The notes under the pieces were generated by a model. The model was not told the origin of the DNA. It saw nothing but the letters and a program-made list of their open reading frames with translations, and ran no database searches. Of a stretch of 64,000 bases of DNA, positions 1-64,000 are shown one piece after another (positions within the stretch are counted from its first letter, which is position 1; each line of letters opens with the position of its first letter). A program made the position numbers and the translations under genes. Source of the stretch: Thiothrix litoralis (GTDB taxonomy: Bacteria > Pseudomonadota > Gammaproteobacteria > Thiotrichales > Thiotrichaceae); the NCBI RefSeq assembly GCF_017901135.1, contig NZ_CP072801.1, positions 1,674,001 to 1,738,000 on the forward strand, in the 5' to 3' direction.

Positions 1-630
1 GAAGCGCGAACCTTGCAGCAAGGTCGACAGCTCATCGACCTGATCGGGCGGCACGCGGTTGGCAAAAGCTGCCAGCAACTCGCAATGCTGCCCCGCGTCC
101 AAATGTTCTTCCAGCATCCGCACCGCATCGGCAATTTCACCCGCAGTACGCCCGTGACCTTTGACGACAGGCATGAACAGGCAACCAAAATGGTTGGCAA
201 GTCTGGCATTGAATCCCAGCTCCAGCGCGGTATTTGCCCCGGTGAAATCGGTTCCAGCGCACACCACGATGTCCATCTTTTCTTGCACGGCGCGGTATTT
301 GGCGAGAATCAGCTTGAGCAAGTCATCGTGATGGCCTTCCGCGATCATTTTACGGGCAACGTCCAACGTCACGCCGTAGAGTTCGCTGCCTTCCATGTCC
401 AGACCATAACGCTTGGAAATCAGGTGGATCAGCGGGTCGCGCCCGTTGTTTTCAGTAATGACCGGGCGGAAGAAACCCACCTTGGGTGTCATGGCGCGGA
501 GCATTTCCATCATGCCCAGCACGATGATTGACTTGCCGCTGCGGGGTTCTGCCCCGGCTATGTAGATACTGTGAAACACGTGCGTCCCCTTGAGTCCCGA
601 AATGATTTTGTGCATTGCAGCATTTATCAT
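1..630 (-). CDS. pta: Phosphate acetyltransferase, N-terminal part (truncated by window edge)
   Basis: Pta interconverts acetyl-CoA and acetyl phosphate in the cytoplasm; long-form enzymes carry an N-terminal P-loop domain resembling dethiobiotin synthetase. The visible 210 residues belong to that domain: an IYIAGAEPRSGKS P-loop near residue 22, then VGFFRPV, and a later VVKGHGRTAGEIADA segment. The catalytic C-terminal acyltransferase domain lies outside the window. The start is uncertain: ATG at 630 and an in-frame ATG at 615 are both possible and neither has a clear Shine-Dalgarno. A dethiobiotin-synthetase-like ATPase is the alternative, but the sequence follows Pta N-termini better. No operon partner is visible upstream. 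Confidence 0.8.
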   Translation of the reverse strand, partial: MINAAMHKIISGLKGTHVFHSIYIAGAEPRSGKSIIVLGMMEMLRAMTPKVGFFRPVITENNGRDPLIHLISKRYGLDMEGSELYGVTLDVARKMIAEGHHDDLLKLILAKYRAVQEKMDIVVCAGTDFTGANTALELGFNARLANHFGCLFMPVVKGHGRTAGEIADAVRMLEEHLDAGQHCELLAAFANRVPPDQVDELSTLLQGSRF

Positions 631-685
631 AAAGCAATTCGGGGGCTGCTACCAGTGGGGGATGGTTAAGCGGTATGCATACGAC

Positions 686-1822
686 TTACCCCATCAGCCG
701 CTCTACCAACCAAAACGCCCCCATCAAACCAATCAGCACAGACCCTACCTGCATGTAAGATCTTGACTGCTTTTGCTTGAACAATAACAACAACACAGGA
801 AAAATCAGCAAAATTGCCAGCAACTGCCCAGCCTCAACACCGAGATTGAAGAACAACAATGCACTGGCCACCTGATCACCCAGCCCGATTTCCTTGAGAA
901 TGTAGGAAAAGCCGAAACCGTGGATCAAGCCAAATAGAAAAGTCACCACGACACGACGCTTCCAAGGGGAAACTGGCTGTGGCTGGTGTTGCCGCTGCAA
1001 TTCGTAAAGGTTTTCAAGCGCCACGTAAACAATACTGAAGGCAATCGCCACTTCCACCCATGCAGCAGGCAGGTTGACAATATCCAGCACGGACAAGCCC
1101 AAGGTGATGGAGTGAGCCACGGTGAAAGAGGTCACCAGCGCCAACAAAGGTTTAATGCGAATGGGCAACATCAGCAGGGCAAGCAAGAAAAGTAGATGGT
1201 CAAATCCAAATAAAATATGCTTCACGCCTATCGGGAAATAATGGGTGGAGCTGAATAAGGCGCGGATTCCGCTAGCAGCTGGTGCATCCGGCGCTAATGT
1301 AGACATAGACGCCTGTTGTGATGCCTGTTGTGATGCACGCTTCTGCCATGCTGCCATGACCCTTCCGAGTGGCACCTGATGTTGGCGCTTTTCTGCCGAA
1401 AAGACAAAATCCTGGAAACGGTCGACGTTGGCAATGGCCAAACGGGTGAAATTTTGATGGTTGGGAAGCTGGTCGATAAAGAGCTTGTACTCAATCGTCA
1501 GTGTCTCAATGGCAGCGCCGCAGTCATACTCCATCTTAAATTGCTGTGAGGCAATATCATTCAGCACAAGGGTTCCAGCCGTTTTAGCCGTGCAGACGGC
1601 TTCACCATTTTTCATCACCAAGCCTTCGCGGATAGCTTGCTCCACCCCGGCCTCATCGGTATTCAGCGTCTTCAAATTGGCGATGGGAGCTGTATAAACA
1701 ACCGTAAGCTGGCTGTTGCTGGTGATGAGGATACCCGTATCCGTGACACCACCGGCAACATGAGCAAAGGCCGGTGTACTCAACAACCATAGCCAACTAA
1801 ACAATAATAGGTATTTAATCAT
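686..1822 (-). CDS. HupE/UreJ-type membrane protein with exported N-terminal domain
   Basis: 378 residues. A signal peptide (MIKYLLLFSWLWLLSTPAFA) is followed by a periplasmic domain of about 170 residues and a C-terminal membrane domain of about 180 residues with the HupE/UreJ_2 signatures HILFGFDHLLFLLALL, FTVAHSITL, GLIHGFGF and FNLGVEAGQ. Family members are proposed metal (nickel or cobalt) permeases, but this subfamily with a large ectodomain is uncharacterised. The ATG at 1822 is chosen because it exposes a clean signal peptide; the longer reading begins with TTG at 1915 and adds an unconvincing extension. It is divergent from the small protein at 2024 and flanks the YHYH/EF-hand cluster, so a shared role in metal or ligand handling is inferred. 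Confidence 0.75.
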   Translation of the reverse strand: MIKYLLLFSWLWLLSTPAFAHVAGGVTDTGILITSNSQLTVVYTAPIANLKTLNTDEAGVEQAIREGLVMKNGEAVCTAKTAGTLVLNDIASQQFKMEYDCGAAIETLTIEYKLFIDQLPNHQNFTRLAIANVDRFQDFVFSAEKRQHQVPLGRVMAAWQKRASQQASQQASMSTLAPDAPAASGIRALFSSTHYFPIGVKHILFGFDHLLFLLALLMLPIRIKPLLALVTSFTVAHSITLGLSVLDIVNLPAAWVEVAIAFSIVYVALENLYELQRQHQPQPVSPWKRRVVVTFLFGLIHGFGFSYILKEIGLGDQVASALLFFNLGVEAGQLLAILLIFPVLLLLFKQKQSRSYMQVGSVLIGLMGAFWLVERLMG

Positions 1823-1929
1823 GACAAACAACCAGATAAAGAAAAGAAGTGATAAGTGAGCATGTGATACTAATGCCGAAATGTGTATCAAATATGGACA
1901 AAACCAAGCTTTCAAGACATGAAAATCTC

Positions 1930-1963
1930 CATGACTTCTCCATATTTGCCCCTCACTTGCTCC
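1930..1963 (+). promoter_or_regulatory. 11-bp direct-repeat operator, three units
   Basis: Three consecutive 11-mers, CATGACTTCTC, CATATTTGCCC and CTCACTTGCTC, lie about 60 bp before the ATG at 2024, with a TTATTT -10-like sequence just downstream. The same motif with the same spacing recurs at 4809, 7723, 11832 and 14006. Tandem half-sites at 11-bp spacing are typical of OmpR/PhoB-family regulators; the regulator's identity is unknown. Confidence 0.5.
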
Positions 1964-2023
1964 TTATTTCACGATCAGAATGCACCCTGTCAATAAGACA
2001 ATAATCTAATCCAGGAGCTACTT

Positions 2024-2338
2024 ATGTTAAACACACCAAACAAACTGAAGTTTGCAACAGCCTTATTTCTCGCCTTTGCTACTTACGCGATGTCTTCCAA
2101 TGCAGAAACAGGTCGTGGCGGCCAAGGTGGTCAAGGCGGCCCTCAAGGTGGCCCACCTCAAGAAGCCATTCAAGCTTGCGCTTCACTAACAGAAGGCACT
2201 GCTTGTAGCTTTACAGGTCGCCAAGGTGAAACGATGACCGGTTCATGCATCACCCCACCACGCGGTGAAGCATCGTTGATCTGTGCTCCTGAAGGCGGCA
2301 AAATGCCTCCTCCAAGACCTGAGAAAAGTGCAGAGTAA
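2024..2338 (+). CDS. Small exported Gly/Pro-rich protein with four cysteines
   Basis: 104 residues. An N-terminal signal peptide ending near SSNA precedes a GGQGGQGGPQGGPP tract. The mature domain has four cysteines (ACASL, ACSF, GSCI, LICAP), probably two disulfides, and a proline-rich tail. A good Shine-Dalgarno (AGGAG, 2012-2016) fixes the start. It is transcribed alone, between an upstream array of 11-bp repeats and a strong terminator. I do not recognise a characterised family. The Gly/Pro tract resembles the C-termini of the neighbouring YHYH lipoproteins and the insert in the flavoprotein at 14948, suggesting exported proteins that work in one envelope system (inference). Confidence 0.75.
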   Translation: MLNTPNKLKFATALFLAFATYAMSSNAETGRGGQGGQGGPQGGPPQEAIQACASLTEGTACSFTGRQGETMTGSCITPPRGEASLICAPEGGKMPPPRPEKSAE

Positions 2339-2362
2339 CTGTCTGGCAACCAGCTAAACAGA

Positions 2363-2397
2363 AAACCGGCAAGCTTAATCGCTTGCCGGTTTTTTTT
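2363..2397 (+). terminator. Rho-independent terminator
   Basis: A 12-bp stem (AAACCGGCAAGC / GCTTGCCGGTTT) with a 6-nt loop is followed by a run of T, just after the small exported protein. The plus strand carries the T run; the minus strand has only a short A/T run, so it may weakly stop the convergent YHYH gene as well. Confidence 0.9.
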
Positions 2398-2402
2398 GTG
2401 GA

Positions 2403-3548
2403 CTATTTAATAATGGGTGAACTACGCTGGTCGACAAAAGCACCCTTAACACACGTTGGCATATTGGGCGCGTCCAATGAGGCATGGTAATGATAAATGC
2501 CATCAGGGAACTCCGCTGTCGCACTGGTGTGTCCGTTACACCCGTCCAGATCAGTAGGTGTGGTCGCCACACCATTCACCATATCTGCGTAGGAATAAAT
2601 CGGATAACCATCTTTCGCATAACCCGTTAAAGCCGTGCTGCTCTGGGTGATCTTGTTACCACAGTTTGCCAGATTGTCAGTACCGTGTGCCTGATGCACT
2701 TTATCAGCTGCCTCGGGAATTAAATGCCAGTGATAATAACCCGCCGGATCGTGATGCCCCCCGCAATAATCCAGTGATGGAATATTGCCACCAACAGCCG
2801 CCGCCATACCCGTAGGCCCTGTGACAACAGAAGGCGGCGTACCCGTAAAGGGAATACCATCCAATGACAGCCCGACAGGTTGCACACTACCGATCGCAGT
2901 GGGAGAAGTAGTATTTTGAGGTGTCACTGGTATCAGGTAAGTCACTGTCAACGCATCATTCGCCGAAGCATTCAGGCAAGCAGCTGTACAATTCTCTCCG
3001 GTAGTGGTTCCCAATCTTGGATCCTGAATACAAACCGTTCCGGCCACTTCATCGATCAGGTCATAACCATCTTTCGCCATGTTATCCCATAAGGTCTGGG
3101 TCAGACTCTGGAAGCCGGGGCCGCTGGCTCCATCATAAATACCCACACCACCATCCAGCATCGTGTAACCACTCGGGCAAAACGGACCTGCATCATCATC
3201 AACCAGATCGCCATTGCTGTTGTGTATCACATTGTCTTTAAAAACAAGCTTGTGACAGGTAGTGGAAGCGCCATTGCTTAATGTACAAGTCGTCGTGCCA
3301 GATGAAACAATCGACCGAAACAGGCTTACGTCAAGAATGGTGCTAGTGTCTGCGGTAGTGGAGGTAGTGGAGGCAGTCGAGGTGGTGGAGGTAGCGGTAG
3401 TGGTTGTATCCGTACTATCCACAGTACTACTCGTTGTACTACTGCTACTGTTGCATCCAGAGACAAGTGACATGGAACCCAATGCCATAATAAGTAAAGA
3501 TTTTTTTAGCACCTCAGGTGAGTGCTTGGTGGAGGACAAGTTGAACAT
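2403..3548 (-). CDS. YHYH-domain lipoprotein (first of three)
   Basis: 381 residues. A lipoprotein signal ends at LVSGC (Cys about residue 32) and is followed by a Ser/Thr linker of about 45 residues. The body is Cys-rich and carries the YHYH-domain hallmarks: CGGHHDPAGYYHWH, GYAKDGYPIY, LDGCNGH and FPDGIYHYHA. The domain name comes from the Tyr-His-Tyr-His motif; its function is not established, although the clustered His residues could bind metal (inference). An AGGG Shine-Dalgarno precedes the ATG at 3548. It lies 87 bp downstream of the paralogue at 3636-4766, separated by a perfect hairpin, and is probably co-transcribed with it. Unlike the other two it lacks the C-terminal Pro/Gly repeats. 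Confidence 0.8.
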   Translation of the reverse strand: MFNLSSTKHSPEVLKKSLLIMALGSMSLVSGCNSSSSTTSSTVDSTDTTTTATSTTSTASTTSTTADTSTILDVSLFRSIVSSGTTTCTLSNGASTTCHKLVFKDNVIHNSNGDLVDDDAGPFCPSGYTMLDGGVGIYDGASGPGFQSLTQTLWDNMAKDGYDLIDEVAGTVCIQDPRLGTTTGENCTAACLNASANDALTVTYLIPVTPQNTTSPTAIGSVQPVGLSLDGIPFTGTPPSVVTGPTGMAAAVGGNIPSLDYCGGHHDPAGYYHWHLIPEAADKVHQAHGTDNLANCGNKITQSSTALTGYAKDGYPIYSYADMVNGVATTPTDLDGCNGHTSATAEFPDGIYHYHASLDAPNMPTCVKGAFVDQRSSPIIK

Positions 3549-3589
3549 AAATTAACCCTGCTAGTATGAGTCTGTTTCCGGGTGGGCGA

Positions 3590-3626
3590 AATGACTGAAT
3601 CGGAATCGAATTCCTATTCAGTCATT
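3590..3626. repeat. 37-bp inverted repeat between two YHYH genes
   Basis: AATGACTGAAT pairs with ATTCAGTCATT, and the inner GGAAT with ATTCC, giving a long stem. It lies between the stop of one YHYH gene and the start of the next. There is no T run on either side, so it may be an RNA-processing or partial-termination hairpin that sets the expression ratio rather than a classical terminator. Confidence 0.7.
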
Positions 3627-3635
3627 CCAACGCAC

Positions 3636-4766
3636 TTATTGTGGTGGCAGCCCGGTAGGTGGTACGCCCCCTGCTGGTGGAACGCCGCCCGCTGGAGGTG
3701 CTCCCGCTGCGGCGGCGCTTGCAGACGTACCTTGCTCACCGTGGAAGCAGCCAATGAACGCATTATCACCCGCCGGAGCAGCATGATAATGGAAGCCACG
3801 AATAGCATCGGTATGACCACGGCATTGATCCAGATCAGTATTATCATTACCCGTGGGGTTCTTATTGGCGTAAATGCCGTAACCATCCATTGCATACCCC
3901 AACAGAGTGGCATGACCATCTTCTTGAATAGCTGACTCAGTACAGCCAGTAGCAGCGTGGTAATGGTAGCCAACATTTGGATTAACATGCCCACCACAAT
4001 CGTCGAATGCAGCAATGGTATGAGCACTCAAAATAGCATCAACCGGTGCTGCCAAGGCGAACGTGACGCCAGTCAATGAAATACCGACATTGCCATTGAG
4101 CGTTGCAGGTGTCGCTAATGGAACAGGGGTTTTGGGTATCAAGACCGTTTCCGAGATACCGCCGTTAACGTAATCCAGTGAACATTCCACACAATAATTT
4201 TGATATTCCGCCGCAACATTGGGCTGTGCCGCTGCCTCACAGGCCACCTGCGTATCGGTAATCTTTACCTTACCCGTTGCCAGATCATACAGTTGCCAAC
4301 TAGCATCGTTGTAAAGCGTCGGCAGATTGACAATGAAATTACCGTCAACATCGTAAGTTTCACCACTCCCATCAAGCCAAATACCCCCCTCTGTCGCGGT
4401 TGAAGTAATCGTGGGTGGGCAGAAAGGACCAACAGCATGATTGGCGGGAACACCTTTAACGCTAATCCGGTAGCATGTCGTTTGCGTCCCGCCACTCAGC
4501 ACACAATCTTCCGTGGTTGCAGCCTCAACCAGCGCCCCGCTGACAAAAAGATTGGGGTTAGGCCCCTCAGTAGCATCCGATGCGCTAACGACTGTAGTAG
4601 TACCCGTGCTGGTTGCAGGGGTTGTGGTTGTTGCTGTATCTGTCCCGGTTGTCGCTGTGTCCGTCCCGGTCGTAGTGGTTAATGTCGTGGAGGAGCTACC
4701 ACCGCACCCCTGTAGCCCGGCTACCAGCGTCAGACCCAGGAGTGCCCTGCGATATTGTATGTTCAT
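3636..4766 (-). CDS. YHYH-domain lipoprotein (second of three)
   Basis: 376 residues. The signal ends at GLQGC, shared almost word for word with the protein at 6402-7679. A Thr-rich linker is followed by a Cys-rich YHYH domain: DDCGGHVNPNVGYHYHA, GYAMDGYGIY, LDQCRGHTD and GFHYHAAP. The C-terminus is a Pro/Gly repeat tail (GAPPAGGVPPAGGVPP). The ATG at 4766 is preferred over 4778 because the sequence around it matches the start region of the third paralogue. A pair of 11-bp direct repeats lies 42 bp upstream. It is a predicted outer-membrane or surface lipoprotein; function unknown, with ligand or metal binding through His/Cys clusters inferred. Confidence 0.8.
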   Translation of the reverse strand: MNIQYRRALLGLTLVAGLQGCGGSSSTTLTTTTGTDTATTGTDTATTTTPATSTGTTTVVSASDATEGPNPNLFVSGALVEAATTEDCVLSGGTQTTCYRISVKGVPANHAVGPFCPPTITSTATEGGIWLDGSGETYDVDGNFIVNLPTLYNDASWQLYDLATGKVKITDTQVACEAAAQPNVAAEYQNYCVECSLDYVNGGISETVLIPKTPVPLATPATLNGNVGISLTGVTFALAAPVDAILSAHTIAAFDDCGGHVNPNVGYHYHAATGCTESAIQEDGHATLLGYAMDGYGIYANKNPTGNDNTDLDQCRGHTDAIRGFHYHAAPAGDNAFIGCFHGEQGTSASAAAAGAPPAGGVPPAGGVPPTGLPPQ

Positions 4767-4808
4767 ATTTGCCTTCATTAAATTTTGTTAAGAATGGCTA
4801 AATATACG

Positions 4809-4830
4809 AGGGAAATGTGAGGGAAATATG
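4809..4830 (-). promoter_or_regulatory. 11-bp direct-repeat operator, two units
   Basis: Read on the minus strand: CATATTTCCCT then CACATTTCCCT, an almost perfect tandem repeat at 11-bp spacing, followed at once by TATATT as a possible -10. It is centred about 50 bp before the ATG at 4766, the arrangement expected of an activator site overlapping the -35 region. Confidence 0.6.
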
Positions 4831-4887
4831 GAGGCGGACGCTGAACGGGGTTATTCGATGGGATTTTCGGGGAATATTCGCTACGTA

Positions 4888-4920
4888 CCCCCAGTTTACC
4901 AGATTTGGTTGAACTGGGGG
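4888..4920. repeat. Inverted repeat between EF-hand and YHYH genes
   Basis: CCCCCAGTT and AACTGGGGG form a 9-bp stem with a 15-nt loop, directly downstream of the EF-hand gene at 4980. On the plus strand it is followed by CTTTT, but the flanking genes are both on the minus strand, where no T run follows. It is a possible weak terminator or processing site. Confidence 0.55.
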
Positions 4921-4979
4921 CTTTTACGACAGCCTCGGTTTGGAGGCGGGGAGCGGTGGATTACACCACTCAGTCGGGA

Positions 4980-5621
4980 TTAATGACGGGGTGGCGGTAG
5001 GTTCCGACCCGTTGTTGTGGTCGTGCTGGTGTTAGTACCTTGACGGGCTTCTGGCTTTTGGGGTGCTGCGCCTGTTGTCGTTTGTGCACCTTGAGCGGGC
5101 GTTTCAGTGTACTCAGCCACGGACAGTTGGCTGTCTGCGTCCTTGTCTTTGCTGGCAAAGTCCCACACCAAACGACCTGTTTCTGTACTACCCAATGCAG
5201 ACATTTCTTCCAATGACAAAGACGCATCACTGCCAGCAATCAGGTTGAAAGCTGTGGCGGCTTGTGCTGCCGTTTTGTCAGCGAAAGCGGCGGCAAACTC
5301 TGTTGCACTGACGCTACCGCTTTTGTCAGCGTCCATCACGCCAAACATGGAGGAGGTACGTTCTACACGATGGGCATCATCCGCAGCCTTGAATTCATCG
5401 AAGGACAAGAATGTGTCAGCATTGGTATCAGCGGCGTTAAATTCTGCTGTTTTGCCAGCGAGCATCTCATCACGGGAGATAATGCCATCGCCACTGGTAT
5501 CGTATTTGAGCAGCATTTGTACCATGTCACTTTGTTGTCCAAGTACGGAGTCAGCCGCGAATACAGGCGCAGACAGAACACTCGCCAAAACAGCGATAGA
5601 CAGGATTGTTGTTTTCATCAT
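4980..5621 (-). CDS. Exported EF-hand calcium-binding protein
   Basis: 213 residues. A signal peptide (MMKTTILSIAVLASVLSAPVFA) is followed by several EF-hand loops: DTSGDGIISRDE (about 41-52), DTNADTFLSFDE, DADKSGSVSATE and a degenerate fourth (GSDASLSLEE), plus a final DKDADSQLSVAE. The C-terminal 45 residues are a Pro/Thr-rich low-complexity tail. Acidic residues at the canonical loop positions predict Ca2+ binding in the periplasm or outside the cell. It has its own upstream array of 11-bp repeats (5749-5792). Its position between YHYH lipoproteins and a second EF-hand protein suggests that Ca2+ is part of the system's chemistry or folding (inference). Confidence 0.85.
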   Translation of the reverse strand: MMKTTILSIAVLASVLSAPVFAADSVLGQQSDMVQMLLKYDTSGDGIISRDEMLAGKTAEFNAADTNADTFLSFDEFKAADDAHRVERTSSMFGVMDADKSGSVSATEFAAAFADKTAAQAATAFNLIAGSDASLSLEEMSALGSTETGRLVWDFASKDKDADSQLSVAEYTETPAQGAQTTTGAAPQKPEARQGTNTSTTTTTGRNLPPPRH

Positions 5622-5748
5622 TGATCACTCTATTAATTTTTAGTATTTGGGGTTTCGTTAGCAGCGCTGGGGATGCGCTGCCAACGAAGTGAATCATAGT
5701 TTGAGTAAATTGATTAATCAATGCAGTTTATTGTCATTTTAAAAACTT

Positions 5749-5792
5749 CACAATTCCTCCACAATTCCCCGCCATTTCTCCACAATCTCCAT
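5749..5792. promoter_or_regulatory. Four-unit 11-bp repeat array
   Basis: On the plus strand the units are CACAATTCCTC, CACAATTCCCC, GCCATTTCTCC and ACAATCTCCAT, in strict 11-bp register. They lie between the stop of the gene at 5792-6376 and the minus-strand EF-hand gene starting at 5621. The units resemble the CAYATTTNCYC boxes of the neighbouring promoters, but they sit on the strand opposite to the gene they precede. Confidence 0.45.
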
Positions 5793-6376
5793 CACGGCTT
5801 CTTGGTAAATAAGGGTGCTTCAGGCTGCTCAGGCGTTAAGACAAATTTATATTTTTCGGGTGCTGAGTCTGCGCCAAGTTTTCGCGTGGCTGTCATCTCA
5901 AGTGACCGTTCATCCGCCGTTTTCCCAAATAACCCAACATGAAGGGTTAGCTCATTGCTAGTGGCGGAGTCGATACTCGCCAAGGCAAAGCGCCCCATAA
6001 TCACCAGTTGTTCGTTAGGGGCTTGCGGTTCCTCGTGTGAAGCGACAGGTGATAGCATCAAACCTTGCAATGGCCGTGAGCCTTCCTTGTCAGTTAGCCT
6101 TACCTTTTCGTTGATAGCCGTCACAAGAGCTGCGCGGTGTTTGATGAATTCGCCCGCAGACATTTTACCGTCACCATCATCATCAATAGCATCAAAGGCT
6201 GACACGGGCAGTGACAGCACCATAAAGACACCATCGCCCTTGAAATTTAAGGTGCCGTGCTGAGCGACCATGAGGTGTGCTGATGCGTGCGGCACAATGG
6301 CCGCACTCAACACTAAGCTAGAGAGCAGAAGCTTGGCCTGAAACATCAGGCGTTTGTACTGGCTTTGCTTAGACAT
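5792..6376 (-). CDS. Exported protein with one EF-hand
   Basis: 194 residues. A signal peptide ends near HASA, and the mature protein begins with His (HLMVAQHGTLNF). One canonical EF-hand loop (DDDGDGKMSAGE) lies near residues 65-76. The remainder is probably beta-rich and not recognised; its general shape (Ala-His after the cleavage site, a soluble domain) recalls the periplasmic domains that precede HupE/UreJ-type transmembrane regions. It begins 25 bp after the YHYH gene at 6402-7679 and is almost certainly in the same operon. Confidence 0.75.
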   Translation of the reverse strand: MSKQSQYKRLMFQAKLLLSSLVLSAAIVPHASAHLMVAQHGTLNFKGDGVFMVLSLPVSAFDAIDDDGDGKMSAGEFIKHRAALVTAINEKVRLTDKEGSRPLQGLMLSPVASHEEPQAPNEQLVIMGRFALASIDSATSNELTLHVGLFGKTADERSLEMTATRKLGADSAPEKYKFVLTPEQPEAPLFTKKP

Positions 6377-6401
6377 CTTAATACCTGTTTATGAATGAAC
6401 A

Positions 6402-7679
6402 TTATTGTGGAGGGCCGCCCGCTGGAGGAGCACCCGCGCTTGCCACTGCACCTTTCACACAACGCTGGAAGTAAGGGTAGCTGTCCGTTGCATAGTAATG
6501 GTAGATGCCGTTAGGAAATTCCGGGGTTACACCAAAACGCCCGTTACACTCATCCAGATCCCCGGAGCCTGCGACATATTGCCAGTCCTGTTTAAACGTA
6601 CCCAGTGAATAAATGTCCACGGAAGGTCTGGTGTCGCTCACCGAAGTCACCAGTTGATAACTACCCGATACCTTCTTTATGGCTGAACTTGCATTAGTCG
6701 GGTCGCTGTAACCATAGCGTGCATAGATAGGGAAGCCATCTGCCGCCCAGCCGATTTGAGTCATTTTGGAGCTATTGCCACCTTTCAAGGTAATAAAACC
6801 TTCTGGCATCCCATGGTAGTGATAGGTACCATCGGGTTGAACGTGTGCGTTATTTTCATCAGCGCCAAAATCAAAACTGGTTTGTCCTAATGCTTCCAAA
6901 CTCCATGCACCGCTGTTGTCGCCACCAGCACAGGAAGTACCGTAATCCGTACAAGAACCACCGGTGCCAGCATCGATTTTAATACCATTCAGAATGTGTC
7001 CCTGAGGGCCTGCTGGGCCGCCACGGGTTGTCGCGACATCTGTCTTGGTGGGTGTTAGCGTATAGCTGGCTGTGACGGTCTGTTCTGAAATCGTATTCGG
7101 ATTACCGGGGTTAGGGAAAGTCCCAACCGCGTGATCAGGAATACCATTCGCCGCCAGCTCACGTGTTGTTCCCGTACAAGTCCAGGCTGAGGTACTGGTA
7201 GCATTCACCGAGCTGGATGCGTTGAATCCACTATAACTATAATCACACGCAACCCCATTGGTTGAAGTTGTGCCTGTGGTGGTGGTATTTGTCGTGGCGG
7301 TTATGACTACCTGATCGGTGGTGGTTTCTGTGCCATCACTGACGGCGACCTGAAACGTGTAGCTTCCTGCAACATCAGCCGTGAAGGTCGGGTTTACTGT
7401 AGTCATTGAATCGAGTACCGCAGCACTATTGGCAGGCACTGTCACCGCCGACCAGTAATAGGTAAGGCTGTTCCCATCTGCATCAGAGCTACCGCTGGCA
7501 TTCAGGCTAACGGTAGTACCAGGCGTCACATTTTGATCTACCCCGGCACTGGCTACGGGTGCTGTATTAGAACCTGTTGTGCTGGTTGTTGTCGTTACTG
7601 TCGATGAGGAGCCGCCGCACCCCTGTAACCCAGCTATCAGTGCTAGGCTCAGCAGTGTCTTGCGATATTGTATGTTCAT
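6402..7679 (-). CDS. PKD-like plus YHYH-domain lipoprotein (third of three)
   Basis: 425 residues. A lipoprotein signal ends at GLQGC, followed by a PKD/REJ-like beta-sandwich (about residues 45-135: APVASAGVDQNV, LNASGSSDADGN, SYTFQVAVSDG) and then the YHYH domain: GTYHYHGMPEGF, GWAADGFPIYARYGY, LDECNGRFG and FPNGIYHYYATDSYPY. A short GAPPAGGPPQ tail matches the second paralogue. The ATG at 7679 is chosen over an upstream in-frame codon because it directly precedes the lipoprotein signal, has GGGAAAT before it, and matches the paralogue at 4766. A pair of 11-bp repeats lies 43 bp upstream. First gene of an operon with the EF-hand protein at 5792. Confidence 0.85.
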   Translation of the reverse strand: MNIQYRKTLLSLALIAGLQGCGGSSSTVTTTTSTTGSNTAPVASAGVDQNVTPGTTVSLNASGSSDADGNSLTYYWSAVTVPANSAAVLDSMTTVNPTFTADVAGSYTFQVAVSDGTETTTDQVVITATTNTTTTGTTSTNGVACDYSYSGFNASSSVNATSTSAWTCTGTTRELAANGIPDHAVGTFPNPGNPNTISEQTVTASYTLTPTKTDVATTRGGPAGPQGHILNGIKIDAGTGGSCTDYGTSCAGGDNSGAWSLEALGQTSFDFGADENNAHVQPDGTYHYHGMPEGFITLKGGNSSKMTQIGWAADGFPIYARYGYSDPTNASSAIKKVSGSYQLVTSVSDTRPSVDIYSLGTFKQDWQYVAGSGDLDECNGRFGVTPEFPNGIYHYYATDSYPYFQRCVKGAVASAGAPPAGGPPQ

Positions 7680-7722
7680 ATTTCCCACTATTAGCGTTTG
7701 TTGGTGATAGCTAAAGATTACG

Positions 7723-7744
7723 GTGCAAATGTGAGGGAAATGTG
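7723..7744 (-). promoter_or_regulatory. 11-bp direct-repeat operator, two units
   Basis: Minus strand: CACATTTCCCT then CACATTTGCAC, followed by TAATCT as a possible -10. Spacing and position relative to the start (43 bp) match the site upstream of 4766 almost exactly, so the two YHYH promoters appear co-regulated. Confidence 0.6.
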
Positions 7745-7783
7745 GAGAGCGCAAAATAATCAGGGCTAAAGATGTTGACTACT

Positions 7784-7804
7784 CCCCACGGCTAAAGCCG
7801 GGGG
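7784..7804 (-). ncRNA. Right-end stem-loop, probable 3' part of TnpB guide RNA
   Basis: The hairpin GGGGG-AGCC-loop-GGCT-CCCC lies about 10 bp after the tnpB stop. In characterised TnpB systems the guide scaffold overlaps the 3' end of tnpB and runs through such a right-end structure, with the guide taken from the flanking DNA. Here the flank after the element runs into the promoter region of the YHYH gene. The RNA itself is predicted by analogy only. Confidence 0.35.
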
Positions 7805-7813
7805 ATTCCTAAT

Positions 7814-8965
7814 TCACCGAGAACAGGACGACGACACCGAAATGCCATCGCCACTAACATTCTCTCCAAAGGCTAACACCGCCAGCCCGGCGGCTAAAAT
7901 GTTACGTGCTGCATTCACGTCACGGTCGTGGGTTGTGCCGCATTCGGGGCACTCCCACGATCGCACGTCCAGCGGCATGTTTTCTTTCACGAACCCACAG
8001 CAGGAACAGCGTTTAGTGGACGGGAAGAATCTCCCTATCTCAACGTATGTCCTCCCGTACCAGCCAGCTTTGTACGCAAGCTGGCGAGTGAACTCACCCC
8101 AACTTGCATCCGCAATGTGCTTGGCTAACGTTGGGTTCTTAATCATGTTCTTCACGGCGAGGTTTTCAGCACAAACCACTTGGTTCTCGTTAATCAGTTT
8201 GCGGGACAACTTGTGCAAGTTGTCCGAACGGTCATCGGAAATTTTCGCGTGAACACGGGCGACCTTGCGTTTAGCTTTCAACCGGTTCTTGCTGCCGAGT
8301 GTCTTCTTGGCAAGACGGCGTTGGTACTTCGCGAGTTTAGCCGCGTGTTGTGCGGTGTGGCGGGGATTACCGGATTTAAAACCGTCAGAGGTAACGAACA
8401 AATCCTTGATGCCCACGTCAATGCCTGCCTTTTTATCGGTGACGGGCAACAGCGTGGGTTCAAATTCACACAAGCAAGACACAAAATAGCGTCCGGCCTG
8501 ATCTTTGGAAACAGTAACCGTGGTGGGGTCAGCCGGAAGTGCCTGACTCCACTTGATATTCAGCGGTTTATCGCACTTCGCCAGTTTCAATTCACCGTCA
8601 CGGTAGCTGAACGCGCGGTACGTGAATTCAGCCGATTGGCGGTGCTTTTTAGATTTGAAGACAGGGTATTTTGCCCGACCTTCAAAGAAGTTTTTGAACG
8701 CCGTTTGCTGATTCCTCAAGCATTGTTGCAGCGGAACACTGGAAACGTCGTTCAGGAAAGTAGCTTCAGGCAGTTTTTTGATGGCAGTCAGTTGGGAACT
8801 CGCTTTCGTGTACCCAACTTTTTCCTGAGCCTGATAGTAGGCATCCGTGCGGTAACGCAAGATGCTGTTGTAAACGTAGCGCACACAACCGAACGTCTGA
8901 ACCAGCAACGTTTCTTGTTGTGGGTCTGGGTAGAATCGGAATTGGTAGGCGCGTTTAGTTTTCAT
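7814..8965 (-). CDS. tnpB: TnpB RNA-guided endonuclease, full length
   Basis: 383 residues, normal TnpB size. The N-terminal OrfB helix-turn-helix region (AYQFRFYPDPQQ, FGCVRYVYNSIL) is followed by a split RuvC fold with all three acidic residues: GIDVGIKDL (Asp), VCAENLAVKNM (Glu) and THDRDVNAARN (Asp). A four-Cys zinc finger (CSCCG ... CPECG) sits between the last two. It is therefore predicted to be active for reRNA-guided DNA cleavage. Characterised relatives protect IS605-type elements from loss by cutting the empty donor site. There is no clear Shine-Dalgarno before the ATG. A close relative begins at 63668. Confidence 0.92.
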   Translation of the reverse strand: MKTKRAYQFRFYPDPQQETLLVQTFGCVRYVYNSILRYRTDAYYQAQEKVGYTKASSQLTAIKKLPEATFLNDVSSVPLQQCLRNQQTAFKNFFEGRAKYPVFKSKKHRQSAEFTYRAFSYRDGELKLAKCDKPLNIKWSQALPADPTTVTVSKDQAGRYFVSCLCEFEPTLLPVTDKKAGIDVGIKDLFVTSDGFKSGNPRHTAQHAAKLAKYQRRLAKKTLGSKNRLKAKRKVARVHAKISDDRSDNLHKLSRKLINENQVVCAENLAVKNMIKNPTLAKHIADASWGEFTRQLAYKAGWYGRTYVEIGRFFPSTKRCSCCGFVKENMPLDVRSWECPECGTTHDRDVNAARNILAAGLAVLAFGENVSGDGISVSSSCSR

Positions 8966-9082
8966 TATTCACAAAATATCGTATATTTCGTGAAGAGTCA
9001 ACAACCGAAGATAGCAAACCAAACGGAGGAGCGAGAAGAGGGTCGGCTGTCGCCGACGCGCTATCCCTCCCCATGCCTAAAG

Positions 9083-10667
9083 GTTAGCGTTCACGCCCTC
9101 TATTAGGCATTTCAGCGACTTTGTAGTAAATTCTCCCCATCCCAACAGCGAGTCATTTTCCCCTTGTTAGCCCCCGTTTCCCACTTACCCACGACACTGG
9201 ATGAAGCGCATCAGGTAATCGTGCGCCAACAAGAACGAATAGCTGAGTTGGAGAAGCAAGTGGCACGGGTAGCAGTGCTGGAGCAACAAGTCGAAGCCCT
9301 GCAACAACATATCGAAGAACTAGTGGCTAAATTCGGCAGCAGTTCGCTCAACAGTTCCAAACCGCCCTCATCCGACAGTCCCGAACAACGGGCGTTGCGC
9401 CCTAAACGCAAGGGGAGTAGCCGCGCTCAGGGTGGCCAACCGGGGCATCCGCGTCACGAACGGGCGTTATATCCTGCCGAACAAGTGACGCGCACCGAAC
9501 AGTATTTCCCTGAAAGCACCTGTCCCTGTGGCGGTGCAGTGGCGATTGACTGGGGAAACCCTTACTGCCATCAGGTCACGGATATTGCGCCGCCACCACC
9601 GCCGGATGTGACGGAACACCAGTTTTACCACGGTATTTGCCAATCCTGCGGCATCAAGCATCACAGTCAGTGGCCCGATTGGGTGCCGAGCGGTCAAATG
9701 GGCGCGGGCGTTATTGCATGGGTGGTGATCCTGAGCGGTCAGTTCCGCCTGTCGATGCGTCAGATTCAAGTGCTGTTGTGGGAAATGTGCCAGATACGTT
9801 TCAGCACGGGTGCAATCAGCAACGCCCAAGGCAAAGCGATTCCGTGGATGGGCCGCTGTACCGTCAAGTGGGTCAGCATGTGCGCGAACAAGCAGTGTGC
9901 CATGCCGATGAAACCCGCCATTATCGGGGGACGAACACCTATTGGTTATGGGCATTGGCGGATAATACGGTCAGTTACTTCATGACCCATTACTCCCGTG
10001 GCAAGGCGGCGGCGGATGCGTTGCTGGGTAGCTTTAGCGGTTATTTAGTCACCGACCACTTCAGTGGTTACGGCAATGTCCCGCCCGAACGGCGGCAACT
10101 GTGTTGGGCGCATTTGATCCGGCACTTCCGCAAAATAGCAGGACGCTGTGGCGAAGGGGGAATCGTGGGCAAACGCCTGTTGTTACTCGCTTATGCCACG
10201 ATTCGCACCCATCACCGTTGGCAACAACATCCCGACCAAGCCACCCGCTACCGACGGCGGATACTGCGCTTGCGCCGCAGCTTCCAAGCCACGCTCAACC
10301 AAGGTGTGGCTTTGCACAATTGCAAGCGCACCACCAACCAATGTAAGCATCTGCTCAAGGATGAGGCGATGTGTTGGACATTCCTCAAGGATGACCGGAT
10401 TCCCCTCACCAATAACCGTGCTGAGCGGGTGATCAGGCCGTATGTGCAATGGCGCAAAACCAGCTTTGCCAGCCAGTCGGCACAAGGTGACAGGTTTCGT
10501 CCGACGGTGCTGACGGTGTTGGGAACGGCGCGTCAATTGGGCATGAATATGGCGACCTTGATGCGCGAAGTTTGCTCCCAAGGCTTGGCGCATAAGCCCG
10601 TCTCGGTGCGCTTCCCGTTGGATCAAGCCAGTGCCTGCAACCCGCTACAGATGGCGTGAACGCTAAC
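9083..10667 (+). mobile_element. IS66-family (ISBst12-like) insertion sequence
   Basis: 1585 bp bounded by perfect 15-bp inverted repeats, GTTAGCGTTCACGCC at 9083-9097 and its complement at 10653-10667; the right repeat contains the transposase stop codon. The size, the single transposase gene and the GTTAGCG terminus fit tnpC-only IS66 elements. The 8-bp flanks (GCCTAAAG and TCGCCTGA) differ, so no target duplication remains. The right flank is a 5'-truncated second IS66 transposase and the left flank is a TnpB left end, so this junction has been rearranged. Confidence 0.75.
9164..10659 (+). pseudogene. IS66-family transposase, single frameshift
   Basis: The N-terminal half (9164 to about 9850) has a leucine-zipper-like coiled coil, the SSLNSSKPPSSD motif and a CPCGG..CQSCG zinc-binding region. 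The C-terminal half continues in another frame with the DDE residues (VCHADETRHY, LVTDHFSGY, NNRAERVIRPYV). The halves join in sense if one G is restored to the GGG run at 9850-9852 (one base missing). IS66 transposases are normally a single ORF, so this is best read as a frameshift mutation or a homopolymer sequencing error. Programmed frameshifting is less likely because no strong slippery heptamer is present. The apparent start is TTG at 9164. Confidence 0.8.
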
Positions 10668-11807
10668 TCGCCTGATCATGTGGAACATTATGGTATCGAA
10701 GGGCATTGTGAATGCGGCTTACCCTTGTCCGAAGCCCTGCTCGACACAGGTGAACGCCGCCAGCAATGGGACATCCCGGCTCCGCAAATCGTGGTGACAG
10801 AATACCGCCAACTCATTGGCACTTGTAGCTGCGGCAACGTTCATAAAGGCAAGTTCCCAACGTCCCTGCCGCCTTACATCAGTTACGGCGCACGTCTGAA
10901 AGCCTATACGGTGGGTTTAGTACAAGGTCACTTCATTTCGCTGTCACGGGTAACGGAGATTGTGTCCGACCAATACGGAGTCAAGCCTTCCGATGGCAGT
11001 GTGCAACGCTGGATCGGTCAGGCGAGTGAAAACCTTGCGACAACGTACACGGACATTCGGGACACCATCAGCAGCAGTGCCGTGGCGAACTTTGATGAAA
11101 GTGGTATCCGAGCGCAAGGCAAGACCCAATGGCTGCATGTGGCAGCCACCCCGGAAGCCGTTTACTACACTGCCCATGCACGGCGCGGACAGGAGGCAAT
11201 GACGGCGGCGGGAATCCTACCGGTATTTCAAGGCGTTGCGGTTCATGATCATTGGAAACCTTATTTCCGCTTTGATCATGTGGTACACAGCCTTTGCGTA
11301 ACGCATCTGCTGCGGGAGTTGAACTACTTTGATGAAACCCTCAAGCATCAATGGCCAGCACAACTCAAACAAGTCTTGATTGATGCCAAAACAGCCGTGG
11401 CACAGGCAAAAGCAGTACAACAAACGTCACTGTCGCCGGAGCAAATTGCCGACGTGGAGCAGCGTTATGACCAATGGCTGAACCACGGACTGTTGATTTT
11501 CCCCGAACAACCCAAAACCAGCCCTACTAAACAAGGTAAAGCCAAACAAGACCCTGCCAGAAACTTGTTATGCCGTCTGCGCGATTTCAAGGATTCGGTG
11601 TTGCGATTCATTCAGCGGTTTGACGTACCGTTTGACAACAATCTGGCTGAACGAGCTGTTCGACCCGTCAAAGTCAAACTCAAGGTGGCGGGTGGATTCC
11701 GGGCAATGGGCGGTGCTGATGCTTTTTGTGTCATTCGTTCTGTGTGGGAAACTGACAAACTTCAGGAACGAAATCCGTTTGAGTCCCTCAGAGCGGTTTT
11801 CGGATAG
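10656..11807 (+). pseudogene. IS66-family transposase, 5'-truncated
   Basis: 383 codons of a second, different IS66 transposase beginning inside the right inverted repeat of the preceding IS, whose GTG supplies an artificial start. The leucine zipper and SSxNSSKPPSSD region of the family are missing, so roughly the first 100 or more residues are lost. The remainder is good: a zinc-binding CECG..CSCG region, and catalytic residues in VANFDESGIR, VAVHDHWKPYF and NNLAERAVRPVK. Its own right end is probably the GAGTAGTTAC sequence ending at 11820. Whether the shortened protein is made or functional is doubtful. Confidence 0.75.
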
Positions 11808-11831
11808 ACTGAGTAGTTACGATTTTTTCTA

Positions 11832-11853
11832 CATATTTACTCCATTTTCTGGG
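11832..11853 (+). promoter_or_regulatory. 11-bp direct-repeat operator upstream of kefB
   Basis: CATATTTACTC followed directly by CATTTTCTGGG, then TTTACC. It is embedded in a stretch of about 36 bp that recurs with four visible mismatches at 14000-14036, before the next operon. The match to the YHYH promoter boxes (CATATTTCCCT/CACATTTCCCT) is clear in the first unit. It is 64 bp before the small ORF at 11917 and about 200 bp before kefB. Confidence 0.5.
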
Positions 11854-11916
11854 TTTACCCTGCCGGGCATTGAGTTCAACGGCTGAGAAAAGCTGCTTAA
11901 ACCCTGCAACCAGATC

Positions 11917-12051
11917 ATGGAAACAGGGCAAAAGCCAAATGAACTTGCAACAACATACCCGACATTTCAAATCAAGATTGACCGTGAGCAAAACCGTTTG
12001 CGGGAAGATGATTGTGTCGATATCGAAGCCATTATTACGGGAGCTAAATAA
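11917..12051 (+). CDS. Possible 44-residue ORF ahead of kefB
   Basis: A short frame (MET-GQKPNELATTYPTFQIK ... IEAIITGAK) whose TAA overlaps the kefB ATG (TAATG), giving classic translational coupling. It contains the kefB Shine-Dalgarno (GGGAG). No Shine-Dalgarno of its own is evident, and the frame continues a few codons upstream to a stop at 11884. It could be a leader or coupling peptide, or the remnant 3' end of a gene lost when the IS66 elements arrived. No family recognised. Confidence 0.3.
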   Translation: METGQKPNELATTYPTFQIKIDREQNRLREDDCVDIEAIITGAK

Positions 12052-13973
12052 TGGATGGATTTCTATTTCAGGCATTTATTTATCTGTGTGCCGCTGTTAT
12101 TGCCGTACCCATTGCCAAACGTCTGGGATTGGGTTCGGTGCTTGGCTATCTGATTGCCGGGATCGTTATCGGCCCGCTAACAGGATTGGTCGGTTCCAAT
12201 GCAGAAGCGATGCAAGAACTTCAGAACTTCGCCGAGTTTGGCGTGGTAATGATGCTGTTTCTGGTCGGCCTGGAACTGGAACCGCACATGTTGTGGGAAA
12301 TGCGCAACCGTTTGCTAGGGCTGGGAGGCTTGCAGGTAAGCATTACGACTGCCCTGATTACCGGCGCGGCCTTGTTACTAGGGCTGTACTGGAGTGTGGC
12401 GCTGGCTATCGGCCTGATACTTTCACTGTCGTCGACAGCCATCGTGCTGCAAACCTTGAACGAGAAAGGCTTGACCAAAACGGATGGGGGGCGTGCCAGC
12501 TTCTCGATATTGCTATTTCAGGATATGGCCGTCATTCCCATACTGGCGCTGATACCGCTGCTGGCCTTACCAGAACTGACGAATGAAGCGGCTGCCCATA
12601 CGCAAACGCAGGGTGAACATCTGAGTCTGGTCACGGGCTTGCCCGGTTGGGCACATGCGCTGGTTGTCATAAATGCTGTAGCGGCCATTCTACTCTGCGG
12701 GCACTTTCTGGCGCGTCCCCTGTTTCGTTTCATTGCCACCACGCGTCTGCCGGAAATATTTACGGCCAGCGCATTGCTGCTGGTAATCGGCATTGCCCTG
12801 CTGATGACACTGGTTGGGCTTTCCCCTGCACTGGGTACATTTCTGGCGGGCGTGGTGCTGGCGGATAGCGAGTTTCGCCATGAACTGGAATCAAACATCG
12901 AACCATTCAAGGGGCTACTGCTGGGTCTGTTCTTTATCACGGTCGGCGCAGGTATCGACGTTAAAATCCTGTTTGGTGACTTCACCACCATACTGGGGCT
13001 GACCTTGGGCGTGATGCTGCTCAAAGGCGCGGTGTTATTCGGCCTTGCACGGCTGTTCAGCCTGAAGCTGGGCGACAAATGGCTGTTTACACTGGGGCTG
13101 TCACAGGTAGGTGAATTCGGCTTTGTGTTATTGAATTTCTCTTTGGGGCAATATGTACTGCCCCCCGAACTGGCGCAAACCCTATCACTGGTGGTTGCCC
13201 TTTCCATGTTGCTGACACCTATCCTGTTTATTTTTTATGACAAGTTCATCCCGACACGTTTACAGAGACAGAATAATGCAGAAGCGGATGCCATCGACGA
13301 ACAAGGCTCCGTCATTATCGCGGGCAGTGGCCGTTTCGGACAAATCGTCAACCGCCTGCTGATATCCAGTGGTATATCGACCGTGGTGCTGGATCACGAA
13401 GCCTCAACGATTGATATGCTGCGCCAGTTTGGCATCAAGAGCCATTATGGCGATGCTTCGCGACCGGATTTGTTACACGCCGCCGGTATCGAACAGGCAA
13501 GGGCACTGGTTATAGCCATCGACGACCAGAAGCGCACGGTCGAAATCGTTGAATACGTCAAGCGTCGTTACCCGCATATCAAAATTTTTGCACGTGCTTT
13601 CGACATCAAGCATGACTACACACTCAAGAAAAAAGGCGCGGATGTTGCCGTGCGTGAGGTGTTCAGCGGCTCCTTGCAAATGGGCGCTGAAGTCCTGAAA
13701 GCGCTGGGAATGCATCCGTTCGATGTGGAGAAAATGAGTCATGCTTTCCGCCGTCATGATCAGGCAGCCACGGAACAACTGTACGGAATCTGGGATCAGG
13801 ATCCCGATATTATCAATAACCAGCTATTCATCACCCGCGCCCAGGAACACAGTGAAACGCTCAGGGAAATACTGGAAGTTGACCTACTGCAACTGCATGA
13901 CTGCACTGAACGGGGCTGGACACCACCGCCCAAAGATTATGCGCAGAAGCTGGTTGATCAGCACCCAACATAA
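12051..13973 (+). CDS. CPA2-family K+/H+ antiporter with RCK domain (KefB/KefC type)
   Basis: 640 residues. About 12 transmembrane helices (residues 1-395) form the Na_H_Exchanger fold, with typical segments IAKRLGLGSVLGYLIAGIVIGP, GVVMMLFLVGLELEP and LSSTAIVLQTL. A cytosolic RCK/TrkA-N domain begins at GSVIIAGSGRFGQIVNRLL (about 418), a Rossmann nucleotide-binding motif, and runs to about residue 530; a C-terminal tail of about 100 residues follows. It is an inner-membrane K+ efflux or K+/H+ exchange protein, in relatives gated by glutathione adducts or nucleotides. GGGAG lies 8 bp before the ATG. The upstream 11-bp repeats link it to the YHYH and flavoprotein operons. Confidence 0.9.
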   Translation: MDGFLFQAFIYLCAAVIAVPIAKRLGLGSVLGYLIAGIVIGPLTGLVGSNAEAMQELQNFAEFGVVMMLFLVGLELEPHMLWEMRNRLLGLGGLQVSITTALITGAALLLGLYWSVALAIGLILSLSSTAIVLQTLNEKGLTKTDGGRASFSILLFQDMAVIPILALIPLLALPELTNEAAAHTQTQGEHLSLVTGLPGWAHALVVINAVAAILLCGHFLARPLFRFIATTRLPEIFTASALLLVIGIALLMTLVGLSPALGTFLAGVVLADSEFRHELESNIEPFKGLLLGLFFITVGAGIDVKILFGDFTTILGLTLGVMLLKGAVLFGLARLFSLKLGDKWLFTLGLSQVGEFGFVLLNFSLGQYVLPPELAQTLSLVVALSMLLTPILFIFYDKFIPTRLQRQNNAEADAIDEQGSVIIAGSGRFGQIVNRLLISSGISTVVLDHEASTIDMLRQFGIKSHYGDASRPDLLHAAGIEQARALVIAIDDQKRTVEIVEYVKRRYPHIKIFARAFDIKHDYTLKKKGADVAVREVFSGSLQMGAEVLKALGMHPFDVEKMSHAFRRHDQAATEQLYGIWDQDPDIINNQLFITRAQEHSETLREILEVDLLQLHDCTERGWTPPPKDYAQKLVDQHPT

Positions 13974-14005
13974 TGGCTTACTTCACCATTTCCAGCTTGT
14001 TTCTA

Positions 14006-14027
14006 CACATTTACTCCACTTTCTGGG
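14006..14027 (+). promoter_or_regulatory. 11-bp direct-repeat operator upstream of ferredoxin operon
   Basis: CACATTTACTC followed by CACTTTCTGGG, then TTTACC, 50 bp before the ferredoxin ATG. The 36-bp context duplicates the site at 11832, and the first unit matches the YHYH promoter boxes. The same regulator is inferred. Confidence 0.55.
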
Positions 14028-14076
14028 TTTACCCTGACAGGTAATCCAGTCAAAACTCACCCATTAGGGGGTATCC

Positions 14077-14292
14077 ATGAGCATACACAGTATTAACGGC
14101 TGCATCGGCTGTGAAGAATGCATCAAATCCTGTCCCACAGATGTCATACGTCTGGACCCGAAGACAAAAAAGGCGGTCATCAAATACGTGGCAGATTGCC
14201 AGATTTGTCATTTGTGCCGCCTGTATTGCCCGGTGGATGCCATCATTATCGCACCGGAAAAAACCATACCGGTGATTGTATCGTGGGGCTAA
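14077..14292 (+). CDS. Two-[4Fe-4S] ferredoxin-like protein
   Basis: 71 residues with two complete CxxCxxCxxxCP motifs: CIGCEECIKSCP and CQICHLCRLYCP. This is a bacterial-type 2[4Fe-4S] protein that resembles the electron-transfer subunit of adenylylsulfate reductase or fumarate-reductase-like enzymes in style. There is no signal peptide, so it is cytoplasmic. It is the first gene of a tight three-gene operon (2-bp gap, then a 4-bp overlap). It could feed electrons to the membrane protein encoded next. A GGGGGTAT sequence precedes the ATG. Confidence 0.85.
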   Translation: MSIHSINGCIGCEECIKSCPTDVIRLDPKTKKAVIKYVADCQICHLCRLYCPVDAIIIAPEKTIPVIVSWG

Positions 14293-14294
14293 CC

Positions 14295-14951
14295 ATGCAG
14301 ATTCATCCTAAAAAAATCGTTATCATTATTGCACTACTCATTTTCATCGCCTTGCCAGCACTCCTGTTTGCGCTGGGAAGCGCCCCCTCTCGTAGCCTGT
14401 TAAAAGATTCGCTCTCGCTCCTGACCGTCTTGGCCTTCTCTTTCATGCTGCAACAGCTTTTTCTCACGCGTAATTTTAAAGGCATCCAGGCATATTACAA
14501 GTTAAGCCAACTATCTAATATTCATAAATATATTGGCTATTTTGTTGTAACGGTTTTTCTGTTTCACCCTGTTTTGCTGGTCGTGCCAAGGTTCTTTGAA
14601 GCAGGCGTCAAACCGCTGGATGCCTTGATCACCCTTTTGACAACCTTTCAAAGTTTGGGTGTTGTGCTCGGCTTGATTGCTTGGGGTCTGATGCTCCTGC
14701 TGGGCATGACTGCCATCTTTCGCTACAAACTGGTGCAAAAGCTGGGCATTAAATACAAAGCATGGCGGCTGTTTCATGGCGCTTTGTCTGTCCTATTCAT
14801 TTCGATAGCCAGTTGGCACGCCATTGAGCTTGGACGCCATGTCGATACCCTGATGGCAAGCTTCATCATGGTCTTCGCGGTCAGCGGGGCAGTGCTTTTA
14901 GTCAAACAATATGTATTAACCACGGAAAAACGCACAGGTGTAACGTCATGA
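14295..14951 (+). CDS. Ferric-reductase-like transmembrane (haem b) protein
   Basis: 218 residues, about six transmembrane helices, resembling the ferric-reductase/NOX/YedZ membrane domain. His residues that could ligate haem lie in YFVVTVFLFHPVLL, RLFHGALSVLF and ASWHAIELGRH. The ATG at 14295 is used; longer readings overlap the ferredoxin gene out of frame. It ends inside the next gene (ATGA overlap). Placed between a cytoplasmic ferredoxin and a Tat-exported flavoprotein, it is well suited to carry electrons across the inner membrane (inference), as MsrQ does for MsrP. Confidence 0.8.
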   Translation: MQIHPKKIVIIIALLIFIALPALLFALGSAPSRSLLKDSLSLLTVLAFSFMLQQLFLTRNFKGIQAYYKLSQLSNIHKYIGYFVVTVFLFHPVLLVVPRFFEAGVKPLDALITLLTTFQSLGVVLGLIAWGLMLLLGMTAIFRYKLVQKLGIKYKAWRLFHGALSVLFISIASWHAIELGRHVDTLMASFIMVFAVSGAVLLVKQYVLTTEKRTGVTS

Positions 14952-16735
14952 GCAACCCAGAAGATAATCACGGTTTGTCACGCCGTCAGTTTTTAGGCTT
15001 AACCAGCGGTGTCGCAGGCATGGCAGCACTGGTATCCATGGGCATCCCACCCGGCTGGGCGGATAACACAACAGCAGTCGACCTCCAGAAACGAGCCGAT
15101 AAAGCCTATGAAACGGATGTACTGGTGATCGGTGGCGGCATGGCGGGTCTGTTTGCGGCGGTCAAGGCACATGATGCCGGAGCCAAGGTTATGATGATTT
15201 CCAAAGGACGTCTCGGCGCATCCGGCCAAACACCTTTTGCAAAAGGCATGTTTGCTTATGATGAAAAGACCGCAAAGATGTCGCTGGATGAGTTTACCGC
15301 CGCCGTTTCCCGCTCAGCATTGGGAACCAATAACCCGGTCTATACCCGGCAAATGGCAGAACATTCACAGGCCAGAGTGAATGAGCTGAAGGAATGGGGA
15401 TTTTTTGACTCAGTGCTTTATAACAAGCCGTTTAGCAAACCCATCACCGAACGCAATATTCCCTTAATCGAGCGCGTCATGATCACCCACCTGATCAAAG
15501 AAAACGGCAAAATAGCAGGAGCTGCCGGTTTTAGTCTGGATGCTGAACAAGTCATTACGTTCCACGCCAAAAGCGTCATTTTGTGTACCGGTGCGGGAGG
15601 CTTTAAACCCAACGGTTTCCCCATTTGCGACCTGACGCATGATGGCACTGTTATGGCCTACCATATTGGTGCAAAAGTCACCGGCAAGGAGTGGAATGAC
15701 GGGCATCCGGGACAAGCCGACAATGCGGCAGCCTGTTTCGATGGCTGGCATGGCATGTTTGAGCGCAAACCCGATGTGACCGGGGTGGAAATACGCCATG
15801 ATCTGGGGGTAGATTTAAATTATATCGCCTACGTGAACGGCAATCCTCTGGAGGGTGGCCCTCCCCCAGAACTGATGCGCAAGAATAAAGTAAAAGGTGG
15901 CCCCTACAAACCGGAAGGATTTGATCATTCATCGCCGCCTCCCGGTGGTGAAGCTGGCTTGGCAGGTGGGCCACCGCCACGCGGAGAAGGGCCACCAAGA
16001 CACGGGCCACCACCCGGTGGTGAAGGTGGTCTGCCACCCGGCATGAGCCAAACACCTGTAGGCGGTTCTTCTGCTGGGATGGCAATCCACAAATCCGAAG
16101 GTCTGGTGCCGATTAATGACCAATGCGAATCCACGATTCCGGGGCTATACGCGGCTGGTGATGCATTGGGTTCCTATATGGCGGGTGCAATCTACACGCA
16201 GATAGGCTCATCATTGGCTGGTTCAGCGGTGCAAGGCGCGATTGCTGCACAAGCCGCCGCCCGATACTGCCAGAACACGCCAATGCCCACATTATCAGCA
16301 GCAACGCTAAGCACCATAAAAGCGGAAATACTAGCGCCATTAAAAAGAAAAGCAGGCTATGGCCCAGCTTGGGTAACCCAAACCCTGCAAGGCGTGATGA
16401 TTCCCAACTTTGTGTTGTACATCAAAAAAGAGAGTATGTTGAAAGCAGCCTTGGCTTATATTGAAGAGCTGAGGGATCACCACATGCCCATGCTGAGAGC
16501 GGCGGATATGCATGAACTGCGCTTGGCGCATGAAACCGCCAACATGATTATCAGCGCCGAAATGAAGTTGAAAGCCTCACTGATGCGCACAGAAAGCCGC
16601 TGTAGCCACTACCGGCTGGATTATCCCGAACTGGACAATCAAAACTGGCAAGCATGGATCAATATCCATAAGGATGCTGAAGGCAATATGCAACTGGAAA
16701 AGCAGCCGTTTGGCAGTTGGCCGACACAAGCATAA
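14948..16735 (+). CDS. Tat-exported FAD flavoprotein, fumarate-reductase/AprA-like
   Basis: 595 residues. A twin-arginine signal (LSRRQFLGLTSGVAGMAALV) is followed by a Rossmann FAD motif (DVLVIGGGMAGLFAAVKAHDAG). Fumarate-reductase/succinate-dehydrogenase-type segments include GRLGASGQTPFAKG, HDGTVMAYHIGAKV, STIPGLYAAGDALG and RTESRCSHYRLDYPE. The last resembles the C-terminal helical domain of fumarate-reductase and APS-reductase alpha chains. An unusual insert of about 45 residues (roughly 322-366) is made of PPPGGE/GGPPP repeats. It overlaps the membrane protein by 4 bp. Predicted to work in the periplasm as a reductase or dehydrogenase using electrons relayed through the membrane subunit; substrate unknown. 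Confidence 0.85.
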   Translation: MSNPEDNHGLSRRQFLGLTSGVAGMAALVSMGIPPGWADNTTAVDLQKRADKAYETDVLVIGGGMAGLFAAVKAHDAGAKVMMISKGRLGASGQTPFAKGMFAYDEKTAKMSLDEFTAAVSRSALGTNNPVYTRQMAEHSQARVNELKEWGFFDSVLYNKPFSKPITERNIPLIERVMITHLIKENGKIAGAAGFSLDAEQVITFHAKSVILCTGAGGFKPNGFPICDLTHDGTVMAYHIGAKVTGKEWNDGHPGQADNAAACFDGWHGMFERKPDVTGVEIRHDLGVDLNYIAYVNGNPLEGGPPPELMRKNKVKGGPYKPEGFDHSSPPPGGEAGLAGGPPPRGEGPPRHGPPPGGEGGLPPGMSQTPVGGSSAGMAIHKSEGLVPINDQCESTIPGLYAAGDALGSYMAGAIYTQIGSSLAGSAVQGAIAAQAAARYCQNTPMPTLSAATLSTIKAEILAPLKRKAGYGPAWVTQTLQGVMIPNFVLYIKKESMLKAALAYIEELRDHHMPMLRAADMHELRLAHETANMIISAEMKLKASLMRTESRCSHYRLDYPELDNQNWQAWINIHKDAEGNMQLEKQPFGSWPTQA

Positions 16736-17019
16736 CCGGTATTTAAAGATGCGCTGAATCTGATGCTGTCCGGTAAGGATGGCATCGAGATTGTCCGTGA
16801 ACTGTACAGTATTTGCGTGGCTCCCCCCCTTTCCGTTAACATTCTGCCCATGCTGCTTAAGCCCTGTTGAATATGCCCTATTCGGGGCATGGCAATTTTC
16901 ACTAAACGGGATAAAATCCGAAGATGTCACAGTCGGCTGGATGAGGCAGGCGTCGCCATTTGCTACGGTTACAGAAACGTCTGAACCTTATCCAGTTGAC
17001 ACCCTACCCAAGGAAACAC

Positions 17020-17439
17020 ATGGACCCACAACCGAAAGACCCCCACACCGTCATCGTCAATTTACGTGATACCGAAGGCACGTATACCTGTGACATCAAG
17101 GCAGGCAAGCACCAAATGGTTGCCGATGAGCCGGTTCCACTGGGTGGTGACGACTTGGGTGCAGCGCCCTACCAATACCTGAAGGCCGCCTTAGGCGCTT
17201 GCACGGCCATGACTCTTCGCATGTATGCCGAGCGCAAGAAATGGCCGGTTGAAAACGTGATCGTCACCCTGCGCCACAGCCGCGATGCCAAAAAGCAAAG
17301 CATGTTTGAACGCGACATCCAGATCGTTGGCGAACTCACCGACGACCAGCGCGAACGCCTGCTGGATATTGCTGACCGTTGCCCGGTACACAAAACCCTG
17401 AGCAATGGTGTTACCATCCTAAGCAAACTCATTGATTAA
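17020..17439 (+). CDS. OsmC-family protein
   Basis: 139 residues. The OsmC/Ohr fold is indicated by [28 protein letters not shown] with the first conserved Cys and [10 protein letters not shown] with the second. Members reduce organic hydroperoxides or act in related redox chemistry; this one is closest to the YhfA-like branch, which is less well studied. The ATG at 17020 follows an AAGGAA Shine-Dalgarno; the longer in-frame reading from 16960 lacks one. It sits 17 bp ahead of cysS and is probably co-transcribed with it and the SQR-like gene. Confidence 0.85.
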
Positions 17440-17456
17440 CCTGTTGAAGAGCCCTC

Positions 17457-18842
17457 ATGTTGCACATCTACAATAGCCTGACTCGCCAGAAAGAAGTCTT
17501 TGAACCCATTCAACCGCGCCAAGTACGCATGTACGTGTGCGGCATGACGGTTTACGACTACTGTCACCTCGGCCATGCACGGGTCATGGTGGTGTTTGAT
17601 ACCGTTTACCGTTACCTCAAAACCAGCGGTTACGCGGTCGAATACGTGCGCAACATCACCGATATTGACGACAAGATCATCAAGCGTGCCGCCGAAAATG
17701 GCGAACCGATTGACGCCCTGACCCAACGTTTCATCGACGCGATGCACGAAGATGAAGACAGCCTGAGCGTGCTGCGCCCCGATGCGGAACCGCGTGCCAC
17801 TGACAATATCCAAGAGATGCTCACCATGATCCAGACCTTGCTGGACAAGGGCATCGCCTATCAGGGCAAAAACGGCGATGTGTATTACGACGTCTCCCAA
17901 TTTGAGGGTTACGGCAAACTCTCCGGGCGCAAGCTGGACGACTTACGTGCCGGTGAACGGGTTGCCGTTGACGAAGTGAAAGACGACCCGCTGGATTTCG
18001 TGCTGTGGAAAGCCAGCAAACCCGGCGACCCGGCATGGGATGCGCCGTGGGGAGCAGGCCGCCCCGGTTGGCACATCGAATGTTCCGCCATGTCGCAGAA
18101 ACTGCTGGGTGATCATTTCGACATTCACGGCGGCGGCAGCGATTTGCAGTTCCCGCACCACGAGAACGAAATCGCCCAAAGCGAAGGCTGCACCGGGCAC
18201 AAGCACGTCAATTACTGGATGCATAACGGCTTCATCCGCGTCAACGATGAGAAGATGTCCAAGTCGCTGAACAATTTCTTCACCATCCGCGAAGTATTGA
18301 AAGATTACAAAGCAGCGGAAGTGCGCTTTTTCATCCTCAATAGCCATTACCGTAGCCAGTTGAATTACGGCACGGATCAATTGGATGCAGCACGCGCCTC
18401 GCTGTCACGCTTATATACGGCTATCCGTGGTCTGCCTGAATCAGGCCCGGCAGCCTACACCTATTACGAAAATCGCTTTATCGCGGCGATGGATGACGAC
18501 TTCAACACCCCCGAAGCCATGGCGGTGCTGTTTGAACTGGCGGGCGACATTAACCGCATCCGCAAAACCCAAAGCGATGCCTCAGCCGCCGCACTCGGCG
18601 CATTGTTGCAACGCCTTGGCAATGTCCTTGGGCTGTTGCAAGATGACCCGGAAAGCTGGTTCAAAGGCTCTGCCAATGCAGACGGGTTAAGCGATGACGC
18701 CATCGAAACCCTGATCCAGCAACGTCTGGATGCCCGCACCGCCAAACAATGGGCAGAATCCGACCGCATCCGCGACGAACTCAAGGCGCAAGGCGTACTT
18801 TTGGAAGATGGCGCGGGCGGCACAACTTGGAAACGAGCATAA
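17457..18842 (+). CDS. cysS: Cysteinyl-tRNA synthetase
   Basis: 461 residues, the usual length. It has a class I synthetase fold with the HIGH-type motif (CHLGHARVM, about 38-46) and KMSKS at about residue 265 ([12 protein letters not shown]). Zinc ligands are visible as [13 protein letters not shown], near [12 protein letters not shown] and in [17 protein letters not shown] precedes the ATG. Charges tRNA-Cys in the cytoplasm. It is followed after 2 bp by the SQR-like flavoprotein. No T-box or other leader structure is apparent. Confidence 0.97.
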
Positions 18843-18844
18843 AC

Positions 18845-19972
18845 ATGAACAAAATAACCATTATCGGCGCAGGCTTCGCAGCCCTAAGCGCCGTGCGCCA
18901 AGTGCGCAAACAAGATAAGAATGCGGAAATCACCCTGATTGCCCCGCTTGCCGAGCTGCACTACCTGCCGGGCATTATCTGGATTCCCAACGGCTTACGC
19001 ACCCGCGAAGACTTGATTGTGCCCTTGGCCAACTTCTTTGGTCGCATGAACGTCAAGTTCCACCAAGGCAATGTCACTGGCCTACGCGATGGCGGACGAA
19101 TCGTCGAAACCGACAACGGTGAAGTGGGCAATGACGGCTTAATCATTGCTTCCGGCGGCCGTTTCATCAAAAAACTGCCCGGCATCGAGCACGCTATCAC
19201 GCCGTGCGAAGGCATCAGTGCAGCGGAAAAAATCCGGGATCGCCTGAAAGAAATGCAAAGCGGCACTATCGCCATCGGTTTCGCAGGCAACCCCAACGAA
19301 CCCAGCGCGATGCGTGGTGGGCCAATGTTTGAGTTCCTGTTCGGCATTGACACTTTGCTGCGTCAGCAAGGCCGCCGCGACAAATTCCATCTGGTATTCT
19401 TCAGCCCTGCCCCGCAACCCGGCAACCGTCTGGGTCCCAAAGCCATGTCTGGCCTGTTGTCTGAAATGGGCAAGCGCGGCATTGAAACCCACCTCGGTCA
19501 CAAAATGAAAAGCTTCACCGCTGAAAAAGTGACGACCGAAGGCGGCGAATTCAACGCTGACCTGATCCTGTTCATGCCCGGCATGACCGGCAACCTGTGG
19601 TTCGACAACACCACCCTGCCCCGTTCCGCTGGCGGTTTGCTGAAAGCTGACCAACATTGCAAGGTCGACGGTTGGGACAAGGTTTACGTCGCAGGCGATT
19701 CCGGCAGTTTCCCCGGCCCCGACTGGATGCCAAAGCAAGCGCACATGGCTGATTTGCAAGCCGCCGCCGCTGCCAAAAACCTGCTGGGTGAACTGAATGG
19801 CGGCGCGACCGATGCGACCTTCAAGGTTGAACTGGTGTGCATCGTCGACTCCGTAAACAAAGGGATGTTGGTATCGCGCACTGAAAAACGTTCAGTGGTA
19901 TTACCCGCTTCCCGCGTATTCCATTGGGCGAAACGCGGGTTTGAATGGTGGTATTTGCGGCAGTACCGTTAA
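18845..19972 (+). CDS. SQR-like FAD-dependent oxidoreductase
   Basis: 375 residues. An N-terminal FAD motif (ITIIGAGFAALSAVRQVRK), a second dinucleotide-binding region near TIAIGFAGNPNE, and a C-terminal VYVAGDSGSFPGPDWMPKQAH segment are the usual layout of sulfide:quinone oxidoreductase and flavocytochrome c sulfide dehydrogenase relatives. Candidate redox cysteines are in TPCEG (about 119) and ELVCIVDS (about 333). No signal peptide; a basic, Trp-rich C-terminus (KRGFEWWYLRQYR) could associate with the membrane as in SQR. It may oxidise sulfide or reduce quinone, or be one of the non-sulfide SQR homologues; assignment to a type is not possible by eye. Its TAA overlaps the next ATG. Confidence 0.75.
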   Translation: MNKITIIGAGFAALSAVRQVRKQDKNAEITLIAPLAELHYLPGIIWIPNGLRTREDLIVPLANFFGRMNVKFHQGNVTGLRDGGRIVETDNGEVGNDGLIIASGGRFIKKLPGIEHAITPCEGISAAEKIRDRLKEMQSGTIAIGFAGNPNEPSAMRGGPMFEFLFGIDTLLRQQGRRDKFHLVFFSPAPQPGNRLGPKAMSGLLSEMGKRGIETHLGHKMKSFTAEKVTTEGGEFNADLILFMPGMTGNLWFDNTTLPRSAGGLLKADQHCKVDGWDKVYVAGDSGSFPGPDWMPKQAHMADLQAAAAAKNLLGELNGGATDATFKVELVCIVDSVNKGMLVSRTEKRSVVLPASRVFHWAKRGFEWWYLRQYR

Positions 19973-20664
19973 TGCTCAAAGGCAAAAAGTGTACCAGAAA
20001 GAAAACCCTGCTCAGTTGGAGCAGCGGTAAAGATAGCGCATGGGCGCTGCATTTGCTTCAGCAAGACCCTGCCATTGAACTGGTTGGTTTATTTACCCTT
20101 ATTGAGCAAAAACACAACCGGGCATCCATGCACGATACCAGCATTGACATGTTACATCGTCAGGCGGATGCAGCAGGTTTACCGCTAGAACTGGTCGTGC
20201 TACCAGACGAATGCAGCAATGAACAATACGATGCCATTATACAAGCATACATCGCCACAGCCGCCCGTAATCAGATTGAGTGCATGGCCTTTGGCGACCT
20301 GTTTGTGAATGAAATCCGTCAATACCGAGAACGGCAACTGCAAGGTAGCGGGATTAGCCCGCTATTCCCCTTGTGGGGCATGTGTACTCAATATCTGGTT
20401 GAAGCCATGCTATCGGCTGGGCTACACGCGCATATTAGTAGCGTTGACCTAAACAAACTCCCCGCACAGCTTGCTGGCCAACGTTGGTCTAAAGACGTGA
20501 TTGCAGGCTTCCCTCATGATTGCCACCCGTGCGGCGAAAACGGTGAAATCCACACAGTGGTAGTGGCAGGCCCCATGTTCAAGAAGACCATTCCGGTCAA
20601 TATTGGTGCGGTGATTGAGCGAGATGGGTTTGCTTATGCCGATATTATTCCTATAGGAGTGTAG
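19972..20664 (+). CDS. Dph6-like PP-loop ATPase (diphthine--ammonia ligase family)
   Basis: 230 residues. A PP-loop nucleotide-binding motif (LLSWSSGKDSAWALHLL) at the N-terminus and downstream motifs (MAFGDLFVNEIRQYRE, CGENGEIHTVV) fit the ATP_bind_4/Dph6 family. In eukaryotes and archaea Dph6 amidates diphthine on EF-2; bacteria lack diphthamide, so the bacterial substrate is unknown. It starts with ATG overlapping the stop of the SQR-like gene (TAATG), implying translational coupling. The oxygenase gene follows 3 bp downstream. Confidence 0.85.
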   Translation: MLKGKKCTRKKTLLSWSSGKDSAWALHLLQQDPAIELVGLFTLIEQKHNRASMHDTSIDMLHRQADAAGLPLELVVLPDECSNEQYDAIIQAYIATAARNQIECMAFGDLFVNEIRQYRERQLQGSGISPLFPLWGMCTQYLVEAMLSAGLHAHISSVDLNKLPAQLAGQRWSKDVIAGFPHDCHPCGENGEIHTVVVAGPMFKKTIPVNIGAVIERDGFAYADIIPIGV

Positions 20665-20667
20665 CGA

Positions 20668-21645
20668 TTGCTTTTGCAGCCCGACCACCATATTCACCCC
20701 TTCCCTTTTTTTGCGGTGGATGCCGCCTTTGCTGAGGAACAGTGTACGGTACTGGATAGCCTTTTTTCGCAAGATAATGCCTGGCAACATCGGGATGGTG
20801 CGTTTTACCGCTGTTCGCTGTCCGATGTTACCGCGAGGATTCCGGCAACGTTTCAACGCGAAATACTCGCCAGAATGCGTGACATTACCGGCTTGCCACT
20901 CGTCGAGCGTTTGCTGGTCACGGCACAACGAATGCTGCCCGGACAAGTGATTGGTATACACAGCGACCGCCCACTTTTGGGTTATGAACTTGCGCGGCTG
21001 GTGGTGCAACTCAATAAGGACTGGCAAGCAGAACATGGCGGTGTGCTGGAATTATTTGCTTCACCAGAGGGCGAAGTGATGTTCAGTGTTAACCCTGAAT
21101 ACAACAAAGCGTTTGGCTTTCTGCTGCACGCAGAGTCGTATCATGGTGTCACTGAAGTGACTGCGCCACGCCAAACTGTGGTTTTCAATTTCTGGCATGA
21201 GGCGAATACGCCCGAACTTGACGCGCATATTCAAGCCTTGTTTGCCAAGCTGCATTTCTCGGAATTACCGGCAGCACTTGATCCGATTGCCTCCGATGCA
21301 GAGGCAACGTTGCCCGAAGAGGTGACATTTCGGGCAGGTACGGCGGCGATTGCACTGCACCGTTGGGGCTATGATGCGGCAACGGTGGTGACTGGCTACC
21401 AGCACAGCACGGGGATTGTTCGCTGCGATTCTAGCAATGCAGAAACCTACGCAGCCGTGCTACTGGCGGATTGGGTGGCGTACTTGTATCGGGACTCGTT
21501 TGATTTGGTACGTTGGGAAATCTTGCGGGGCGAACTTGAGGGAATGGAAAGGTTTCCGCGTTTGATGCCTACATGGCAGCTTTGTGTGCCGGAAAGGGGA
21601 CAGTTTGACGTTCAATCACGGCTGATTCATAACACCGATTCCTGA
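20668..21645 (+). CDS. 2-oxoglutarate/Fe(II)-dependent oxygenase
   Basis: 325 residues. The HxD...H iron ligands and the 2OG-binding Arg are visible: GIHSDRP (His and Asp, about 92-94), ESYHGVTEV (His, about 154) and PRQTVVFNFW (Arg). The fold matches prolyl-hydroxylase-like (P4Hc) proteins. The C-terminal 120 residues are an unrecognised domain with many Trp/Tyr. The start is a TTG: AGGAG at 20656-20660 is correctly spaced for it and no in-frame ATG precedes the conserved region. Last gene of the cysS-SQR-Dph6-oxygenase run. It may hydroxylate a protein or small molecule; substrate unknown. Confidence 0.75.
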   Translation: MLLQPDHHIHPFPFFAVDAAFAEEQCTVLDSLFSQDNAWQHRDGAFYRCSLSDVTARIPATFQREILARMRDITGLPLVERLLVTAQRMLPGQVIGIHSDRPLLGYELARLVVQLNKDWQAEHGGVLELFASPEGEVMFSVNPEYNKAFGFLLHAESYHGVTEVTAPRQTVVFNFWHEANTPELDAHIQALFAKLHFSELPAALDPIASDAEATLPEEVTFRAGTAAIALHRWGYDAATVVTGYQHSTGIVRCDSSNAETYAAVLLADWVAYLYRDSFDLVRWEILRGELEGMERFPRLMPTWQLCVPERGQFDVQSRLIHNTDS

Positions 21646-21778
21646 TTAGCCAAAAACTGACTTGCACGTTAAGCATATCGCTTTCTGTCCAAGTCATATT
21701 CCACGGAAGGATACGCTAAAATCCTCTGAAATCATTGGCATCCAGTTCGGAGACATACAACAGGATGTCGTTTTTAAC

Positions 21779-21810
21779 GGCGACATTAGGTCGCCTAGTT
21801 TACGTTAGGT
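21779..21810 (+). other. Possible integron attC right half / cassette boundary
   Basis: A hairpin GGCGAC..GTCGCC (21779-21795) is followed by GTTAGGT (21804-21810), which fits the GTTRRRY core-site consensus, 6 bp before the ATG of the cassette-like gene. Together with GCCTAAC overlapping that gene's stop codon (24329-24335, fits RYYYAAC), it looks like the borders of one integron gene cassette. No integrase gene is present in the window. Confidence 0.4.
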
Positions 21811-22046
21811 TTAAAGATGCGTTCTGTCCCTGATTGGTTGATACAAGTTGCATGGTGGGTATCTGGCGTCTTTGTCACGGGTGCGGTTTGGTATTTCCTA
21901 TCGACCAAAGATACTGCCTTAGCCGTTGGCTCAGCCCTTATTGGCATCCTATGTGCTGGCGTCGCAATTCTCTTGCACCGCAAGAAGGATGCTTTGGCTG
22001 CTGTGCTCGTTCCAAACGAGCTGAAAAGTGAACTCCCTGATAACTA

Positions 22047-23876
22047 GTGTCTGACCGGAAACCCTAAAACCCTTTTCCGATCAAGATGCTACGCCCGTTT
22101 TCCTTGCCCTAAGATTTCCCGGAAGCAGGCCAGAAAGCTGCAAAAGCGCCCAAAATAGGGCAAAATAGGGCATCCATCCGCCAAACTTCGCAGGAGACAC
22201 ACGATGCGTGAAGTGATCGCCCGCCAACTTCGCCTGGGTCACGCTGACATCGGCAGGCTGACCTTCAACCCACGTTCGCGGGACGACATCCCGCAGGTGT
22301 TGCAAGGGCTGCAATACATTTATGTGACAGACGAACTGCGTGAGGCGGTGTTTGCGGTGCTGGAAAAGCGGGTTCCGGCGGAGGTGGACGCCAGCCGTGG
22401 ACGCCCCGGCATGGATCTGTGGAATGCGCTGGTGCTGGCGACATTGCGGGTGAACCTGAACTGGGACTATGACCGGCTGCTGGAGATGGCGAACCAGCAC
22501 CGCAGCATCCGTCAGATGCTGGGGCATGGTTTCTGGGATGATGACGATGAGTACAAGCTGCAAACGGTCAAGGACAACGCCGCTCTGGTGGACGAAGCCA
22601 GCCTGCAACGCATCAACCAGTTGGTGGTGGAGGCCGGTCACAAGCTGCTAAAAAAAAAGCCGCGCCGCTGAGCGCCCGTTGTGACTCCTTCGTGGTGGAA
22701 AGCAACATCCACTACCCGACCGACATCAACCTGTTGTACGACGCGGTGCGTTGTTCGGTGCGCACGGTGGCCGATTGGTGTGAAGGGCACGGCGACAGCC
22801 GCTGGCGGCAATGGCAGTACAATCTCCGCCAGGTGAAGAAAGCCTGCCGTCATGCGCAGAAGCTCAAGCACTCCAGCTCCCAAGACCCGGACAAGCAGGC
22901 CACCCGGCAACAGGCCATCCGTGACGCCCACCACACCTACCTGGGCCTGTGCGCCGCGCTGTTGTCGAAAGTGGAGGAAACGGTGGCTGACCTGCCCCTC
23001 AGCCTGCTGGACAGCCGGTCGGGCAACGACCTCCAGCGCTGGCTGGGGTACGGGTGGCATCAGGTTGACCTGGTGCGGCGGCGGGTGCTGGACGGGGAAA
23101 CCATCCCCCACGGCGACAAGATCTTCTCCCTCTTCGAGGATTACAGCGAATGGCTCAGCAAGGGCAAAGCCGGTGTGCCGGTGGAGCTGGGCCTGAACGT
23201 GTGCGTGATGGAATCGGCTGACGGCTTCATCCTCCACCACCAAGTGATGCAACACTGCCCCGACAGTGAGATTGCCGTGACCATGGTTAAGCAAGCCAAA
23301 GCGCTGTTCCCCTCCCTGAGCGCGTGCAGCTTTGACAAGGGGTTCCACTCACCGGCCAACCAGCGCGAACTGGCCGAACTGCTCGACCGGGTGGTGTTGC
23401 CGAAAACGGCCGCTGGAGCCAGGCGGACACTGCCCGTGAAACCGACCCGGCGTTTGTCCAGGCCAGACGCCAGCACTCAGCGGTGGAATCCGGCATCAAC
23501 GCACTGGAAGTCCATGGGCTGGACTATTGCCCCGACCGGGGGCTGGAACGCTTCAAGCGCTATGTGGCACTGGCGGTGGTGGGCAGGAACCTGCAAAAGG
23601 TCGGGGCCATTTTACAGGCCAGGGCGTTGGAGGCCTTGCAGAAGGATGAACGCCGACGACAGCGCCAAGCCGCCTGAACCACCCCACAACGCCGACCGAT
23701 GAGGGAAAATGCCGGGAAGGCAGGGCAGCCCCTGCACCGAAGGCAAGCCTGCGCTGCCAGCCATGCCTTGAAACCCAGCGTTTTACCCTCGTGCTTGCCA
23801 GAAGGTGGCGGGGAAAACGGCTGCATGGACTAAAATTGGGCACTCGTGGCGGCAGGAAGGCTTTTTCGGTCAGACA
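22047..23876 (+). mobile_element. ISNCY-type insertion sequence with 6-bp target duplication
   Basis: 1830 bp. Imperfect terminal inverted repeats start GTGTCTGACCGGAAA on the left and end TTTTCGGTCAGACAC on the right (one mismatch). The element is flanked on both sides by TAACTA (22041-22046 and 23877-23882), a target-site duplication. It carries one transposase gene interrupted by two apparent 1-nt shifts. The duplication and the clean reconstruction of the target gene show that the insertion is fairly recent. Confidence 0.85.
22204..23677 (+). pseudogene. ISNCY-family transposase in three frames
   Basis: The reading frame shifts twice. Part 1 (22204-22671; REVIARQLRLGHADIGRL ... LQRINQLVVEAGHKLLKKK) joins part 2 after a -1 shift at nine A residues (22650-22658). 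Part 2 (SFVVESNIHYPTDINLLYDA ... CSFDKGFHSPANQ) ends at 23402-23406, where one missing A in an AAAA run sends it out of frame. Part 3 resumes as RWSQADTARETDPAFVQARR and ends QKDERRRQRQAA. The A9 site could be a genuine programmed slippage site, but the second shift suggests decay or homopolymer sequencing error. Catalytic acidic residues probably include the Asp in CSFDKGFHS and the Glu in SAVESGINAL. Confidence 0.75.
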
Positions 23877-24406
23877 CTAACTACATTAGAAGAAGCACCG
23901 ATAGCGAGGCTCAAGTGCGTCTTGTTCGACACCTTCCTGAGTTGAAGGCTGTTGTTCTCCGCTCATCGAGTGAAGGGTGGGGGTCACCTGTCACTTTGAA
24001 CATGCGCGAGGCGAGCTACGATATGATTGATTTTCTGCAGTTTGTCTGGCTCAGGCTCGCCGAGTTCTATCCAAGAAAACATTTTGATGCCACTAACGCC
24101 CGCGACTACATTGAGTCCTACACCATAAACAGATTCGCTTTTCATTGGGCTAAGCACGAGCCGGGTGGCTCCGGCACAGGAGGAACCATTGTCGGTGTAC
24201 TAACTGGTGGAGACGTGATTCAGGATCTTGAGAACATTATTGAAGATACTATGCGGTCTCTTTTTTTTGACAGCCAGCTTCTCGAGCTTGATGACTGGCT
24301 ACAACGTTGGCAGGGAGCCGGGAGAGATGCCTAACATGTTGGTCAAACGGGATGACTCTCCGGCAAGCTGACTCAGCACCCTGACCTCAAACGTCAGGTT
24401 CCCCCA

Positions 24407-24805
24407 CTAAACCCAATTCTCCAACCTTAACCCAACAACCCGCTGAAACTCATCCGTGTTATTGGTCACGACCGTCAAGCCATTGGCTAACGCTGTCGCG
24501 GCAATTTGCAGATCATAAGCCCCAATGGGTGTACCTTTGCGCTTGAGGTCGGCACGAATCCGTGCAGCTTGTTTGGCATCTTCAGGGGTAAAATCGAGGA
24601 TAGTCATCGGGCGCAGGAATTTTTCCAACGCCGCCAAGTTGCGTTTGTGAGCCTGACTATTTTCAACGCCATAATACAGTTCAAACACCGTCACAGCTGA
24701 AATAAATACTTGCGCTGGTTTCAATGCCGTAAAGCGCACCAACACTGCTGGCGGTTTTTCCTTGATGAGGTAAATACAGATGTTGGTATCCAGCAGGTAC
24801 TTCAT
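24407..24805 (-). CDS. vapC: PIN-domain toxin, VapC family
   Basis: 132 residues. PIN fold with the expected acidic residues: YLLDTNICIYLIK (Asp near the N-terminus), AVTVFELYYGVE (Glu), GAYDLQIAATA (Asp) and VTNNTDEFQRV (Asp). Predicted Mg2+-dependent RNase that blocks translation when free of its antitoxin. The ATG at 24805 overlaps the antitoxin stop (ATGA), the standard vapBC arrangement; longer readings in the same frame are spurious. Confidence 0.9.
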   Translation of the reverse strand: MKYLLDTNICIYLIKEKPPAVLVRFTALKPAQVFISAVTVFELYYGVENSQAHKRNLAALEKFLRPMTILDFTPEDAKQAARIRADLKRKGTPIGAYDLQIAATALANGLTVVTNNTDEFQRVVGLRLENWV

Positions 24806-25032
24806 CACCACTCCCGCTCTTGCACGGCGGGCTGGTCGCGCCCTTCCGCCATGAAATCGTCTGAAAACTGTTCGATGGCGAGCAGCCAATCGTCCCAGGA
24901 TTGCTCCAGTGGTTCAAGGATAATGCGGTTGCCATCGCGGGAAATTTTGACCTCAGTACCCGACAAGCGAAAGGCTTTGGGTAAACGAATGGCTTGCGAA
25001 CGCCCATTCTGAAAGATTTTTGCTGTTTGCAT
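24805..25032 (-). CDS. vapB: VapB-type antitoxin (AbrB-like)
   Basis: 75 residues. The N-terminal half is an AbrB/SpoVT-type DNA-binding swapped hairpin (AKIFQNGRSQAIRLPKAFRL, then VKISRDGNRIILEP); the C-terminal half (WDDWLLAIEQFSDDFMAEGRDQ) would bind the toxin. GAGGG precedes the ATG at 25032. It should repress its own promoter; a perfect GTATATAC palindrome at 25053-25060, within the likely -10 region, is a candidate operator. Confidence 0.9.
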   Translation of the reverse strand: MQTAKIFQNGRSQAIRLPKAFRLSGTEVKISRDGNRIILEPLEQSWDDWLLAIEQFSDDFMAEGRDQPAVQEREW

Positions 25033-25102
25033 CACGCGACCCTCATCAAAAAGTATATACCAAAAATATAGACTTCTTGTCGCCTGAATTCAAGCCTTAC
25101 CC

Positions 25103-25130
25103 ACAAAAGAAAACCCCGCACGCGGGGTTT
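25103..25130 (-). terminator. groESL terminator
   Basis: AAACCCCGC / GCGGGGTTT stem followed on the minus strand by TTTTCTTTTG, 27 bp after the groEL stop codon. A typical Rho-independent terminator. Confidence 0.9.
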
Positions 25131-25156
25131 CCTTCGGAGACAGAATAAGCCGCAGC

Positions 25157-26809
<1,653 letters not shown>

Positions 26810-26814
26810 TTAAA

Positions 26815-27105
26815 TTAGCCTTCGATAATCGCCAGCAGATCTTCTTCGCGCATGATCAGTACTTCCTGACCATCCATTTTGATTGCTGTACCGGCGTATT
26901 TACCGAACAAAACTTTGTCACCGACTTTTACTTGCAGCGCGATACGCTCATTGTCATCGCCAACCTTGCCTGGGCCTACCGCAAGCACTTCGCCGCGATC
27001 CGGTTTTTCAGTAGCATTGTCAGGGATGATGATGCCGCTGGCAGTTTTGCGCTCTTCTTCCATACGGCGTACTACAACGCGGTCATGCAATGGACGGATA
27101 TTCAT
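26815..27105 (-). CDS. groES: Co-chaperonin GroES (10 kDa)
   Basis: 96 residues. Starts [18 protein letters not shown]; a mobile loop around [17 protein letters not shown] closes the GroEL cavity. The ATG at 27105 has an AGGAG Shine-Dalgarno (27115-27119) 9 bp upstream; the in-frame extension upstream lacks one. First gene of the operon behind CIRCE. Confidence 0.98.
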
Positions 27106-27153
27106 GGTCAGTATTCTCCTCAAACCAATAAGATTAGGGCATTAGGGTTGTTG

Positions 27154-27180
27154 TTAGCACTCAAGGCTAGTGAGTGCTAA
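27154..27180 (-). promoter_or_regulatory. CIRCE operator (HrcA site)
   Basis: A perfect match to the consensus TTAGCACTC-N9-GAGTGCTAA, located about 50 bp upstream of the groES start. HrcA repressor binds it and releases it on heat shock. hrcA itself is not in the window. Confidence 0.97.
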
Positions 27181-27203
27181 TAATAGGGACGGCTTAAGTA
27201 AAG

Positions 27204-27677
27204 TCAAGGGCGATCGAGTGAATTTTTTGTATCATCGTCCCGATGCACGACTTCGCCTTCGATGTCATGGCTATTGTAAGAGCGGGAAGATTGCGAATAT
27301 TGGAAGCCAGTAGCCGACACCACGCCACGTTTGAGCAAGGCTTTGATCAACAAGTAACGAGTAGGTGGCAGTAGCAGGATTAGCCCGAGTATATCGCTGA
27401 AAAAACCGGGAATGATGAACAGCAAGCCGCTAAGCAGCAGCATGATACCTTCAAGCCCCGCTTGGGCAGGGGGTTGACCCGTTTGCATCTCACGCTGGAA
27501 TTTTGCCAAGGTCACCAGCCCTTGATGGCGCAGCAAAAACATGCCAAACACACCGGACAGGATCAACAGCAGGATCGTCGCAAACGCACCAATGGCGCTG
27601 CCCACCTTGATAAGCAACCAAAGCTCAATGAACGGAACCAGCAACAACAGTACAGTAAACACAGGAAAGCGACGCAT
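27204..27677 (-). CDS. fxsA: FxsA-family membrane protein
   Basis: 157 residues. The FxsA fold: RRFPVFTVLLLLVPFIELWLL, then LILSGVFGMFLLRHQG and LLFIIPGFFSDILGLILLLPP, three or four transmembrane helices and a polar tail. E. coli FxsA (YjeG) relieves F-exclusion of phage T7. The ATG at 27677 aligns with the family start; an in-frame ATG at 27692 is possible. It lies directly upstream of groES on the same strand, as fxsA often does, but is separated from it by the CIRCE promoter. Confidence 0.88.
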   Translation of the reverse strand: MRRFPVFTVLLLLVPFIELWLLIKVGSAIGAFATILLLILSGVFGMFLLRHQGLVTLAKFQREMQTGQPPAQAGLEGIMLLLSGLLFIIPGFFSDILGLILLLPPTRYLLIKALLKRGVVSATGFQYSQSSRSYNSHDIEGEVVHRDDDTKNSLDRP

Positions 27678-27755
27678 TATCCAACAGTCCATTCAAACCA
27701 ATAATTAAAACTATATCGGTCTGAATTTTGTGTTTTCAAGGCATTTTTGTAAAAT

Positions 27756-29753
27756 TCAGGCCGCTTTTGCCTGCACATCCCTTTCGTTCTTCATCCGTTC
27801 CCGCAATTGCACCAGCGGAATCGGGCGGCCACAATAATAGCCTTGGGCAAAATCCACGCCGATCTCCCGCAGACGCACCAAGGTTTCACCGTCTTCGACC
27901 AGCTCGGCAATCGTCAGCAGGTTCATCACCTGACCCACATCATGCACTGCCTTGACCATCGCCGCATCCACCGGGCTGGACACTAGGTTGTGCACAAAAT
28001 TACCGTCGATTTTCAGGTAACTCAACGGCAATTCACGCAAGTAACTGAGGGATGAAAAGCCGCTGCCGAAATCATCCAGCACCAAATGACAGCCTAGGCT
28101 ATGCAGGGCATTCATCACCCGTTTCGCATGGACGAAATTACTGATGGCCACCGATTCGGAAATTTCAAAACAAATCATGCCGGGGTTGATGCCAAAATGG
28201 TTGAGCTGCTCTTCGACATACCCAAACAGCCGCGCATCCTGCACCGACTGACCGGACAGGTTGATCATCAAACGGATTTCCTGACACGGTTGGGTTTGTT
28301 GATCACCGCGACAACCCGCCAACATTTCCAAAGACTTATGAATAATCCAGCGGTCAATGCTGGTCATCAGGTCGAGTCGGTCAGCAACCGGCAAAAAACT
28401 GCCCGGATTCAGCAGCGCCTGACGGAAGGGTAAACGCAACAAAATTTCGTATTGCCGGAAATGCTGGTTACGTGCCGAATGTAACGGCACAACAGGTTGA
28501 GCAAACAGGATGAAACGGTCTTCGCGGATCGCATCCTTCAGCAGCTTGCCCCAATCATGTACCCGCTGATTAGACATTTCCTCACGCTTTTCTTCAGCAT
28601 GGATAAAGACCTGATTACGCCCCAGTGCTTTAGCGGTGTAACAAGCTTTGTCCGCATCCGAAAACAGTTGTTTTATTTGAATATTACTGGCGGGCATAAA
28701 CTCCAATAAACCGACACTTGCGCCGATAGAAAATACCTTGCCTTCCCAACTAAAACGGAAGTTGCGCAATTCGGTCAGAATGGATTCCATAATATGACGG
28801 CCCTTTTCCAGACCACAACCTTCTAGGAATACCGCAAACTCATCCCCGCCAATCCGTGCCACCTTGTCCGAATTGCGCACAGCGCGACGAAATATTTGTG
28901 CCACCTGTTTCAGCAATTCATCGCCTGCCAAATGCCCACAGGTGTCATTGATAATCTTGAAGTTATCCAGATCCACACTCGCCAATACGTGGCTGCGGGT
29001 CAATGTAGAGGTATCATGCGCCAATTGCTCAACATATTGTTCAAAGCTGGTACGGTTCATTAAATCAGTCAAGGCATCACGTGATGCTTGACGATATAAA
29101 CGGTTGATTATTTTACGATCTGCCGTAACATCACGAAAAATAAACACGATAGCTTTACAGTGTTCAAGGATACAGGTCGTATTTAATTCAACAAAGCGCT
29201 CTTCACCCACGCGCGGATACAGCTTGACTTGCCCGAACTGCAAGGGATGATTGGGGTGGGCAAGATTGGTTTCAAAGGCTTTCACGCCCAGGGAGTTTCC
29301 TTGTAAATCTTCCAGTTTCAACACCTTGCTAACATGCTCACCCAGCACTTTATCACGCTGCCACAAGGTCAGCTTCTCAGCACTGGCGTTCATATAGGTG
29401 ATATTGCCCTGCTGGTTAGCGACGATCACCCCACCTGCCAAGGCATCCAGTACCCACTCGGTATTGACCTGCTCTTGTGACGGCTTGGTTTTCGGCTCAG
29501 AGGGAGCGCTATCCGGGTCAATAACCACCGTACTAATGATGGGTATGGTCATTGGTTTACCATGGCGCATCAGAAGATAAACGGCAAGCCCTTGCGCAGC
29601 GGCAATAACCGGCAACAAATAAGGCACAGAACCTGTCAACCAAGACAAATCGGCTGCCACAGATAGCTTATTTAGCTGACCACTGGACAATGCCCAGACA
29701 AACATAACAGCCAACGCAACCAATGACAGGATTGGAACGACAAATCGCATCAA
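27756..29753 (-). CDS. Membrane PAS-GGDEF-EAL cyclic-di-GMP protein
   Basis: 665 residues. Two N-terminal transmembrane helices (about 1-65) are followed by a PAS domain (about 105-225), GGDEF (about 235-395) and EAL (about 405-655). The GGDEF motif is intact (RIGGDEFAVFLEG) and has an inhibitory I-site RNSD five residues before it. In the EAL domain the signature is EIL rather than EAL (YEILLRL), but the metal and catalytic residues are kept: NLSGQ, FEISES, LDDFGSGFSS, LKIDGNF, AELVED and FAQGYY. It could make and degrade c-di-GMP. It stands alone, 63 bp from fxsA. Confidence 0.93.
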   Translation of the reverse strand: MMRFVVPILSLVALAVMFVWALSSGQLNKLSVAADLSWLTGSVPYLLPVIAAAQGLAVYLLMRHGKPMTIPIISTVVIDPDSAPSEPKTKPSQEQVNTEWVLDALAGGVIVANQQGNITYMNASAEKLTLWQRDKVLGEHVSKVLKLEDLQGNSLGVKAFETNLAHPNHPLQFGQVKLYPRVGEERFVELNTTCILEHCKAIVFIFRDVTADRKIINRLYRQASRDALTDLMNRTSFEQYVEQLAHDTSTLTRSHVLASVDLDNFKIINDTCGHLAGDELLKQVAQIFRRAVRNSDKVARIGGDEFAVFLEGCGLEKGRHIMESILTELRNFRFSWEGKVFSIGASVGLLEFMPASNIQIKQLFSDADKACYTAKALGRNQVFIHAEEKREEMSNQRVHDWGKLLKDAIREDRFILFAQPVVPLHSARNQHFRQYEILLRLPFRQALLNPGSFLPVADRLDLMTSIDRWIIHKSLEMLAGCRGDQQTQPCQEIRLMINLSGQSVQDARLFGYVEEQLNHFGINPGMICFEISESVAISNFVHAKRVMNALHSLGCHLVLDDFGSGFSSLSYLRELPLSYLKIDGNFVHNLVSSPVDAAMVKAVHDVGQVMNLLTIAELVEDGETLVRLREIGVDFAQGYYCGRPIPLVQLRERMKNERDVQAKAA

Positions 29754-30026
29754 ATCCCCCTAAAACAGGTATCTTATGTAATAATTATGATTAAATACTA
29801 GCCTTTATTATAACTAATTTACTTGACAACTGCTACTCCGCCTGTCTGATAAAAAACCATCATCTAGCATCGTCCAGCGCCATCACCAAAACCCAACTAT
29901 TAATGTTTTTAAAATATCTTAATCCAATTTTCTCATTTTATTAAAAGCCCACTTGACAATTAGATTAAAGAACGGGAATATACCGACATATTTTTTAAAC
30001 ATAATGCAAAAGGAAAGGTGTTATTC

Positions 30027-30347
30027 ATGTCCAACGTTGATATTTCCAATCTTAGCGTCGCAGAACTTGAAAAACTCAAAGGCAGTATTGATAGCGCTAT
30101 CGCCAATCGTCGTGACGGTGAATTACTGAGTTTACGTCAAGCCATTGATGACATGATTGAAGCAGCGGGTTTTACACTGGATGAAGTTTTACAAGTCCGT
30201 ACCGCCAAAAAACGTGCCGTTAAAGCCAAATACAGCAACCCTAACAATCCATCAGAAACGTGGAGTGGGCGTGGCAGAAAGCCTATTTGGGTACAGGAAT
30301 GGATTGCGGATGGCAATGATCTGAATGACTGCTTAATCCCAGAATGA
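30027..30347 (+). CDS. H-NS family nucleoid protein
   Basis: 106 residues. An N-terminal coiled coil (VAELEKLKGSIDSAIANRR) for oligomerisation is followed by the C-terminal H-NS DNA-binding motif (KYSNPNNPSETWSGRGRKP). Silences AT-rich, often horizontally acquired DNA. The ATG at 30027 is preceded by GGAAAGG; the GTG at 30018 is an in-frame alternative. Monocistronic, with a 273-bp AT-rich upstream region and its own terminator. Confidence 0.92.
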   Translation: MSNVDISNLSVAELEKLKGSIDSAIANRRDGELLSLRQAIDDMIEAAGFTLDEVLQVRTAKKRAVKAKYSNPNNPSETWSGRGRKPIWVQEWIADGNDLNDCLIPE

Positions 30348-30365
30348 TCCTTTAACGTTGAATCA

Positions 30366-30392
30366 CAGAAGCCCAATTGAATCGGGCTTCTG
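30366..30392 (+). terminator. Terminator after the H-NS-like gene
   Basis: CAGAAGCCC / GGGCTTCTG 9-bp stem with a 9-nt loop, followed by TTGTAAT, 20 bp after the H-NS-family stop. The T run is short, so efficiency is uncertain. Confidence 0.7.
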
Positions 30393-30545
30393 TTGTAATA
30401 ACACCACGATATGTTGCACAAATCACAACTTCACTACTCGTCTCAGACAAAAATCCTCTCATGGCGTAAAATGGTGCGAAGATATTTTGCTGATCACTCG
30501 CATTTACTCTACTATTAGTCGCATCTAGTTAAACCATGTTGAAAG

Positions 30546-32885
30546 ATGATTAGTTATCTAAACTTGATTAAGGCGCACAGCAAACACGTTGGCGTGAGAA
30601 GCCTGTTGGGTTTCTTGTTACTGCTGGTTGTTTCGCTACCAGCACACGCGCTCAAGCAAGAAGACTTGCTGCCACCTGATGAAGCCTTCAAGTTCAAGGC
30701 CGAAATGGTGGCTTCAGACAAAATTCAGGCTACTTGGGACATTGCGGACGGCTATTACCTGTACCGCGAACGTTTCAGTTTCGAGCCTGAAAATTCGGAA
30801 GGCGTGACGCTGGCTTCCCCCATTTTCCCCACTGGTGACACAAAAAACGACCCCAACTTCGGTGAAACCGAGGTTTATCACCACCAAGTTACCATTGAGA
30901 TTCCGATTGAACGCGAACAAAACGCGAACAAGGCGATTGAATTAGCCCTTAAAGTCAAATATCAAGGCTGTGCCGATGCGGGCTTATGTTATCAGCCTCA
31001 GAGAAAAACAACCAAGCTACAGCTCGCCGCTGTCGCACCAACTAAAACCAGTGCAACACCACCTGCCACTGCAACCGGCTCAGCACTCACTGACCTCATC
31101 AAACAAGCCAAGAAACCCGCTGCTGGTAGCGCCATTCCGGTAGACCAAGCCTTCGTGTTTGACATGACAGCGCTGGACAAGGGAACCCTGAATGCGCACT
31201 GGATAATCCAGCCAGACCACCATTTGTATCGCCCCAAGATCAAATTTACGGTTAAAGAACCACAGGGCGTCGCACTCGGCAATCCCATTTTCCCAACAGG
31301 CGAGATGGTTGAGGATGAATACTTCGGCAAAATTGAAGTGTATGGCAAAGACATTGATGTCAAAGTCCCTATCCTGCAATCGGCAGGCTTGCAAAAGCTG
31401 GTCGTGGAAACCGAGTATCAGGGCTGTTCAGATAATACCGGCATTTGCTACCCCCCCGTCAAACAGACCCGTGAATTGACACTGGCGGGGCTGCCGGATG
31501 CCAAACCACTGGAACAAGACCAAGAACAGGCAGAAAACATCCCCACATCGCCTGAAGATGCGATTTCCATGCGGATGCGCGATGACAGTTATTTCAGCAA
31601 CCTGTTGTTCTTTTTCCTCGCCGGTTTAGGGTTAGCGTTTACCCCTTGCGTCTTCCCGATGATTCCGATCTTGTCCGGCATTATCGCTGGCTCGTCGAAT
31701 AACGATCTTTCGCCGCGTAAAGCCTTCCTGCTCTCCCTGTCTTATGTCATGCCAATGGCGCTGACGTATGCCATTGTCGGGGTCGTGGCAGGGCTGAGTG
31801 GTGCAAACCTTCAGGTCATGTTCCAGAACCCGTGGATTATTGGCTCGTTTGCAGGCTTGTTTGTATTGCTGGCCTTTTCGATGTTTGGCTTTTATGACCT
31901 GCAAATGCCCACCAGCATCCAAAGCCGCCTGACCGAAATCAGCAATCGCCAGCAAGGCGGGAGCTTTATCGGTGCAGGTATCATGGGCATCCTGTCTGCC
32001 CTGATTGTTGGTCCTTGTGTCACAGCACCGCTGATTGGTGCGTTGGTATATATCGCCCAGACCCGCGATGCCCTGCTTGGTGGTCTGTCGCTGTTCTCGC
32101 TGGGCTTAGGCATGGGCTTACCGTTGTTAATGATCGGCACTTCTGCCAGCAGTTTGCTGCCGCGTGCCGGAGTGTGGATGGATACCACCAAAGCCATCTT
32201 TGGCATTATGATGCTGGGCTTGGCGATCTGGATGCTCAGCCGTGTCGTACCGCCAGAAGTCACCATGGCCTTGACCGGTACACTACTGGTCAGTTCCGGT
32301 ATTTACATGGGTGCTTTGGAAAGAATTAATGATGAAGCCGGTGGCTGGGGACGTTTCTGGAAAAGCCTTGGCCTGATCATGTTGTTCTACGGTGGTATGA
32401 TCCTGTTCGGGGTAGCCGCAGGCAGCAGCAGCCTGTTACAACCGCTTAAAGGCGTGTTTGGTGGTGGTTATGCGGTTGCCGCATCCTCCTCCGCCATGCT
32501 GGAAAACAAGCTTAGTTTCAAGCGTATTAAGGGCATGGAAGGTTTGCAACAAACACTAGCGCAAGCCAAAACCCAGAACAAACCTGTGATGCTCGACTTT
32601 TATGCCGATTGGTGCGTTACTTGCAAGGAACTGGAACACAAGACCTTTAAAGATCCCGATGTTGTCGCTAACTTAAAAGATACGTTGTTGATTCAGGCCG
32701 ATGTCACCGATGATGATGCGCAGGATCAAGCCTTAAACAAACATTTTGGCTTATTTGGCCCGCCGCAGATTTTATTTTTTACGCCTGATGGCCAAGAAAT
32801 TAAAGCGGTACGTCTCGCAGGCTATGAAGCACCAGAACCCTTTCTTCAGCGAATTCAGCGCTTTCAGCAGAACCTCCAACAGTAA
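30546..32885 (+). CDS. dsbD: Thiol:disulfide interchange protein DsbD, duplicated alpha domain
   Basis: 779 residues, longer than E. coli DsbD (about 565). A signal region ends near PAHA. Two tandem DsbD-alpha-like immunoglobulin domains follow (about 38-155 and 195-320), each with paired cysteines (YQGCADAGLCYQPQ and YQGCSDNTGICYPP). An eight-helix membrane domain (about 350-640) contains FTPCVFPMIPIL and VGPCVTAPLIGAL, and a C-terminal thioredoxin domain carries WCVTCKELE. Moves reducing power from cytoplasmic thioredoxin to periplasmic thiol proteins. Two periplasmic alpha domains imply two acceptor arms. It stands alone. Confidence 0.93.
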   Translation: MISYLNLIKAHSKHVGVRSLLGFLLLLVVSLPAHALKQEDLLPPDEAFKFKAEMVASDKIQATWDIADGYYLYRERFSFEPENSEGVTLASPIFPTGDTKNDPNFGETEVYHHQVTIEIPIEREQNANKAIELALKVKYQGCADAGLCYQPQRKTTKLQLAAVAPTKTSATPPATATGSALTDLIKQAKKPAAGSAIPVDQAFVFDMTALDKGTLNAHWIIQPDHHLYRPKIKFTVKEPQGVALGNPIFPTGEMVEDEYFGKIEVYGKDIDVKVPILQSAGLQKLVVETEYQGCSDNTGICYPPVKQTRELTLAGLPDAKPLEQDQEQAENIPTSPEDAISMRMRDDSYFSNLLFFFLAGLGLAFTPCVFPMIPILSGIIAGSSNNDLSPRKAFLLSLSYVMPMALTYAIVGVVAGLSGANLQVMFQNPWIIGSFAGLFVLLAFSMFGFYDLQMPTSIQSRLTEISNRQQGGSFIGAGIMGILSALIVGPCVTAPLIGALVYIAQTRDALLGGLSLFSLGLGMGLPLLMIGTSASSLLPRAGVWMDTTKAIFGIMMLGLAIWMLSRVVPPEVTMALTGTLLVSSGIYMGALERINDEAGGWGRFWKSLGLIMLFYGGMILFGVAAGSSSLLQPLKGVFGGGYAVAASSSAMLENKLSFKRIKGMEGLQQTLAQAKTQNKPVMLDFYADWCVTCKELEHKTFKDPDVVANLKDTLLIQADVTDDDAQDQALNKHFGLFGPPQILFFTPDGQEIKAVRLAGYEAPEPFLQRIQRFQQNLQQ

Positions 32886-32965
32886 TAGCCTTAATCAGCA
32901 CAAGTTCAGCTATAGTTTTTATACTACGGTCGCATATCAACACTTCAGTTATGGAGTCTCTTACC

Positions 32966-33148
32966 ATGCGTAATAGCAAAGAATATTATACTGAACAAGA
33001 AGATGAATTCTTTCAGTTGGAAAAGGTAGCCGCCTCGCTAGACGGTAAAAAGATCAAACCACATGTTGTGCGACGCAATGTTGAGGATTATCTGGAACGT
33101 AAAGCACTGGAGCGTCGTCTTAAAGACGTTTTTGATGATGATGCATGA
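32966..33148 (+). CDS. Small PA3496-like protein
   Basis: 60 residues, highly charged. The C-terminal part, RRNVEDYLERKALERRLKDVFDDD, resembles the short conserved PA3496 family of gammaproteobacteria, whose role is not established. GGAG (32953-32956) sits 9 bp before the ATG at 32966, which decides this start over the in-frame ATG at 32951. Followed by a terminator. Confidence 0.7.
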   Translation: MRNSKEYYTEQEDEFFQLEKVAASLDGKKIKPHVVRRNVEDYLERKALERRLKDVFDDDA

Positions 33149-33170
33149 GACTAAAAACAGTCAAACCCCA

Positions 33171-33200
33171 TAGAGACGCAAAATCTTGCGTCTCTATCCT
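33171..33200 (+). terminator. Terminator after the PA3496-like gene
   Basis: TAGAGACGCA / TGCGTCTCTA 10-bp stem, 6-nt loop, followed by TCCTTTTCT. It also faces the convergent DUF533 gene. Confidence 0.8.
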
Positions 33201-33224
33201 TTTCTACCTTTTCAATGCGTTAGC

Positions 33225-33902
33225 TTATAACGCGGTGGTATTGGTAGACTCTTCAGGCAATTGGAGGGCACTACGCAAATCAGCCAAGTAAGTCTTTTCC
33301 GCTTCATTCGCATCATCAATAATAGCCGCCGATACCAGATAAATCTCGGTAGCGACTGCCAAATCGTTATTAGCCAGTGCGGCAATACCTTTGGCATCTA
33401 GCGGTTGTGCCAATTCCGTCAGGATCATGTCATTCATATCCCCCTGTAAATTCACTTCCGCCAACTGCTGACGAATGGTTGCCAATTCAGTGGAATCCAC
33501 ATGCCCATCTGCTTTGGCAGCGGCAATCATGGCCTTCATTAACACTTCCGCGCTGGCTTTAGGCGCTGGAGCTTCCAACAAGCCCGGCTCAGCCGCTTGT
33601 GCCGTACCTGAAGCATTCGGGTTGTTTTCCCATTGGCGATACATTTGATAGGCCAAACCACCCAAGGCTGCGAGGCTACCAACTTTGACTGCCGCGCCTG
33701 TTACCCGACGACCAGCACCCGTGCCCAGTAACAAGGCCAATACGCCTGCCGCAGCCGCGCCGGTTTTCATGCCAGACAGCATCTGATCACGTTGTTCACC
33801 TTCTGCGGGGACACCCAGTTTTTCCTCTGCCATTGTTTGGCTTTTTTGGGCAATGTCTTTACCGGATTGCAGCATTTGATCCAGAAAATTCTTCATGTCC
33901 AT
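33225..33902 (-). CDS. DUF533 / TerB-like protein (YebE family)
   Basis: 225 residues. A Gly/Ala-rich hydrophobic middle (TGAAAAGVLALLLGTGAGRR) precedes a C-terminal TerB-like helical domain (MIAAAKADGHVDSTEL ... AAIIDDANEAEKTYLADL) with the typical acidic residues. The N-terminal helix is amphipathic. Bacterial members are inner-membrane-associated and often under envelope-stress control; function unknown. AAGGAG is well placed for the ATG at 33902. Confidence 0.85.
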   Translation of the reverse strand: MDMKNFLDQMLQSGKDIAQKSQTMAEEKLGVPAEGEQRDQMLSGMKTGAAAAGVLALLLGTGAGRRVTGAAVKVGSLAALGGLAYQMYRQWENNPNASGTAQAAEPGLLEAPAPKASAEVLMKAMIAAAKADGHVDSTELATIRQQLAEVNLQGDMNDMILTELAQPLDAKGIAALANNDLAVATEIYLVSAAIIDDANEAEKTYLADLRSALQLPEESTNTTAL

Positions 33903-33927
33903 AATGATCTCCTTGTTTTGATGATTA

Positions 33928-34632
33928 CTAGATGGGCGTTACATTCCGCATGACCTCGCGGATAAATTCCCGCGTGATTTTGCGCCCTTTTGTCAAACTG
34001 GCAGCATCCACCCTATCCAGCACTGCCATGAGCGTAGCCATATTCAGGGGATAATGCCGCTCAATATATTTCATGACGTGTTCGGATAATTCAAAACCGC
34101 GTTGATGGGCACGCCACGCCATCGCCTGAAGGCATTGCCCATCATGCACCGGGTACAGCCGATAATCCGGCCCCCATAATAAACGTGAAGCAAAATCAGG
34201 CAGCACACAAGCCATCTCGCGAGGATTGGTACGTGCTGCCATGATCAACGGTTGGTTATTGGTGCGGCACGTATTGATCAGGTTCATCAAGGCGATTTCC
34301 CAATCTTGTTGCCCGATAATCGCATCCAGCTCATCGACGGCTACCAAATGCTTGCCCGCCACCCCTGCCAGCACCCGCGTGCCGTATTTAGCGCAACTTG
34401 CCAGCGGCAAATACGCCGCCATCATCCCGCGCTCGTAGTAACGCTCACAATACGCTTGCAGCAAATGGGATTTCCCCGCCTGGGTTTCACCCCACAGGAA
34501 AATTTGCGGGAAATCTTCTTCAAAACCGTGTTTCAGCACACCCAGCAATTCAGCATTTTCCGGCGTCACAAAAAATGAACTGAAGCGATGGCCTTCCCGC
34601 ATACCGACATTCAAGGTCAGTTGTTGCATCAT
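33928..34632 (-). CDS. hda: DnaA-homologue Hda (regulatory inactivation of DnaA)
   Basis: 234 residues. AAA+ protein with a P-loop (FLWGETQAGKSHLLQAY; note GETQAGKS) and Walker B (HLVAVDELDAI). The N-terminal QLTLNVGMREGHRFSSFF stretch contains the clamp-binding QLTLN motif. With the DNA-loaded beta clamp, Hda triggers ATP hydrolysis on DnaA. Overlaps the upstream permease by 4 bp; the perM-hda order is common in gammaproteobacteria. Confidence 0.93.
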   Translation of the reverse strand: MMQQLTLNVGMREGHRFSSFFVTPENAELLGVLKHGFEEDFPQIFLWGETQAGKSHLLQAYCERYYERGMMAAYLPLASCAKYGTRVLAGVAGKHLVAVDELDAIIGQQDWEIALMNLINTCRTNNQPLIMAARTNPREMACVLPDFASRLLWGPDYRLYPVHDGQCLQAMAWRAHQRGFELSEHVMKYIERHYPLNMATLMAVLDRVDAASLTKGRKITREFIREVMRNVTPI

Positions 34633-35762
34633 TCCTGTCCTTTCGTCGCGGTGTCACGGTCGTCATTAACATCCAGATCAACCACTTCCAGCGGATCAGG
34701 GTCAGGCTCATCTATCCCGTAAATATGACTTTGTTTGTAAGTGCTATGGATGTGACGCATGATCACCGCCAGCACAGCCGCTACCGGCAACGCCAGCAAA
34801 ATGCCAAAAAAGCCGAACAGTTGCCCACCTGCCAGCACCGAGAAAATAACCGTCACCGGGTGCAAGCCAATGCGCTCACCGACCAATAAGGGTGTCAGTA
34901 CCGTACCTTCAATCACTTGTGCCACCCCGAATACTGCCAATACCCAAAACAGGTCAAACACATCCTGGGTCTGGAACAGAATAGCAATCCCGGCAATCGC
35001 CACCCCAACAATCAGGCCGAGGTAAGGCACGAAGCTCACCAACCCGGCAATCAGCCCAATCAGCAAGGCAAACTCCAGCCCTACCAACGACAAACCTAGC
35101 GAGTAAATCCCCGCCAACGCCAGCATTACCAACAATTGCCCGCGCAAGAATGCGCCCAGCACTTCATCCGATTCCCGCCCCAGTTTGGCAACCAGCGGTT
35201 GAATAGAACGCGGCAGCAAATCATCAATGTAAGCCACCATCCGATCCCAATCGCGCAGCAGGTAAAAGGTAATGATCGGAATCAACGCCAGATTTGCCAC
35301 CCACCCCAATACCACAAAGCCTGATTTGGAAATGGTCTGGATAGCATTACGGATAAAGCCGCCCGTTTCCTGCCAATGTGAGGTAATCACCGACTTGATT
35401 TTATCGACTTCGAGAACACTGGTATCCACTTGAAAATGTTCATGCAAATATGGCCCCAACACATTCACTACCCAATCAATGTAAGCAGGCACCTTACCGA
35501 TAAACAGCTTCACCTGCGTTTCCAGAACCGGCAGCAAAAACAGGAAAAACACCAGAATAAACAGGAAAATGACCAGAAAGACTGTCGTGACCGACAAGGT
35601 GCGGGAAAACTTCCAGGTTTCCAGCCGGTCAACCAGTGGGTCGCCCAGATACGCCAGAAACGCTGCCGTCAGAAACGGCGTCAGGATAGGTGCCAGCAAA
35701 TACAGCAAACTCACCACAATGCCCGACACCACTAGCCAGAACCAACGCCCACTATCCAGCAT
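34629..35762 (-). CDS. AI-2E family transporter (PerM-like)
   Basis: 377 residues with about eight transmembrane helices in the family layout: two at the N-terminus, a long extracytoplasmic region (about 75-155), then GWVANLALIPIITFYLLRDWDRM and LLIGLIAGLVSFVPYLGLIVG near the C-terminal bundle. Some members export autoinducer-2 or exchange Na+/H+; the PerM branch is uncharacterised. Its start overlaps the pgsA stop (TAATG), so pgsA-perM-hda is one operon. Confidence 0.88.
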   Translation of the reverse strand: MLDSGRWFWLVVSGIVVSLLYLLAPILTPFLTAAFLAYLGDPLVDRLETWKFSRTLSVTTVFLVIFLFILVFFLFLLPVLETQVKLFIGKVPAYIDWVVNVLGPYLHEHFQVDTSVLEVDKIKSVITSHWQETGGFIRNAIQTISKSGFVVLGWVANLALIPIITFYLLRDWDRMVAYIDDLLPRSIQPLVAKLGRESDEVLGAFLRGQLLVMLALAGIYSLGLSLVGLEFALLIGLIAGLVSFVPYLGLIVGVAIAGIAILFQTQDVFDLFWVLAVFGVAQVIEGTVLTPLLVGERIGLHPVTVIFSVLAGGQLFGFFGILLALPVAAVLAVIMRHIHSTYKQSHIYGIDEPDPDPLEVVDLDVNDDRDTATKGQE

Positions 35763-36331
35763 TATGATTCACCTTTTCGCCACGCATAGCGACTCCACAA
35801 CAAGACATAGGCAGCACCACTCAGGACAGTCGTCACCGCCACGCCCCACTGCAAGCCCAAATTAAACCAGCCGGGCAAAGGGTAAAGCGCCACGTGCAAC
35901 AAAGTCGTTGCCAACAAAAAAATCTGTAAACCGGTATTCAGCTTGCTGATCATCAAAGGGCGCATATCCAGACGGCCTGTTACCAGCCGGTAAATAATAG
36001 CACCCAATACAATCAGCACATCACGCCCAATCACCAACGCAATCAACCACCACGGCAGATGCCCTTTCAGGCCAAAGACAATGAACACTGCCATTACAAA
36101 CAGCTTATCAGCCACCGGGTCAAGCATTGCTCCCAAACGGGTGAGCCAACCGTAACGCCGCGCCAGAAAACCGTCAAGCGCGTCAGATAAACCAGCCAGC
36201 ACCAGCAAGGCCAGCGCTAGCGCATACGACTCCTTCCACAACAGCCAACAAATCGGCAGGATGGAAAGAATACGTATCACTGTGATGATATTTGGAATTT
36301 GTTCCCGCACGTTGAATCCATTTTTATACAA
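35762..36331 (-). CDS. pgsA: CDP-diacylglycerol--glycerol-3-phosphate phosphatidyltransferase
   Basis: 189 residues, integral membrane. The CDP-alcohol phosphotransferase motif is complete (D-G-x2-A-R-x8-G-x3-D-x3-D: DALDGFLARR ... LGAMLDPVADK). Makes phosphatidylglycerol phosphate. No ATG precedes the conserved start region: TTG at 36331 has GGGAG 6 bp upstream, while GTG at 36310 would give MREQIPNIITVIRIL, nearer the usual family N-terminus. The TTG and its Shine-Dalgarno lie next to a perfect hairpin (36333-36354). Confidence 0.93.
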   Translation of the reverse strand: MYKNGFNVREQIPNIITVIRILSILPICWLLWKESYALALALLVLAGLSDALDGFLARRYGWLTRLGAMLDPVADKLFVMAVFIVFGLKGHLPWWLIALVIGRDVLIVLGAIIYRLVTGRLDMRPLMISKLNTGLQIFLLATTLLHVALYPLPGWFNLGLQWGVAVTTVLSGAAYVLLWSRYAWRKGES

Positions 36332-36332
36332 A

Positions 36333-36354
36333 GAAGGCTCCCTATGGAGCCTTC
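36333..36354 (-). terminator. Hairpin between the OmpA-like gene and pgsA
   Basis: GAAGGCTCC / GGAGCCTTC 9-bp stem with a 4-nt loop, followed on the minus strand by TTTG. It lies 55 bp after the OmpA-like stop and could terminate that transcript. It also pairs with the GGGAG Shine-Dalgarno of pgsA, so a role in translational control is possible. Confidence 0.6.
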
Positions 36355-36408
36355 AATCATATAACGGATTATAGGTGATGTGCCGGTTTTCCGACTATTG
36401 TGTTTTTA

Positions 36409-37053
36409 TTACTGCTGAACCGGAATCAGGGTAATTTCAACACGGCGGTTCTGAGCACGGCCGTAATCGCTGCTATTATCAGCAATCGGGCGGCTTTCGC
36501 CATAGCCTACTGCCTGCATACGCTGCGCTGCTACGCCAGTGCTTGCCAGATACGTCCGTACACTGTTGGCACGTTGCTGGGAAAGTTGCAGGTTGGACGC
36601 ATCGCTGCCGATGTTATCCGTATGGCCAGCAATCTGGATGCGAGTTTCTGGGTACTGATTCAGGGTATTAGCCAAGCCACCTAACACACCATAGAACTGT
36701 GGTTTAAGCGTTGCCTGACCAAAGTCAAACGTGATTGCATCAGGCATCGTCAATACGATATTGTCATTCTGACGAGTCACTTCTACGCCCGTACCTTGCA
36801 GGTTTTGGCGCAAAGCGGCTTCTTGCTCATCCATGTAATTGCCGATGGCAGCACCTGCCAAACCACCCACTACTGCACCAGCAATGGTATGCCCTCTGTC
36901 TTTGTCGCCGGTATTTTTACCAACAACAGCACCACCAATAGCCCCGATCAACGCGCCTTGTTGTGCACGGGTCATTTCCCCGGTAGGGCTACAGCCCGCC
37001 ATCAACGCTGCTGAAACAGCACCGATCAACAAAGTACGCATGGAAATTTTCAT
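36409..37053 (-). CDS. OmpA-family lipoprotein (YiaD-like)
   Basis: 214 residues. Lipoprotein signal ending LMAGC; a Gly-zipper segment (GALIGAIGGAVVGKNTG ... GAVVGGLAGAAIGNYM, about 35-75) is followed by a C-terminal OmpA peptidoglycan-binding domain (IAGHTDNIGSDASNLQLSQQRA, YGESRPIADN, QNRRVEI). It anchors the outer membrane to peptidoglycan. The ATG at 37053 has AGGTG at the right distance; the in-frame ATG at 37062 does not. Confidence 0.92.
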   Translation of the reverse strand: MKISMRTLLIGAVSAALMAGCSPTGEMTRAQQGALIGAIGGAVVGKNTGDKDRGHTIAGAVVGGLAGAAIGNYMDEQEAALRQNLQGTGVEVTRQNDNIVLTMPDAITFDFGQATLKPQFYGVLGGLANTLNQYPETRIQIAGHTDNIGSDASNLQLSQQRANSVRTYLASTGVAAQRMQAVGYGESRPIADNSSDYGRAQNRRVEITLIPVQQ

Positions 37054-37170
37054 AATGAACACCTCAATAATTTATAATATGTCGTCACGGTGTTAGAACT
37101 AAGTTAGCCCACAGAGTTCCCGCTAACGATCGGACGAATTTTGACGTAAACCCGAACGCGATGCTAGCCA

Positions 37171-37827
37171 TTAAAAAGGAATCGGGCTGTCAATTGTCAA
37201 AATAGTGCTGGACTGCGGGTGTGGGAACTGGATACAGGCTGCGTGCAACAGCAAACGTGGGGCTTGCGCGAGGATTTCCGCGCTGGCGTATAGCTCATCG
37301 CCGAGGATCGGATGTCCCAACGCCTGTAAATGCACCCGTAACTGATGGGTACGCCCGGTGATGGGTTCGAGTTCCACGCGGGTGGTATTTGCCACTGCAT
37401 CCTGTTCCAGCACTTGATAGCGGGTGCTGGAAGGCTTGCCCAGCTCAAAACTGACCATCTGACGCGGGCGATTAGGCCAATCGGTGATCAGTGGCAGATT
37501 AATTTCACCGCACGCTTCCGCCATTTGCCCTGCCACCACTGCTACGTAGCGTTTGTGTACCTGCCGAGTCTGAAACAGGATACTTAACGCCCGCTCCATC
37601 GCCTTGCCCCGCGCTATCACCATAATGCCAGACGTGCCCATATCGAGACGATGGACGGTTAAAGCATCGGGGAATTCGGTTTGCACCCGGCTAATCATGC
37701 AATCCTGTTTATCTGCACCACGACCGGGGACGGAAAGCAGGCCAGCGGGCTTATCGACTACGATTAGAGAGTCATCTTGATAGAGGATTTGCAGGCCAGT
37801 ATGGGGTGGGGGAGTATAGATGATCAA
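37171..37827 (-). CDS. RluA-family pseudouridine synthase
   Basis: 218 residues. Catalytic motif HRLDMGTSGIMV (Asp about residue 62), preceded by DDSLIVVDKPAGLLSVPGRG and followed by RTHQLRVHLQALGHPILGD. Single-domain without an S4 domain, as in RluA, which modifies 23S rRNA U746 and tRNA U32; the LLSVPGRG segment matches RluA itself. No ATG precedes the conserved region; TTG at 37827 is the best start. Confidence 0.88.
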   Translation of the reverse strand: MIIYTPPPHTGLQILYQDDSLIVVDKPAGLLSVPGRGADKQDCMISRVQTEFPDALTVHRLDMGTSGIMVIARGKAMERALSILFQTRQVHKRYVAVVAGQMAEACGEINLPLITDWPNRPRQMVSFELGKPSSTRYQVLEQDAVANTTRVELEPITGRTHQLRVHLQALGHPILGDELYASAEILAQAPRLLLHAACIQFPHPQSSTILTIDSPIPF

Positions 37828-37854
37828 ATCACATTCCGTAGAGGTAGTCGGAAA

Positions 37855-38190
37855 TCAGACGTAGACCTCAAGACACGACAAGTCAGAATTATCAACAAAT
37901 GCCTGTACATCATCCCGAATGGACAACAATATTTCCACAATACGTCGACGGGGCTGATTACCACACTTCAACCAGATCACTTTAGGTGGATGCCCATACA
38001 ACGCCGAAAGGTCATGGAAATCGCTGTCTTGCGTTACCAACAGGTAATTTTCCTGCCGAGCATATGCCCATATTTCCCCATCAGCCGCCGACTCCATGCC
38101 CAGCAAAGCAATCTGCGAGGACTCCGGGTAAACGTCCACAATCGCCGGAATAATACGCCGCGACAGGTTTTCTTCAAGCAACAACTTCAT
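37855..38190 (-). CDS. DUF5615 PIN-like protein (probable toxin)
   Basis: 111 residues. MKLLLEENLSRRIIPAI and LLVTQDSDFHDLSALYG match the DUF5615 PIN-like fold, with acidic residues at the nuclease positions (EENL, TQDSDF). It overlaps the DUF433 gene by 4 bp (ATGA), the usual order for this putative toxin-antitoxin pair. Activity not demonstrated for most members. Confidence 0.82.
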   Translation of the reverse strand: MKLLLEENLSRRIIPAIVDVYPESSQIALLGMESAADGEIWAYARQENYLLVTQDSDFHDLSALYGHPPKVIWLKCGNQPRRRIVEILLSIRDDVQAFVDNSDLSCLEVYV

Positions 38191-38423
38191 GCAGCGATCA
38201 GCATTTGCATGGAATGTTCACGGTGTGCCGCGAATTGCAGGCTAGCAGTCACATCCGCCGCCTCCAGCTCCGGGAAATCCTCAAGAATCTCGGAGATGCT
38301 CATCCCCGCCGCAAGCCAACCTAGCACATCAGCAACCGCAATCCGTAACCCACGAATACACGGCTTGCCACTACGCTTGCCTGCCTCAATCGTAATCCGA
38401 CTATTAGGTGTCATCACGCTCAT
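38187..38423 (-). CDS. DUF433 antitoxin-like protein
   Basis: 78 residues. Classic DUF433 sequence: ITIEAGKRSGKPCIRGLRIAVADVLGWLAAGMS then ILEDFPELEAADV, a helix-turn-helix-type protein thought to neutralise and autoregulate the DUF5615 partner. Confidence 0.85.
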   Translation of the reverse strand: MSVMTPNSRITIEAGKRSGKPCIRGLRIAVADVLGWLAAGMSISEILEDFPELEAADVTASLQFAAHREHSMQMLIAA

Positions 38424-38490
38424 CTGCGCCTCTCCTGATATTGTGTAACAGCTATCTGCATTATAGCGCCAATTACATTATTCCAGACGC

Positions 38491-38522
38491 AAAAAAGGCC
38501 AGTCATTTCTGACTAGCCTTTA
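38491..38522 (-). terminator. Terminator of tRNA-Leu
   Basis: AAAGGC-T-AGTCA / TGACT-G-GCCTTT stem ending in a TTTTTT run on the minus strand, directly after the tRNA 3' end. Confidence 0.9.
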
Positions 38523-38526
38523 AATT

Positions 38527-38613
38527 TGGTGCCGGGAAGAGGACTCGAACCTCCACGGGGTTACCCCCACTAATACCTGAAACTAGCGCGTCTACCAATT
38601 CCGCCATCTCGGC
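38527..38613 (-). tRNA. tRNA-Leu (anticodon CAG)
   Basis: 87 nt with encoded CCA. Starts GCCGAGATGGCGGAATTGG, has the long variable arm of class II tRNAs (GTGGGGGTAACCCCGT) and the T arm GGTTCGAGTCC. The anticodon loop TTCAGGT, closed by CTAGT/ATTAG, reads CAG as in E. coli tRNA-Leu(CAG). The acceptor stem GCCGAGA pairs with the complement near the 3' end with minor mismatches. It stands alone with its own terminator. Confidence 0.96.
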
Positions 38614-38723
38614 AATTCATAAAGCAGTAATGCCTTGTGAGAAGCGAAATATATAGAGCTTGTGGCATCTTGTCAAACACCAAACAGCGTTTTTATTACA
38701 TTTTTTTGATACACTGCGCCCAT

Positions 38724-41090
38724 ATGAAAACGCAAACCACACAAGGACACAATTTGAAGTTTAACGACCCCCATAGTCAGCGCGAAGCCGAAAAGTATGA
38801 AAACCCCATTCCCAGCCGCGAGGTTATCTTGCAGTTGCTGGAGGAAAACGGCCAACCGCTCGACTTTGTTGCCATCACCGAAGCCCTGCACCTGCACGAC
38901 GAACGTGACATTGACGCCCTGAAAAAACGCCTGCGGGCGATGGAGCGCGACGGGCAACTGCTATACAACCGCCGCCGCCAATACGTCCCCATCGAACGCA
39001 CCGACCTGATTGCCGGGCGCGTCATCGGCCACCCGGACGGATTCGGTTTCCTCAAACCGGATGACGGCACGCCTGACCTGTTCTTGCACGCCAAACAAAT
39101 GCATGGCCTGATGCACGGCGACCGCGCCCTGTGCAGCGTGCGTGGCCTCGACCCCAAAGGCCGCCGCGAAGGCGCTGTCGTGGAAGTGCTGGAACGCGGC
39201 ACTACCCAAGTCGTCGGGCGCTATTTCATCGAGGGCAATATCGGCTTCGTTACCCCCGACAACTCCCGTATCAGCCAGGACATTCTCATCCCCGCTAATG
39301 CCGCTGGTAATGCCCAACCCGGCCAAATCGTAGTCGCCGCGATTGTTGAACAGCCCTCCAAGCGTGCCCAACCCACCGGCAAAATTGTCGAAGTACTCGG
39401 CGATCACATGGCTCCCGGCATGGAAATCGACGTAGCCATCCGCAGCCACCAGCTTCCCCACGAATGGTCAGCCGAAATCCACGAAGAAGCCGACCGTTTC
39501 GGCTACGAAGTCCCCGAAGCTGATAAAGTCGACAAAAACCGCGAAGACTTGCGCGACACCCCATTCGTCACCATCGATGGCGAAGATGCCAAAGACTTCG
39601 ACGATGCCGTGTACTGCGAACGTGACGGCAACGGCTGGCGCTTATTGGTTGCGATTGCCGACGTATCGCATTACGTCAAAGCCAACTCAGCCATCGGACG
39701 TGAAGCCACCGAACGCGGCACATCCGTGTATTTCCCCGGCAAAGTCATCCCCATGCTGCCAGAAATCCTCTCCAACGGCCTGTGCTCGCTTAACCCACAC
39801 GTCGATCGCCTGTGCATGATTTGCGACATTCAGATCGGCGCACGCGGCAAACTCATCAGCTACCAGTTCGTCGAAGGCATCATGCACTCCGCTGCTCGCC
39901 TGACCTACACCGATATGGCGAAAATCGTGGTTGACCGTGACATGGCAGCCCGTCGCCAACACCCGCAAGAACTTTGCGAACACCTCGACGACCTGTATTC
40001 CCTTTACCACGTATTACGCAAAGCGCGTGACCGCCGTGGCGCAATCGACTTTGAAACCTCCGAAACCCGCATCGTTTTCGATGCCGAACGCAAGATCGAA
40101 GCAATTGTTCCCACCGTGCGCAACGATGCCCACAAGCTGATCGAAGAATGCATGATCCTCGCCAACGTGTGCGCGGCAACCTACCTCAGCAAGTATAAAA
40201 TTCCTGCGTTGCACCGCGCCCACAAGCGCCCCAGCCCGGAAAAACTCGCCGATGTACGCCAATTCCTCGCCGGTTTAGCCCTGACGCTCGACGGTGGCGA
40301 CGAACCCACCCCTGCGGATTACACCAAGTTGCTCAACAACCTCGGTGATCGCCCGGACAAGCACCTGATCCAGACCGTACTGCTGCGCTCCATGTCGCAA
40401 GCGGTTTACAGCCCTGATTCCGACGGGCATTTCGGGCTAGCACAAACCCATTACGCGCACTTTACTTCACCGATACGCCGTTACCCTGACCTATTGGTGC
40501 ACCGCGCTATCCGTCATCTGGTGCGTGGTGGCAAAGTCAGCGAGTACCAATATTCGCACAAAGACATGGTAGCACTGGGTGAACACTGCTCCATGACCGA
40601 ACGCCGTGCGGATGATGCCACCCGCGATGTCACCGCCTGGCTCAAATGCGAATACATGCAGGCACACGTGGGCGAAACTTTCAGCGGCGTGATCGCAGGC
40701 GTCACTGGCTTTGGCCTGTTCGTCGAACTCAAAGACATCTACGTGGAAGGTCTGATCCACATCACCGCCCTGACCAGCGATTACTACCACTTTGATGCCG
40801 CACGCCACCAATTGACCGGGGAAAATTCCGGGCGCATCTACCGACTCGGCGACACCCTCAATGTCACCGTCGCACGGGTGGATCTGGATGAGCGCAAAAT
40901 CGACTTCGTACTCGCCAAAACGGATAGCGACGACGCTGACAGTAGCAAGAAACCGCGCGGTAAAAAACCTGCCAGCAAAAGCCGCAAACCCGCCAGTAAG
41001 CCAAGAGCCAAGAAGCCCAAAGCTGAACCCGATTCCACAGGCAGCCAGACTGCCACCAAGAAACCCCGCAAGAAGAAACCGCAAGCCTAA
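38724..41090 (+). CDS. rnr: Ribonuclease R
   Basis: 788 residues. Winged-helix N-terminus, two cold-shock domains (VIGHPDGFGFLKPDD is typical), the RNB catalytic domain with DGEDAKDFDDAVYCE (Asp cluster) and a C-terminal S1 domain (GETFSGVIAGVTGFGLFVEL) followed by a basic Lys-rich tail. 3'-5' exoribonuclease for structured RNA. Start: ATG at 38724 lies just after a TACACT -10-like sequence (38710-38715) and would be nearly leaderless; TTG at 38754, in frame and preceded by AAGGA, is a strong alternative. The stop overlaps the rlmB ATG (TAATG). Confidence 0.95.
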   Translation: MKTQTTQGHNLKFNDPHSQREAEKYENPIPSREVILQLLEENGQPLDFVAITEALHLHDERDIDALKKRLRAMERDGQLLYNRRRQYVPIERTDLIAGRVIGHPDGFGFLKPDDGTPDLFLHAKQMHGLMHGDRALCSVRGLDPKGRREGAVVEVLERGTTQVVGRYFIEGNIGFVTPDNSRISQDILIPANAAGNAQPGQIVVAAIVEQPSKRAQPTGKIVEVLGDHMAPGMEIDVAIRSHQLPHEWSAEIHEEADRFGYEVPEADKVDKNREDLRDTPFVTIDGEDAKDFDDAVYCERDGNGWRLLVAIADVSHYVKANSAIGREATERGTSVYFPGKVIPMLPEILSNGLCSLNPHVDRLCMICDIQIGARGKLISYQFVEGIMHSAARLTYTDMAKIVVDRDMAARRQHPQELCEHLDDLYSLYHVLRKARDRRGAIDFETSETRIVFDAERKIEAIVPTVRNDAHKLIEECMILANVCAATYLSKYKIPALHRAHKRPSPEKLADVRQFLAGLALTLDGGDEPTPADYTKLLNNLGDRPDKHLIQTVLLRSMSQAVYSPDSDGHFGLAQTHYAHFTSPIRRYPDLLVHRAIRHLVRGGKVSEYQYSHKDMVALGEHCSMTERRADDATRDVTAWLKCEYMQAHVGETFSGVIAGVTGFGLFVELKDIYVEGLIHITALTSDYYHFDAARHQLTGENSGRIYRLGDTLNVTVARVDLDERKIDFVLAKTDSDDADSSKKPRGKKPASKSRKPASKPRAKKPKAEPDSTGSQTATKKPRKKKPQA

Positions 41091-41830
41091 TGTCAAAATC
41101 CATCATTTGCGGCGTACATGCCGTTGAAAGCGCCCTGCGCAACGATACCGAAAATCTCGGGCAAATCTGGCTGGACAAACGCAGCCGCAACGACCGCCTG
41201 AAGAAGCTCGAAAAAATGGCGGAAGAAAACGGGATGCGCGTTTTCCTCACCGACGACGACAAGCTCGACAAACTCGCCGGTAACAACCGCCACCAAGGCA
41301 TTGTTGCCGAGTATTACAAGCTCAAAGCGTGGACAGAAAACGACCTCTACGACATGCTCGATGGCATGACCGAGCAGCCCTTCCTGTTGGTGCTGGATGG
41401 CGTGACTGACCCACATAATCTGGGTGCATGTTTACGTACTGCCGAAGGTGCGGGCGTCCACGCCGTGATTGCCCCCAAGGACAATGCCGCCAGCATTACC
41501 CCAACCGTGCGCAAAGTTGCTTCTGGTGCAGCGGAAATCATCCCGTTTGTGCCAGTCACCAACCTTGCCCGCACGCTGGAAACGCTCAAAAATCGCGGCA
41601 TCTGGCTGACCGGCACCAGCGACAAAGCCAAACAAACCTTGTATCAAGCCGACCTGAAAGGGCCAATGGCTTTGGTGATGGGTGCAGAAGGTGCAGGCAT
41701 ACGCCGCCTGACCGAAGAGGCTTGCGACTACCTGATTTCCATTCCGATGGCGGGTCAGGTATCGAGCCTCAATGTCTCGGTCGCAACGGGCGTTTGCTTG
41801 TTTGAAGCAGGTCGTCAGCGCCAGCGTTAA
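41090..41830 (+). CDS. rlmB: 23S rRNA 2'-O-methyltransferase RlmB (Gm2251)
   Basis: 246 residues. SpoU/TrmH fold: a substrate-binding N-terminal domain (CGVHAVESALR) and the SAM-binding knot motifs LDGVTDPHNLGACLRTAEGAG, LVMGAEGAGIRRL and IPMAGQVSSLNVSVATGV. Translationally coupled to rnr, the usual rnr-rlmB pair. Convergent with the next gene; the two stop codons overlap. Confidence 0.97.
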   Translation: MSKSIICGVHAVESALRNDTENLGQIWLDKRSRNDRLKKLEKMAEENGMRVFLTDDDKLDKLAGNNRHQGIVAEYYKLKAWTENDLYDMLDGMTEQPFLLVLDGVTDPHNLGACLRTAEGAGVHAVIAPKDNAASITPTVRKVASGAAEIIPFVPVTNLARTLETLKNRGIWLTGTSDKAKQTLYQADLKGPMALVMGAEGAGIRRLTEEACDYLISIPMAGQVSSLNVSVATGVCLFEAGRQRQR

Positions 41831-42711
41831 GGCGCAGCGTAATAGTCATACTTGCTCAGCATGTCGCTGGTAAACCGCCACGCGTCGTTGTAAGACAGGC
41901 CGCTGTTGTTGGGGATAATGACTTTCACGTACAAATCCGTGCTGTGCTGGGCTTTAAGCGCACCTAACTCACTTTCCAATGCTGCCCGTGTGACGCTACG
42001 TGAAGAAGCCTCGCCCGGTTTGCGGATGCTGTAACCGGATTTGCTATACACCACTTCGACCACTTGCTTACCTTTGGTCGAACGTGCTGGCTTGAGTAGT
42101 TTCTGGTATTTCTGGTCGAGTTCGGTGTATTCGCCTTGCATACTCAGCAGTTTTTTCTCGCTTTCATCCACTTTGGTGCGCAAGCCTGCCATGTCAGTTT
42201 CCTTGCTCTCCAAGGTGATTTGCAATTCCTGAATGGCCTTGTCACGCAAACCCAGAGTGTCCGCCTGTGTGCTGGAAAGTGCCTGTAAACGGGCAAGTTC
42301 CGCATCCTTGCTGGTACTGGTGGCGCGGGCTTCTTCAGTCGTGGCACGGCTGCGCAGTAATTCCATTTCCAGCGAAGCGGTACGCTGTTGCAGGTAGTCG
42401 AGTTGCTCTTCCAGCGTGGCATTGGCTTTGAGCTGGAATTCGGCTTGTTGGTTGGCTTTTTGCGCTTCTTGAGCAGCACGTTGGGCATCTACTGCCAACT
42501 TTTGAGCTTCCTGCTGTGCCACTTGTTCTGCTAACACGCTGTGGCGCAAATTATCCAGCAAGCGCGTATTGGTCAGCACGACCGCTACCGTCACGATCAG
42601 GAAAATCATGGTGATGACCATCATGATGTCGGTAAACGAAGGCCAGAAACTTTCCTCGTATTCATCCCGCGAACTGATCAGGGAGGCGAAAGAAAAATGC
42701 CCGTCACTCAT
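41827..42711 (-). CDS. MotB-like single-pass stator protein with long coiled coil
   Basis: 294 residues. One transmembrane helix near residues 23-46 (SFWPSFTDIMMVITMIFLIV) carries the Asp typical of MotB/TolR/ExbD proton channels, followed by a coiled coil of about 130 residues and a C-terminal domain of about 75 residues (VVEVVYSKSGYSIRKPGEA ... SYNDAWRFTSDML) without a recognisable OmpA peptidoglycan-binding signature. Partner of the MotA-like gene 3 bp upstream. Resembles stators such as ZorB in its TM motif, but no other Zorya genes are present. Function unknown; a proton-driven mechanical or signalling complex is inferred. Confidence 0.75.
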   Translation of the reverse strand: MSDGHFSFASLISSRDEYEESFWPSFTDIMMVITMIFLIVTVAVVLTNTRLLDNLRHSVLAEQVAQQEAQKLAVDAQRAAQEAQKANQQAEFQLKANATLEEQLDYLQQRTASLEMELLRSRATTEEARATSTSKDAELARLQALSSTQADTLGLRDKAIQELQITLESKETDMAGLRTKVDESEKKLLSMQGEYTELDQKYQKLLKPARSTKGKQVVEVVYSKSGYSIRKPGEASSRSVTRAALESELGALKAQHSTDLYVKVIIPNNSGLSYNDAWRFTSDMLSKYDYYAAP

Positions 42712-42714
42712 GCC

Positions 42715-43644
42715 CTACCCCTTCGGTTGTTCGTCAAGACGGAAACCTTCGCGGATCGAGTCACGAATCACCTTGATATTATCGCCGCTTTGACTCACCG
42801 CGACTTGCAGATCATCCGCCGCCAATTGCAAACGTTCGCCCGCGTGCAAAAAACGATCCTGAATCAGGTGAATAGCCTCGGCCGAACGGCGCAATTCCGC
42901 CGCCAATACCGCCACGTCATGCATCAGGCTGTTTTCAGCGTGCTGGAAGCGCGGCATGATGTAAAGCGTGGTGACATTTTCAATATTGACCAGCAACTGG
43001 GTGCGGGCATCCTGCAAACGCAGGTGGAAGTACGCAAAAAACACGTAGCAGACAATAGCAGTAATCGTCGTACTGAGCGCGTTGGACATACCCCCGATAA
43101 TCGTTCCCATCTGCTGCATGTTTTCGGGCGAATCCAGTAACCCGGCAGCACCCATCAGCGCAATCGACAACGAGACTACCGTTCCAAAAACACCCGACAA
43201 AATCAGAATGTTATGCACAAAGCGGACAAGGGTAAACTGAGTCGACATGCCCGCTGCCAAGGTCGACGCCAAAGCTGCCTGATTCACGTCCGCGTGCTGA
43301 CGGGCAATGGTTTGCACGGCGTGGTAGCGGTCTACAATCATAGCGGCATTGGCTAACCCATAGACGGGATTGGGAGCACTCTCTGCTACCCGCTTTATAA
43401 AACGCTGCAACATGTCTTGCTCACGCGTAAAACTTAAGAACATCAAAATCATGCGCACTAGCCCAATCAGGAAAATCATCAGAATAATCCCGTTCAGCAC
43501 CAGCCCCAACTGCCCGGCCTGGGTGGCATAGAAAAATTGCGCGACGTGCTCCTTGTTCATGAGCACCACGAAACCCAGCAGGAACAGCACCACCAGCATT
43601 TGTAGCAGCGTCAGGTAATAGCGGGTTTTAATTGGTTTCAGCAT
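42715..43644 (-). CDS. MotA/TolQ/ExbB-like stator protein
   Basis: 309 residues with about four transmembrane helices: two at the N-terminus (LLQMLVVLFLLGFVVLM, LNGIILMIFLIGLVRMILMF) and two in the conserved MotA/ExbB region (LILSGVFGTVVSLSIALMG, NALSTTITAIVCYVFFAYF). The cytosolic C-terminal tail (about 75 residues) is helical. ATG at 43644 has AAGGA upstream; an in-frame ATG at 43665 would lengthen the overlap with rmuC. With the MotB-like protein it should form a proton-conducting 5:2-type complex (inference from family). In one run with gph and rmuC. Confidence 0.78.
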   Translation of the reverse strand: MLKPIKTRYYLTLLQMLVVLFLLGFVVLMNKEHVAQFFYATQAGQLGLVLNGIILMIFLIGLVRMILMFLSFTREQDMLQRFIKRVAESAPNPVYGLANAAMIVDRYHAVQTIARQHADVNQAALASTLAAGMSTQFTLVRFVHNILILSGVFGTVVSLSIALMGAAGLLDSPENMQQMGTIIGGMSNALSTTITAIVCYVFFAYFHLRLQDARTQLLVNIENVTTLYIMPRFQHAENSLMHDVAVLAAELRRSAEAIHLIQDRFLHAGERLQLAADDLQVAVSQSGDNIKVIRDSIREGFRLDEQPKG

Positions 43645-44938
43645 CAGTTTCTGTATCCTTGGCATACGGGCGGCGTGGAATAGCTTCGACCGGGACAGGC
43701 TCAGTCATGTTCCGCCCCGATGAAATTCCCAGCTCTGACAGTTTGCGCACCCCCGGCAACACACTGCGTTCCAGCGAGCCTAACGCTTTATTGTAGGTAT
43801 CCACGCTGCTGCCGAGATTACGCCCCAAACGCTCCAGATGGTCAAGGAAAACCGTAAGGCGTTTGTGCAATTCCTCACCCAAATCGCGGACTTTGCCTGC
43901 ATTTTCAGCCAGCACGGTTTGTTTCCAGCCAAACGCTACTGCCCGCAACAATGCCACCAAGGTGCTGGGCGTGGCAAGAATCACCTTGTCATTCAGGGAA
44001 TCATCCAGCAGGGTTTTATCCTGTTCCAACGCCGCGCCGAGGAAGTGCTCACCGGGAATGAACAGCACCACGAAATCAGGCGACTGCTCAAACTGTTCCC
44101 AGTAACGCTTGCCCGCCAGCACCTTGACGTGATCACGCACATGACGCGCATGGCGTTGCAGGTGGCGTTTGCGGCTGTCTTCGTTGTCGGCATTTACCGC
44201 ATCGAGGAAAGCATCCATTGGCGCTTTAGCATCGACGATCATTTCCCGCGCGTCCGGCATTCGGATCACCATATCCGGTCGGATGGTACGGTCGCTATTG
44301 CTGCGCTGCGCCTGTTCGACGAAATCGCAGTGTTCGACCATGCCAGAAAGCTCGGCAATCCGCCGCAAACTCAACTCGCCCCATTGCCCACGGATACCGG
44401 GAGTACGCAAGGCCGATGCCAGCCGCCCGGTTTCATCGCGTAACGCGGTTTGGTCATGCATCATGCCGCGAATTTGCTGGCTGAGCACGCCGAAACTCGC
44501 CAGCCGGTCTTTTTCAATTTCGCGAATTTGCACTTCGGTTTTCGCCAGCGCATCGCGGATCGGGTCAACCAGATGCTGGATGGAACGCTGGCGTTGCTCC
44601 AGATCAGCCCGCGATTCCACCTGAAAACGCCCCATGCTTTCCTGCGCCAATTGCAAAAACTGGGTGTTATTGTCGCGCAACGCCCGCTGTGACAAGGCCG
44701 CAAAGGTATTGTGCAAACGGTCTTGCGCATCATCCAGCATCCGCAAGCGTTCTTCGTTGATTTGCTCTTCGGTTTGTAACTGCAATTGCAGGCGTTCGAG
44801 TTCGCGGCGGGCTTGTTGCAGCGGCACGTTGTAGATGAGGTGCGCCAGCAACACGCCCAGCGCGAACATCACCACCGCCGTAATGAACACAATATTCTGG
44901 TCGATAAATATACCGAGTTGAAAAGTGGACTGATCCAT
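43628..44938 (-). CDS. rmuC: DNA recombination protein RmuC
   Basis: 436 residues. One N-terminal transmembrane helix (FITAVVMFALGVLLAHLIY), a long coiled coil (about 45-180) and the RmuC nuclease-like core (LRTPGIRGQWGELSLRRIAEL, PDMVIRMPDAREMIVDAKAP, FVVLFIPGEHFL, ILATPSTLVALLRAVAFGWK). It limits inversions at short inverted repeats in E. coli. Overlaps gph by one base and the MotA-like gene by up to 38 bp, suggesting coupled translation. Confidence 0.94.
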   Translation of the reverse strand: MDQSTFQLGIFIDQNIVFITAVVMFALGVLLAHLIYNVPLQQARRELERLQLQLQTEEQINEERLRMLDDAQDRLHNTFAALSQRALRDNNTQFLQLAQESMGRFQVESRADLEQRQRSIQHLVDPIRDALAKTEVQIREIEKDRLASFGVLSQQIRGMMHDQTALRDETGRLASALRTPGIRGQWGELSLRRIAELSGMVEHCDFVEQAQRSNSDRTIRPDMVIRMPDAREMIVDAKAPMDAFLDAVNADNEDSRKRHLQRHARHVRDHVKVLAGKRYWEQFEQSPDFVVLFIPGEHFLGAALEQDKTLLDDSLNDKVILATPSTLVALLRAVAFGWKQTVLAENAGKVRDLGEELHKRLTVFLDHLERLGRNLGSSVDTYNKALGSLERSVLPGVRKLSELGISSGRNMTEPVPVEAIPRRPYAKDTETDAETN

Positions 44939-45618
44939 CAGTTCAGCCAGTCCAATATAGCGGTGGGGTTGGCAATGCTGCCGTCGGCAGGCCAGCCAAG
45001 ATGCTCATTATTAGGGTGCAAATAGCCCCACTCTGCAATCAATGTTCTCATCCCGGCATTACGCCCGGCAACGATGTCGCGTTCCGCATCGCCAATGTAC
45101 AGGCACTGTTGCGGCGCAATGCCACACTGCTCGGCAGCCAATAGCAACGGCTCAGGATGCGGTTTGGCGACCTCAAGGGTATCGCCGCCAATAATGCTGC
45201 GCGGGCGGGTATGCAAATTCAGCGCTTCCAGCAGCGGGAAGGTCAGGTATTCCGGCTTGTTGGTCACAATTCCCCAAGGAATATGATCTGCTTCCAGCCG
45301 CGCCAAGACGTCAGGCATGGCTTCAAACAGGCGGGAATGGCGGCTGATATTGGCTTGGTAATAATCCAGGAATATCTTGCGGCGACGCGCTATGTCCGCC
45401 TCGGTTTGCTCAAGGCCGAAAGCCAGCGCCAACATACCGATACTGCCGTGCGAAACCGTGTGGCGGGCTTGTGCCAGCGTATAAGGTTCGCGCCCTTCCG
45501 CCAGCAACACGGCATTCAAGGCAGCCAGCAGATCAAGGGCGGTATCCAGCAAGGTGCCATCCAGGTCAAAGAGAATACATTTTATCGGTAAAAAAGAATT
45601 TGTCGGCATCGGATGCAT
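44938..45618 (-). CDS. gph: HAD-family phosphoglycolate phosphatase
   Basis: 226 residues. HAD motif I (CILFDLDGTLLDTALDLLAAL) and motif II (WGIVTNKPEYL), lysine motif (GGDTLEVAKPHPEPLL) and motif IV (YIGDAERDIVAGRNAGM). Removes phosphate from 2-phosphoglycolate; related substrates are possible. First gene of the gph-rmuC-MotA-MotB run. ATG at 45618, or the in-frame ATG at 45609. Confidence 0.9.
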   Translation of the reverse strand: MHPMPTNSFLPIKCILFDLDGTLLDTALDLLAALNAVLLAEGREPYTLAQARHTVSHGSIGMLALAFGLEQTEADIARRRKIFLDYYQANISRHSRLFEAMPDVLARLEADHIPWGIVTNKPEYLTFPLLEALNLHTRPRSIIGGDTLEVAKPHPEPLLLAAEQCGIAPQQCLYIGDAERDIVAGRNAGMRTLIAEWGYLHPNNEHLGWPADGSIANPTAILDWLN

Positions 45619-45675
45619 CCATACAATCAGCGGTTACGTAAATTCGGAACCTAATAGTGGTCTATTTTTGAAGAA

Positions 45676-46167
45676 ATGTTCATGTTACCCATTAAACACG
45701 CGCTGATTATCGCACTTTTCGCTCACGGGTTGCTATTGACCGCGCCCGCGAATGCGTTAAGCGATATGGAAGACAAGCCTGCCACCTTCGACAGCTTGGT
45801 AGGCAAGGGCAAATGGACGGTGATGGAAGTGTGGGCATCCGATTGCCGCATGTGCCGCGCCACGATCCACCACACTGTCGATTTCGAGACCAGCAACCCG
45901 GATGTGGATGTCATCGGTGTCTCGCTGGATGGCAAAGCAGGCAAAGCAAATGCCGAGAAGTTTATCGACGAACAAGGCTTAACATTCACCAACCTGCTGA
46001 GCGATCCGTCTGAAGTTGACAAGTACCTTTACAGTACCGCGAAAGAAAGCTTCATCGGTACGCCAACATTCATGGTCTATAACCCGCAGGGAAAATTGCT
46101 GGCAGTACAACCGGGGGCAGTGACGGCGGAAGAATTAAGCGACTTCATCAAGAAACAAAGTCAGTAA
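45676..46167 (+). CDS. TlpA/ResA-like periplasmic thioredoxin
   Basis: 163 residues. A signal peptide (KHALIIALFAHGLLLTAPANA) is followed by a thioredoxin fold with an unusual active site CRMC (VWASDCRMCRATIHH) and cis-Pro at FIGTPTFMVYNP. Likely a periplasmic thiol reductase that could receive electrons from DsbD. Monocistronic, convergent with minE, sharing a bidirectional terminator. Confidence 0.87.
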   Translation: MFMLPIKHALIIALFAHGLLLTAPANALSDMEDKPATFDSLVGKGKWTVMEVWASDCRMCRATIHHTVDFETSNPDVDVIGVSLDGKAGKANAEKFIDEQGLTFTNLLSDPSEVDKYLYSTAKESFIGTPTFMVYNPQGKLLAVQPGAVTAEELSDFIKKQSQ

Positions 46168-46179
46168 ATACCTGCTAAT

Positions 46180-46212
46180 AACCCCCCTCCCATCAAGAGG
46201 CGGGGTTTCTTA
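46180..46212. terminator. Bidirectional terminator between the tlpA-like gene and minE
   Basis: AACCCC..CCTC pairs with GAGG..GGGGTT, with T-rich flanks on both strands, in the 46-bp gap between convergent genes. Confidence 0.75.
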
Positions 46213-46213
46213 T

Positions 46214-46471
46214 TCAGTGGTCACGCTCCGGCAAAGCAATGTTCAATTCCAGCACATCATAATCCACACCCTTCTCATACTGGACATTGACCTGATCTTC
46301 GGTAATCGCTACGTACTTGCGGATCACTTCCATAATATCGCGGCGTAACTGCGGCAAATATTCAGGCCCGTTACGGTCAATACGTTCGTGCGCAATTACA
46401 ATCTGCAAGCGTTCTTTGGCAACCTTGGCACTACTTGGGCTACTCTGCTTAAAATAATCAAACCATCCCAT
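46214..46471 (-). CDS. minE: Cell division topological specificity factor MinE
   Basis: 85 residues. N-terminal membrane/MinD-binding segment (MGWFDYFKQ then AKERLQIVIAHER) and the C-terminal topological domain (LPQLRRDIMEVIRKYVAI). Stimulates MinD ATPase to drive pole-to-pole oscillation. Begins 3 bp after minD. Confidence 0.96.
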   Translation of the reverse strand: MGWFDYFKQSSPSSAKVAKERLQIVIAHERIDRNGPEYLPQLRRDIMEVIRKYVAITEDQVNVQYEKGVDYDVLELNIALPERDH

Positions 46472-46474
46472 AAA

Positions 46475-47281
46475 TCACCCAAACAGCTTTTTGAAGAAAC
46501 CCTTCTTTTCCACTTCCAAGAAGCGGTGAGGGACTGTTTCACCAAGAAAACGACGCACAAAGTCATCGTATGCCTGCCCGGCATCACTAACCTTATCGAG
46601 AATCACGGGTGTACCGCTGTTGGATGCCTGCAACACGCTTTGGGACTCAGGAACCACGCCAATCAGCGGGACAGCGAGAATCTCCAGAATATCTTCCAAC
46701 CCCAGCATTTCACCAGCGCTGACCCGAGCAGGTGAGTAACGGGTAATCAGCAAGTGTTCACGCACGCTTTCACCCTGCTTGGCACGGTAGGTCTTGCTTT
46801 GCAATAAACCGAGAATGCGGTCGGAATCGCGTACTGAAGACACTTCCGGGTTGGTCACGACAATCGCATCATCGGCGTAATACATCGCCATGTGTGCGCC
46901 GCGCTCAATACCTGCCGGGGAATCACACACGATAAAATCAAAACCAAGCTCGTGCAGCTCATCCATCACCTTGCCAACACCTTCCGTGGTTAGCGCATCC
47001 TTGTCACGGGTTTGGGAAGCGGGTAATACGTGCAGATTTTCCACGTGCTTATCGCGGATCAATGCCTGACTCAGCGAGGCTTCGTTATTGATGACATTGA
47101 CAAAATCATAAACCACACGGCGCTCACACCCCATGATCAGATCCAGATTACGCAAGCCGACATCAAAATCAATCACCGCCGTCTTATAACCGCGCATGGC
47201 AAGCCCAGTTGCAAAGGCAGCACTGGTAGTGGTTTTGCCAACACCGCCTTTACCGGAGGTAACGACAACTATTCTGCTCAA
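46475..47281 (-). CDS. minD: Septum site-determining ATPase MinD
   Basis: 268 residues. Deviant Walker A (VVTSGKGGVGKTTTSAA), Walker B region (DFIVCDSPAGIERGA) and a C-terminal amphipathic membrane-targeting helix (EKKGFFKKLFG). Recruits MinC to the membrane. Between minC (76-bp gap) and minE. Confidence 0.98.
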   Translation of the reverse strand: MSRIVVVTSGKGGVGKTTTSAAFATGLAMRGYKTAVIDFDVGLRNLDLIMGCERRVVYDFVNVINNEASLSQALIRDKHVENLHVLPASQTRDKDALTTEGVGKVMDELHELGFDFIVCDSPAGIERGAHMAMYYADDAIVVTNPEVSSVRDSDRILGLLQSKTYRAKQGESVREHLLITRYSPARVSAGEMLGLEDILEILAVPLIGVVPESQSVLQASNSGTPVILDKVSDAGQAYDDFVRRFLGETVPHRFLEVEKKGFFKKLFG

Positions 47282-47357
47282 AAAATACTCCTTCTTATTG
47301 ATACGGCATATTTAACCGATACCGCAGACCTTATTTAGCATAAAAATGTAGGAATTT

Positions 47358-48071
47358 TCAGAACATTGGTGCAATTCTCAATTTTTCTCCTTCCAGCCAA
47401 ACCATGGCAGGTGAGCCTTTTAAGTCGGTATCAATGTCATCCAACAAACGGTAATGACCGGCAATGGCCACCAATTCAGCTTCCAGTTTCTGACAGAAAA
47501 TACGGGCGCTGGTATCCCCACCAATCCCGGCCAGTACCCTGCCACGCAACGAGCCGTACACATGCACAGAACCGCCCGCAAGGATTTCAGAGCCCGCACT
47601 GGTATGTTGCAAAATCACCAGACTGCCTTCAGGAAAATAGACTTGCTGACCGGAACGCAGCGGGCGATCCACCACTTTAACACTGGCGGTCATAGGCGCT
47701 TCCGGCTCAGGGTCACCCGCTGTTGTCGGTGTTTCCAGCCGTGGCAACGCACCAGTTGCTCGCCCGGCACGCAATACCGCCCAACCGGCTTGCTTCGCGG
47801 GTTCGACACACTCTTCCGTCATGTTACGGATGCCGACCGGGATAAACCCAAGCGCCAGAATGGTTTCACGCAACTGCGCCATATCCAGCTCTGCACAAGC
47901 ATCACCCAACTGGCTGCAATCCACCACCAAAGGGCTGTTGGCAAATAATTGCGGCACGCTCTCCAGCTTTTGTTGCAGACCCTGCCGGATGGTTTCCAGC
48001 TCGGTAGACGTTAGCCGCAGCACGCTGAGCAGAGTCATTTCACCCTTTATTTCAAGCAAATCTCCTGACAC
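47358..48071 (-). CDS. minC: Septum site-determining protein MinC
   Basis: 237 residues. The N-terminal FtsZ-antagonist domain is followed by a linker and the C-terminal beta-helix (DRPLRSGQQVYFPEGSLVI, GGSVHVYGSLRGRVLAGI, ARIFCQKLEAELVAIAGHY). Starts with GTG at 48071, with AGGAG 9 bp upstream. First gene of minCDE. Confidence 0.95.
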   Translation of the reverse strand: MSGDLLEIKGEMTLLSVLRLTSTELETIRQGLQQKLESVPQLFANSPLVVDCSQLGDACAELDMAQLRETILALGFIPVGIRNMTEECVEPAKQAGWAVLRAGRATGALPRLETPTTAGDPEPEAPMTASVKVVDRPLRSGQQVYFPEGSLVILQHTSAGSEILAGGSVHVYGSLRGRVLAGIGGDTSARIFCQKLEAELVAIAGHYRLLDDIDTDLKGSPAMVWLEGEKLRIAPMF

Positions 48072-48257
48072 AACCCATACTCCTGACTAAAAATCGCATG
48101 AACCTTACTGTAACTTTACCCGACAAAAGGTACAACATTGGCAACACATCTTGTTTAAAATCGTTTTATTAACACATACTTTGGTCATATAATCAGAAAT
48201 TATATAGAACAAAATAAATGGGTTTTCCTGATTTTTTGCACTGGGGGCTTCACTATC

Positions 48258-49619
48258 ATGTACATCAGTACGGTTTCAGCACCGTTATGGCTGGGCATAA
48301 CTGCCGCAACACTACTGGCACTGGCTTTGCCAACATCCGCTAAAACGACCGAGAGTTCGGAATCTCCCACAACATCCATACCCGCGAGCATTATAGCAAC
48401 GGCTGGTAAGCTCAAGGCAGCCGAACAATTCACCAGAGCAAAAAAATTACTGAACAGCAACGCCAACAAAACAGACTTGGAACAGGGGCTGATCTGGCTG
48501 GAACGTGCAGCATCACAAAGCTACTCACCCGCTTTGTTTGAACTTGCTAATCTCTATGAAAACGGTACGTATGTAAAGCAGGATACCGCCAAAGCGGTCA
48601 ATCTTTACGAACAAGCGGCAAAACAGAAGCACCTAGACTCCCAATACAACTTGGGCTTGCTATACCTGCGGGTGGTCAAGGACACCGATAAAGCACGTTA
48701 CTGGCTGGAACAAGCGGCTCAACAGCATGATGCGGAAGCTCAATATAACCTTGCCCTACTGTATGATTTTAGCAAAGGTAAACAGGCCGATCCGACAGAA
48801 GCCACCTATTGGTATACGCAAGCCGCCCAAAACGGTCACAAAAATGCCCAGTTTGATTTGGGGGTACGTTACCTGCAAGGCACCACCCTGCCCCAAAACC
48901 TGTCACAAGCCGCCCACTGGTTTCACAAAGCAGCGGAACAAGGCGACCCCGCCGCCGCGTTCAATCTGGGTCTGATGTATGAACAAGGCAAAGGCGAGGC
49001 TAAAAGCATCACAGAAGCCATCCGCTGGTATCGCCAAGCCGCGCAGCAAGGTGAAGCCGGGGCGCAATACAACCTCGGCGTCAAATACCTGCTGGGCGAA
49101 GGTGTTACGCGGGATCACGCAACAGGCATTGACTGGATACGCAAAGCGGCCGACGGTGGCAACCCCGCCGCTCAATACACTGTCGGCTTCATGTACGACC
49201 AAGGAGCTGACCTGCCCAAAGACGATACGCTGGCAGTGCATTGGTATCGTCAGGCAGCGGAACAGGGTTACACCGATGCCCAGCTTAGCCTCGCCATGAT
49301 GCTGGCCAACGAGCAGAGCGTGAAGGCCGATAGCAGCGAAGCTTACCAATGGTTCCAGCGTGCTGCCGAAGCCGGAAACGCCAGCGCCCAGTTCAATCTT
49401 GGCACCTACATGGCACATGGCATTGGCATGGCAAAAGACCTGCCATCAGCCGCTTACTGGCTCTCGCTAGCCGCTAACCAAGGGCATGAAGGGGCGATTG
49501 CCAACCGTGATTACGTCCTGAAAATGCTGAACGATAGTGAGCACGCTGAAGTGGAACGCCGTCTGAAAACCGCCCCTAACGGCACACTGGCTCAGGACAA
49601 ACAAGTCGCCATCCAGTAG
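48258..49619 (+). CDS. Exported Sel1-repeat protein
   Basis: 453 residues. A signal peptide ends near TSAK, then about ten Sel1-like (TPR-like) repeats of 36 residues run from about 70 to 430, recognisable as A.YNLG.xY..G.g...D...A..WY..AA.QG. Such solenoids bind partner proteins. Monocistronic; a TATAAT -10-like hexamer lies at 48188-48193. mfd follows 33 bp later in the same direction. Confidence 0.9.
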   Translation: MYISTVSAPLWLGITAATLLALALPTSAKTTESSESPTTSIPASIIATAGKLKAAEQFTRAKKLLNSNANKTDLEQGLIWLERAASQSYSPALFELANLYENGTYVKQDTAKAVNLYEQAAKQKHLDSQYNLGLLYLRVVKDTDKARYWLEQAAQQHDAEAQYNLALLYDFSKGKQADPTEATYWYTQAAQNGHKNAQFDLGVRYLQGTTLPQNLSQAAHWFHKAAEQGDPAAAFNLGLMYEQGKGEAKSITEAIRWYRQAAQQGEAGAQYNLGVKYLLGEGVTRDHATGIDWIRKAADGGNPAAQYTVGFMYDQGADLPKDDTLAVHWYRQAAEQGYTDAQLSLAMMLANEQSVKADSSEAYQWFQRAAEAGNASAQFNLGTYMAHGIGMAKDLPSAAYWLSLAANQGHEGAIANRDYVLKMLNDSEHAEVERRLKTAPNGTLAQDKQVAIQ

Positions 49620-49652
49620 AATACGGGCTTTCCAGAATACAAGCCCGGATTC

Positions 49653-52600
49653 ATGCCTGCATTGCTCAAGCCTCATCTTCCTCCCGCCCCCAATGGACAC
49701 ATCCGCTGGGGGCAGTTGTACGGTTGCTCCCACGAATGGCTGATTGCCCAGTCTGCCCAAGGGTTTGATGGCCTGTTACTACTGGTCGTCCCGGATGTAC
49801 ATGCCGCTTATCAGGCCGAATCCGCGCTGCAATTCTTTGCCCCCGACATTCCCAGCCATATATTTCCTGACTGGGAAACCCTACCCTACGACGTATTTTC
49901 ACCGCACGAAGACATTATTTCCGAGCGCCTGAAAACGCTGGCGACGCTGCAAAATCTCAAACGCGGCATCCTCATCGTGCCTGCCAGCACCTTGCTGCAC
50001 CGGCTTGCGCCACCCGGTTACGTGCATGGGCATACGTTCGTGGTGCGCAAAGGTTCGCCGCTCGACATCGACAAATTGCGCAAGCAACTCGAAGAAGCAG
50101 GCTACCGCAACGTCAGCCAGGTGATGGAACACGGCGAATACGCCACCCGTGGCTCGTTGGTGGATTTGTTCCCAATGGGTAGCAACACACCTTACCGCAT
50201 TGACTTGTTTGACGACGAAATCGACTCGATCCGCACCTTCAACCCAGAAACCCAGCTTACCGAAGAGAAGGTGGACAGCATTGAACTGCTACCTGCCCGC
50301 GAATTCCCGCTGGATGAAGCCGGAATCCGCACCTTCCGCCAGAACTACCGAGCGCAGATTGAGGGCGATTTGACCCGCAGCCGCATTTACGAAGGCGTGA
50401 GTCAGGGCAAGCCTTCCGCCGGGATCGAGTATTACCTGCCGCTGTTCTTTGAGCATACCGCCACGCTGTTCGATTACCTGCCGAAGAAAACCCTGTTGGT
50501 GCTAACCGAAGGGGTTGATACTGCCATCAGCCGCTTCTGGAAATCGCTCGAAGACCGCTATGAACAACGGCGGCATGATATTGAACGCCCCTTGCTGGCG
50601 CCGGAAAAGCTGTTTTTGACGGCGGCGATGTTGGGGAGTTATTTGACGGATTACCCTCGGGTTGAAGCGCAGCATCGTAGGGGCGTATTGCATACGCCCT
50701 CTTCCTCCGATCATGATGCCGAAGAAGGGCGTATGCAATACGCCCCTACGGTGGATTATCCGGTTTCTGCCCTGCCCTCGCTGCTGATCCACGCCCGTCA
50801 GGAACAACCGCTGTTCCTGCTGCTCAATTTCATCAAAGACCTGAAAGGCCGGGTGCTATTCACCGCCGAATCCGCTGGACGGCGCGAAGCCTTCCTCACG
50901 CTGCTGAAAGACAACGGTATCGTGGTCAAAACGCTGGAAACCTGGCAGGATTTCCTTGGCAGCAAAGCCGAAATGGCGGTTACAGTCGCGCCGCTGGAAA
51001 ACGGTTTCTGGTTGCCCGACGCGAAGATCGCAGTCATCCCCGAAAACCTGCTGCACGGGGTGCAAATCCAGCAGCAACGCCGTCGCCGCAAAGCCACCCG
51101 CGATGCCGATGCGATTATCCGCAACCTGACCGACCTCAACGAAGGCGCACCTGTGGTTCATGAGGAACACGGGGTTGGGCGTTATCTGGGGCTGGAAACA
51201 GTCACGGCGGGCGGCGTTACTGCCGAATATTTGCTGATCGAATACGCCAACCACGACAAATTGTACGTGCCCGTTGCCGCGCTGCATCTGGTCAGCCGTT
51301 ACACCGGGGCTGACCCGGAACACGCGCCGCTGCACCGCCTCGGCAATGAGCAGTGGGACAAAGCACGCCAAAAAGCAGCGGAAAAGGCGCGGGATGTGGC
51401 GGCGGAATTGCTCGACATCCACGCCCGCCGTGCGGCGCAACAGGGGCATAGCTTCCCGTTTGACGACAACGATTACCGCCTGTTTGCGGGCGCGTTCCCG
51501 TTTGAAGAAACGCCAGATCAGGCGCTGGCGATTGAAAACGTCATCAAGGACATGCGTGCGCCACAGCCGATGGATCGGGTGGTGTGCGGCGACGTGGGTT
51601 TCGGCAAGACCGAAGTAGCGATGCGGGCGGCATTCGTGGCGGCGAATGCAGGCAAGCAGGTGGCAATGATTGCGCCGACGACCTTGCTGACGCAGCAGCA
51701 TTTGAACAATTTCCGCGACCGTTTTGCCGACTGGCCATTCAATATCGAATCGTTGTCGCGCTTCAAGACGGGCAAGGAAACCAATACGGCACTGGAGGCG
51801 CTCGCCTCCGGCAAGATCGACATCGTGATCGGCACGCACAAACTGTTGCAGGACGATGTGCATTTCAAGCAACTGGGGCTGGTGATTATCGACGAGGAAC
51901 ACCGCTTTGGGGTGCGCGACAAGGAGCAGATGAAAAAGCTGCGTGCCAATGTCGATATGTTGACCATGACCGCCACGCCGATTCCGCGCACGCTGAATAT
52001 GTCGCTGTCGGGTTTGCGCGATTTGTCGATCATTGCCACCCCGCCGACGCAACGCCACGCGATCAAGACTTTCGTGTGCGAGTGGAACAAGACCATCATT
52101 CAGGAAGCGTGTGCGCGCGAATTGTCACGCGGCGGGCAGGTGTACGTGCTGCACAATGAGGTCAAAACCATTGCCAATGTGGAAGCGGAATTGACCGCGA
52201 TGTTACCCGGTGTGACGGTGCGCCATGCCCACGGGCAGATGCGGGCGAATGAGCTGGAAAACATCATGAGCGATTTTTACCACCAGCGTTTCCAGATTCT
52301 GATTGCCACCACCATCATTGAAAGCGGCATCGACGTGCCGACCGCCAACACGATTTTGATCAACCGCGCCGACAAACTGGGGCTGGCGCAGTTGCACCAG
52401 TTGCGCGGACGGGTCGGGCGTTCGCACCACCGCGCTTATGCCTATTTGATTGCGCCGCCGAAATCCGCGCTCACGCCGGATGCGGTCAAACGGCTGGAAG
52501 CGATTGAATCGCTGGAAGAACTGGGGGTCGGTTTTACGTTGGCGACGCACGATCTGGAGATTCGCGGCGCGGGCGAATTGCTCGGCGAAGGGCAAAGCGG

Positions 52601-53138
52601 GCAGATTCAGGAAATCGGTTTCAACCTCTACAACGACTTGCTGGAACGCGCGGTGAAGGCGTTGAAGTCGGGCAAAGTGCCGGAATTGAGTGCCACCAGC
52701 CGCCGCACCACGGTGGAACTGGGTGCGCCTGCGCTGATCCCGGACGCTTATTTGCCGGATGTCCATGCGCGGCTGATCCTCTACAAACGCATTGCCAGCG
52801 CGGAATCGCAGGCGGCACTCGACGAATTGCGGGTGGAAATGATCGACCGCTTCGGGCTGCTGCCAGAGCCGACCAAGACGCTGTTCAGCGTCACGCGGGT
52901 CAAGCTGCTGGCGCAGGAGCTGGGCATCCGCAAGCTGGATATGCACGTCAAGGGCGGGCGGATTATCTTTGACGACAAGCCGAATATTGACCCGATGAAG
53001 GTGATTACCCTGATCCAGAAACGCCCGTGGGTGTTTAAGCTGGATGGGCAGGATAAGTTGCGGTTTGAGATTGAATTGCCGACGGTGGAGGAGCGGGAGG
53101 AGTGGGTGGTTAAGTTGATGGGGGAGATTGGCGGGTGA
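49653..53138 (+). CDS. mfd: Transcription-repair coupling factor Mfd, with in-frame insertion
   Basis: 1161 residues. UvrB-homology N-terminus (SHIFPDWETLPYDVFSPHED), RNA-polymerase-interacting domain (VVHEEHGVGRYLGLETV), helicase motifs with Walker A written CGDVGFGKTEVAMRAAF, DEEH box (LVIIDEEHRFGVRDKEQM) and motif VI region (GRVGRSHHRAYAYL), and the C-terminal UvrA-inhibitory domain. Frees stalled RNA polymerase and recruits UvrABC. Codons from 50676 to 50750 are a 75-bp palindromic insert adding about 25 residues (RRGVLHTPSSSDHDAEEGRM onward) between the N-terminal and RNA-polymerase-binding regions. The last 1.34 kb are duplicated at 56779. Confidence 0.96.
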   Translation: MPALLKPHLPPAPNGHIRWGQLYGCSHEWLIAQSAQGFDGLLLLVVPDVHAAYQAESALQFFAPDIPSHIFPDWETLPYDVFSPHEDIISERLKTLATLQNLKRGILIVPASTLLHRLAPPGYVHGHTFVVRKGSPLDIDKLRKQLEEAGYRNVSQVMEHGEYATRGSLVDLFPMGSNTPYRIDLFDDEIDSIRTFNPETQLTEEKVDSIELLPAREFPLDEAGIRTFRQNYRAQIEGDLTRSRIYEGVSQGKPSAGIEYYLPLFFEHTATLFDYLPKKTLLVLTEGVDTAISRFWKSLEDRYEQRRHDIERPLLAPEKLFLTAAMLGSYLTDYPRVEAQHRRGVLHTPSSSDHDAEEGRMQYAPTVDYPVSALPSLLIHARQEQPLFLLLNFIKDLKGRVLFTAESAGRREAFLTLLKDNGIVVKTLETWQDFLGSKAEMAVTVAPLENGFWLPDAKIAVIPENLLHGVQIQQQRRRRKATRDADAIIRNLTDLNEGAPVVHEEHGVGRYLGLETVTAGGVTAEYLLIEYANHDKLYVPVAALHLVSRYTGADPEHAPLHRLGNEQWDKARQKAAEKARDVAAELLDIHARRAAQQGHSFPFDDNDYRLFAGAFPFEETPDQALAIENVIKDMRAPQPMDRVVCGDVGFGKTEVAMRAAFVAANAGKQVAMIAPTTLLTQQHLNNFRDRFADWPFNIESLSRFKTGKETNTALEALASGKIDIVIGTHKLLQDDVHFKQLGLVIIDEEHRFGVRDKEQMKKLRANVDMLTMTATPIPRTLNMSLSGLRDLSIIATPPTQRHAIKTFVCEWNKTIIQEACARELSRGGQVYVLHNEVKTIANVEAELTAMLPGVTVRHAHGQMRANELENIMSDFYHQRFQILIATTIIESGIDVPTANTILINRADKLGLAQLHQLRGRVGRSHHRAYAYLIAPPKSALTPDAVKRLEAIESLEELGVGFTLATHDLEIRGAGELLGEGQSGQIQEIGFNLYNDLLERAVKALKSGKVPELSATSRRTTVELGAPALIPDAYLPDVHARLILYKRIASAESQAALDELRVEMIDRFGLLPEPTKTLFSVTRVKLLAQELGIRKLDMHVKGGRIIFDDKPNIDPMKVITLIQKRPWVFKLDGQDKLRFEIELPTVEEREEWVVKLMGEIGG
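50676..50750. repeat. 75-bp palindromic repeat element inside mfd
   Basis: Two perfectly complementary 24-bp arms (left begins CGTAGGGGCGTATTGCATAC) flank a 27-bp centre containing ATCATGAT. The length is a multiple of three and all three positions read as sense codons, so mfd stays open. It looks like a small non-autonomous palindromic element (REP/MITE-like or comparable to Rickettsia palindromic elements). No second copy is visible in this window. Confidence 0.85.
51791..53131 (+). repeat. Direct repeat copy A (mfd 3' end, inside intact mfd)
   Basis: 1341 bp nearly identical to 56779-58119 at a constant offset of 4988 bp, without visible indels. Homology stops within a few bases of the mfd stop codon. 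Confidence 0.9.
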
Positions 53139-53146
53139 ATTATTCC

Positions 53147-53192
53147 GCAACCTCCCCCCTCAATAGGTTACTGCCCCGAAGGGGGTGGTTGC
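53147..53192. repeat. Hairpin at the mfd 3' side
   Basis: GCAACCTCCCCC pairs with GGGGGTGGTTGC with one mismatch. It lies just after the mfd stop and overlaps the last codons of the convergent gene, without a T run. It may act as a transcript end or a recombination scar; it is not repeated after the second mfd copy. Confidence 0.5.
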
Positions 53193-54436
53193 AATTGCCG
53201 TTCCTGTTCGGCGATACCTGCCAGCACTGCCGTTTTCACGGCTTCGGACTGAAAGCTGCCCGATTCAGCCAACGGTTTAAACGTATTGACTGCTGGCACA
53301 TTTTTGTCATAGCTCCCACTGACAACACCCAACGATTGGCTAAACCAGTCTTTCACCATCGTGGCATCCGCGTCAGTAGCTTTGGCTTGCGACCACTTGA
53401 GCAGTTCCTTTGCTCCGGCATCAGTACCTGCCATCCCTAACAATGCCCCTGCACTGGCTTGAAATGCAGGGCTATCGGGCTGGCTAGTGTTGAGGTATTT
53501 GTTTAAGACGGGGATAGCCCCCTCATCATGCAGCCGCGTACTGATTATGCTACCCAGAGAGGTACGGGTTTTGGTATCCGTTGCATCATTGTTAAGGTGG
53601 GAAAACAGAAATTCAGCATTCACCGCGCCGCCTTCCGTAGCGATGGCGCTTGCCAGCAAGCTACGCTGTACGTCTGCACTGCTGTCATTGGCACTCGCCG
53701 TCGTGCTGACACTTTGCACATTGTTCCATGCTGATTGCAGGGTATCACCAATAGGGGATAATGCCTGATGACGGCTTGCATCCCATTGGGAAATGCTGCG
53801 GGTACTAATCAACCCCCTCAGCACATCATAACCTTCTAGCTCCAACCCTTGCCCTATCATGGCTTGGGCAATGCCTACCACGGGAGCTGTGCCAATTTCC
53901 CCCAGAAGGATTGCGACACCACTCAGGGTTGTGCTGTCGGTGGCATTCAGGGTAAGGTTACGCAGCGTGTCATACATCGGGTCATCATCGGGGAGTTGCT
54001 GGATTTTTTCTGCCAATAGCTTGTTTACAATATCCGCTTTGCCGTCACCGTTTGCTTCAGTTGCTTGCCAAACGGACAACAGTTCACCGACTGATTGTTG
54101 TTGCAAGGATGCGCTGTATACCTCCATTTCACAGGTTTTGCGCATGTCTTCGGGTATGGCATCTGCCTTGCAAATATCGGGAGTTTCCGCAACTGTTGCT
54201 TTATAGTTGGGGTCTGATGGCCAATACCCGTTTACCAAGGCAGGTTCTGGTTCTGCTTCATGGGTGGTTGCTACTGCCATATTTGATGATGCCATCGAAT
54301 GATAATTACTGACCGCTGCCGATGCAGTTACTGTGGTTAAAGCGTTTGTTTCGTTACCACGGTCAAGGCTGGCGTAATACGCCACCCCCGCCATCACCCC
54401 CAAAGAAAGGGTAATGGCAAGATGGATTTTCTTCAT
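53168..54436 (-). CDS. Exported helical-repeat-like protein, unknown function
   Basis: 422 residues. An N-terminal signal or anchor (KKIHLAITLSLGVMAGVAYYA) precedes a mature part that is mostly helical and resembles HEAT/ARM-type solenoids (for example LAEKIQQLPDDDPMYDTLRN, ALLGMAGTDAGAKELLKWSQ). One Cys pair (ICKAD, KTCEME) lies in the first third. Third gene of an operon with the lipoprotein (4-bp overlap) and the lipase-like protein. Not recognised; partner-binding or lipase-chaperone roles are speculative, although the size, N-terminal anchor and position next to a lipase-like gene are reminiscent of lipase-specific foldases. Confidence 0.65.
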   Translation of the reverse strand: MKKIHLAITLSLGVMAGVAYYASLDRGNETNALTTVTASAAVSNYHSMASSNMAVATTHEAEPEPALVNGYWPSDPNYKATVAETPDICKADAIPEDMRKTCEMEVYSASLQQQSVGELLSVWQATEANGDGKADIVNKLLAEKIQQLPDDDPMYDTLRNLTLNATDSTTLSGVAILLGEIGTAPVVGIAQAMIGQGLELEGYDVLRGLISTRSISQWDASRHQALSPIGDTLQSAWNNVQSVSTTASANDSSADVQRSLLASAIATEGGAVNAEFLFSHLNNDATDTKTRTSLGSIISTRLHDEGAIPVLNKYLNTSQPDSPAFQASAGALLGMAGTDAGAKELLKWSQAKATDADATMVKDWFSQSLGVVSGSYDKNVPAVNTFKPLAESGSFQSEAVKTAVLAGIAEQERQLQPPPSGQ

Positions 54437-55035
54437 TTCGGACAGCCTCCGCTGGAATATTCCAGACAGTCACACAGCGATTCACGCGGCGGGGGGACAG
54501 GTTGACTTGTCAGCGGGTCGTACATGACGTACAGTTTTGAATGGTAAATGCCCATTTCAATTAATCCATCAACCGTATACTCTGAACTATCCCTCCCCCA
54601 TTTTCGCTTGGCGGCTTTGTAAATATCAACGGCCTTACAGGTAGCTATATCCGGCAACAAGCCTCCAACTCCAGTGCTGTTCTTGCTCAATGCATATTCC
54701 CGAACCAAAGTATAGGCAGGATCATTACCTCCACTGTCCCTTAAACGAAAACCCATCGCCTCTTTAATATTGTTAAGCTTGTAATCCATATCCAGCGACC
54801 TTTTTTCTGCTTCCACAGGAAGTCTTTCGTATCCCTGCTTCCACATAAGAAAGAGTTCAGAGGCTGACTTTCCTTGAGACCAGCGGATGTCGGGTTTCTG
54901 AAACTGCATAGGCTTACTAGTATCCGCAATGCTACGCCCACCGTCTACACCCCACACATGACCCGGCTGGGAGCAAGCCGACAAGCCAAACACAACCCCC
55001 AACATAACGATGCTACTAACGATCAATGTTTTCAT
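54433..55035 (-). CDS. Lipoprotein of unknown function
   Basis: 200 residues. Lipobox GLSAC after MKTLIVSSIVMLGVVF; several Cys near the end (LCDCLEYSSGGCPK). AAGGAG is properly spaced for ATG at 55035, so the in-frame start at 55053 is rejected. It overlaps the next gene by 4 bp and begins 14 bp after the lipase-like gene. No recognised domain. Confidence 0.75.
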   Translation of the reverse strand: MKTLIVSSIVMLGVVFGLSACSQPGHVWGVDGGRSIADTSKPMQFQKPDIRWSQGKSASELFLMWKQGYERLPVEAEKRSLDMDYKLNNIKEAMGFRLRDSGGNDPAYTLVREYALSKNSTGVGGLLPDIATCKAVDIYKAAKRKWGRDSSEYTVDGLIEMGIYHSKLYVMYDPLTSQPVPPPRESLCDCLEYSSGGCPK

Positions 55036-55049
55036 TTTGAACTCCTTGT

Positions 55050-56453
55050 TCACATGCTAGAAATGGCTGAACGGATGGCGTTAATCACTGCTGCATTACC
55101 CGTTTCATTAACATGGTGTGTTTTACTGACAGGATAATTGGTCGGCGGGTTACTGGCTGGCAATTTCAATTGCGACCAAATATGCACTATTCCATCACTG
55201 TCAGCGCTGAGTCCAGACTGCCCTGATTTTAGGCTAAATCCGCTAAGAACAAAATTACGGGTGGAATCTGGCAACTTCCACGGTGTTGCCATCGTCATCA
55301 GTCCCCATGCTGGGGTCAGCAGGTCAATACCCGCCCACGGACGACCATCCCACCCAATCACTTGACCCAGCGGAACACCAGTCGATGTGACCGTAGCGGT
55401 TTTTACCCACGATGGCAAACTGTATTGGTTCAGTGAATTCAGTTGCGACGAACCAATGGCGAGATAGCCAATGGTGGGGCTGCCAAGATCAGTTCCAGCC
55501 GCAGCCGCTGCTGTTGCTTGCTGCCATGCCTGATCACGGTCGCGTTCTGAGGGTTGACCATTCGGCCCCGGCGTAGCGCAATATTGCGATAGCACTCCAT
55601 CTCCCGTTGGGCAACTGCCCCATCCTTTCGGTCTTGGGTTGCTAACCAACCATTGTTGTATCCTACCAAACACGCTGCCTTGATTCGGTGTACCAATTTG
55701 TACCACGCCTTTTACTTTGCTAATGATGGGAGCATTTCCAACAAAGGCTGCCCTTGCTGCCAAACCGCCTCGGCTATGCCCAACCAGTACAAAAGAACCA
55801 ATGCCGGGGTAGCCTGCTTGGATGTTTTGCAATGTCTGGGTCACTTCCGCGCCCAATTCAGAGAAGGTTAGAGCATCACCATTCTTCCAAGTTTGAGGAA
55901 CATTGGTTCGCACATTAAGTATTTTGTCCCTTGATGCAGCCCCCAATCTGAAGCATCGAACCGCATCCGCGTCCCTCTTCTGATTTGGCTTTTCTGTGGC
56001 AGACAGGGATGTACATTTCCCGCTAAAGCCCAGCTTTATCATGTCTGCTTCCACCGCACCCCAAGTGCTAATATCCGAGTTCATCCCATGCAGCAGTAGG
56101 ACTGCGGTACTTTTGGCAAATTTAGCATAAATGCGGGGCTGGCGTGTGGCTGCCTTCAAAACAGCGCGAGGAATGACACACTGAGTCTTAGCTGGATCAC
56201 AACGGTTAAGGAAATTCAGGGTATCCCAGCCTGTAAAATTCGTGCCAGCTTTGGGGAATGCAGTAACAATAGCATTGAGAACATTGCCATTACTATCACG
56301 TTGCTCCTTAATTTCCAACCCGCCAAGAGCCGGATCATAATCCCCCACCAAGGATACACTGTCGATGCGAATTACCAGCTCCTGTGCTTGCGTACCGGAA
56401 GCCATCAACCCAAGCAGCAACGCACTAACGAAACGAGATTGTGAAATTTTCAT
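55050..56453 (-). CDS. Secreted alpha/beta hydrolase (lipase/PGAP1-like)
   Basis: 467 residues. A signal peptide (FVSALLLGLMASGTQA) is followed by a small beta domain with an internal Cys pair (LNRCDPAKTQCVIPRA, about 85-105) and an alpha/beta-hydrolase core: the oxyanion loop VLLLHGMNSDISTWG and nucleophile elbow FVLVGHSRGGLAARAA (Ser about 227); the catalytic His is probably near the C-terminus (SKTHHVNETGN). Likely an extracytoplasmic esterase or lipase. First gene of the three-gene operon lying between the two mfd 3' copies. Confidence 0.82.
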   Translation of the reverse strand: MKISQSRFVSALLLGLMASGTQAQELVIRIDSVSLVGDYDPALGGLEIKEQRDSNGNVLNAIVTAFPKAGTNFTGWDTLNFLNRCDPAKTQCVIPRAVLKAATRQPRIYAKFAKSTAVLLLHGMNSDISTWGAVEADMIKLGFSGKCTSLSATEKPNQKRDADAVRCFRLGAASRDKILNVRTNVPQTWKNGDALTFSELGAEVTQTLQNIQAGYPGIGSFVLVGHSRGGLAARAAFVGNAPIISKVKGVVQIGTPNQGSVFGRIQQWLVSNPRPKGWGSCPTGDGVLSQYCATPGPNGQPSERDRDQAWQQATAAAAAGTDLGSPTIGYLAIGSSQLNSLNQYSLPSWVKTATVTSTGVPLGQVIGWDGRPWAGIDLLTPAWGLMTMATPWKLPDSTRNFVLSGFSLKSGQSGLSADSDGIVHIWSQLKLPASNPPTNYPVSKTHHVNETGNAAVINAIRSAISSM

Positions 56454-56778
56454 ATAAAACCCCTATTTTGAAAATTATTACCCATGAGAACACCAAAATA
56501 TTTACACAAAAAATTTTACATATTTTTTTGCATTGCATAATTTATTTCAAAAAAAGTCAGACAACCACGAACGAAGCTTCCTTTGAGAAAAGTCAGCCTT
56601 GAACGGAATGAGATAAGTTTTGCCAGCCCCCTGTAGCCCCTACTGTTATCTTCATAATCTAATTCTATCAATAATTCATTTTTTTTTTCAACACATCATT
56701 ACTAAATTTACATCTTTTCATTAATATTTCTATAGATTGAATTTTCCACCTTGACTTTTTCGTTTAGTGCCGCCAAGC
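56454..56778. other. AT-rich non-coding stretch before mfd copy B
   Basis: 325 bp, strikingly AT-rich compared with mfd, without a convincing ORF. It holds the promoter region of the lipase operon (minus strand). The final few bases before 56779 contain a small GCCGCC/GGCGGC inverted repeat at the junction with the duplicated mfd sequence. Confidence 0.6.
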
Positions 56779-58126
56779 ACTGGCGGCGCTCGCGTCCGGC
56801 AAGATCGACATCGTGATCGGTACGCACAAGCTGTTGCAGGATGATGTGCATTTCAAGCAACTGGGGCTGGTGATTATCGACGAGGAACACCGCTTCGGGG
56901 TGCGCGACAAGGAGCAGATGAAAAAGCTGCGTGCCAATGTCGATATGTTGACCATGACCGCCACGCCGATTCCGCGCACGCTGAATATGTCGCTGTCGGG
57001 CTTGCGCGATTTGTCGATCATTGCCACCCCGCCGACGCAACGCCACGCGATCAAAACTTTCGTGTGCGAGTGGAACAAGACCATCATTCAGGAGGCGTGT
57101 GCGCGGGAATTGTCACGTGGCGGGCAGGTGTACGTGCTACACAATGAGGTCAAAACCATTGCCAATGTGGAAGCGGAATTGACCGCGATGTTGCCCGGCG
57201 TGACGGTGCGCCATGCCCACGGGCAGATGCGGGCGAATGAGCTGGAAAACATCATGAGCGACTTTTACCACCAGCGTTTCCAGATTCTGATTGCGACCAC
57301 CATCATTGAAAGCGGCATCGACGTGCCGACCGCCAACACGATTTTGATCAACCGCGCCGACAAACTGGGGCTGGCGCAATTGCACCAGTTGCGCGGGCGG
57401 GTCGGGCGTTCGCACCACCGCGCTTACGCCTATTTGATTGCGCCGCCGAAATCCGCGCTCACGCCGGATGCGGTCAAGCGGCTGGAAGCGATTGAATCGC
57501 TAGAAGAACTGGGGGTCGGCTTCACGCTGGCGACGCACGATCTGGAGATTCGCGGCGCGGGCGAATTGCTCGGCGAAGGGCAAAGCGGGCAGATTCAGGA
57601 AATCGGTTTCAACCTCTACAACGACTTGCTGGAACGCGCCGTGAAGGCGTTGAAGTCCGGCAAAGTGCCGGAATTGAGCGCCACCAGCCGCCGCACCACG
57701 GTGGAATTGGGTGCGCCTGCGCTGATTCCGGACGATTATTTGCCGGATGTCCATGCGCGGCTGATCCTCTACAAACGCATTGCCAGCGCGGAATCGCAGG
57801 CGGCACTGGACGAATTGCGGGTGGAAATGATCGACCGCTTCGGGCTGCTGCCAGAGCCAACCAAGACGCTGTTCAGCGTTACGCGGGTCAAGCTGCTGGC
57901 ACAGGAACTGAGCATCCGCAAGCTGGATATGCACATCAAGGGCGGGCGGATTATCTTTGACGACAAACCAAATATTGACCCGATGAAGGTGATTACCCTG
58001 ATCCAGAAACGCCCGTGGGTGTTTAAACTGGATGGGCAGGATAAGTTACGGTTTGAGGTGGAATTGCTGACGGTGGAGGAGCGGGAGGAGTGGGTGGTTA
58101 AGTTGATGGGGGAGATTGGAAGTTGA
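56779..58126 (+). pseudogene. Second, 5'-truncated copy of mfd
   Basis: Encodes the last roughly 450 residues of Mfd: the second half of the translocase (LVIIDEEHRFG onward) and the C-terminal domain. Compared with the intact gene I count six amino-acid differences in 437 aligned residues, three of them in the last 16. It lacks the P-loop, the RNA-polymerase-binding region and any start signal, so it cannot replace Mfd. The open frame, still undamaged, points to a recent duplication or ongoing gene conversion with copy A. Confidence 0.9.
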
Positions 58127-58438
58127 TACAAAAAAATTGAATACGGTTAAGCTGCTGGGAGGTGGCCAAATCGGTTGGCAACGCAATGTCGGTCAAATCG
58201 GTGGTGGTGGTCAGCTCGTTCATTCATCAAGCATAGCTCAGACCGTGGCAGTTGCAAGCTCGTGAACAGTTACGTCATATTGACGTTATACCAATGCTAA
58301 ATGAGAATTCGGTAAAGTTACACTATCCTCAGATACTCTAACGCAGGAAAGTTCAAGAACAACACAAGAGACATCGTTGCTTGTTGCTCTCACAAGTAAT
58401 ACCATAAAGGTCTTACTTACATATAAAGCGTATATGCC
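58127..58438. other. Intergenic region after mfd copy B
   Basis: 312 bp with no convincing gene. A short open stretch rich in Gly and Ser codons runs from about 58135 to 58260 but has no start signal or recognisable product. The last part holds the promoter of the AbrB/PIN operon, with an inverted repeat at 58420-58436. Confidence 0.6.
58420..58436 (+). promoter_or_regulatory. Candidate operator of the AbrB/PIN operon
   Basis: CATATA-AAGCG-TATATG, a perfect 6-bp inverted repeat ending 2 bp before the antitoxin ATG and overlapping the likely -10 or ribosome-binding region. Autoregulation by the AbrB-like antitoxin is expected from the family. No Shine-Dalgarno is visible, so the transcript may be nearly leaderless. 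Confidence 0.5.
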
Positions 58439-58663
58439 ATGAGAGTAACCACTAAAGGACAAGTCACTATTCCTAGAAATATCAGAGAGATACTAGGAAT
58501 TTCCCCTGAAACTGAGATCGACTTCAGAGAAGAAAATGGACGATTCTATATCGTCAGGGTTGATGAACCGACAATCACAAGAAAATTTCACAAGTTTAGG
58601 GGTATAGCAACGGCTAAAATGTCGACAGATCAGATCATGGGTCTTACAAGGGAATCATCATGA
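58439..58663 (+). CDS. AbrB-family antitoxin
   Basis: 74 residues. AbrB/MazE-like DNA-binding fold (MRVTTKGQVTIPRNIREILG then IDFREENGRFYIVRV) and a C-terminal toxin-binding tail. Overlaps the PIN toxin by 4 bp (ATGA). AT-richer codon use than the mfd copy next to it, suggesting acquisition. Confidence 0.9.
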   Translation: MRVTTKGQVTIPRNIREILGISPETEIDFREENGRFYIVRVDEPTITRKFHKFRGIATAKMSTDQIMGLTRESS

Positions 58664-59064
58664 ACGGTGTTTTTGTAGACTCATGCGTGTTGCTTGATTT
58701 ATTTACAGATGATCCTAACTGGGCAGATTGGTCAGAGAATGTTCTTGAGAGGTACAGCAAGACAAATACATTATATATTAACTCCATTGTTTACACAGAA
58801 GTCTCGATTGGATTCGATAAAATCGAAGAGGTAGAGGCTGCCATATCTGAGCTTGGCATCAAAGTATTGGAAATGCCGAGAGAAGCATTGTTTTTGACTG
58901 GAAAAGTGTTTCTACAATACAGAAGAAATAAAGGCACAAAAAAATCACCTCTGCCTGATTTCTTCATTGGCGCACACGCTACTGTCTCTCAGTTTGAGTT
59001 AATAACTAGAGACTCCGCTAAATATAATACTTACTATCCGCAACTTAAACTCATTAAACCATGA
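58660..59064 (+). CDS. PIN-domain toxin, VapC-like
   Basis: 134 residues. VFVDSCVLLDLFTDD supplies the first Asp; SIVYTEVSIGFD the Glu; LPDFFIGAHATV the second Asp; LITRDSAKY the last. Predicted RNase. Overlaps both the antitoxin before it and the sulfotransferase-like gene after it (4 bp each), so all three are probably on one transcript. Confidence 0.9.
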   Translation: MNGVFVDSCVLLDLFTDDPNWADWSENVLERYSKTNTLYINSIVYTEVSIGFDKIEEVEAAISELGIKVLEMPREALFLTGKVFLQYRRNKGTKKSPLPDFFIGAHATVSQFELITRDSAKYNTYYPQLKLIKP

Positions 59065-59792
59065 CACAACCCCATTCCCGAATCTTCCTACTCAGCCACA
59101 TGCGTGCCTACAGCAGTTTGCTAGGGCATATTATCGGCTCACACCCGCGTATCAATGGCTATTACGAAATGCACCAAAGCTACCTCAGCGACGCTGATTT
59201 AGCCCAGCAAATCGCGGACTACAGCCAACACGACAGCTTAAAATCCGACAGTCACTATCAGTTTGATAAACTGCTGCACAACGATTACCAACTGAATGTA
59301 AGCCTGCCCGCGTTACAAAATGCCGTCATCTTTCTTGCGTTACGCCAACCTGAGCCAACCATTAAAAGCATCATCAAGTTATTTCGGCAAAAATCCAGCG
59401 ATGACTTGTATGCACAACCCACTGGCGCAACCGACTATTACCTCGAACGGCTGCAAACCCTTAGCAACTTCGCCCAGCAACACCCACAACGTTATTACTA
59501 TTTTGATACCGAAAAAGTCTGTACTGACACTGACCGCTTATTAAGCCAGTTACAGCAATGGATAGGAATGGCCGAACCGTTATCGCCTGAATACGGTAGC
59601 TTTGCCAAAACGGGCGTAGCCGGTGCGGGGGATACCTCACCCCTCATTCATACCGGCAAAATATTACCGGATTTTCAGGAAGCGGTGGATGATGTGGTGT
59701 TAGATGCGACGTTATTGCAACAAGCAGAACAGACCTACCAACACTGCCGCCAGCAACTCATTGATAATGCGTTGGATAGCCTGTTTATTTAA
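59061..59792 (+). CDS. Sulfotransferase-like protein
   Basis: 243 residues. The N-terminal IFLLSHMRAYSSLLGHIIGSHP resembles the PAPS 5'-phosphate-binding loop of sulfotransferases, although the usual Arg-Ser-Gly-Thr is replaced by Met-Arg-Ala-Tyr-Ser-Ser. IFLALRQPEPTIKSII matches the 3'-phosphate region (Arg then Ser). Substrate unknown. It overlaps the PIN toxin stop by 4 bp, an odd partner for a toxin-antitoxin pair. Confidence 0.7.
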   Translation: MTQPHSRIFLLSHMRAYSSLLGHIIGSHPRINGYYEMHQSYLSDADLAQQIADYSQHDSLKSDSHYQFDKLLHNDYQLNVSLPALQNAVIFLALRQPEPTIKSIIKLFRQKSSDDLYAQPTGATDYYLERLQTLSNFAQQHPQRYYYFDTEKVCTDTDRLLSQLQQWIGMAEPLSPEYGSFAKTGVAGAGDTSPLIHTGKILPDFQEAVDDVVLDATLLQQAEQTYQHCRQQLIDNALDSLFI

Positions 59793-59911
59793 TCATGACT
59801 TCCACTTTTTTTACACAATTCAATCATATTTCGTGCGTGATTTAGCCGTATCGTTACACCTGTTGAAAGGGAAAACACTTTCACCTAACAGTAACTAACC
59901 GGAGTGATACC

Positions 59912-60298
59912 ATGAAAAAGATTAACTTATTCTCAAGCGCACTGATCGCAGGCGTATTGTTTGCTTCTTCTGCGGCAATGGCAGCACCACAAGGCCACTT
60001 TCAACGTGTGGATGTCAACATCCCCAGATTGGACATGCGTATTGATGCTGGCGTCAAAAGCGGCAAACTGACCCGGACTGAAGAACGCCAACTGCGTACC
60101 GAACTGCGTCGCCTAGGTTCCGCCGTGAAACTGGCGAAAAAAGACCACCAAGTAACCAGAATTGAACGTGTCAAGTTGGAACGCAAAGAAGCGGCCTTGA
60201 ACAGGCACATCACTAAACTGGCTAACAACAAGGCAGTTGTCAAAAAAGCTAACAAGCATAAGCAACATCATCAGATGCCAAATGCACAGCATAAATAA
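59912..60298 (+). CDS. Small basic periplasmic protein
   Basis: 128 residues. Signal peptide ending AAMA; the mature protein is helical and very basic (SGKLTRTEERQLRTELRRLG ... ERVKLERKEAALNRHI) with a His/Lys-rich C-terminus (KHKQHHQMPNAQHK). CGGAG precedes the ATG. Similar short periplasmic helical proteins occur widely in proteobacteria without known function. Strong terminator downstream. Confidence 0.75.
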   Translation: MKKINLFSSALIAGVLFASSAAMAAPQGHFQRVDVNIPRLDMRIDAGVKSGKLTRTEERQLRTELRRLGSAVKLAKKDHQVTRIERVKLERKEAALNRHITKLANNKAVVKKANKHKQHHQMPNAQHK

Positions 60299-60374
60299 CC
60301 GTTTGCGAAAGGGCTAAGCAAAAGGGGGGCTGGGGTAACAACAAGTTTGAGGGCTGATGGATAATTGGGGCTAA

Positions 60375-60409
60375 GGGTCAACCAACGCAAGTCGGTTGAC
60401 CCTTTTTTT
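60375..60409 (+). terminator. Strong Rho-independent terminator
   Basis: GGGTCAACC / GGTTGACCC 9-bp stem, 10-nt loop, seven T residues; plus strand, after the small basic periplasmic protein. Confidence 0.95.
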
Positions 60410-60426
60410 GTAGGCGGGTAAAGCGC

Positions 60427-60879
60427 TTATTTCTTCGCAGGTGCTGGCGCAGCCACTGCTTCACCAACGGCTGGTGTCGCTTCAATTTTCAGCTTTTCAG
60501 CCGCGCCATCACAATAGCTCCACGTCGCTTCCCAACGGGCAGGGAAACCTTTATCGAGGAACTTGATCTGGTAACGCCCCCAGTACTTGGTCATTTTGCC
60601 ATAAATGCCAGGGCGCTCGGTGGTACATTCGACCTTTGCATTGTTTTCTGCCCAGTAACCATCATACGTACCACGGTTCTGGTAAACCTTGGCAAGACCC
60701 ACGATGTAGATCACACCCGGATCTTCTGCCGAGCCGTAAGCGAACACGGCGGTTGGGCCGATTTCATCCGCGTATACAATCCGGCCTACATTGGTGTTCC
60801 AGACTTCATCGGCAACCGCGTTACCGCCAGTCATCAACAATGCTGCCAGCCCTAGTGCTTTAAAACCATTCAATTTCAT
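60427..60879 (-). CDS. Exported protein of unknown function
   Basis: 150 residues. Signal peptide ending NAVA; the mature protein is beta-rich with two Cys (VECTTE, WSYCDG) and many Trp/Tyr, ending in an Ala/Pro tail (AVAAPAPAKK). GAGAGGG is placed for ATG at 60879; the longer in-frame reading from 60963 overlaps pepN and is rejected. Not recognised. Lies 34 bp downstream of pepN on the same strand. Confidence 0.75.
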   Translation of the reverse strand: MKLNGFKALGLAALLMTGGNAVADEVWNTNVGRIVYADEIGPTAVFAYGSAEDPGVIYIVGLAKVYQNRGTYDGYWAENNAKVECTTERPGIYGKMTKYWGRYQIKFLDKGFPARWEATWSYCDGAAEKLKIEATPAVGEAVAAPAPAKK

Positions 60880-60913
60880 ACTATGCCCTCTCTCATTAAA
60901 TACAGTCGCTGCA

Positions 60914-63523
60914 TTATACCAGACTCTTGTTGACGATTTCATACGCATCACTCGATAAGCCACTGTGTGCCTGAATGCGTTCCAGTTGAGCTTTCATCAG
61001 CGCACTGCGCACCGGTTCGTACTGCCGCCAGTTCATCAGCGGGCGTACCATGCGGGAAGCAATTTGCGGGTTCATCGCATCCAGTTCCAGTACCCGCTCG
61101 GTGAGGAAAACGTAACCACTACCGTCTTGCGCATGGAAATGCAACGGGTTGCGCATCGCAAAACTGCCAACCAATGCACGTACCTTGTTGGGGTTACGCA
61201 TATCGAACAGCTTGTGCTGCATCAAGGCTTGCACCTGTTGCAGAGTGTCCGGCAAGGAAGACGTGGCTTGCAGCGCAAACCATTTATCCATCACCAACGA
61301 ATCATGCTGCCAGCGGTCGTGGAAATGCTGTAAGGCTTGCTCACGTTGTGGGCATTCAATACTGCTCAGCACCGCCAAAGCCGCCATCGCATCGGTCATA
61401 TTGCCTGCCGCAAGGTACTGTTGCAAACAGGCTTCATGGATACCGTCATCCTGAATCCGCCCCAGATACGCCAAACAAACGTTTTTCAGGCTGCGGCGGC
61501 CAATGCTGGTCGCATCCGGCGAGTATTCACCCTCCTCGTGCAATTCCGCATACAGACGTTCCAGATCCAGCCGCAACGCTTTTGCCAGCGTGGTGTAGAT
61601 AAATTCGCGCACGGCATGAATGGCTTCCGGGTCAGAAGGCCGCGCCACTTCAGCAATATCCGCTTCGGACGGCAATTGCAAGGCTGCGGCACGCAAGGCA
61701 CGATCCAACGCATCGTCGGTGAGAATAGCCTGATAAGCGCTGATGAAATCGTGCTCCAGTCCGAAAGCTTCCTGTTGCTGGTGTGCTGCCAACAGCTTCA
61801 GGATGGTTTGCATCGCCAACCGTTGCCCGGCATCCCAACGATTGAAAGCGTCGCTGTCGTGCTTCATCAGGAACACCAGATCCGCTTCCGCATACGGGAA
61901 GTTGAGCTTCACCGGCGCAGAAAAATCACGCAGCAAGGATGGCACTGGCTGTTCCGGCACCTTCTCAAACGTGAACGATTGCTCCGTATCGGTCAGACGT
62001 AACACTTGCGTGCCGATCAAGTCTTGCCCTTTACCATCCAGCAAACCGATTGCCACTGGAATCAGGAATGGCAGCTTGTTATCGGCTTCCGGGGTTGCCG
62101 GGCAGCTTTGGCTGAAATGCAGGGTGCAACGTTGCGCCGCTGCATCGTAATCCATGCGCACGGCCACTTGCGGCGTGCCTGCCTGATCGTACCAACGCTG
62201 AAATTGGCTTAAATCCGCTTCATTGGCATCCGCCATCGCAGCAAGGAAATTTTCGGTGGCAACCGCCTGCCCGTCATGGCGCTCGAAGTACAAGTCCATG
62301 CCCTTGCGGAAACCGTCACGCCCCAACAGCGTCTGGTACATGCGCACCACTTCCGCGCCTTTTTCGTAAACGGTCACGGTGTAGAAATTGTTGATTTCCA
62401 TGTAGGAAGCCGGGCGGATCGGATGCGCCATCGGGCTGGCATCTTCGGCGAACTGGAAGGTACGCAATGCCCGCACATCCTCAATGCGCTTGACTGGGCG
62501 CGAATGCAAATCGGAAGTGAATTCCTGATCGCGGAACACCGTCAAGCCTTCCTTGAGCGACAACTGGAACCAGTCACGGCAAGTCACGCGGTTGCCTGTC
62601 CAGTTGTGGAAATATTCGTGGCCAATCACCGCTTCAATATTGACGTAATCCATATCCGTAGCGGTGGCGGGGCTGGCGAATACCAACTTGGAATTGAACA
62701 CGTTCAAGCCCTTGTTTTCCATCGCCCCCATATTGAAGTCATCGACCGCCACAACCATGTAAATATCGAGGTCGTATTCCAGCCCGAAACGCTGTTCATC
62801 CCAATACATCGCCCGTTTCAGCGACTGCATCGCGTGGTCACATTTGTCGATATTGTGCGCTTCGGTGTAGATGCGCAAGGTCACCTCACGCCCGGAAAGC
62901 GTGGTGTAATGGTCTTCCACATGCTGCAAATTGCCTGCCACCAGCGCAAACAAATACGCCGGTTTGTGAAACGGGTCTTCCCAACGCGCCCAGTGACGCC
63001 CATCCGGTAAATCACCGCTGCCAGTAAGGTTGCCGTTGGACAGCAGTATTGGGTACTTTTGCTTATCCGCCAGAATCTGGGTGGTGAACACCGTCATCAC
63101 ATCCGGGCGGTCGGGGTAATAGGTGATTTTGCGGAAACCCTGCGCCTCACATTGGGTGCAGAAATTACCGCTGCTCTGGTACAAGCCTTCCAGAGAGGTA
63201 TTCTTCTGCGGGTAAATGCGCGTGACGATTTCCAGCGTACACAGCGCGGATACGTTGTGTACACTCATGCCAGTATCGCTGATGCTGTAATCCGTCTCGC
63301 TGAGTGGCAAACCATTCAGGCGAACTTCCAGCAATTCGAGGGCTTCACCGTACAATTCCAACGGCGTATCGGCAGCTACCCCCGGCTCGCGGCGGTAATT
63401 GGCAACGCTGGTGACGCGGGTAGATGCTTCGCCCAATTCAAATACCAGGGACACAGCATCCACGCGGTAAGCCGGTGCAGCATAGTCCTGCAAATAAATG
63501 GTCGTTGGTTGGCCTTCTTTCAT
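60914..63523 (-). CDS. pepN: Aminopeptidase N
   Basis: 869 residues, usual length for the bacterial M1 enzyme. Exopeptidase motif GAMENKGLNVF and zinc motif HEYFHNWTGNRVTCRD with the distal Glu in LKEGLTVFRDQEF. Releases N-terminal amino acids in the cytoplasm. The ATG at 63523 is only a few bases from the TnpB element left end, so its native promoter has been displaced or overwritten. Confidence 0.97.
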   Translation of the reverse strand: MKEGQPTTIYLQDYAAPAYRVDAVSLVFELGEASTRVTSVANYRREPGVAADTPLELYGEALELLEVRLNGLPLSETDYSISDTGMSVHNVSALCTLEIVTRIYPQKNTSLEGLYQSSGNFCTQCEAQGFRKITYYPDRPDVMTVFTTQILADKQKYPILLSNGNLTGSGDLPDGRHWARWEDPFHKPAYLFALVAGNLQHVEDHYTTLSGREVTLRIYTEAHNIDKCDHAMQSLKRAMYWDEQRFGLEYDLDIYMVVAVDDFNMGAMENKGLNVFNSKLVFASPATATDMDYVNIEAVIGHEYFHNWTGNRVTCRDWFQLSLKEGLTVFRDQEFTSDLHSRPVKRIEDVRALRTFQFAEDASPMAHPIRPASYMEINNFYTVTVYEKGAEVVRMYQTLLGRDGFRKGMDLYFERHDGQAVATENFLAAMADANEADLSQFQRWYDQAGTPQVAVRMDYDAAAQRCTLHFSQSCPATPEADNKLPFLIPVAIGLLDGKGQDLIGTQVLRLTDTEQSFTFEKVPEQPVPSLLRDFSAPVKLNFPYAEADLVFLMKHDSDAFNRWDAGQRLAMQTILKLLAAHQQQEAFGLEHDFISAYQAILTDDALDRALRAAALQLPSEADIAEVARPSDPEAIHAVREFIYTTLAKALRLDLERLYAELHEEGEYSPDATSIGRRSLKNVCLAYLGRIQDDGIHEACLQQYLAAGNMTDAMAALAVLSSIECPQREQALQHFHDRWQHDSLVMDKWFALQATSSLPDTLQQVQALMQHKLFDMRNPNKVRALVGSFAMRNPLHFHAQDGSGYVFLTERVLELDAMNPQIASRMVRPLMNWRQYEPVRSALMKAQLERIQAHSGLSSDAYEIVNKSLV

Positions 63524-63529
63524 CCATCT

Positions 63530-64000
63530 TGCGCGAGATACCCCGTCCTTCAGGGCGGGGAGGGATAGCGCGTCGGCGTTAGCCGACCCTCTTCTCGCTC
63601 CTCTTTTTGGTTAAGCTATCTTGATTAAACACATAGAAATCACACGGTATGAACTATACTGTGAGTTATGCTAGCAAAACGCGCCTACAAATTCCGATTC
63701 TACCCAGACCCACAACAAGAAACGTTGCTGGCGCAGACGTTTGGTTGTGTGCGCTACGTGTACAACAGCATCTTGCGTTACCGCACGGATGCTTACGATC
63801 AGGCTCAGGAAAAGGTCAGTTACCTGGGTGCTAATGCGCGGTTGACAGCCATCAAGAAGCTGCCCGAACGGCTTTTTCTGAACGACGTTTCCAGTGTTCC
63901 GCTGCAACAATGCTTGCGGAACCAACAAACCGCGTTCAAGAACTTTTTTGAGGGCAGGGCAAAATACCCTGTCTTCAAATCCAAAAAGCACCGACAGTCG
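63530..64000 (+). mobile_element. Second TnpB element, left end and 5' part
   Basis: The left end has a CCCCGTCC-TTCA-GGGCGGGG hairpin and then the GTCGGC..GCCGAC hairpin followed by CCTCTTCTCGCTCCTC, the latter shared with the element at 7781-9082. TATACT, a possible tnpB -10, lies 10 bp before the ATG. It runs off the window. Confidence 0.75.
63668..64000 (+). CDS. tnpB: TnpB, N-terminal part (truncated by window edge)
   Basis: The first 111 residues of a TnpB very close to the one at 7814-8965: RAYKFRFYPDPQQETLLAQTF, FGCVRYVYNSILRYRTDAY and FKNFFEGRAKYPVFKSKKHR are nearly the same. Differences cluster around residues 43-65. The catalytic RuvC part lies beyond the window. It points away from pepN. 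Confidence 0.88.
   Translation, partial: MLAKRAYKFRFYPDPQQETLLAQTFGCVRYVYNSILRYRTDAYDQAQEKVSYLGANARLTAIKKLPERLFLNDVSSVPLQQCLRNQQTAFKNFFEGRAKYPVFKSKKHRQS

Follow-up and report, generated by a model that had tools for sequence, protein, structure and literature searches.

Tandem 11-bp promoter boxes in Thiothrix litoralis point to a candidate BaeR-type regulon around YHYH proteins

The closest described counterpart of the promoters considered here is the BaeSR regulon of E. coli and Salmonella (mdtABCD-baeSR, acrD, spy), which responds to envelope stress and controls mdtABC-like efflux and spy; its BaeR consensus, quoted in PMC3799227 as TTTTTCTCCATDATTGGC and TCTNCANAA, contains a CTNCA core, and the site is presented there as an 18-mer or a 9-mer. 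A second point of reference is ArcA, another OmpR/PhoB-family regulator, whose sites are described in PMC3798270 as direct repeats 11 bp apart, centre to centre, frequently with more than two units.

The DNA analysed here, a stretch of 64,000 nucleotides from Thiothrix litoralis (hereafter the window), carries boxes that resemble both systems and match neither; Thiothrix is a sulfur bacterium. Like PhoB- and ArcA-type boxes they are 11-bp direct repeats, but their unit sequence differs, and they keep a single place and orientation relative to the -10 element, which the ArcA boxes of that description do not. They share with the BaeSR regulon the families of regulator and kinase and the CTNCA core, but are built of 11-bp units tied to the -10, as opposed to the quoted 18-mer or 9-mer, and precede YHYH and HupE genes, an electron-transfer set, a CotH operon and kefB rather than efflux genes and spy; no efflux pump or spy gene lies downstream of the 12 own-genome model matches. 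On our best reading this is an already known, BaeR-type kind of regulon of the PhoB family with a new gene content.

Tandem boxes and the genes behind them

The initial annotation had placed 11-bp units before five promoters of the window. All five positions are correct, tandem units occur at each of them, and the matches at these promoters lie on the sense strand in exact 11-bp steps, direct repeats about 11 bp apart being what is expected of an OmpR/PhoB-family regulon. Its remark that a -10-like hexamer follows directly can be sharpened: at S2-S5, the first base of TANNNT lies 13 nt beyond the first base of the proximal unit (+13 below). S1 (1930..1981, +) fits this rule worst, its four units (at 1930, 1941, 1952 and 1963) being followed by CAGAAT (1976-1981), with no TANNNT; its sequence is kept in T. 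lacustris, and model R1, trained on 20 sites, gives it E 0.317 in its own genome. Behind S1 lies the gene for a small, Cys-containing, Gly/Pro-rich protein of 104 aa (2024..2338, +), with a signal peptide by eye and no match in Pfam or NCBIfam. On the other side, the initial annotation had overlooked S7 (1867..1902, −), which reads TTTGTCCATATTTGATACACATTT-N6-TAGTAT and lies upstream of a gene for a HupE/UreJ_2-family membrane protein (686..1822, −; PF13795, E 4e-46; start 1822 set by eye, longest ORF 686-1915).

Two further boxes lie at a cluster of putative lipoproteins, so classed by eye. S2 (4801..4836, −; -10 TATATT; 0 mismatches; R1 E 5e-4 in its own genome, as a training site) precedes YHYH_b (3636..4766, −; PF14240, E 5e-14; longest ORF from 4778), downstream of which lies YHYH_a (2403..3548, −; PF14240, E 2e-24); S3 (7715..7750, −; -10 TAATCT; 0 mismatches) precedes YHYH_c (6402..7679, −; PF14240, E 5e-65; longest ORF to 7754), which also has a PKD domain. 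The predicted structure of YHYH_c has a mean pLDDT of 27.8, and no convincing relative was found among solved structures, the weak matches falling in its N-terminal low-complexity part. The same cluster encodes an EF-hand protein (4980..5621, −; PF00036 and others), ahead of which a sigma70-like site (5721-5693, −) is of a kind that shuffles yield equally often, and a protein with a weak EF-hand match in Pfam (5792..6376, −). The latter is weakly similar (pairwise E 7e-4 and 0.27) to a pair of small proteins, 74% identical to each other, which are encoded at the corresponding place after YHYH in genomes G058 and G049, respectively. S4 (11826..11861, +) and S5 (14000..14035, +) share the -10 TACCCT; S4 precedes kefB, and S5, of which T. 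lacustris has an identical 33-nt match, precedes genes for a 2x4Fe-4S ferredoxin, a ferric-reductase-like membrane protein, a flavoprotein with a Tat-type signal (by eye) and an OsmC-like protein (14077..17439, +), in the same order in T. lacustris (L097).

A four-unit array, S6 (5749..5795, +; CACAATTCCTC-CACAATTCCCC-GCCATTTCTC-CACAATCTCC), had been listed as related at 5749-5792; its sequence is real, but the final step measures 10 bp instead of 11. It finds no support as a promoter: it faces away from both neighbouring genes, has no TANNNT at +13 and an R1 E of 2.5, and its surroundings are largely missing from T. lacustris, where 5306-5784 has no match.

Could such boxes be non-regulatory, arising by chance or from one promoter spread through duplication? 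Over about 39 bp the sequences of S4 and S5 are nearly the same, so these two sites are not independent; YHYH_b and YHYH_c start with similar sequence, which would allow S2 and S3 to be copies of each other too. Yet the two-unit pattern CAYATTTNCYCCAYATTT with up to 3 mismatches occurs 14 times in the window against 1.10 expected (14 or more in 0 of 100 shuffles), nine times at the named promoters (1930/1941/1952, 4802/4813, 7727, 11821/11832, 14006), once at the HupE site, twice in the 5749 array and twice elsewhere (13721, 41152). A 33-nt pattern that includes the fixed -10 gives 6 matches against 0.00 expected in the window and 13 against 2 for the reversed control in the genome; the pattern of the initial annotation gives 59 genome matches against 20 when reversed. 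In other species the boxes have diverged and are nonetheless fixed in position, as is their distance to the -10. Chance or mere duplication is thus extremely improbable; the tandem boxes are real, and by their sequence they look like binding sites for one activator. When 20 sites, placed in 11-bp register by construction, are aligned without gaps, self-identity is 0.62 at a shift of 11 bp against 0.13-0.42 at the remaining shifts from 5 to 17. The CTNCA core is present in S2, S3, S4, S5, the first units of S1 and the cotH site described below, with the variants GTCCA in S7 and ATCCA at a kinase promoter of G000; a promoter scan listed no sigma70-type -35/-10 pair (at least 9/12) at S1-S5.

Held-out promoters and genome-wide matches

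The initial annotation would have given up the regulon if a matrix built from its sites hit random regions as often as these promoters, or if the boxes were missing upstream of orthologues. The regulon largely withstands both checks. A matrix built from S1-S5, with the -10 columns unused, gives 12.5 bits at best in 15,075 null 150-bp segments, and boxes are present upstream of orthologues in other species. Sixteen of 19 held-out promoters, the start positions of which were set by eye and are in a few cases off by some nt, score above every null segment; among them S7 reaches 20.1 bits (0 of 15,075) and its conserved T. lacustris counterpart 16.0. Seventeen of the 19 exceed 10 bits; 16 of these 17 have TANNNT at +13, and none of the remaining offsets between 7 and 30 has one. 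The T. lacustris sites add little because the sequence they come from matches the window, for the most part, at 94-98% identity; with them set aside, TANNNT is at +13 in 11 of 11. The set is partly non-blind, since the sites at cotH, at baeS2 (the BaeS-like kinase gene discussed below) of G000 and G062, at HupE and in the rest of the T. lacustris cluster were first met through pattern matches. Ten promoters were picked by protein homology alone: those of baeS2 in G009, G049, G058, G056, G005, G042, G037 and G025 (all places with at least 51% identity besides the own one) and of YHYH in G049 and G058. Eight of the ten have the box, all eight with the -10 at +13.

A scan of 247 upstream regions from 18 fetched loci (two overlapping) leads to the same sites: 19 regions exceed 12 bits. 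Two of them are other regions; the remaining 17, three of which are training sites, correspond to 16 different sites described here, the HupE site being counted twice in overlapping loci. TANNNT is at +13 in 16 of the 19, and in none of the 226 regions that score less than 9 bits.

In the whole genome, 14 matches have one or two mismatches: seven in the window stretch, three at the baeS2/cotH locus and four elsewhere. Further own-genome sites lie before a CotH lipoprotein operon, at the baeS2 promoter and, at 141612, before an Lcl_C gene. The cotH box is a single case, cotH having been found in 1 of 16 Thiothrix genomes; in G062, a gene adjacent to baeR2 encodes a relative of the Lcl_C protein (56% identical) and has a box-like site, although a weaker one (R1 E 0.32). 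Six other own-genome matches were taken as chance: four (1107786, 2115282, 2264082 and 2919072) fall within longer ORFs, one (3004655) lies between genes, some 230 nt upstream of the nearer start and without TANNNT at +13, and one (3080638) has no gene set up downstream. Matches in G022, G061, G049 (C6:977429), G028, G001 (C18:1334, C23), G045, G053 and G040 were inspected and none was adopted; two of them, G001 C18:1334 and G028 C1:562116, in genomes without BaeR2, are promoter-like, about 65 nt before ORFs and with TANNNT at +13, and are not listed by R1. At a cytochrome-peroxidase promoter of G056 the units are present, with CACCAT in place of TANNNT. Strong R1 matches in the six genomes with BaeR2 are circular, given its training on 20 sites; in the ten without BaeR2, R1 has no match below E 0.018.

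BaeR2, its paralogue and other candidate readers

Which protein would read these boxes? The initial annotation, which had proposed an OmpR/PhoB-family activator, suggested looking for sites before a response-regulator/histidine-kinase pair; such a site precedes the kinase gene baeS2, and baeR2, the gene divergent from baeS2 in this genome, encodes an OmpR/PhoB-family regulator; the pair lies about 290 kb from the window, with the box between its two genes. BaeR2 has receiver and Trans_reg_C domains (PF00072, PF00486); its best family is BaeR (NF007982, 325 bits; next CreB, 229), and its best PDB sequence is BaeR (4b09, 272 bits; next 163). The best family of BaeS2 is BaeS (NF012163, 403 bits). 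Since neither reaches its NCBIfam equivalog cut-off (380 for BaeR, 500 for BaeS), we call them BaeR-like and BaeS-like and do not file them as BaeSR. The family proposal finds support and narrows to a BaeR-like candidate; most boxes carry the published CTNCA core. Quite probably, the boxes are tandem half-sites of a phosphorylated OmpR/PhoB-family regulator, most likely BaeR2, and form an autoregulated BaeR-type regulon.

Position argues for this assignment. The box is present at 8 of 10 baeS2 promoters (G000, G009, G049, G058, G056, G062, G005 and G025), with 11.3 bits in G025, a score that 20 of the 15,075 null segments also attain; the baeS2 homologues of G042 and G037, from another genus, have no box within 150 bp upstream. 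Two Thiothrix genomes (G049, G058) have a YHYH gene, with a box in front, between baeS2 and baeR2; the G058 locus also has HupE-like and EF-hand-like genes, which are not closely related to those in the window. BaeR2 is found in 6 of 16 Thiothrix genomes and YHYH_c in 4 of the 16, all four among the BaeR2 carriers; the species are related, so this co-occurrence does not translate into a clean probability.

It is very unlikely that some other OmpR/PhoB-family regulator binds the boxes and that their place at baeS2/baeR2 reflects cross-regulation. The search with BaeR2 gave 51 first-look candidates in this genome, and repeats of this kind are known in further family members such as ArcA, but that reading leaves aside the boxes at baeS2 promoters of two genera, the YHYH and Lcl_C genes found linked to baeS2R2 and the likeness to published BaeR sites, whose E. 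coli targets fit the layout. The best matrix matches there are 17.5 bits at mdtA and a moderate 9.5 at acrD and 8.8 at spy, with TANNNT at +13 in 3 of 3; the mdtA register is ambiguous by 1 nt, and the published 18-mer register gives a spacing of 14.

A less distant rival is the paralogue BaeR1, 51% identical to BaeR2; BaeR1 and BaeS1 also have BaeR and BaeS as their top families (309 and 441 bits). The same regulon might be bound mainly or jointly by BaeR1: it is present in all 16 Thiothrix genomes, promoters directly downstream of it have the same 11-bp/13-nt layout, and a related box, found after nusB in the own genome and before an ORF of about 55 aa where inspected, has an intermediate sequence and is kept in 14 of 16 genomes, eight of which belong to the ten that lack BaeR2, so that BaeR1 may share sites. 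Unlike the boxes described here, however, the BaeR1-linked units read CACAATTGCAG-CAAATTTCGTG-CGCAAT (a pattern finds this in 12 of 16 loci, inspection by eye in 14), and in this genome BaeR1 adjoins a Spy/CpxP-like gene. It is the CTCCAYATTT box that stands at the promoter of baeS2 itself, YHYH_c occurs only alongside BaeR2 among the 16 genomes, and a helix stretch that reads H[IV]KNLRRK[LI] in the six BaeR2 proteins and HIKNLRRKL in E. coli BaeR is HIKKLRKKL in BaeR1. We therefore regard BaeR1 as an unlikely main or joint reader, and retain BaeR2 as the preferred one.

A proposed model of the regulon and a probable recent recruit

In the model that BaeR2 suggests, each 11-bp unit (consensus CAYATTTNCYN; CTCCAYATTT with the upstream CT) would bind one BaeR2 monomer, the monomers sitting on the same helix face one turn apart; the proximal unit, in the place of the -35, would let BaeR2 recruit RNA polymerase to a TANNNT -10 that starts a fixed 13 nt after the beginning of that unit. 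BaeS2 would sense an envelope or periplasmic signal and switch the regulon on, with activation of baeS2 itself as feedback. Thus induced, presumably as co-transcribed sets and all in answer to one signal, would be a surface set (YHYH, HupE and small-Cys genes plus EF-hand neighbours), a redox set (the ferredoxin-membrane protein-flavoprotein chain with OsmC), the CotH-DUF4956-porin operon, the Lcl_C-domain protein and the acquired kefB. A broader proposal strikes us as an even call: BaeR-type regulators from Thiothrix to E. coli would share a promoter grammar in which same-phase 11-bp units replace the -35 and the -10 keeps a set distance of 13 nt from where the last unit begins; a duplicated BaeSR pair of Thiothrix would have kept this grammar while its partner moved to another unit (N to K in the presumed recognition helix), and the free-standing module would have captured lineage-specific and acquired genes (kefB, the cotH operon), bringing them under a surface redox/envelope programme centred on YHYH proteins.

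If the regulon holds, hypothetical genes that had no link to one another become a single testable regulon whose candidate regulator has a name, a candidate envelope signal is connected with both a K+/H+ antiporter and an electron-transfer set, and the uncharacterised YHYH proteins gain a regulatory handle; a literature phrase search on them returned no paper with YHYH in its title or abstract. The BaeR-type site is now precise enough for target prediction in other genomes, and BaeR1 and BaeR2, with their two box types, offer a natural case for testing how response regulators that are paralogues stay free of cross-talk.

A recent addition appears to be kefB, which encodes a KefB-like cation/H+ antiporter with TrkA_N (12051..13973, +; PF00999, PF02254) and whose start is overlapped by a 44-aa ORF (11917-12051). 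Its nearest relative in the genus, in G061, is 54% identical, and no box was found before it. Judging from the sequence comparison, kefB looks like a recent, lineage-specific recruit. It lies, with a TnpB-type gene (named by eye) and IS66-type transposase frames (10656-11807 being DDE_Tnp_IS66), in an insertion relative to T. lacustris (7747..13979, by blastn). In T. lacustris (L097), the stretches matching 6408-7746 and 13980-16851 are adjacent, and S3 and S5 form back-to-back divergent promoters.

Tandem boxes and a fixed -10 element

Read in the sense direction, the promoters of the small Cys protein gene (S1: CATATTTGCCC CTCACTTGCTC, proximal unit CTTATTTCACGAT, then CAGAAT), YHYH_b (S2: CTC CATATTTCCCT, proximal unit CACATTTCCCTCG, then TATATT), YHYH_c (S3: CTC CACATTTCCCT, proximal unit CACATTTGCACCG, then TAATCT), kefB (S4: CTA CATATTTACTC, proximal unit CATTTTCTGGGTT, then TACCCT) and the ferredoxin/flavoprotein operon (S5: CTA CACATTTACTC, proximal unit CACTTTCTGGGTT, then TACCCT) carry tandem units in precisely the 11-bp register described in the initial annotation. 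The -10-like hexamer that it placed after most of the boxes holds at S2-S5, where the last unit and TANNNT start exactly 13 nt apart, a fixed step that is new here, but not at S1, where CAGAAT is found and TANNNT is absent. A -35/-10 promoter scan found no σ70-type pair at S1-S5, as expected if an activator stands in for the -35 element.

How far does this pattern exceed chance? In the window, two units match 14 times against 1.10 expected, a count that 0 of 100 shuffles reach; a 33-nt pattern including the -10 matches 6 times (0.00 expected). Across the whole genome (4.28 Mb, single contig), the 33-nt pattern has 13 matches versus 2 when reversed. The 13 include all of S1-S5 and sites before the HupE gene (window 1867-1902) and, in genome coordinates, before a CotH-type lipoprotein operon (1977184), an Lcl_C-domain gene (141612) and a tiny ORF adjoining nusB (1365700), as well as in the promoter of a histidine kinase gene, baeS2 (1972042). 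Matches at 1107786, 2115282 and 3080638 were taken as chance.

The shared box also withstood a weight-matrix check against random segments. With a 24-column matrix built from S1-S5 only, -10 excluded, 16 of 19 held-out promoters (150 bp before 19 other genes) outscore all 15,075 null segments, which come from the same loci. The baeS2 gene of genome G025 scores 11.3 bits, matched or beaten by 20 null segments, and the matrix finds no box in the 150 bp upstream of the distant baeS2 homologues of G042 and G037. TANNNT lies 13 nt from the proximal-unit start (+13) in 16 of 17 held-out sites above 10 bits, and at no other offset between 7 and 30; with T. lacustris excluded, the count is 11 of 11. 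Among 247 upstream regions of the fetched loci, 19 exceed 12 bits (17 named sites, 16 of them distinct and 3 used in training, plus 2 others); 16 of these 19 have TANNNT at +13, versus 0 of 226 low scorers. An unassigned matrix match of 15.8 bits, TTTTTACACAATTCAATCATATTTCGTGCG, also lies at window 59808-59843, before the ORF at 59912-60298 and without TANNNT at +13.

BaeR2 as the candidate regulator

Which protein would read these boxes? The initial annotation proposed looking for sites before a response-regulator/histidine-kinase pair, and one such site is present: that at 1972042 serves a kinase gene (locus L009, 2051-492) divergent from a regulator gene (2070-2744). Among NCBIfam models, BaeR scores highest for the regulator (325 bits, ahead of CreB at 229) and BaeS for the kinase (403 bits); the regulator's top solved relative is BaeR 4b09 (272 bits; next 163). 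Both NCBIfam scores fall below the curated equivalog cut-offs (325 < 380 and 403 < 500). Close named relatives of the kinase occur in T. lacustris DSM 21227 and T. fructosivorans. The pair is called BaeR2/BaeS2 because every Thiothrix genome searched (16) has a second regulator, BaeR1, 50-54% identical (51% in T. litoralis, where it adjoins a Spy/CpxP-like gene).

Promoters just 3' of BaeR1 (L046 4574-4700, genome ~1921570-1921700; L112-L115; L117-L126) differ in their 11-bp units, CACATTGTTTG-CACAATTGCAG-CAAATTTCGTG-CGCAAT, but share the 11-bp/13-nt layout: of 16 loci, a pattern search finds TANNNT 13 nt from the last-unit start in 12, and inspection by eye in 14. The proteins differ too: BaeR2 and E. 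coli BaeR have the stretch H[IV]KNLRRK, whereas 15 of the 16 BaeR1 loci encode HIKKLRKKL, with one unread residue in the sixteenth; from the PhoB structure, we take this stretch to be the recognition helix. In E. coli K-12, the top gene-strand matrix match scores 17.5 bits before mdtA, 9.5 before acrD and 8.8 before spy, all three with TANNNT at +13 (TACACT, TACCTT and TACACT), as in Thiothrix. A common promoter grammar is only suggested by this likeness because the register of the published 18-mer gives mdtA a spacing of 14, not 13, leaving its register ambiguous. A CTNCA core is described for published BaeR sites (PMC3799227); CTCCA or CTACA occupies the corresponding place in most Thiothrix boxes.

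From the observed box, spacing, conservation and linkage, we infer a mechanism in which an envelope signal would lead BaeS2 to phosphorylate BaeR2; BaeR2-P would bind the 11-bp repeats head to tail, as reported for ArcA and PhoB (PMC3798270), and would hold polymerase on the fixed -10, activating operons of predicted extent. In other bacteria, metals, indole, ethanol and osmotic stress are among the reported inducers of BaeSR (PMC3160322, PMC7657598). Titles and abstract openings of the open-licence literature, among the matches listed, contain no description of a BaeSR regulon in Thiothrix.

A probable conserved core and lineage-specific additions

The boxes are mostly kept upstream of orthologous genes, as a shared regulon would have it: of ten genes picked by protein homology alone (baeS2 and YHYH of other genomes), eight bear a box, all eight with the -10 at +13. 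Of the 16 genomes, six have BaeR2, and the four with YHYH_c all belong to these six. The T. lacustris order is OsmC-flavoprotein-membrane protein-ferredoxin, followed by the back-to-back sites S5 and S3 and after them by YHYH_c, EF-hand genes, YHYH_b, YHYH_a, small Cys protein and HupE. Both T. fructosivorans (G049) and G058 have a box-bearing YHYH gene (PF14240) between baeS2 and baeR2, followed by a small protein (74% identical between the two, only weakly similar to the window's) with a weak EF-hand match in G058 but not G049; the G058 locus also has a HupE_UreJ gene, of another subfamily than the window's HupE. An Lcl_C gene directly follows baeR2 in G062, with a weak box-like site (E 0.32 with R1, a site model trained on 20 sites), and is 56% identical to the T. 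litoralis Lcl_C gene whose box is at 141612. G056 has a di-haem cytochrome c peroxidase gene (PF03150) divergent from baeS2; its promoter has the units, followed by CACCAT rather than TANNNT. The T. lacustris Lcl_C gene (L100 2683-2917) is shortened to about its first 56 codons, its box-bearing promoter intact.

Compared with T. lacustris, the T. litoralis genome has an insertion at window 7747-13979; it holds kefB, IS66-type frames and a TnpB-type gene. Among the 16 genomes, only G061 has a close relative of kefB (54% identical; others 32-37%), and no box was found before it; S4 is a near copy of S5. The cotH site has the top R1 score in the T. litoralis genome (28.9 bits), being itself a training site, and cotH occurs in 1 of 16 genomes. 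Given this lineage restriction, the regulon seems to comprise a common core (baeS2, YHYH) plus lineage-specific additions. A 44-aa ORF (window 11917-12051) overlaps the kefB start at its end (TAATGG), which suggests translational coupling. Near-identical TnpB-type genes, named by eye, lie at two genome places (window 7814-8965 and L046 1352-2503).

Related boxes and other observations

The nusB-linked box, CTACACATTTTCTGCACATCTGCGCGTTATGCT and variants, is kept in 14 of 16 Thiothrix genomes (L047, L071, L072, L076-L084, L087, L096); 8 of these have no BaeR2, and therefore related boxes may be targets of BaeR1 or of some other regulator. In T. litoralis it lies at L047 3701-3736, between nusB and a ~55-aa ORF ending like RGERMQRWQHRLERLFARQVY; such an ORF also follows the box in three other loci inspected. 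Two more promoter-like pattern matches occur in genomes without BaeR2. The four-unit array at window 5749-5792 (S6) is assigned no role in the regulon.

Several regulon proteins (window 2024-2338, 3636-4766, 6402-7679 and 14948-16735) and the BaeS2 sensor (L009 492-2033) have Pro/Gly-rich stretches in common (PPAGG, GPPPGG, PPPFPPPAGPPP); scores of at least 7 of 12 occur in 5 of 18 valid rows versus 3 of 76 control ORFs, T. lacustris BaeS2 among the three. Elsewhere in the window, a full Mfd-like helicase gene, named by eye (49653-53138), is followed, after three other ORFs, by a partial second copy of its C-terminal part (56813-58126).
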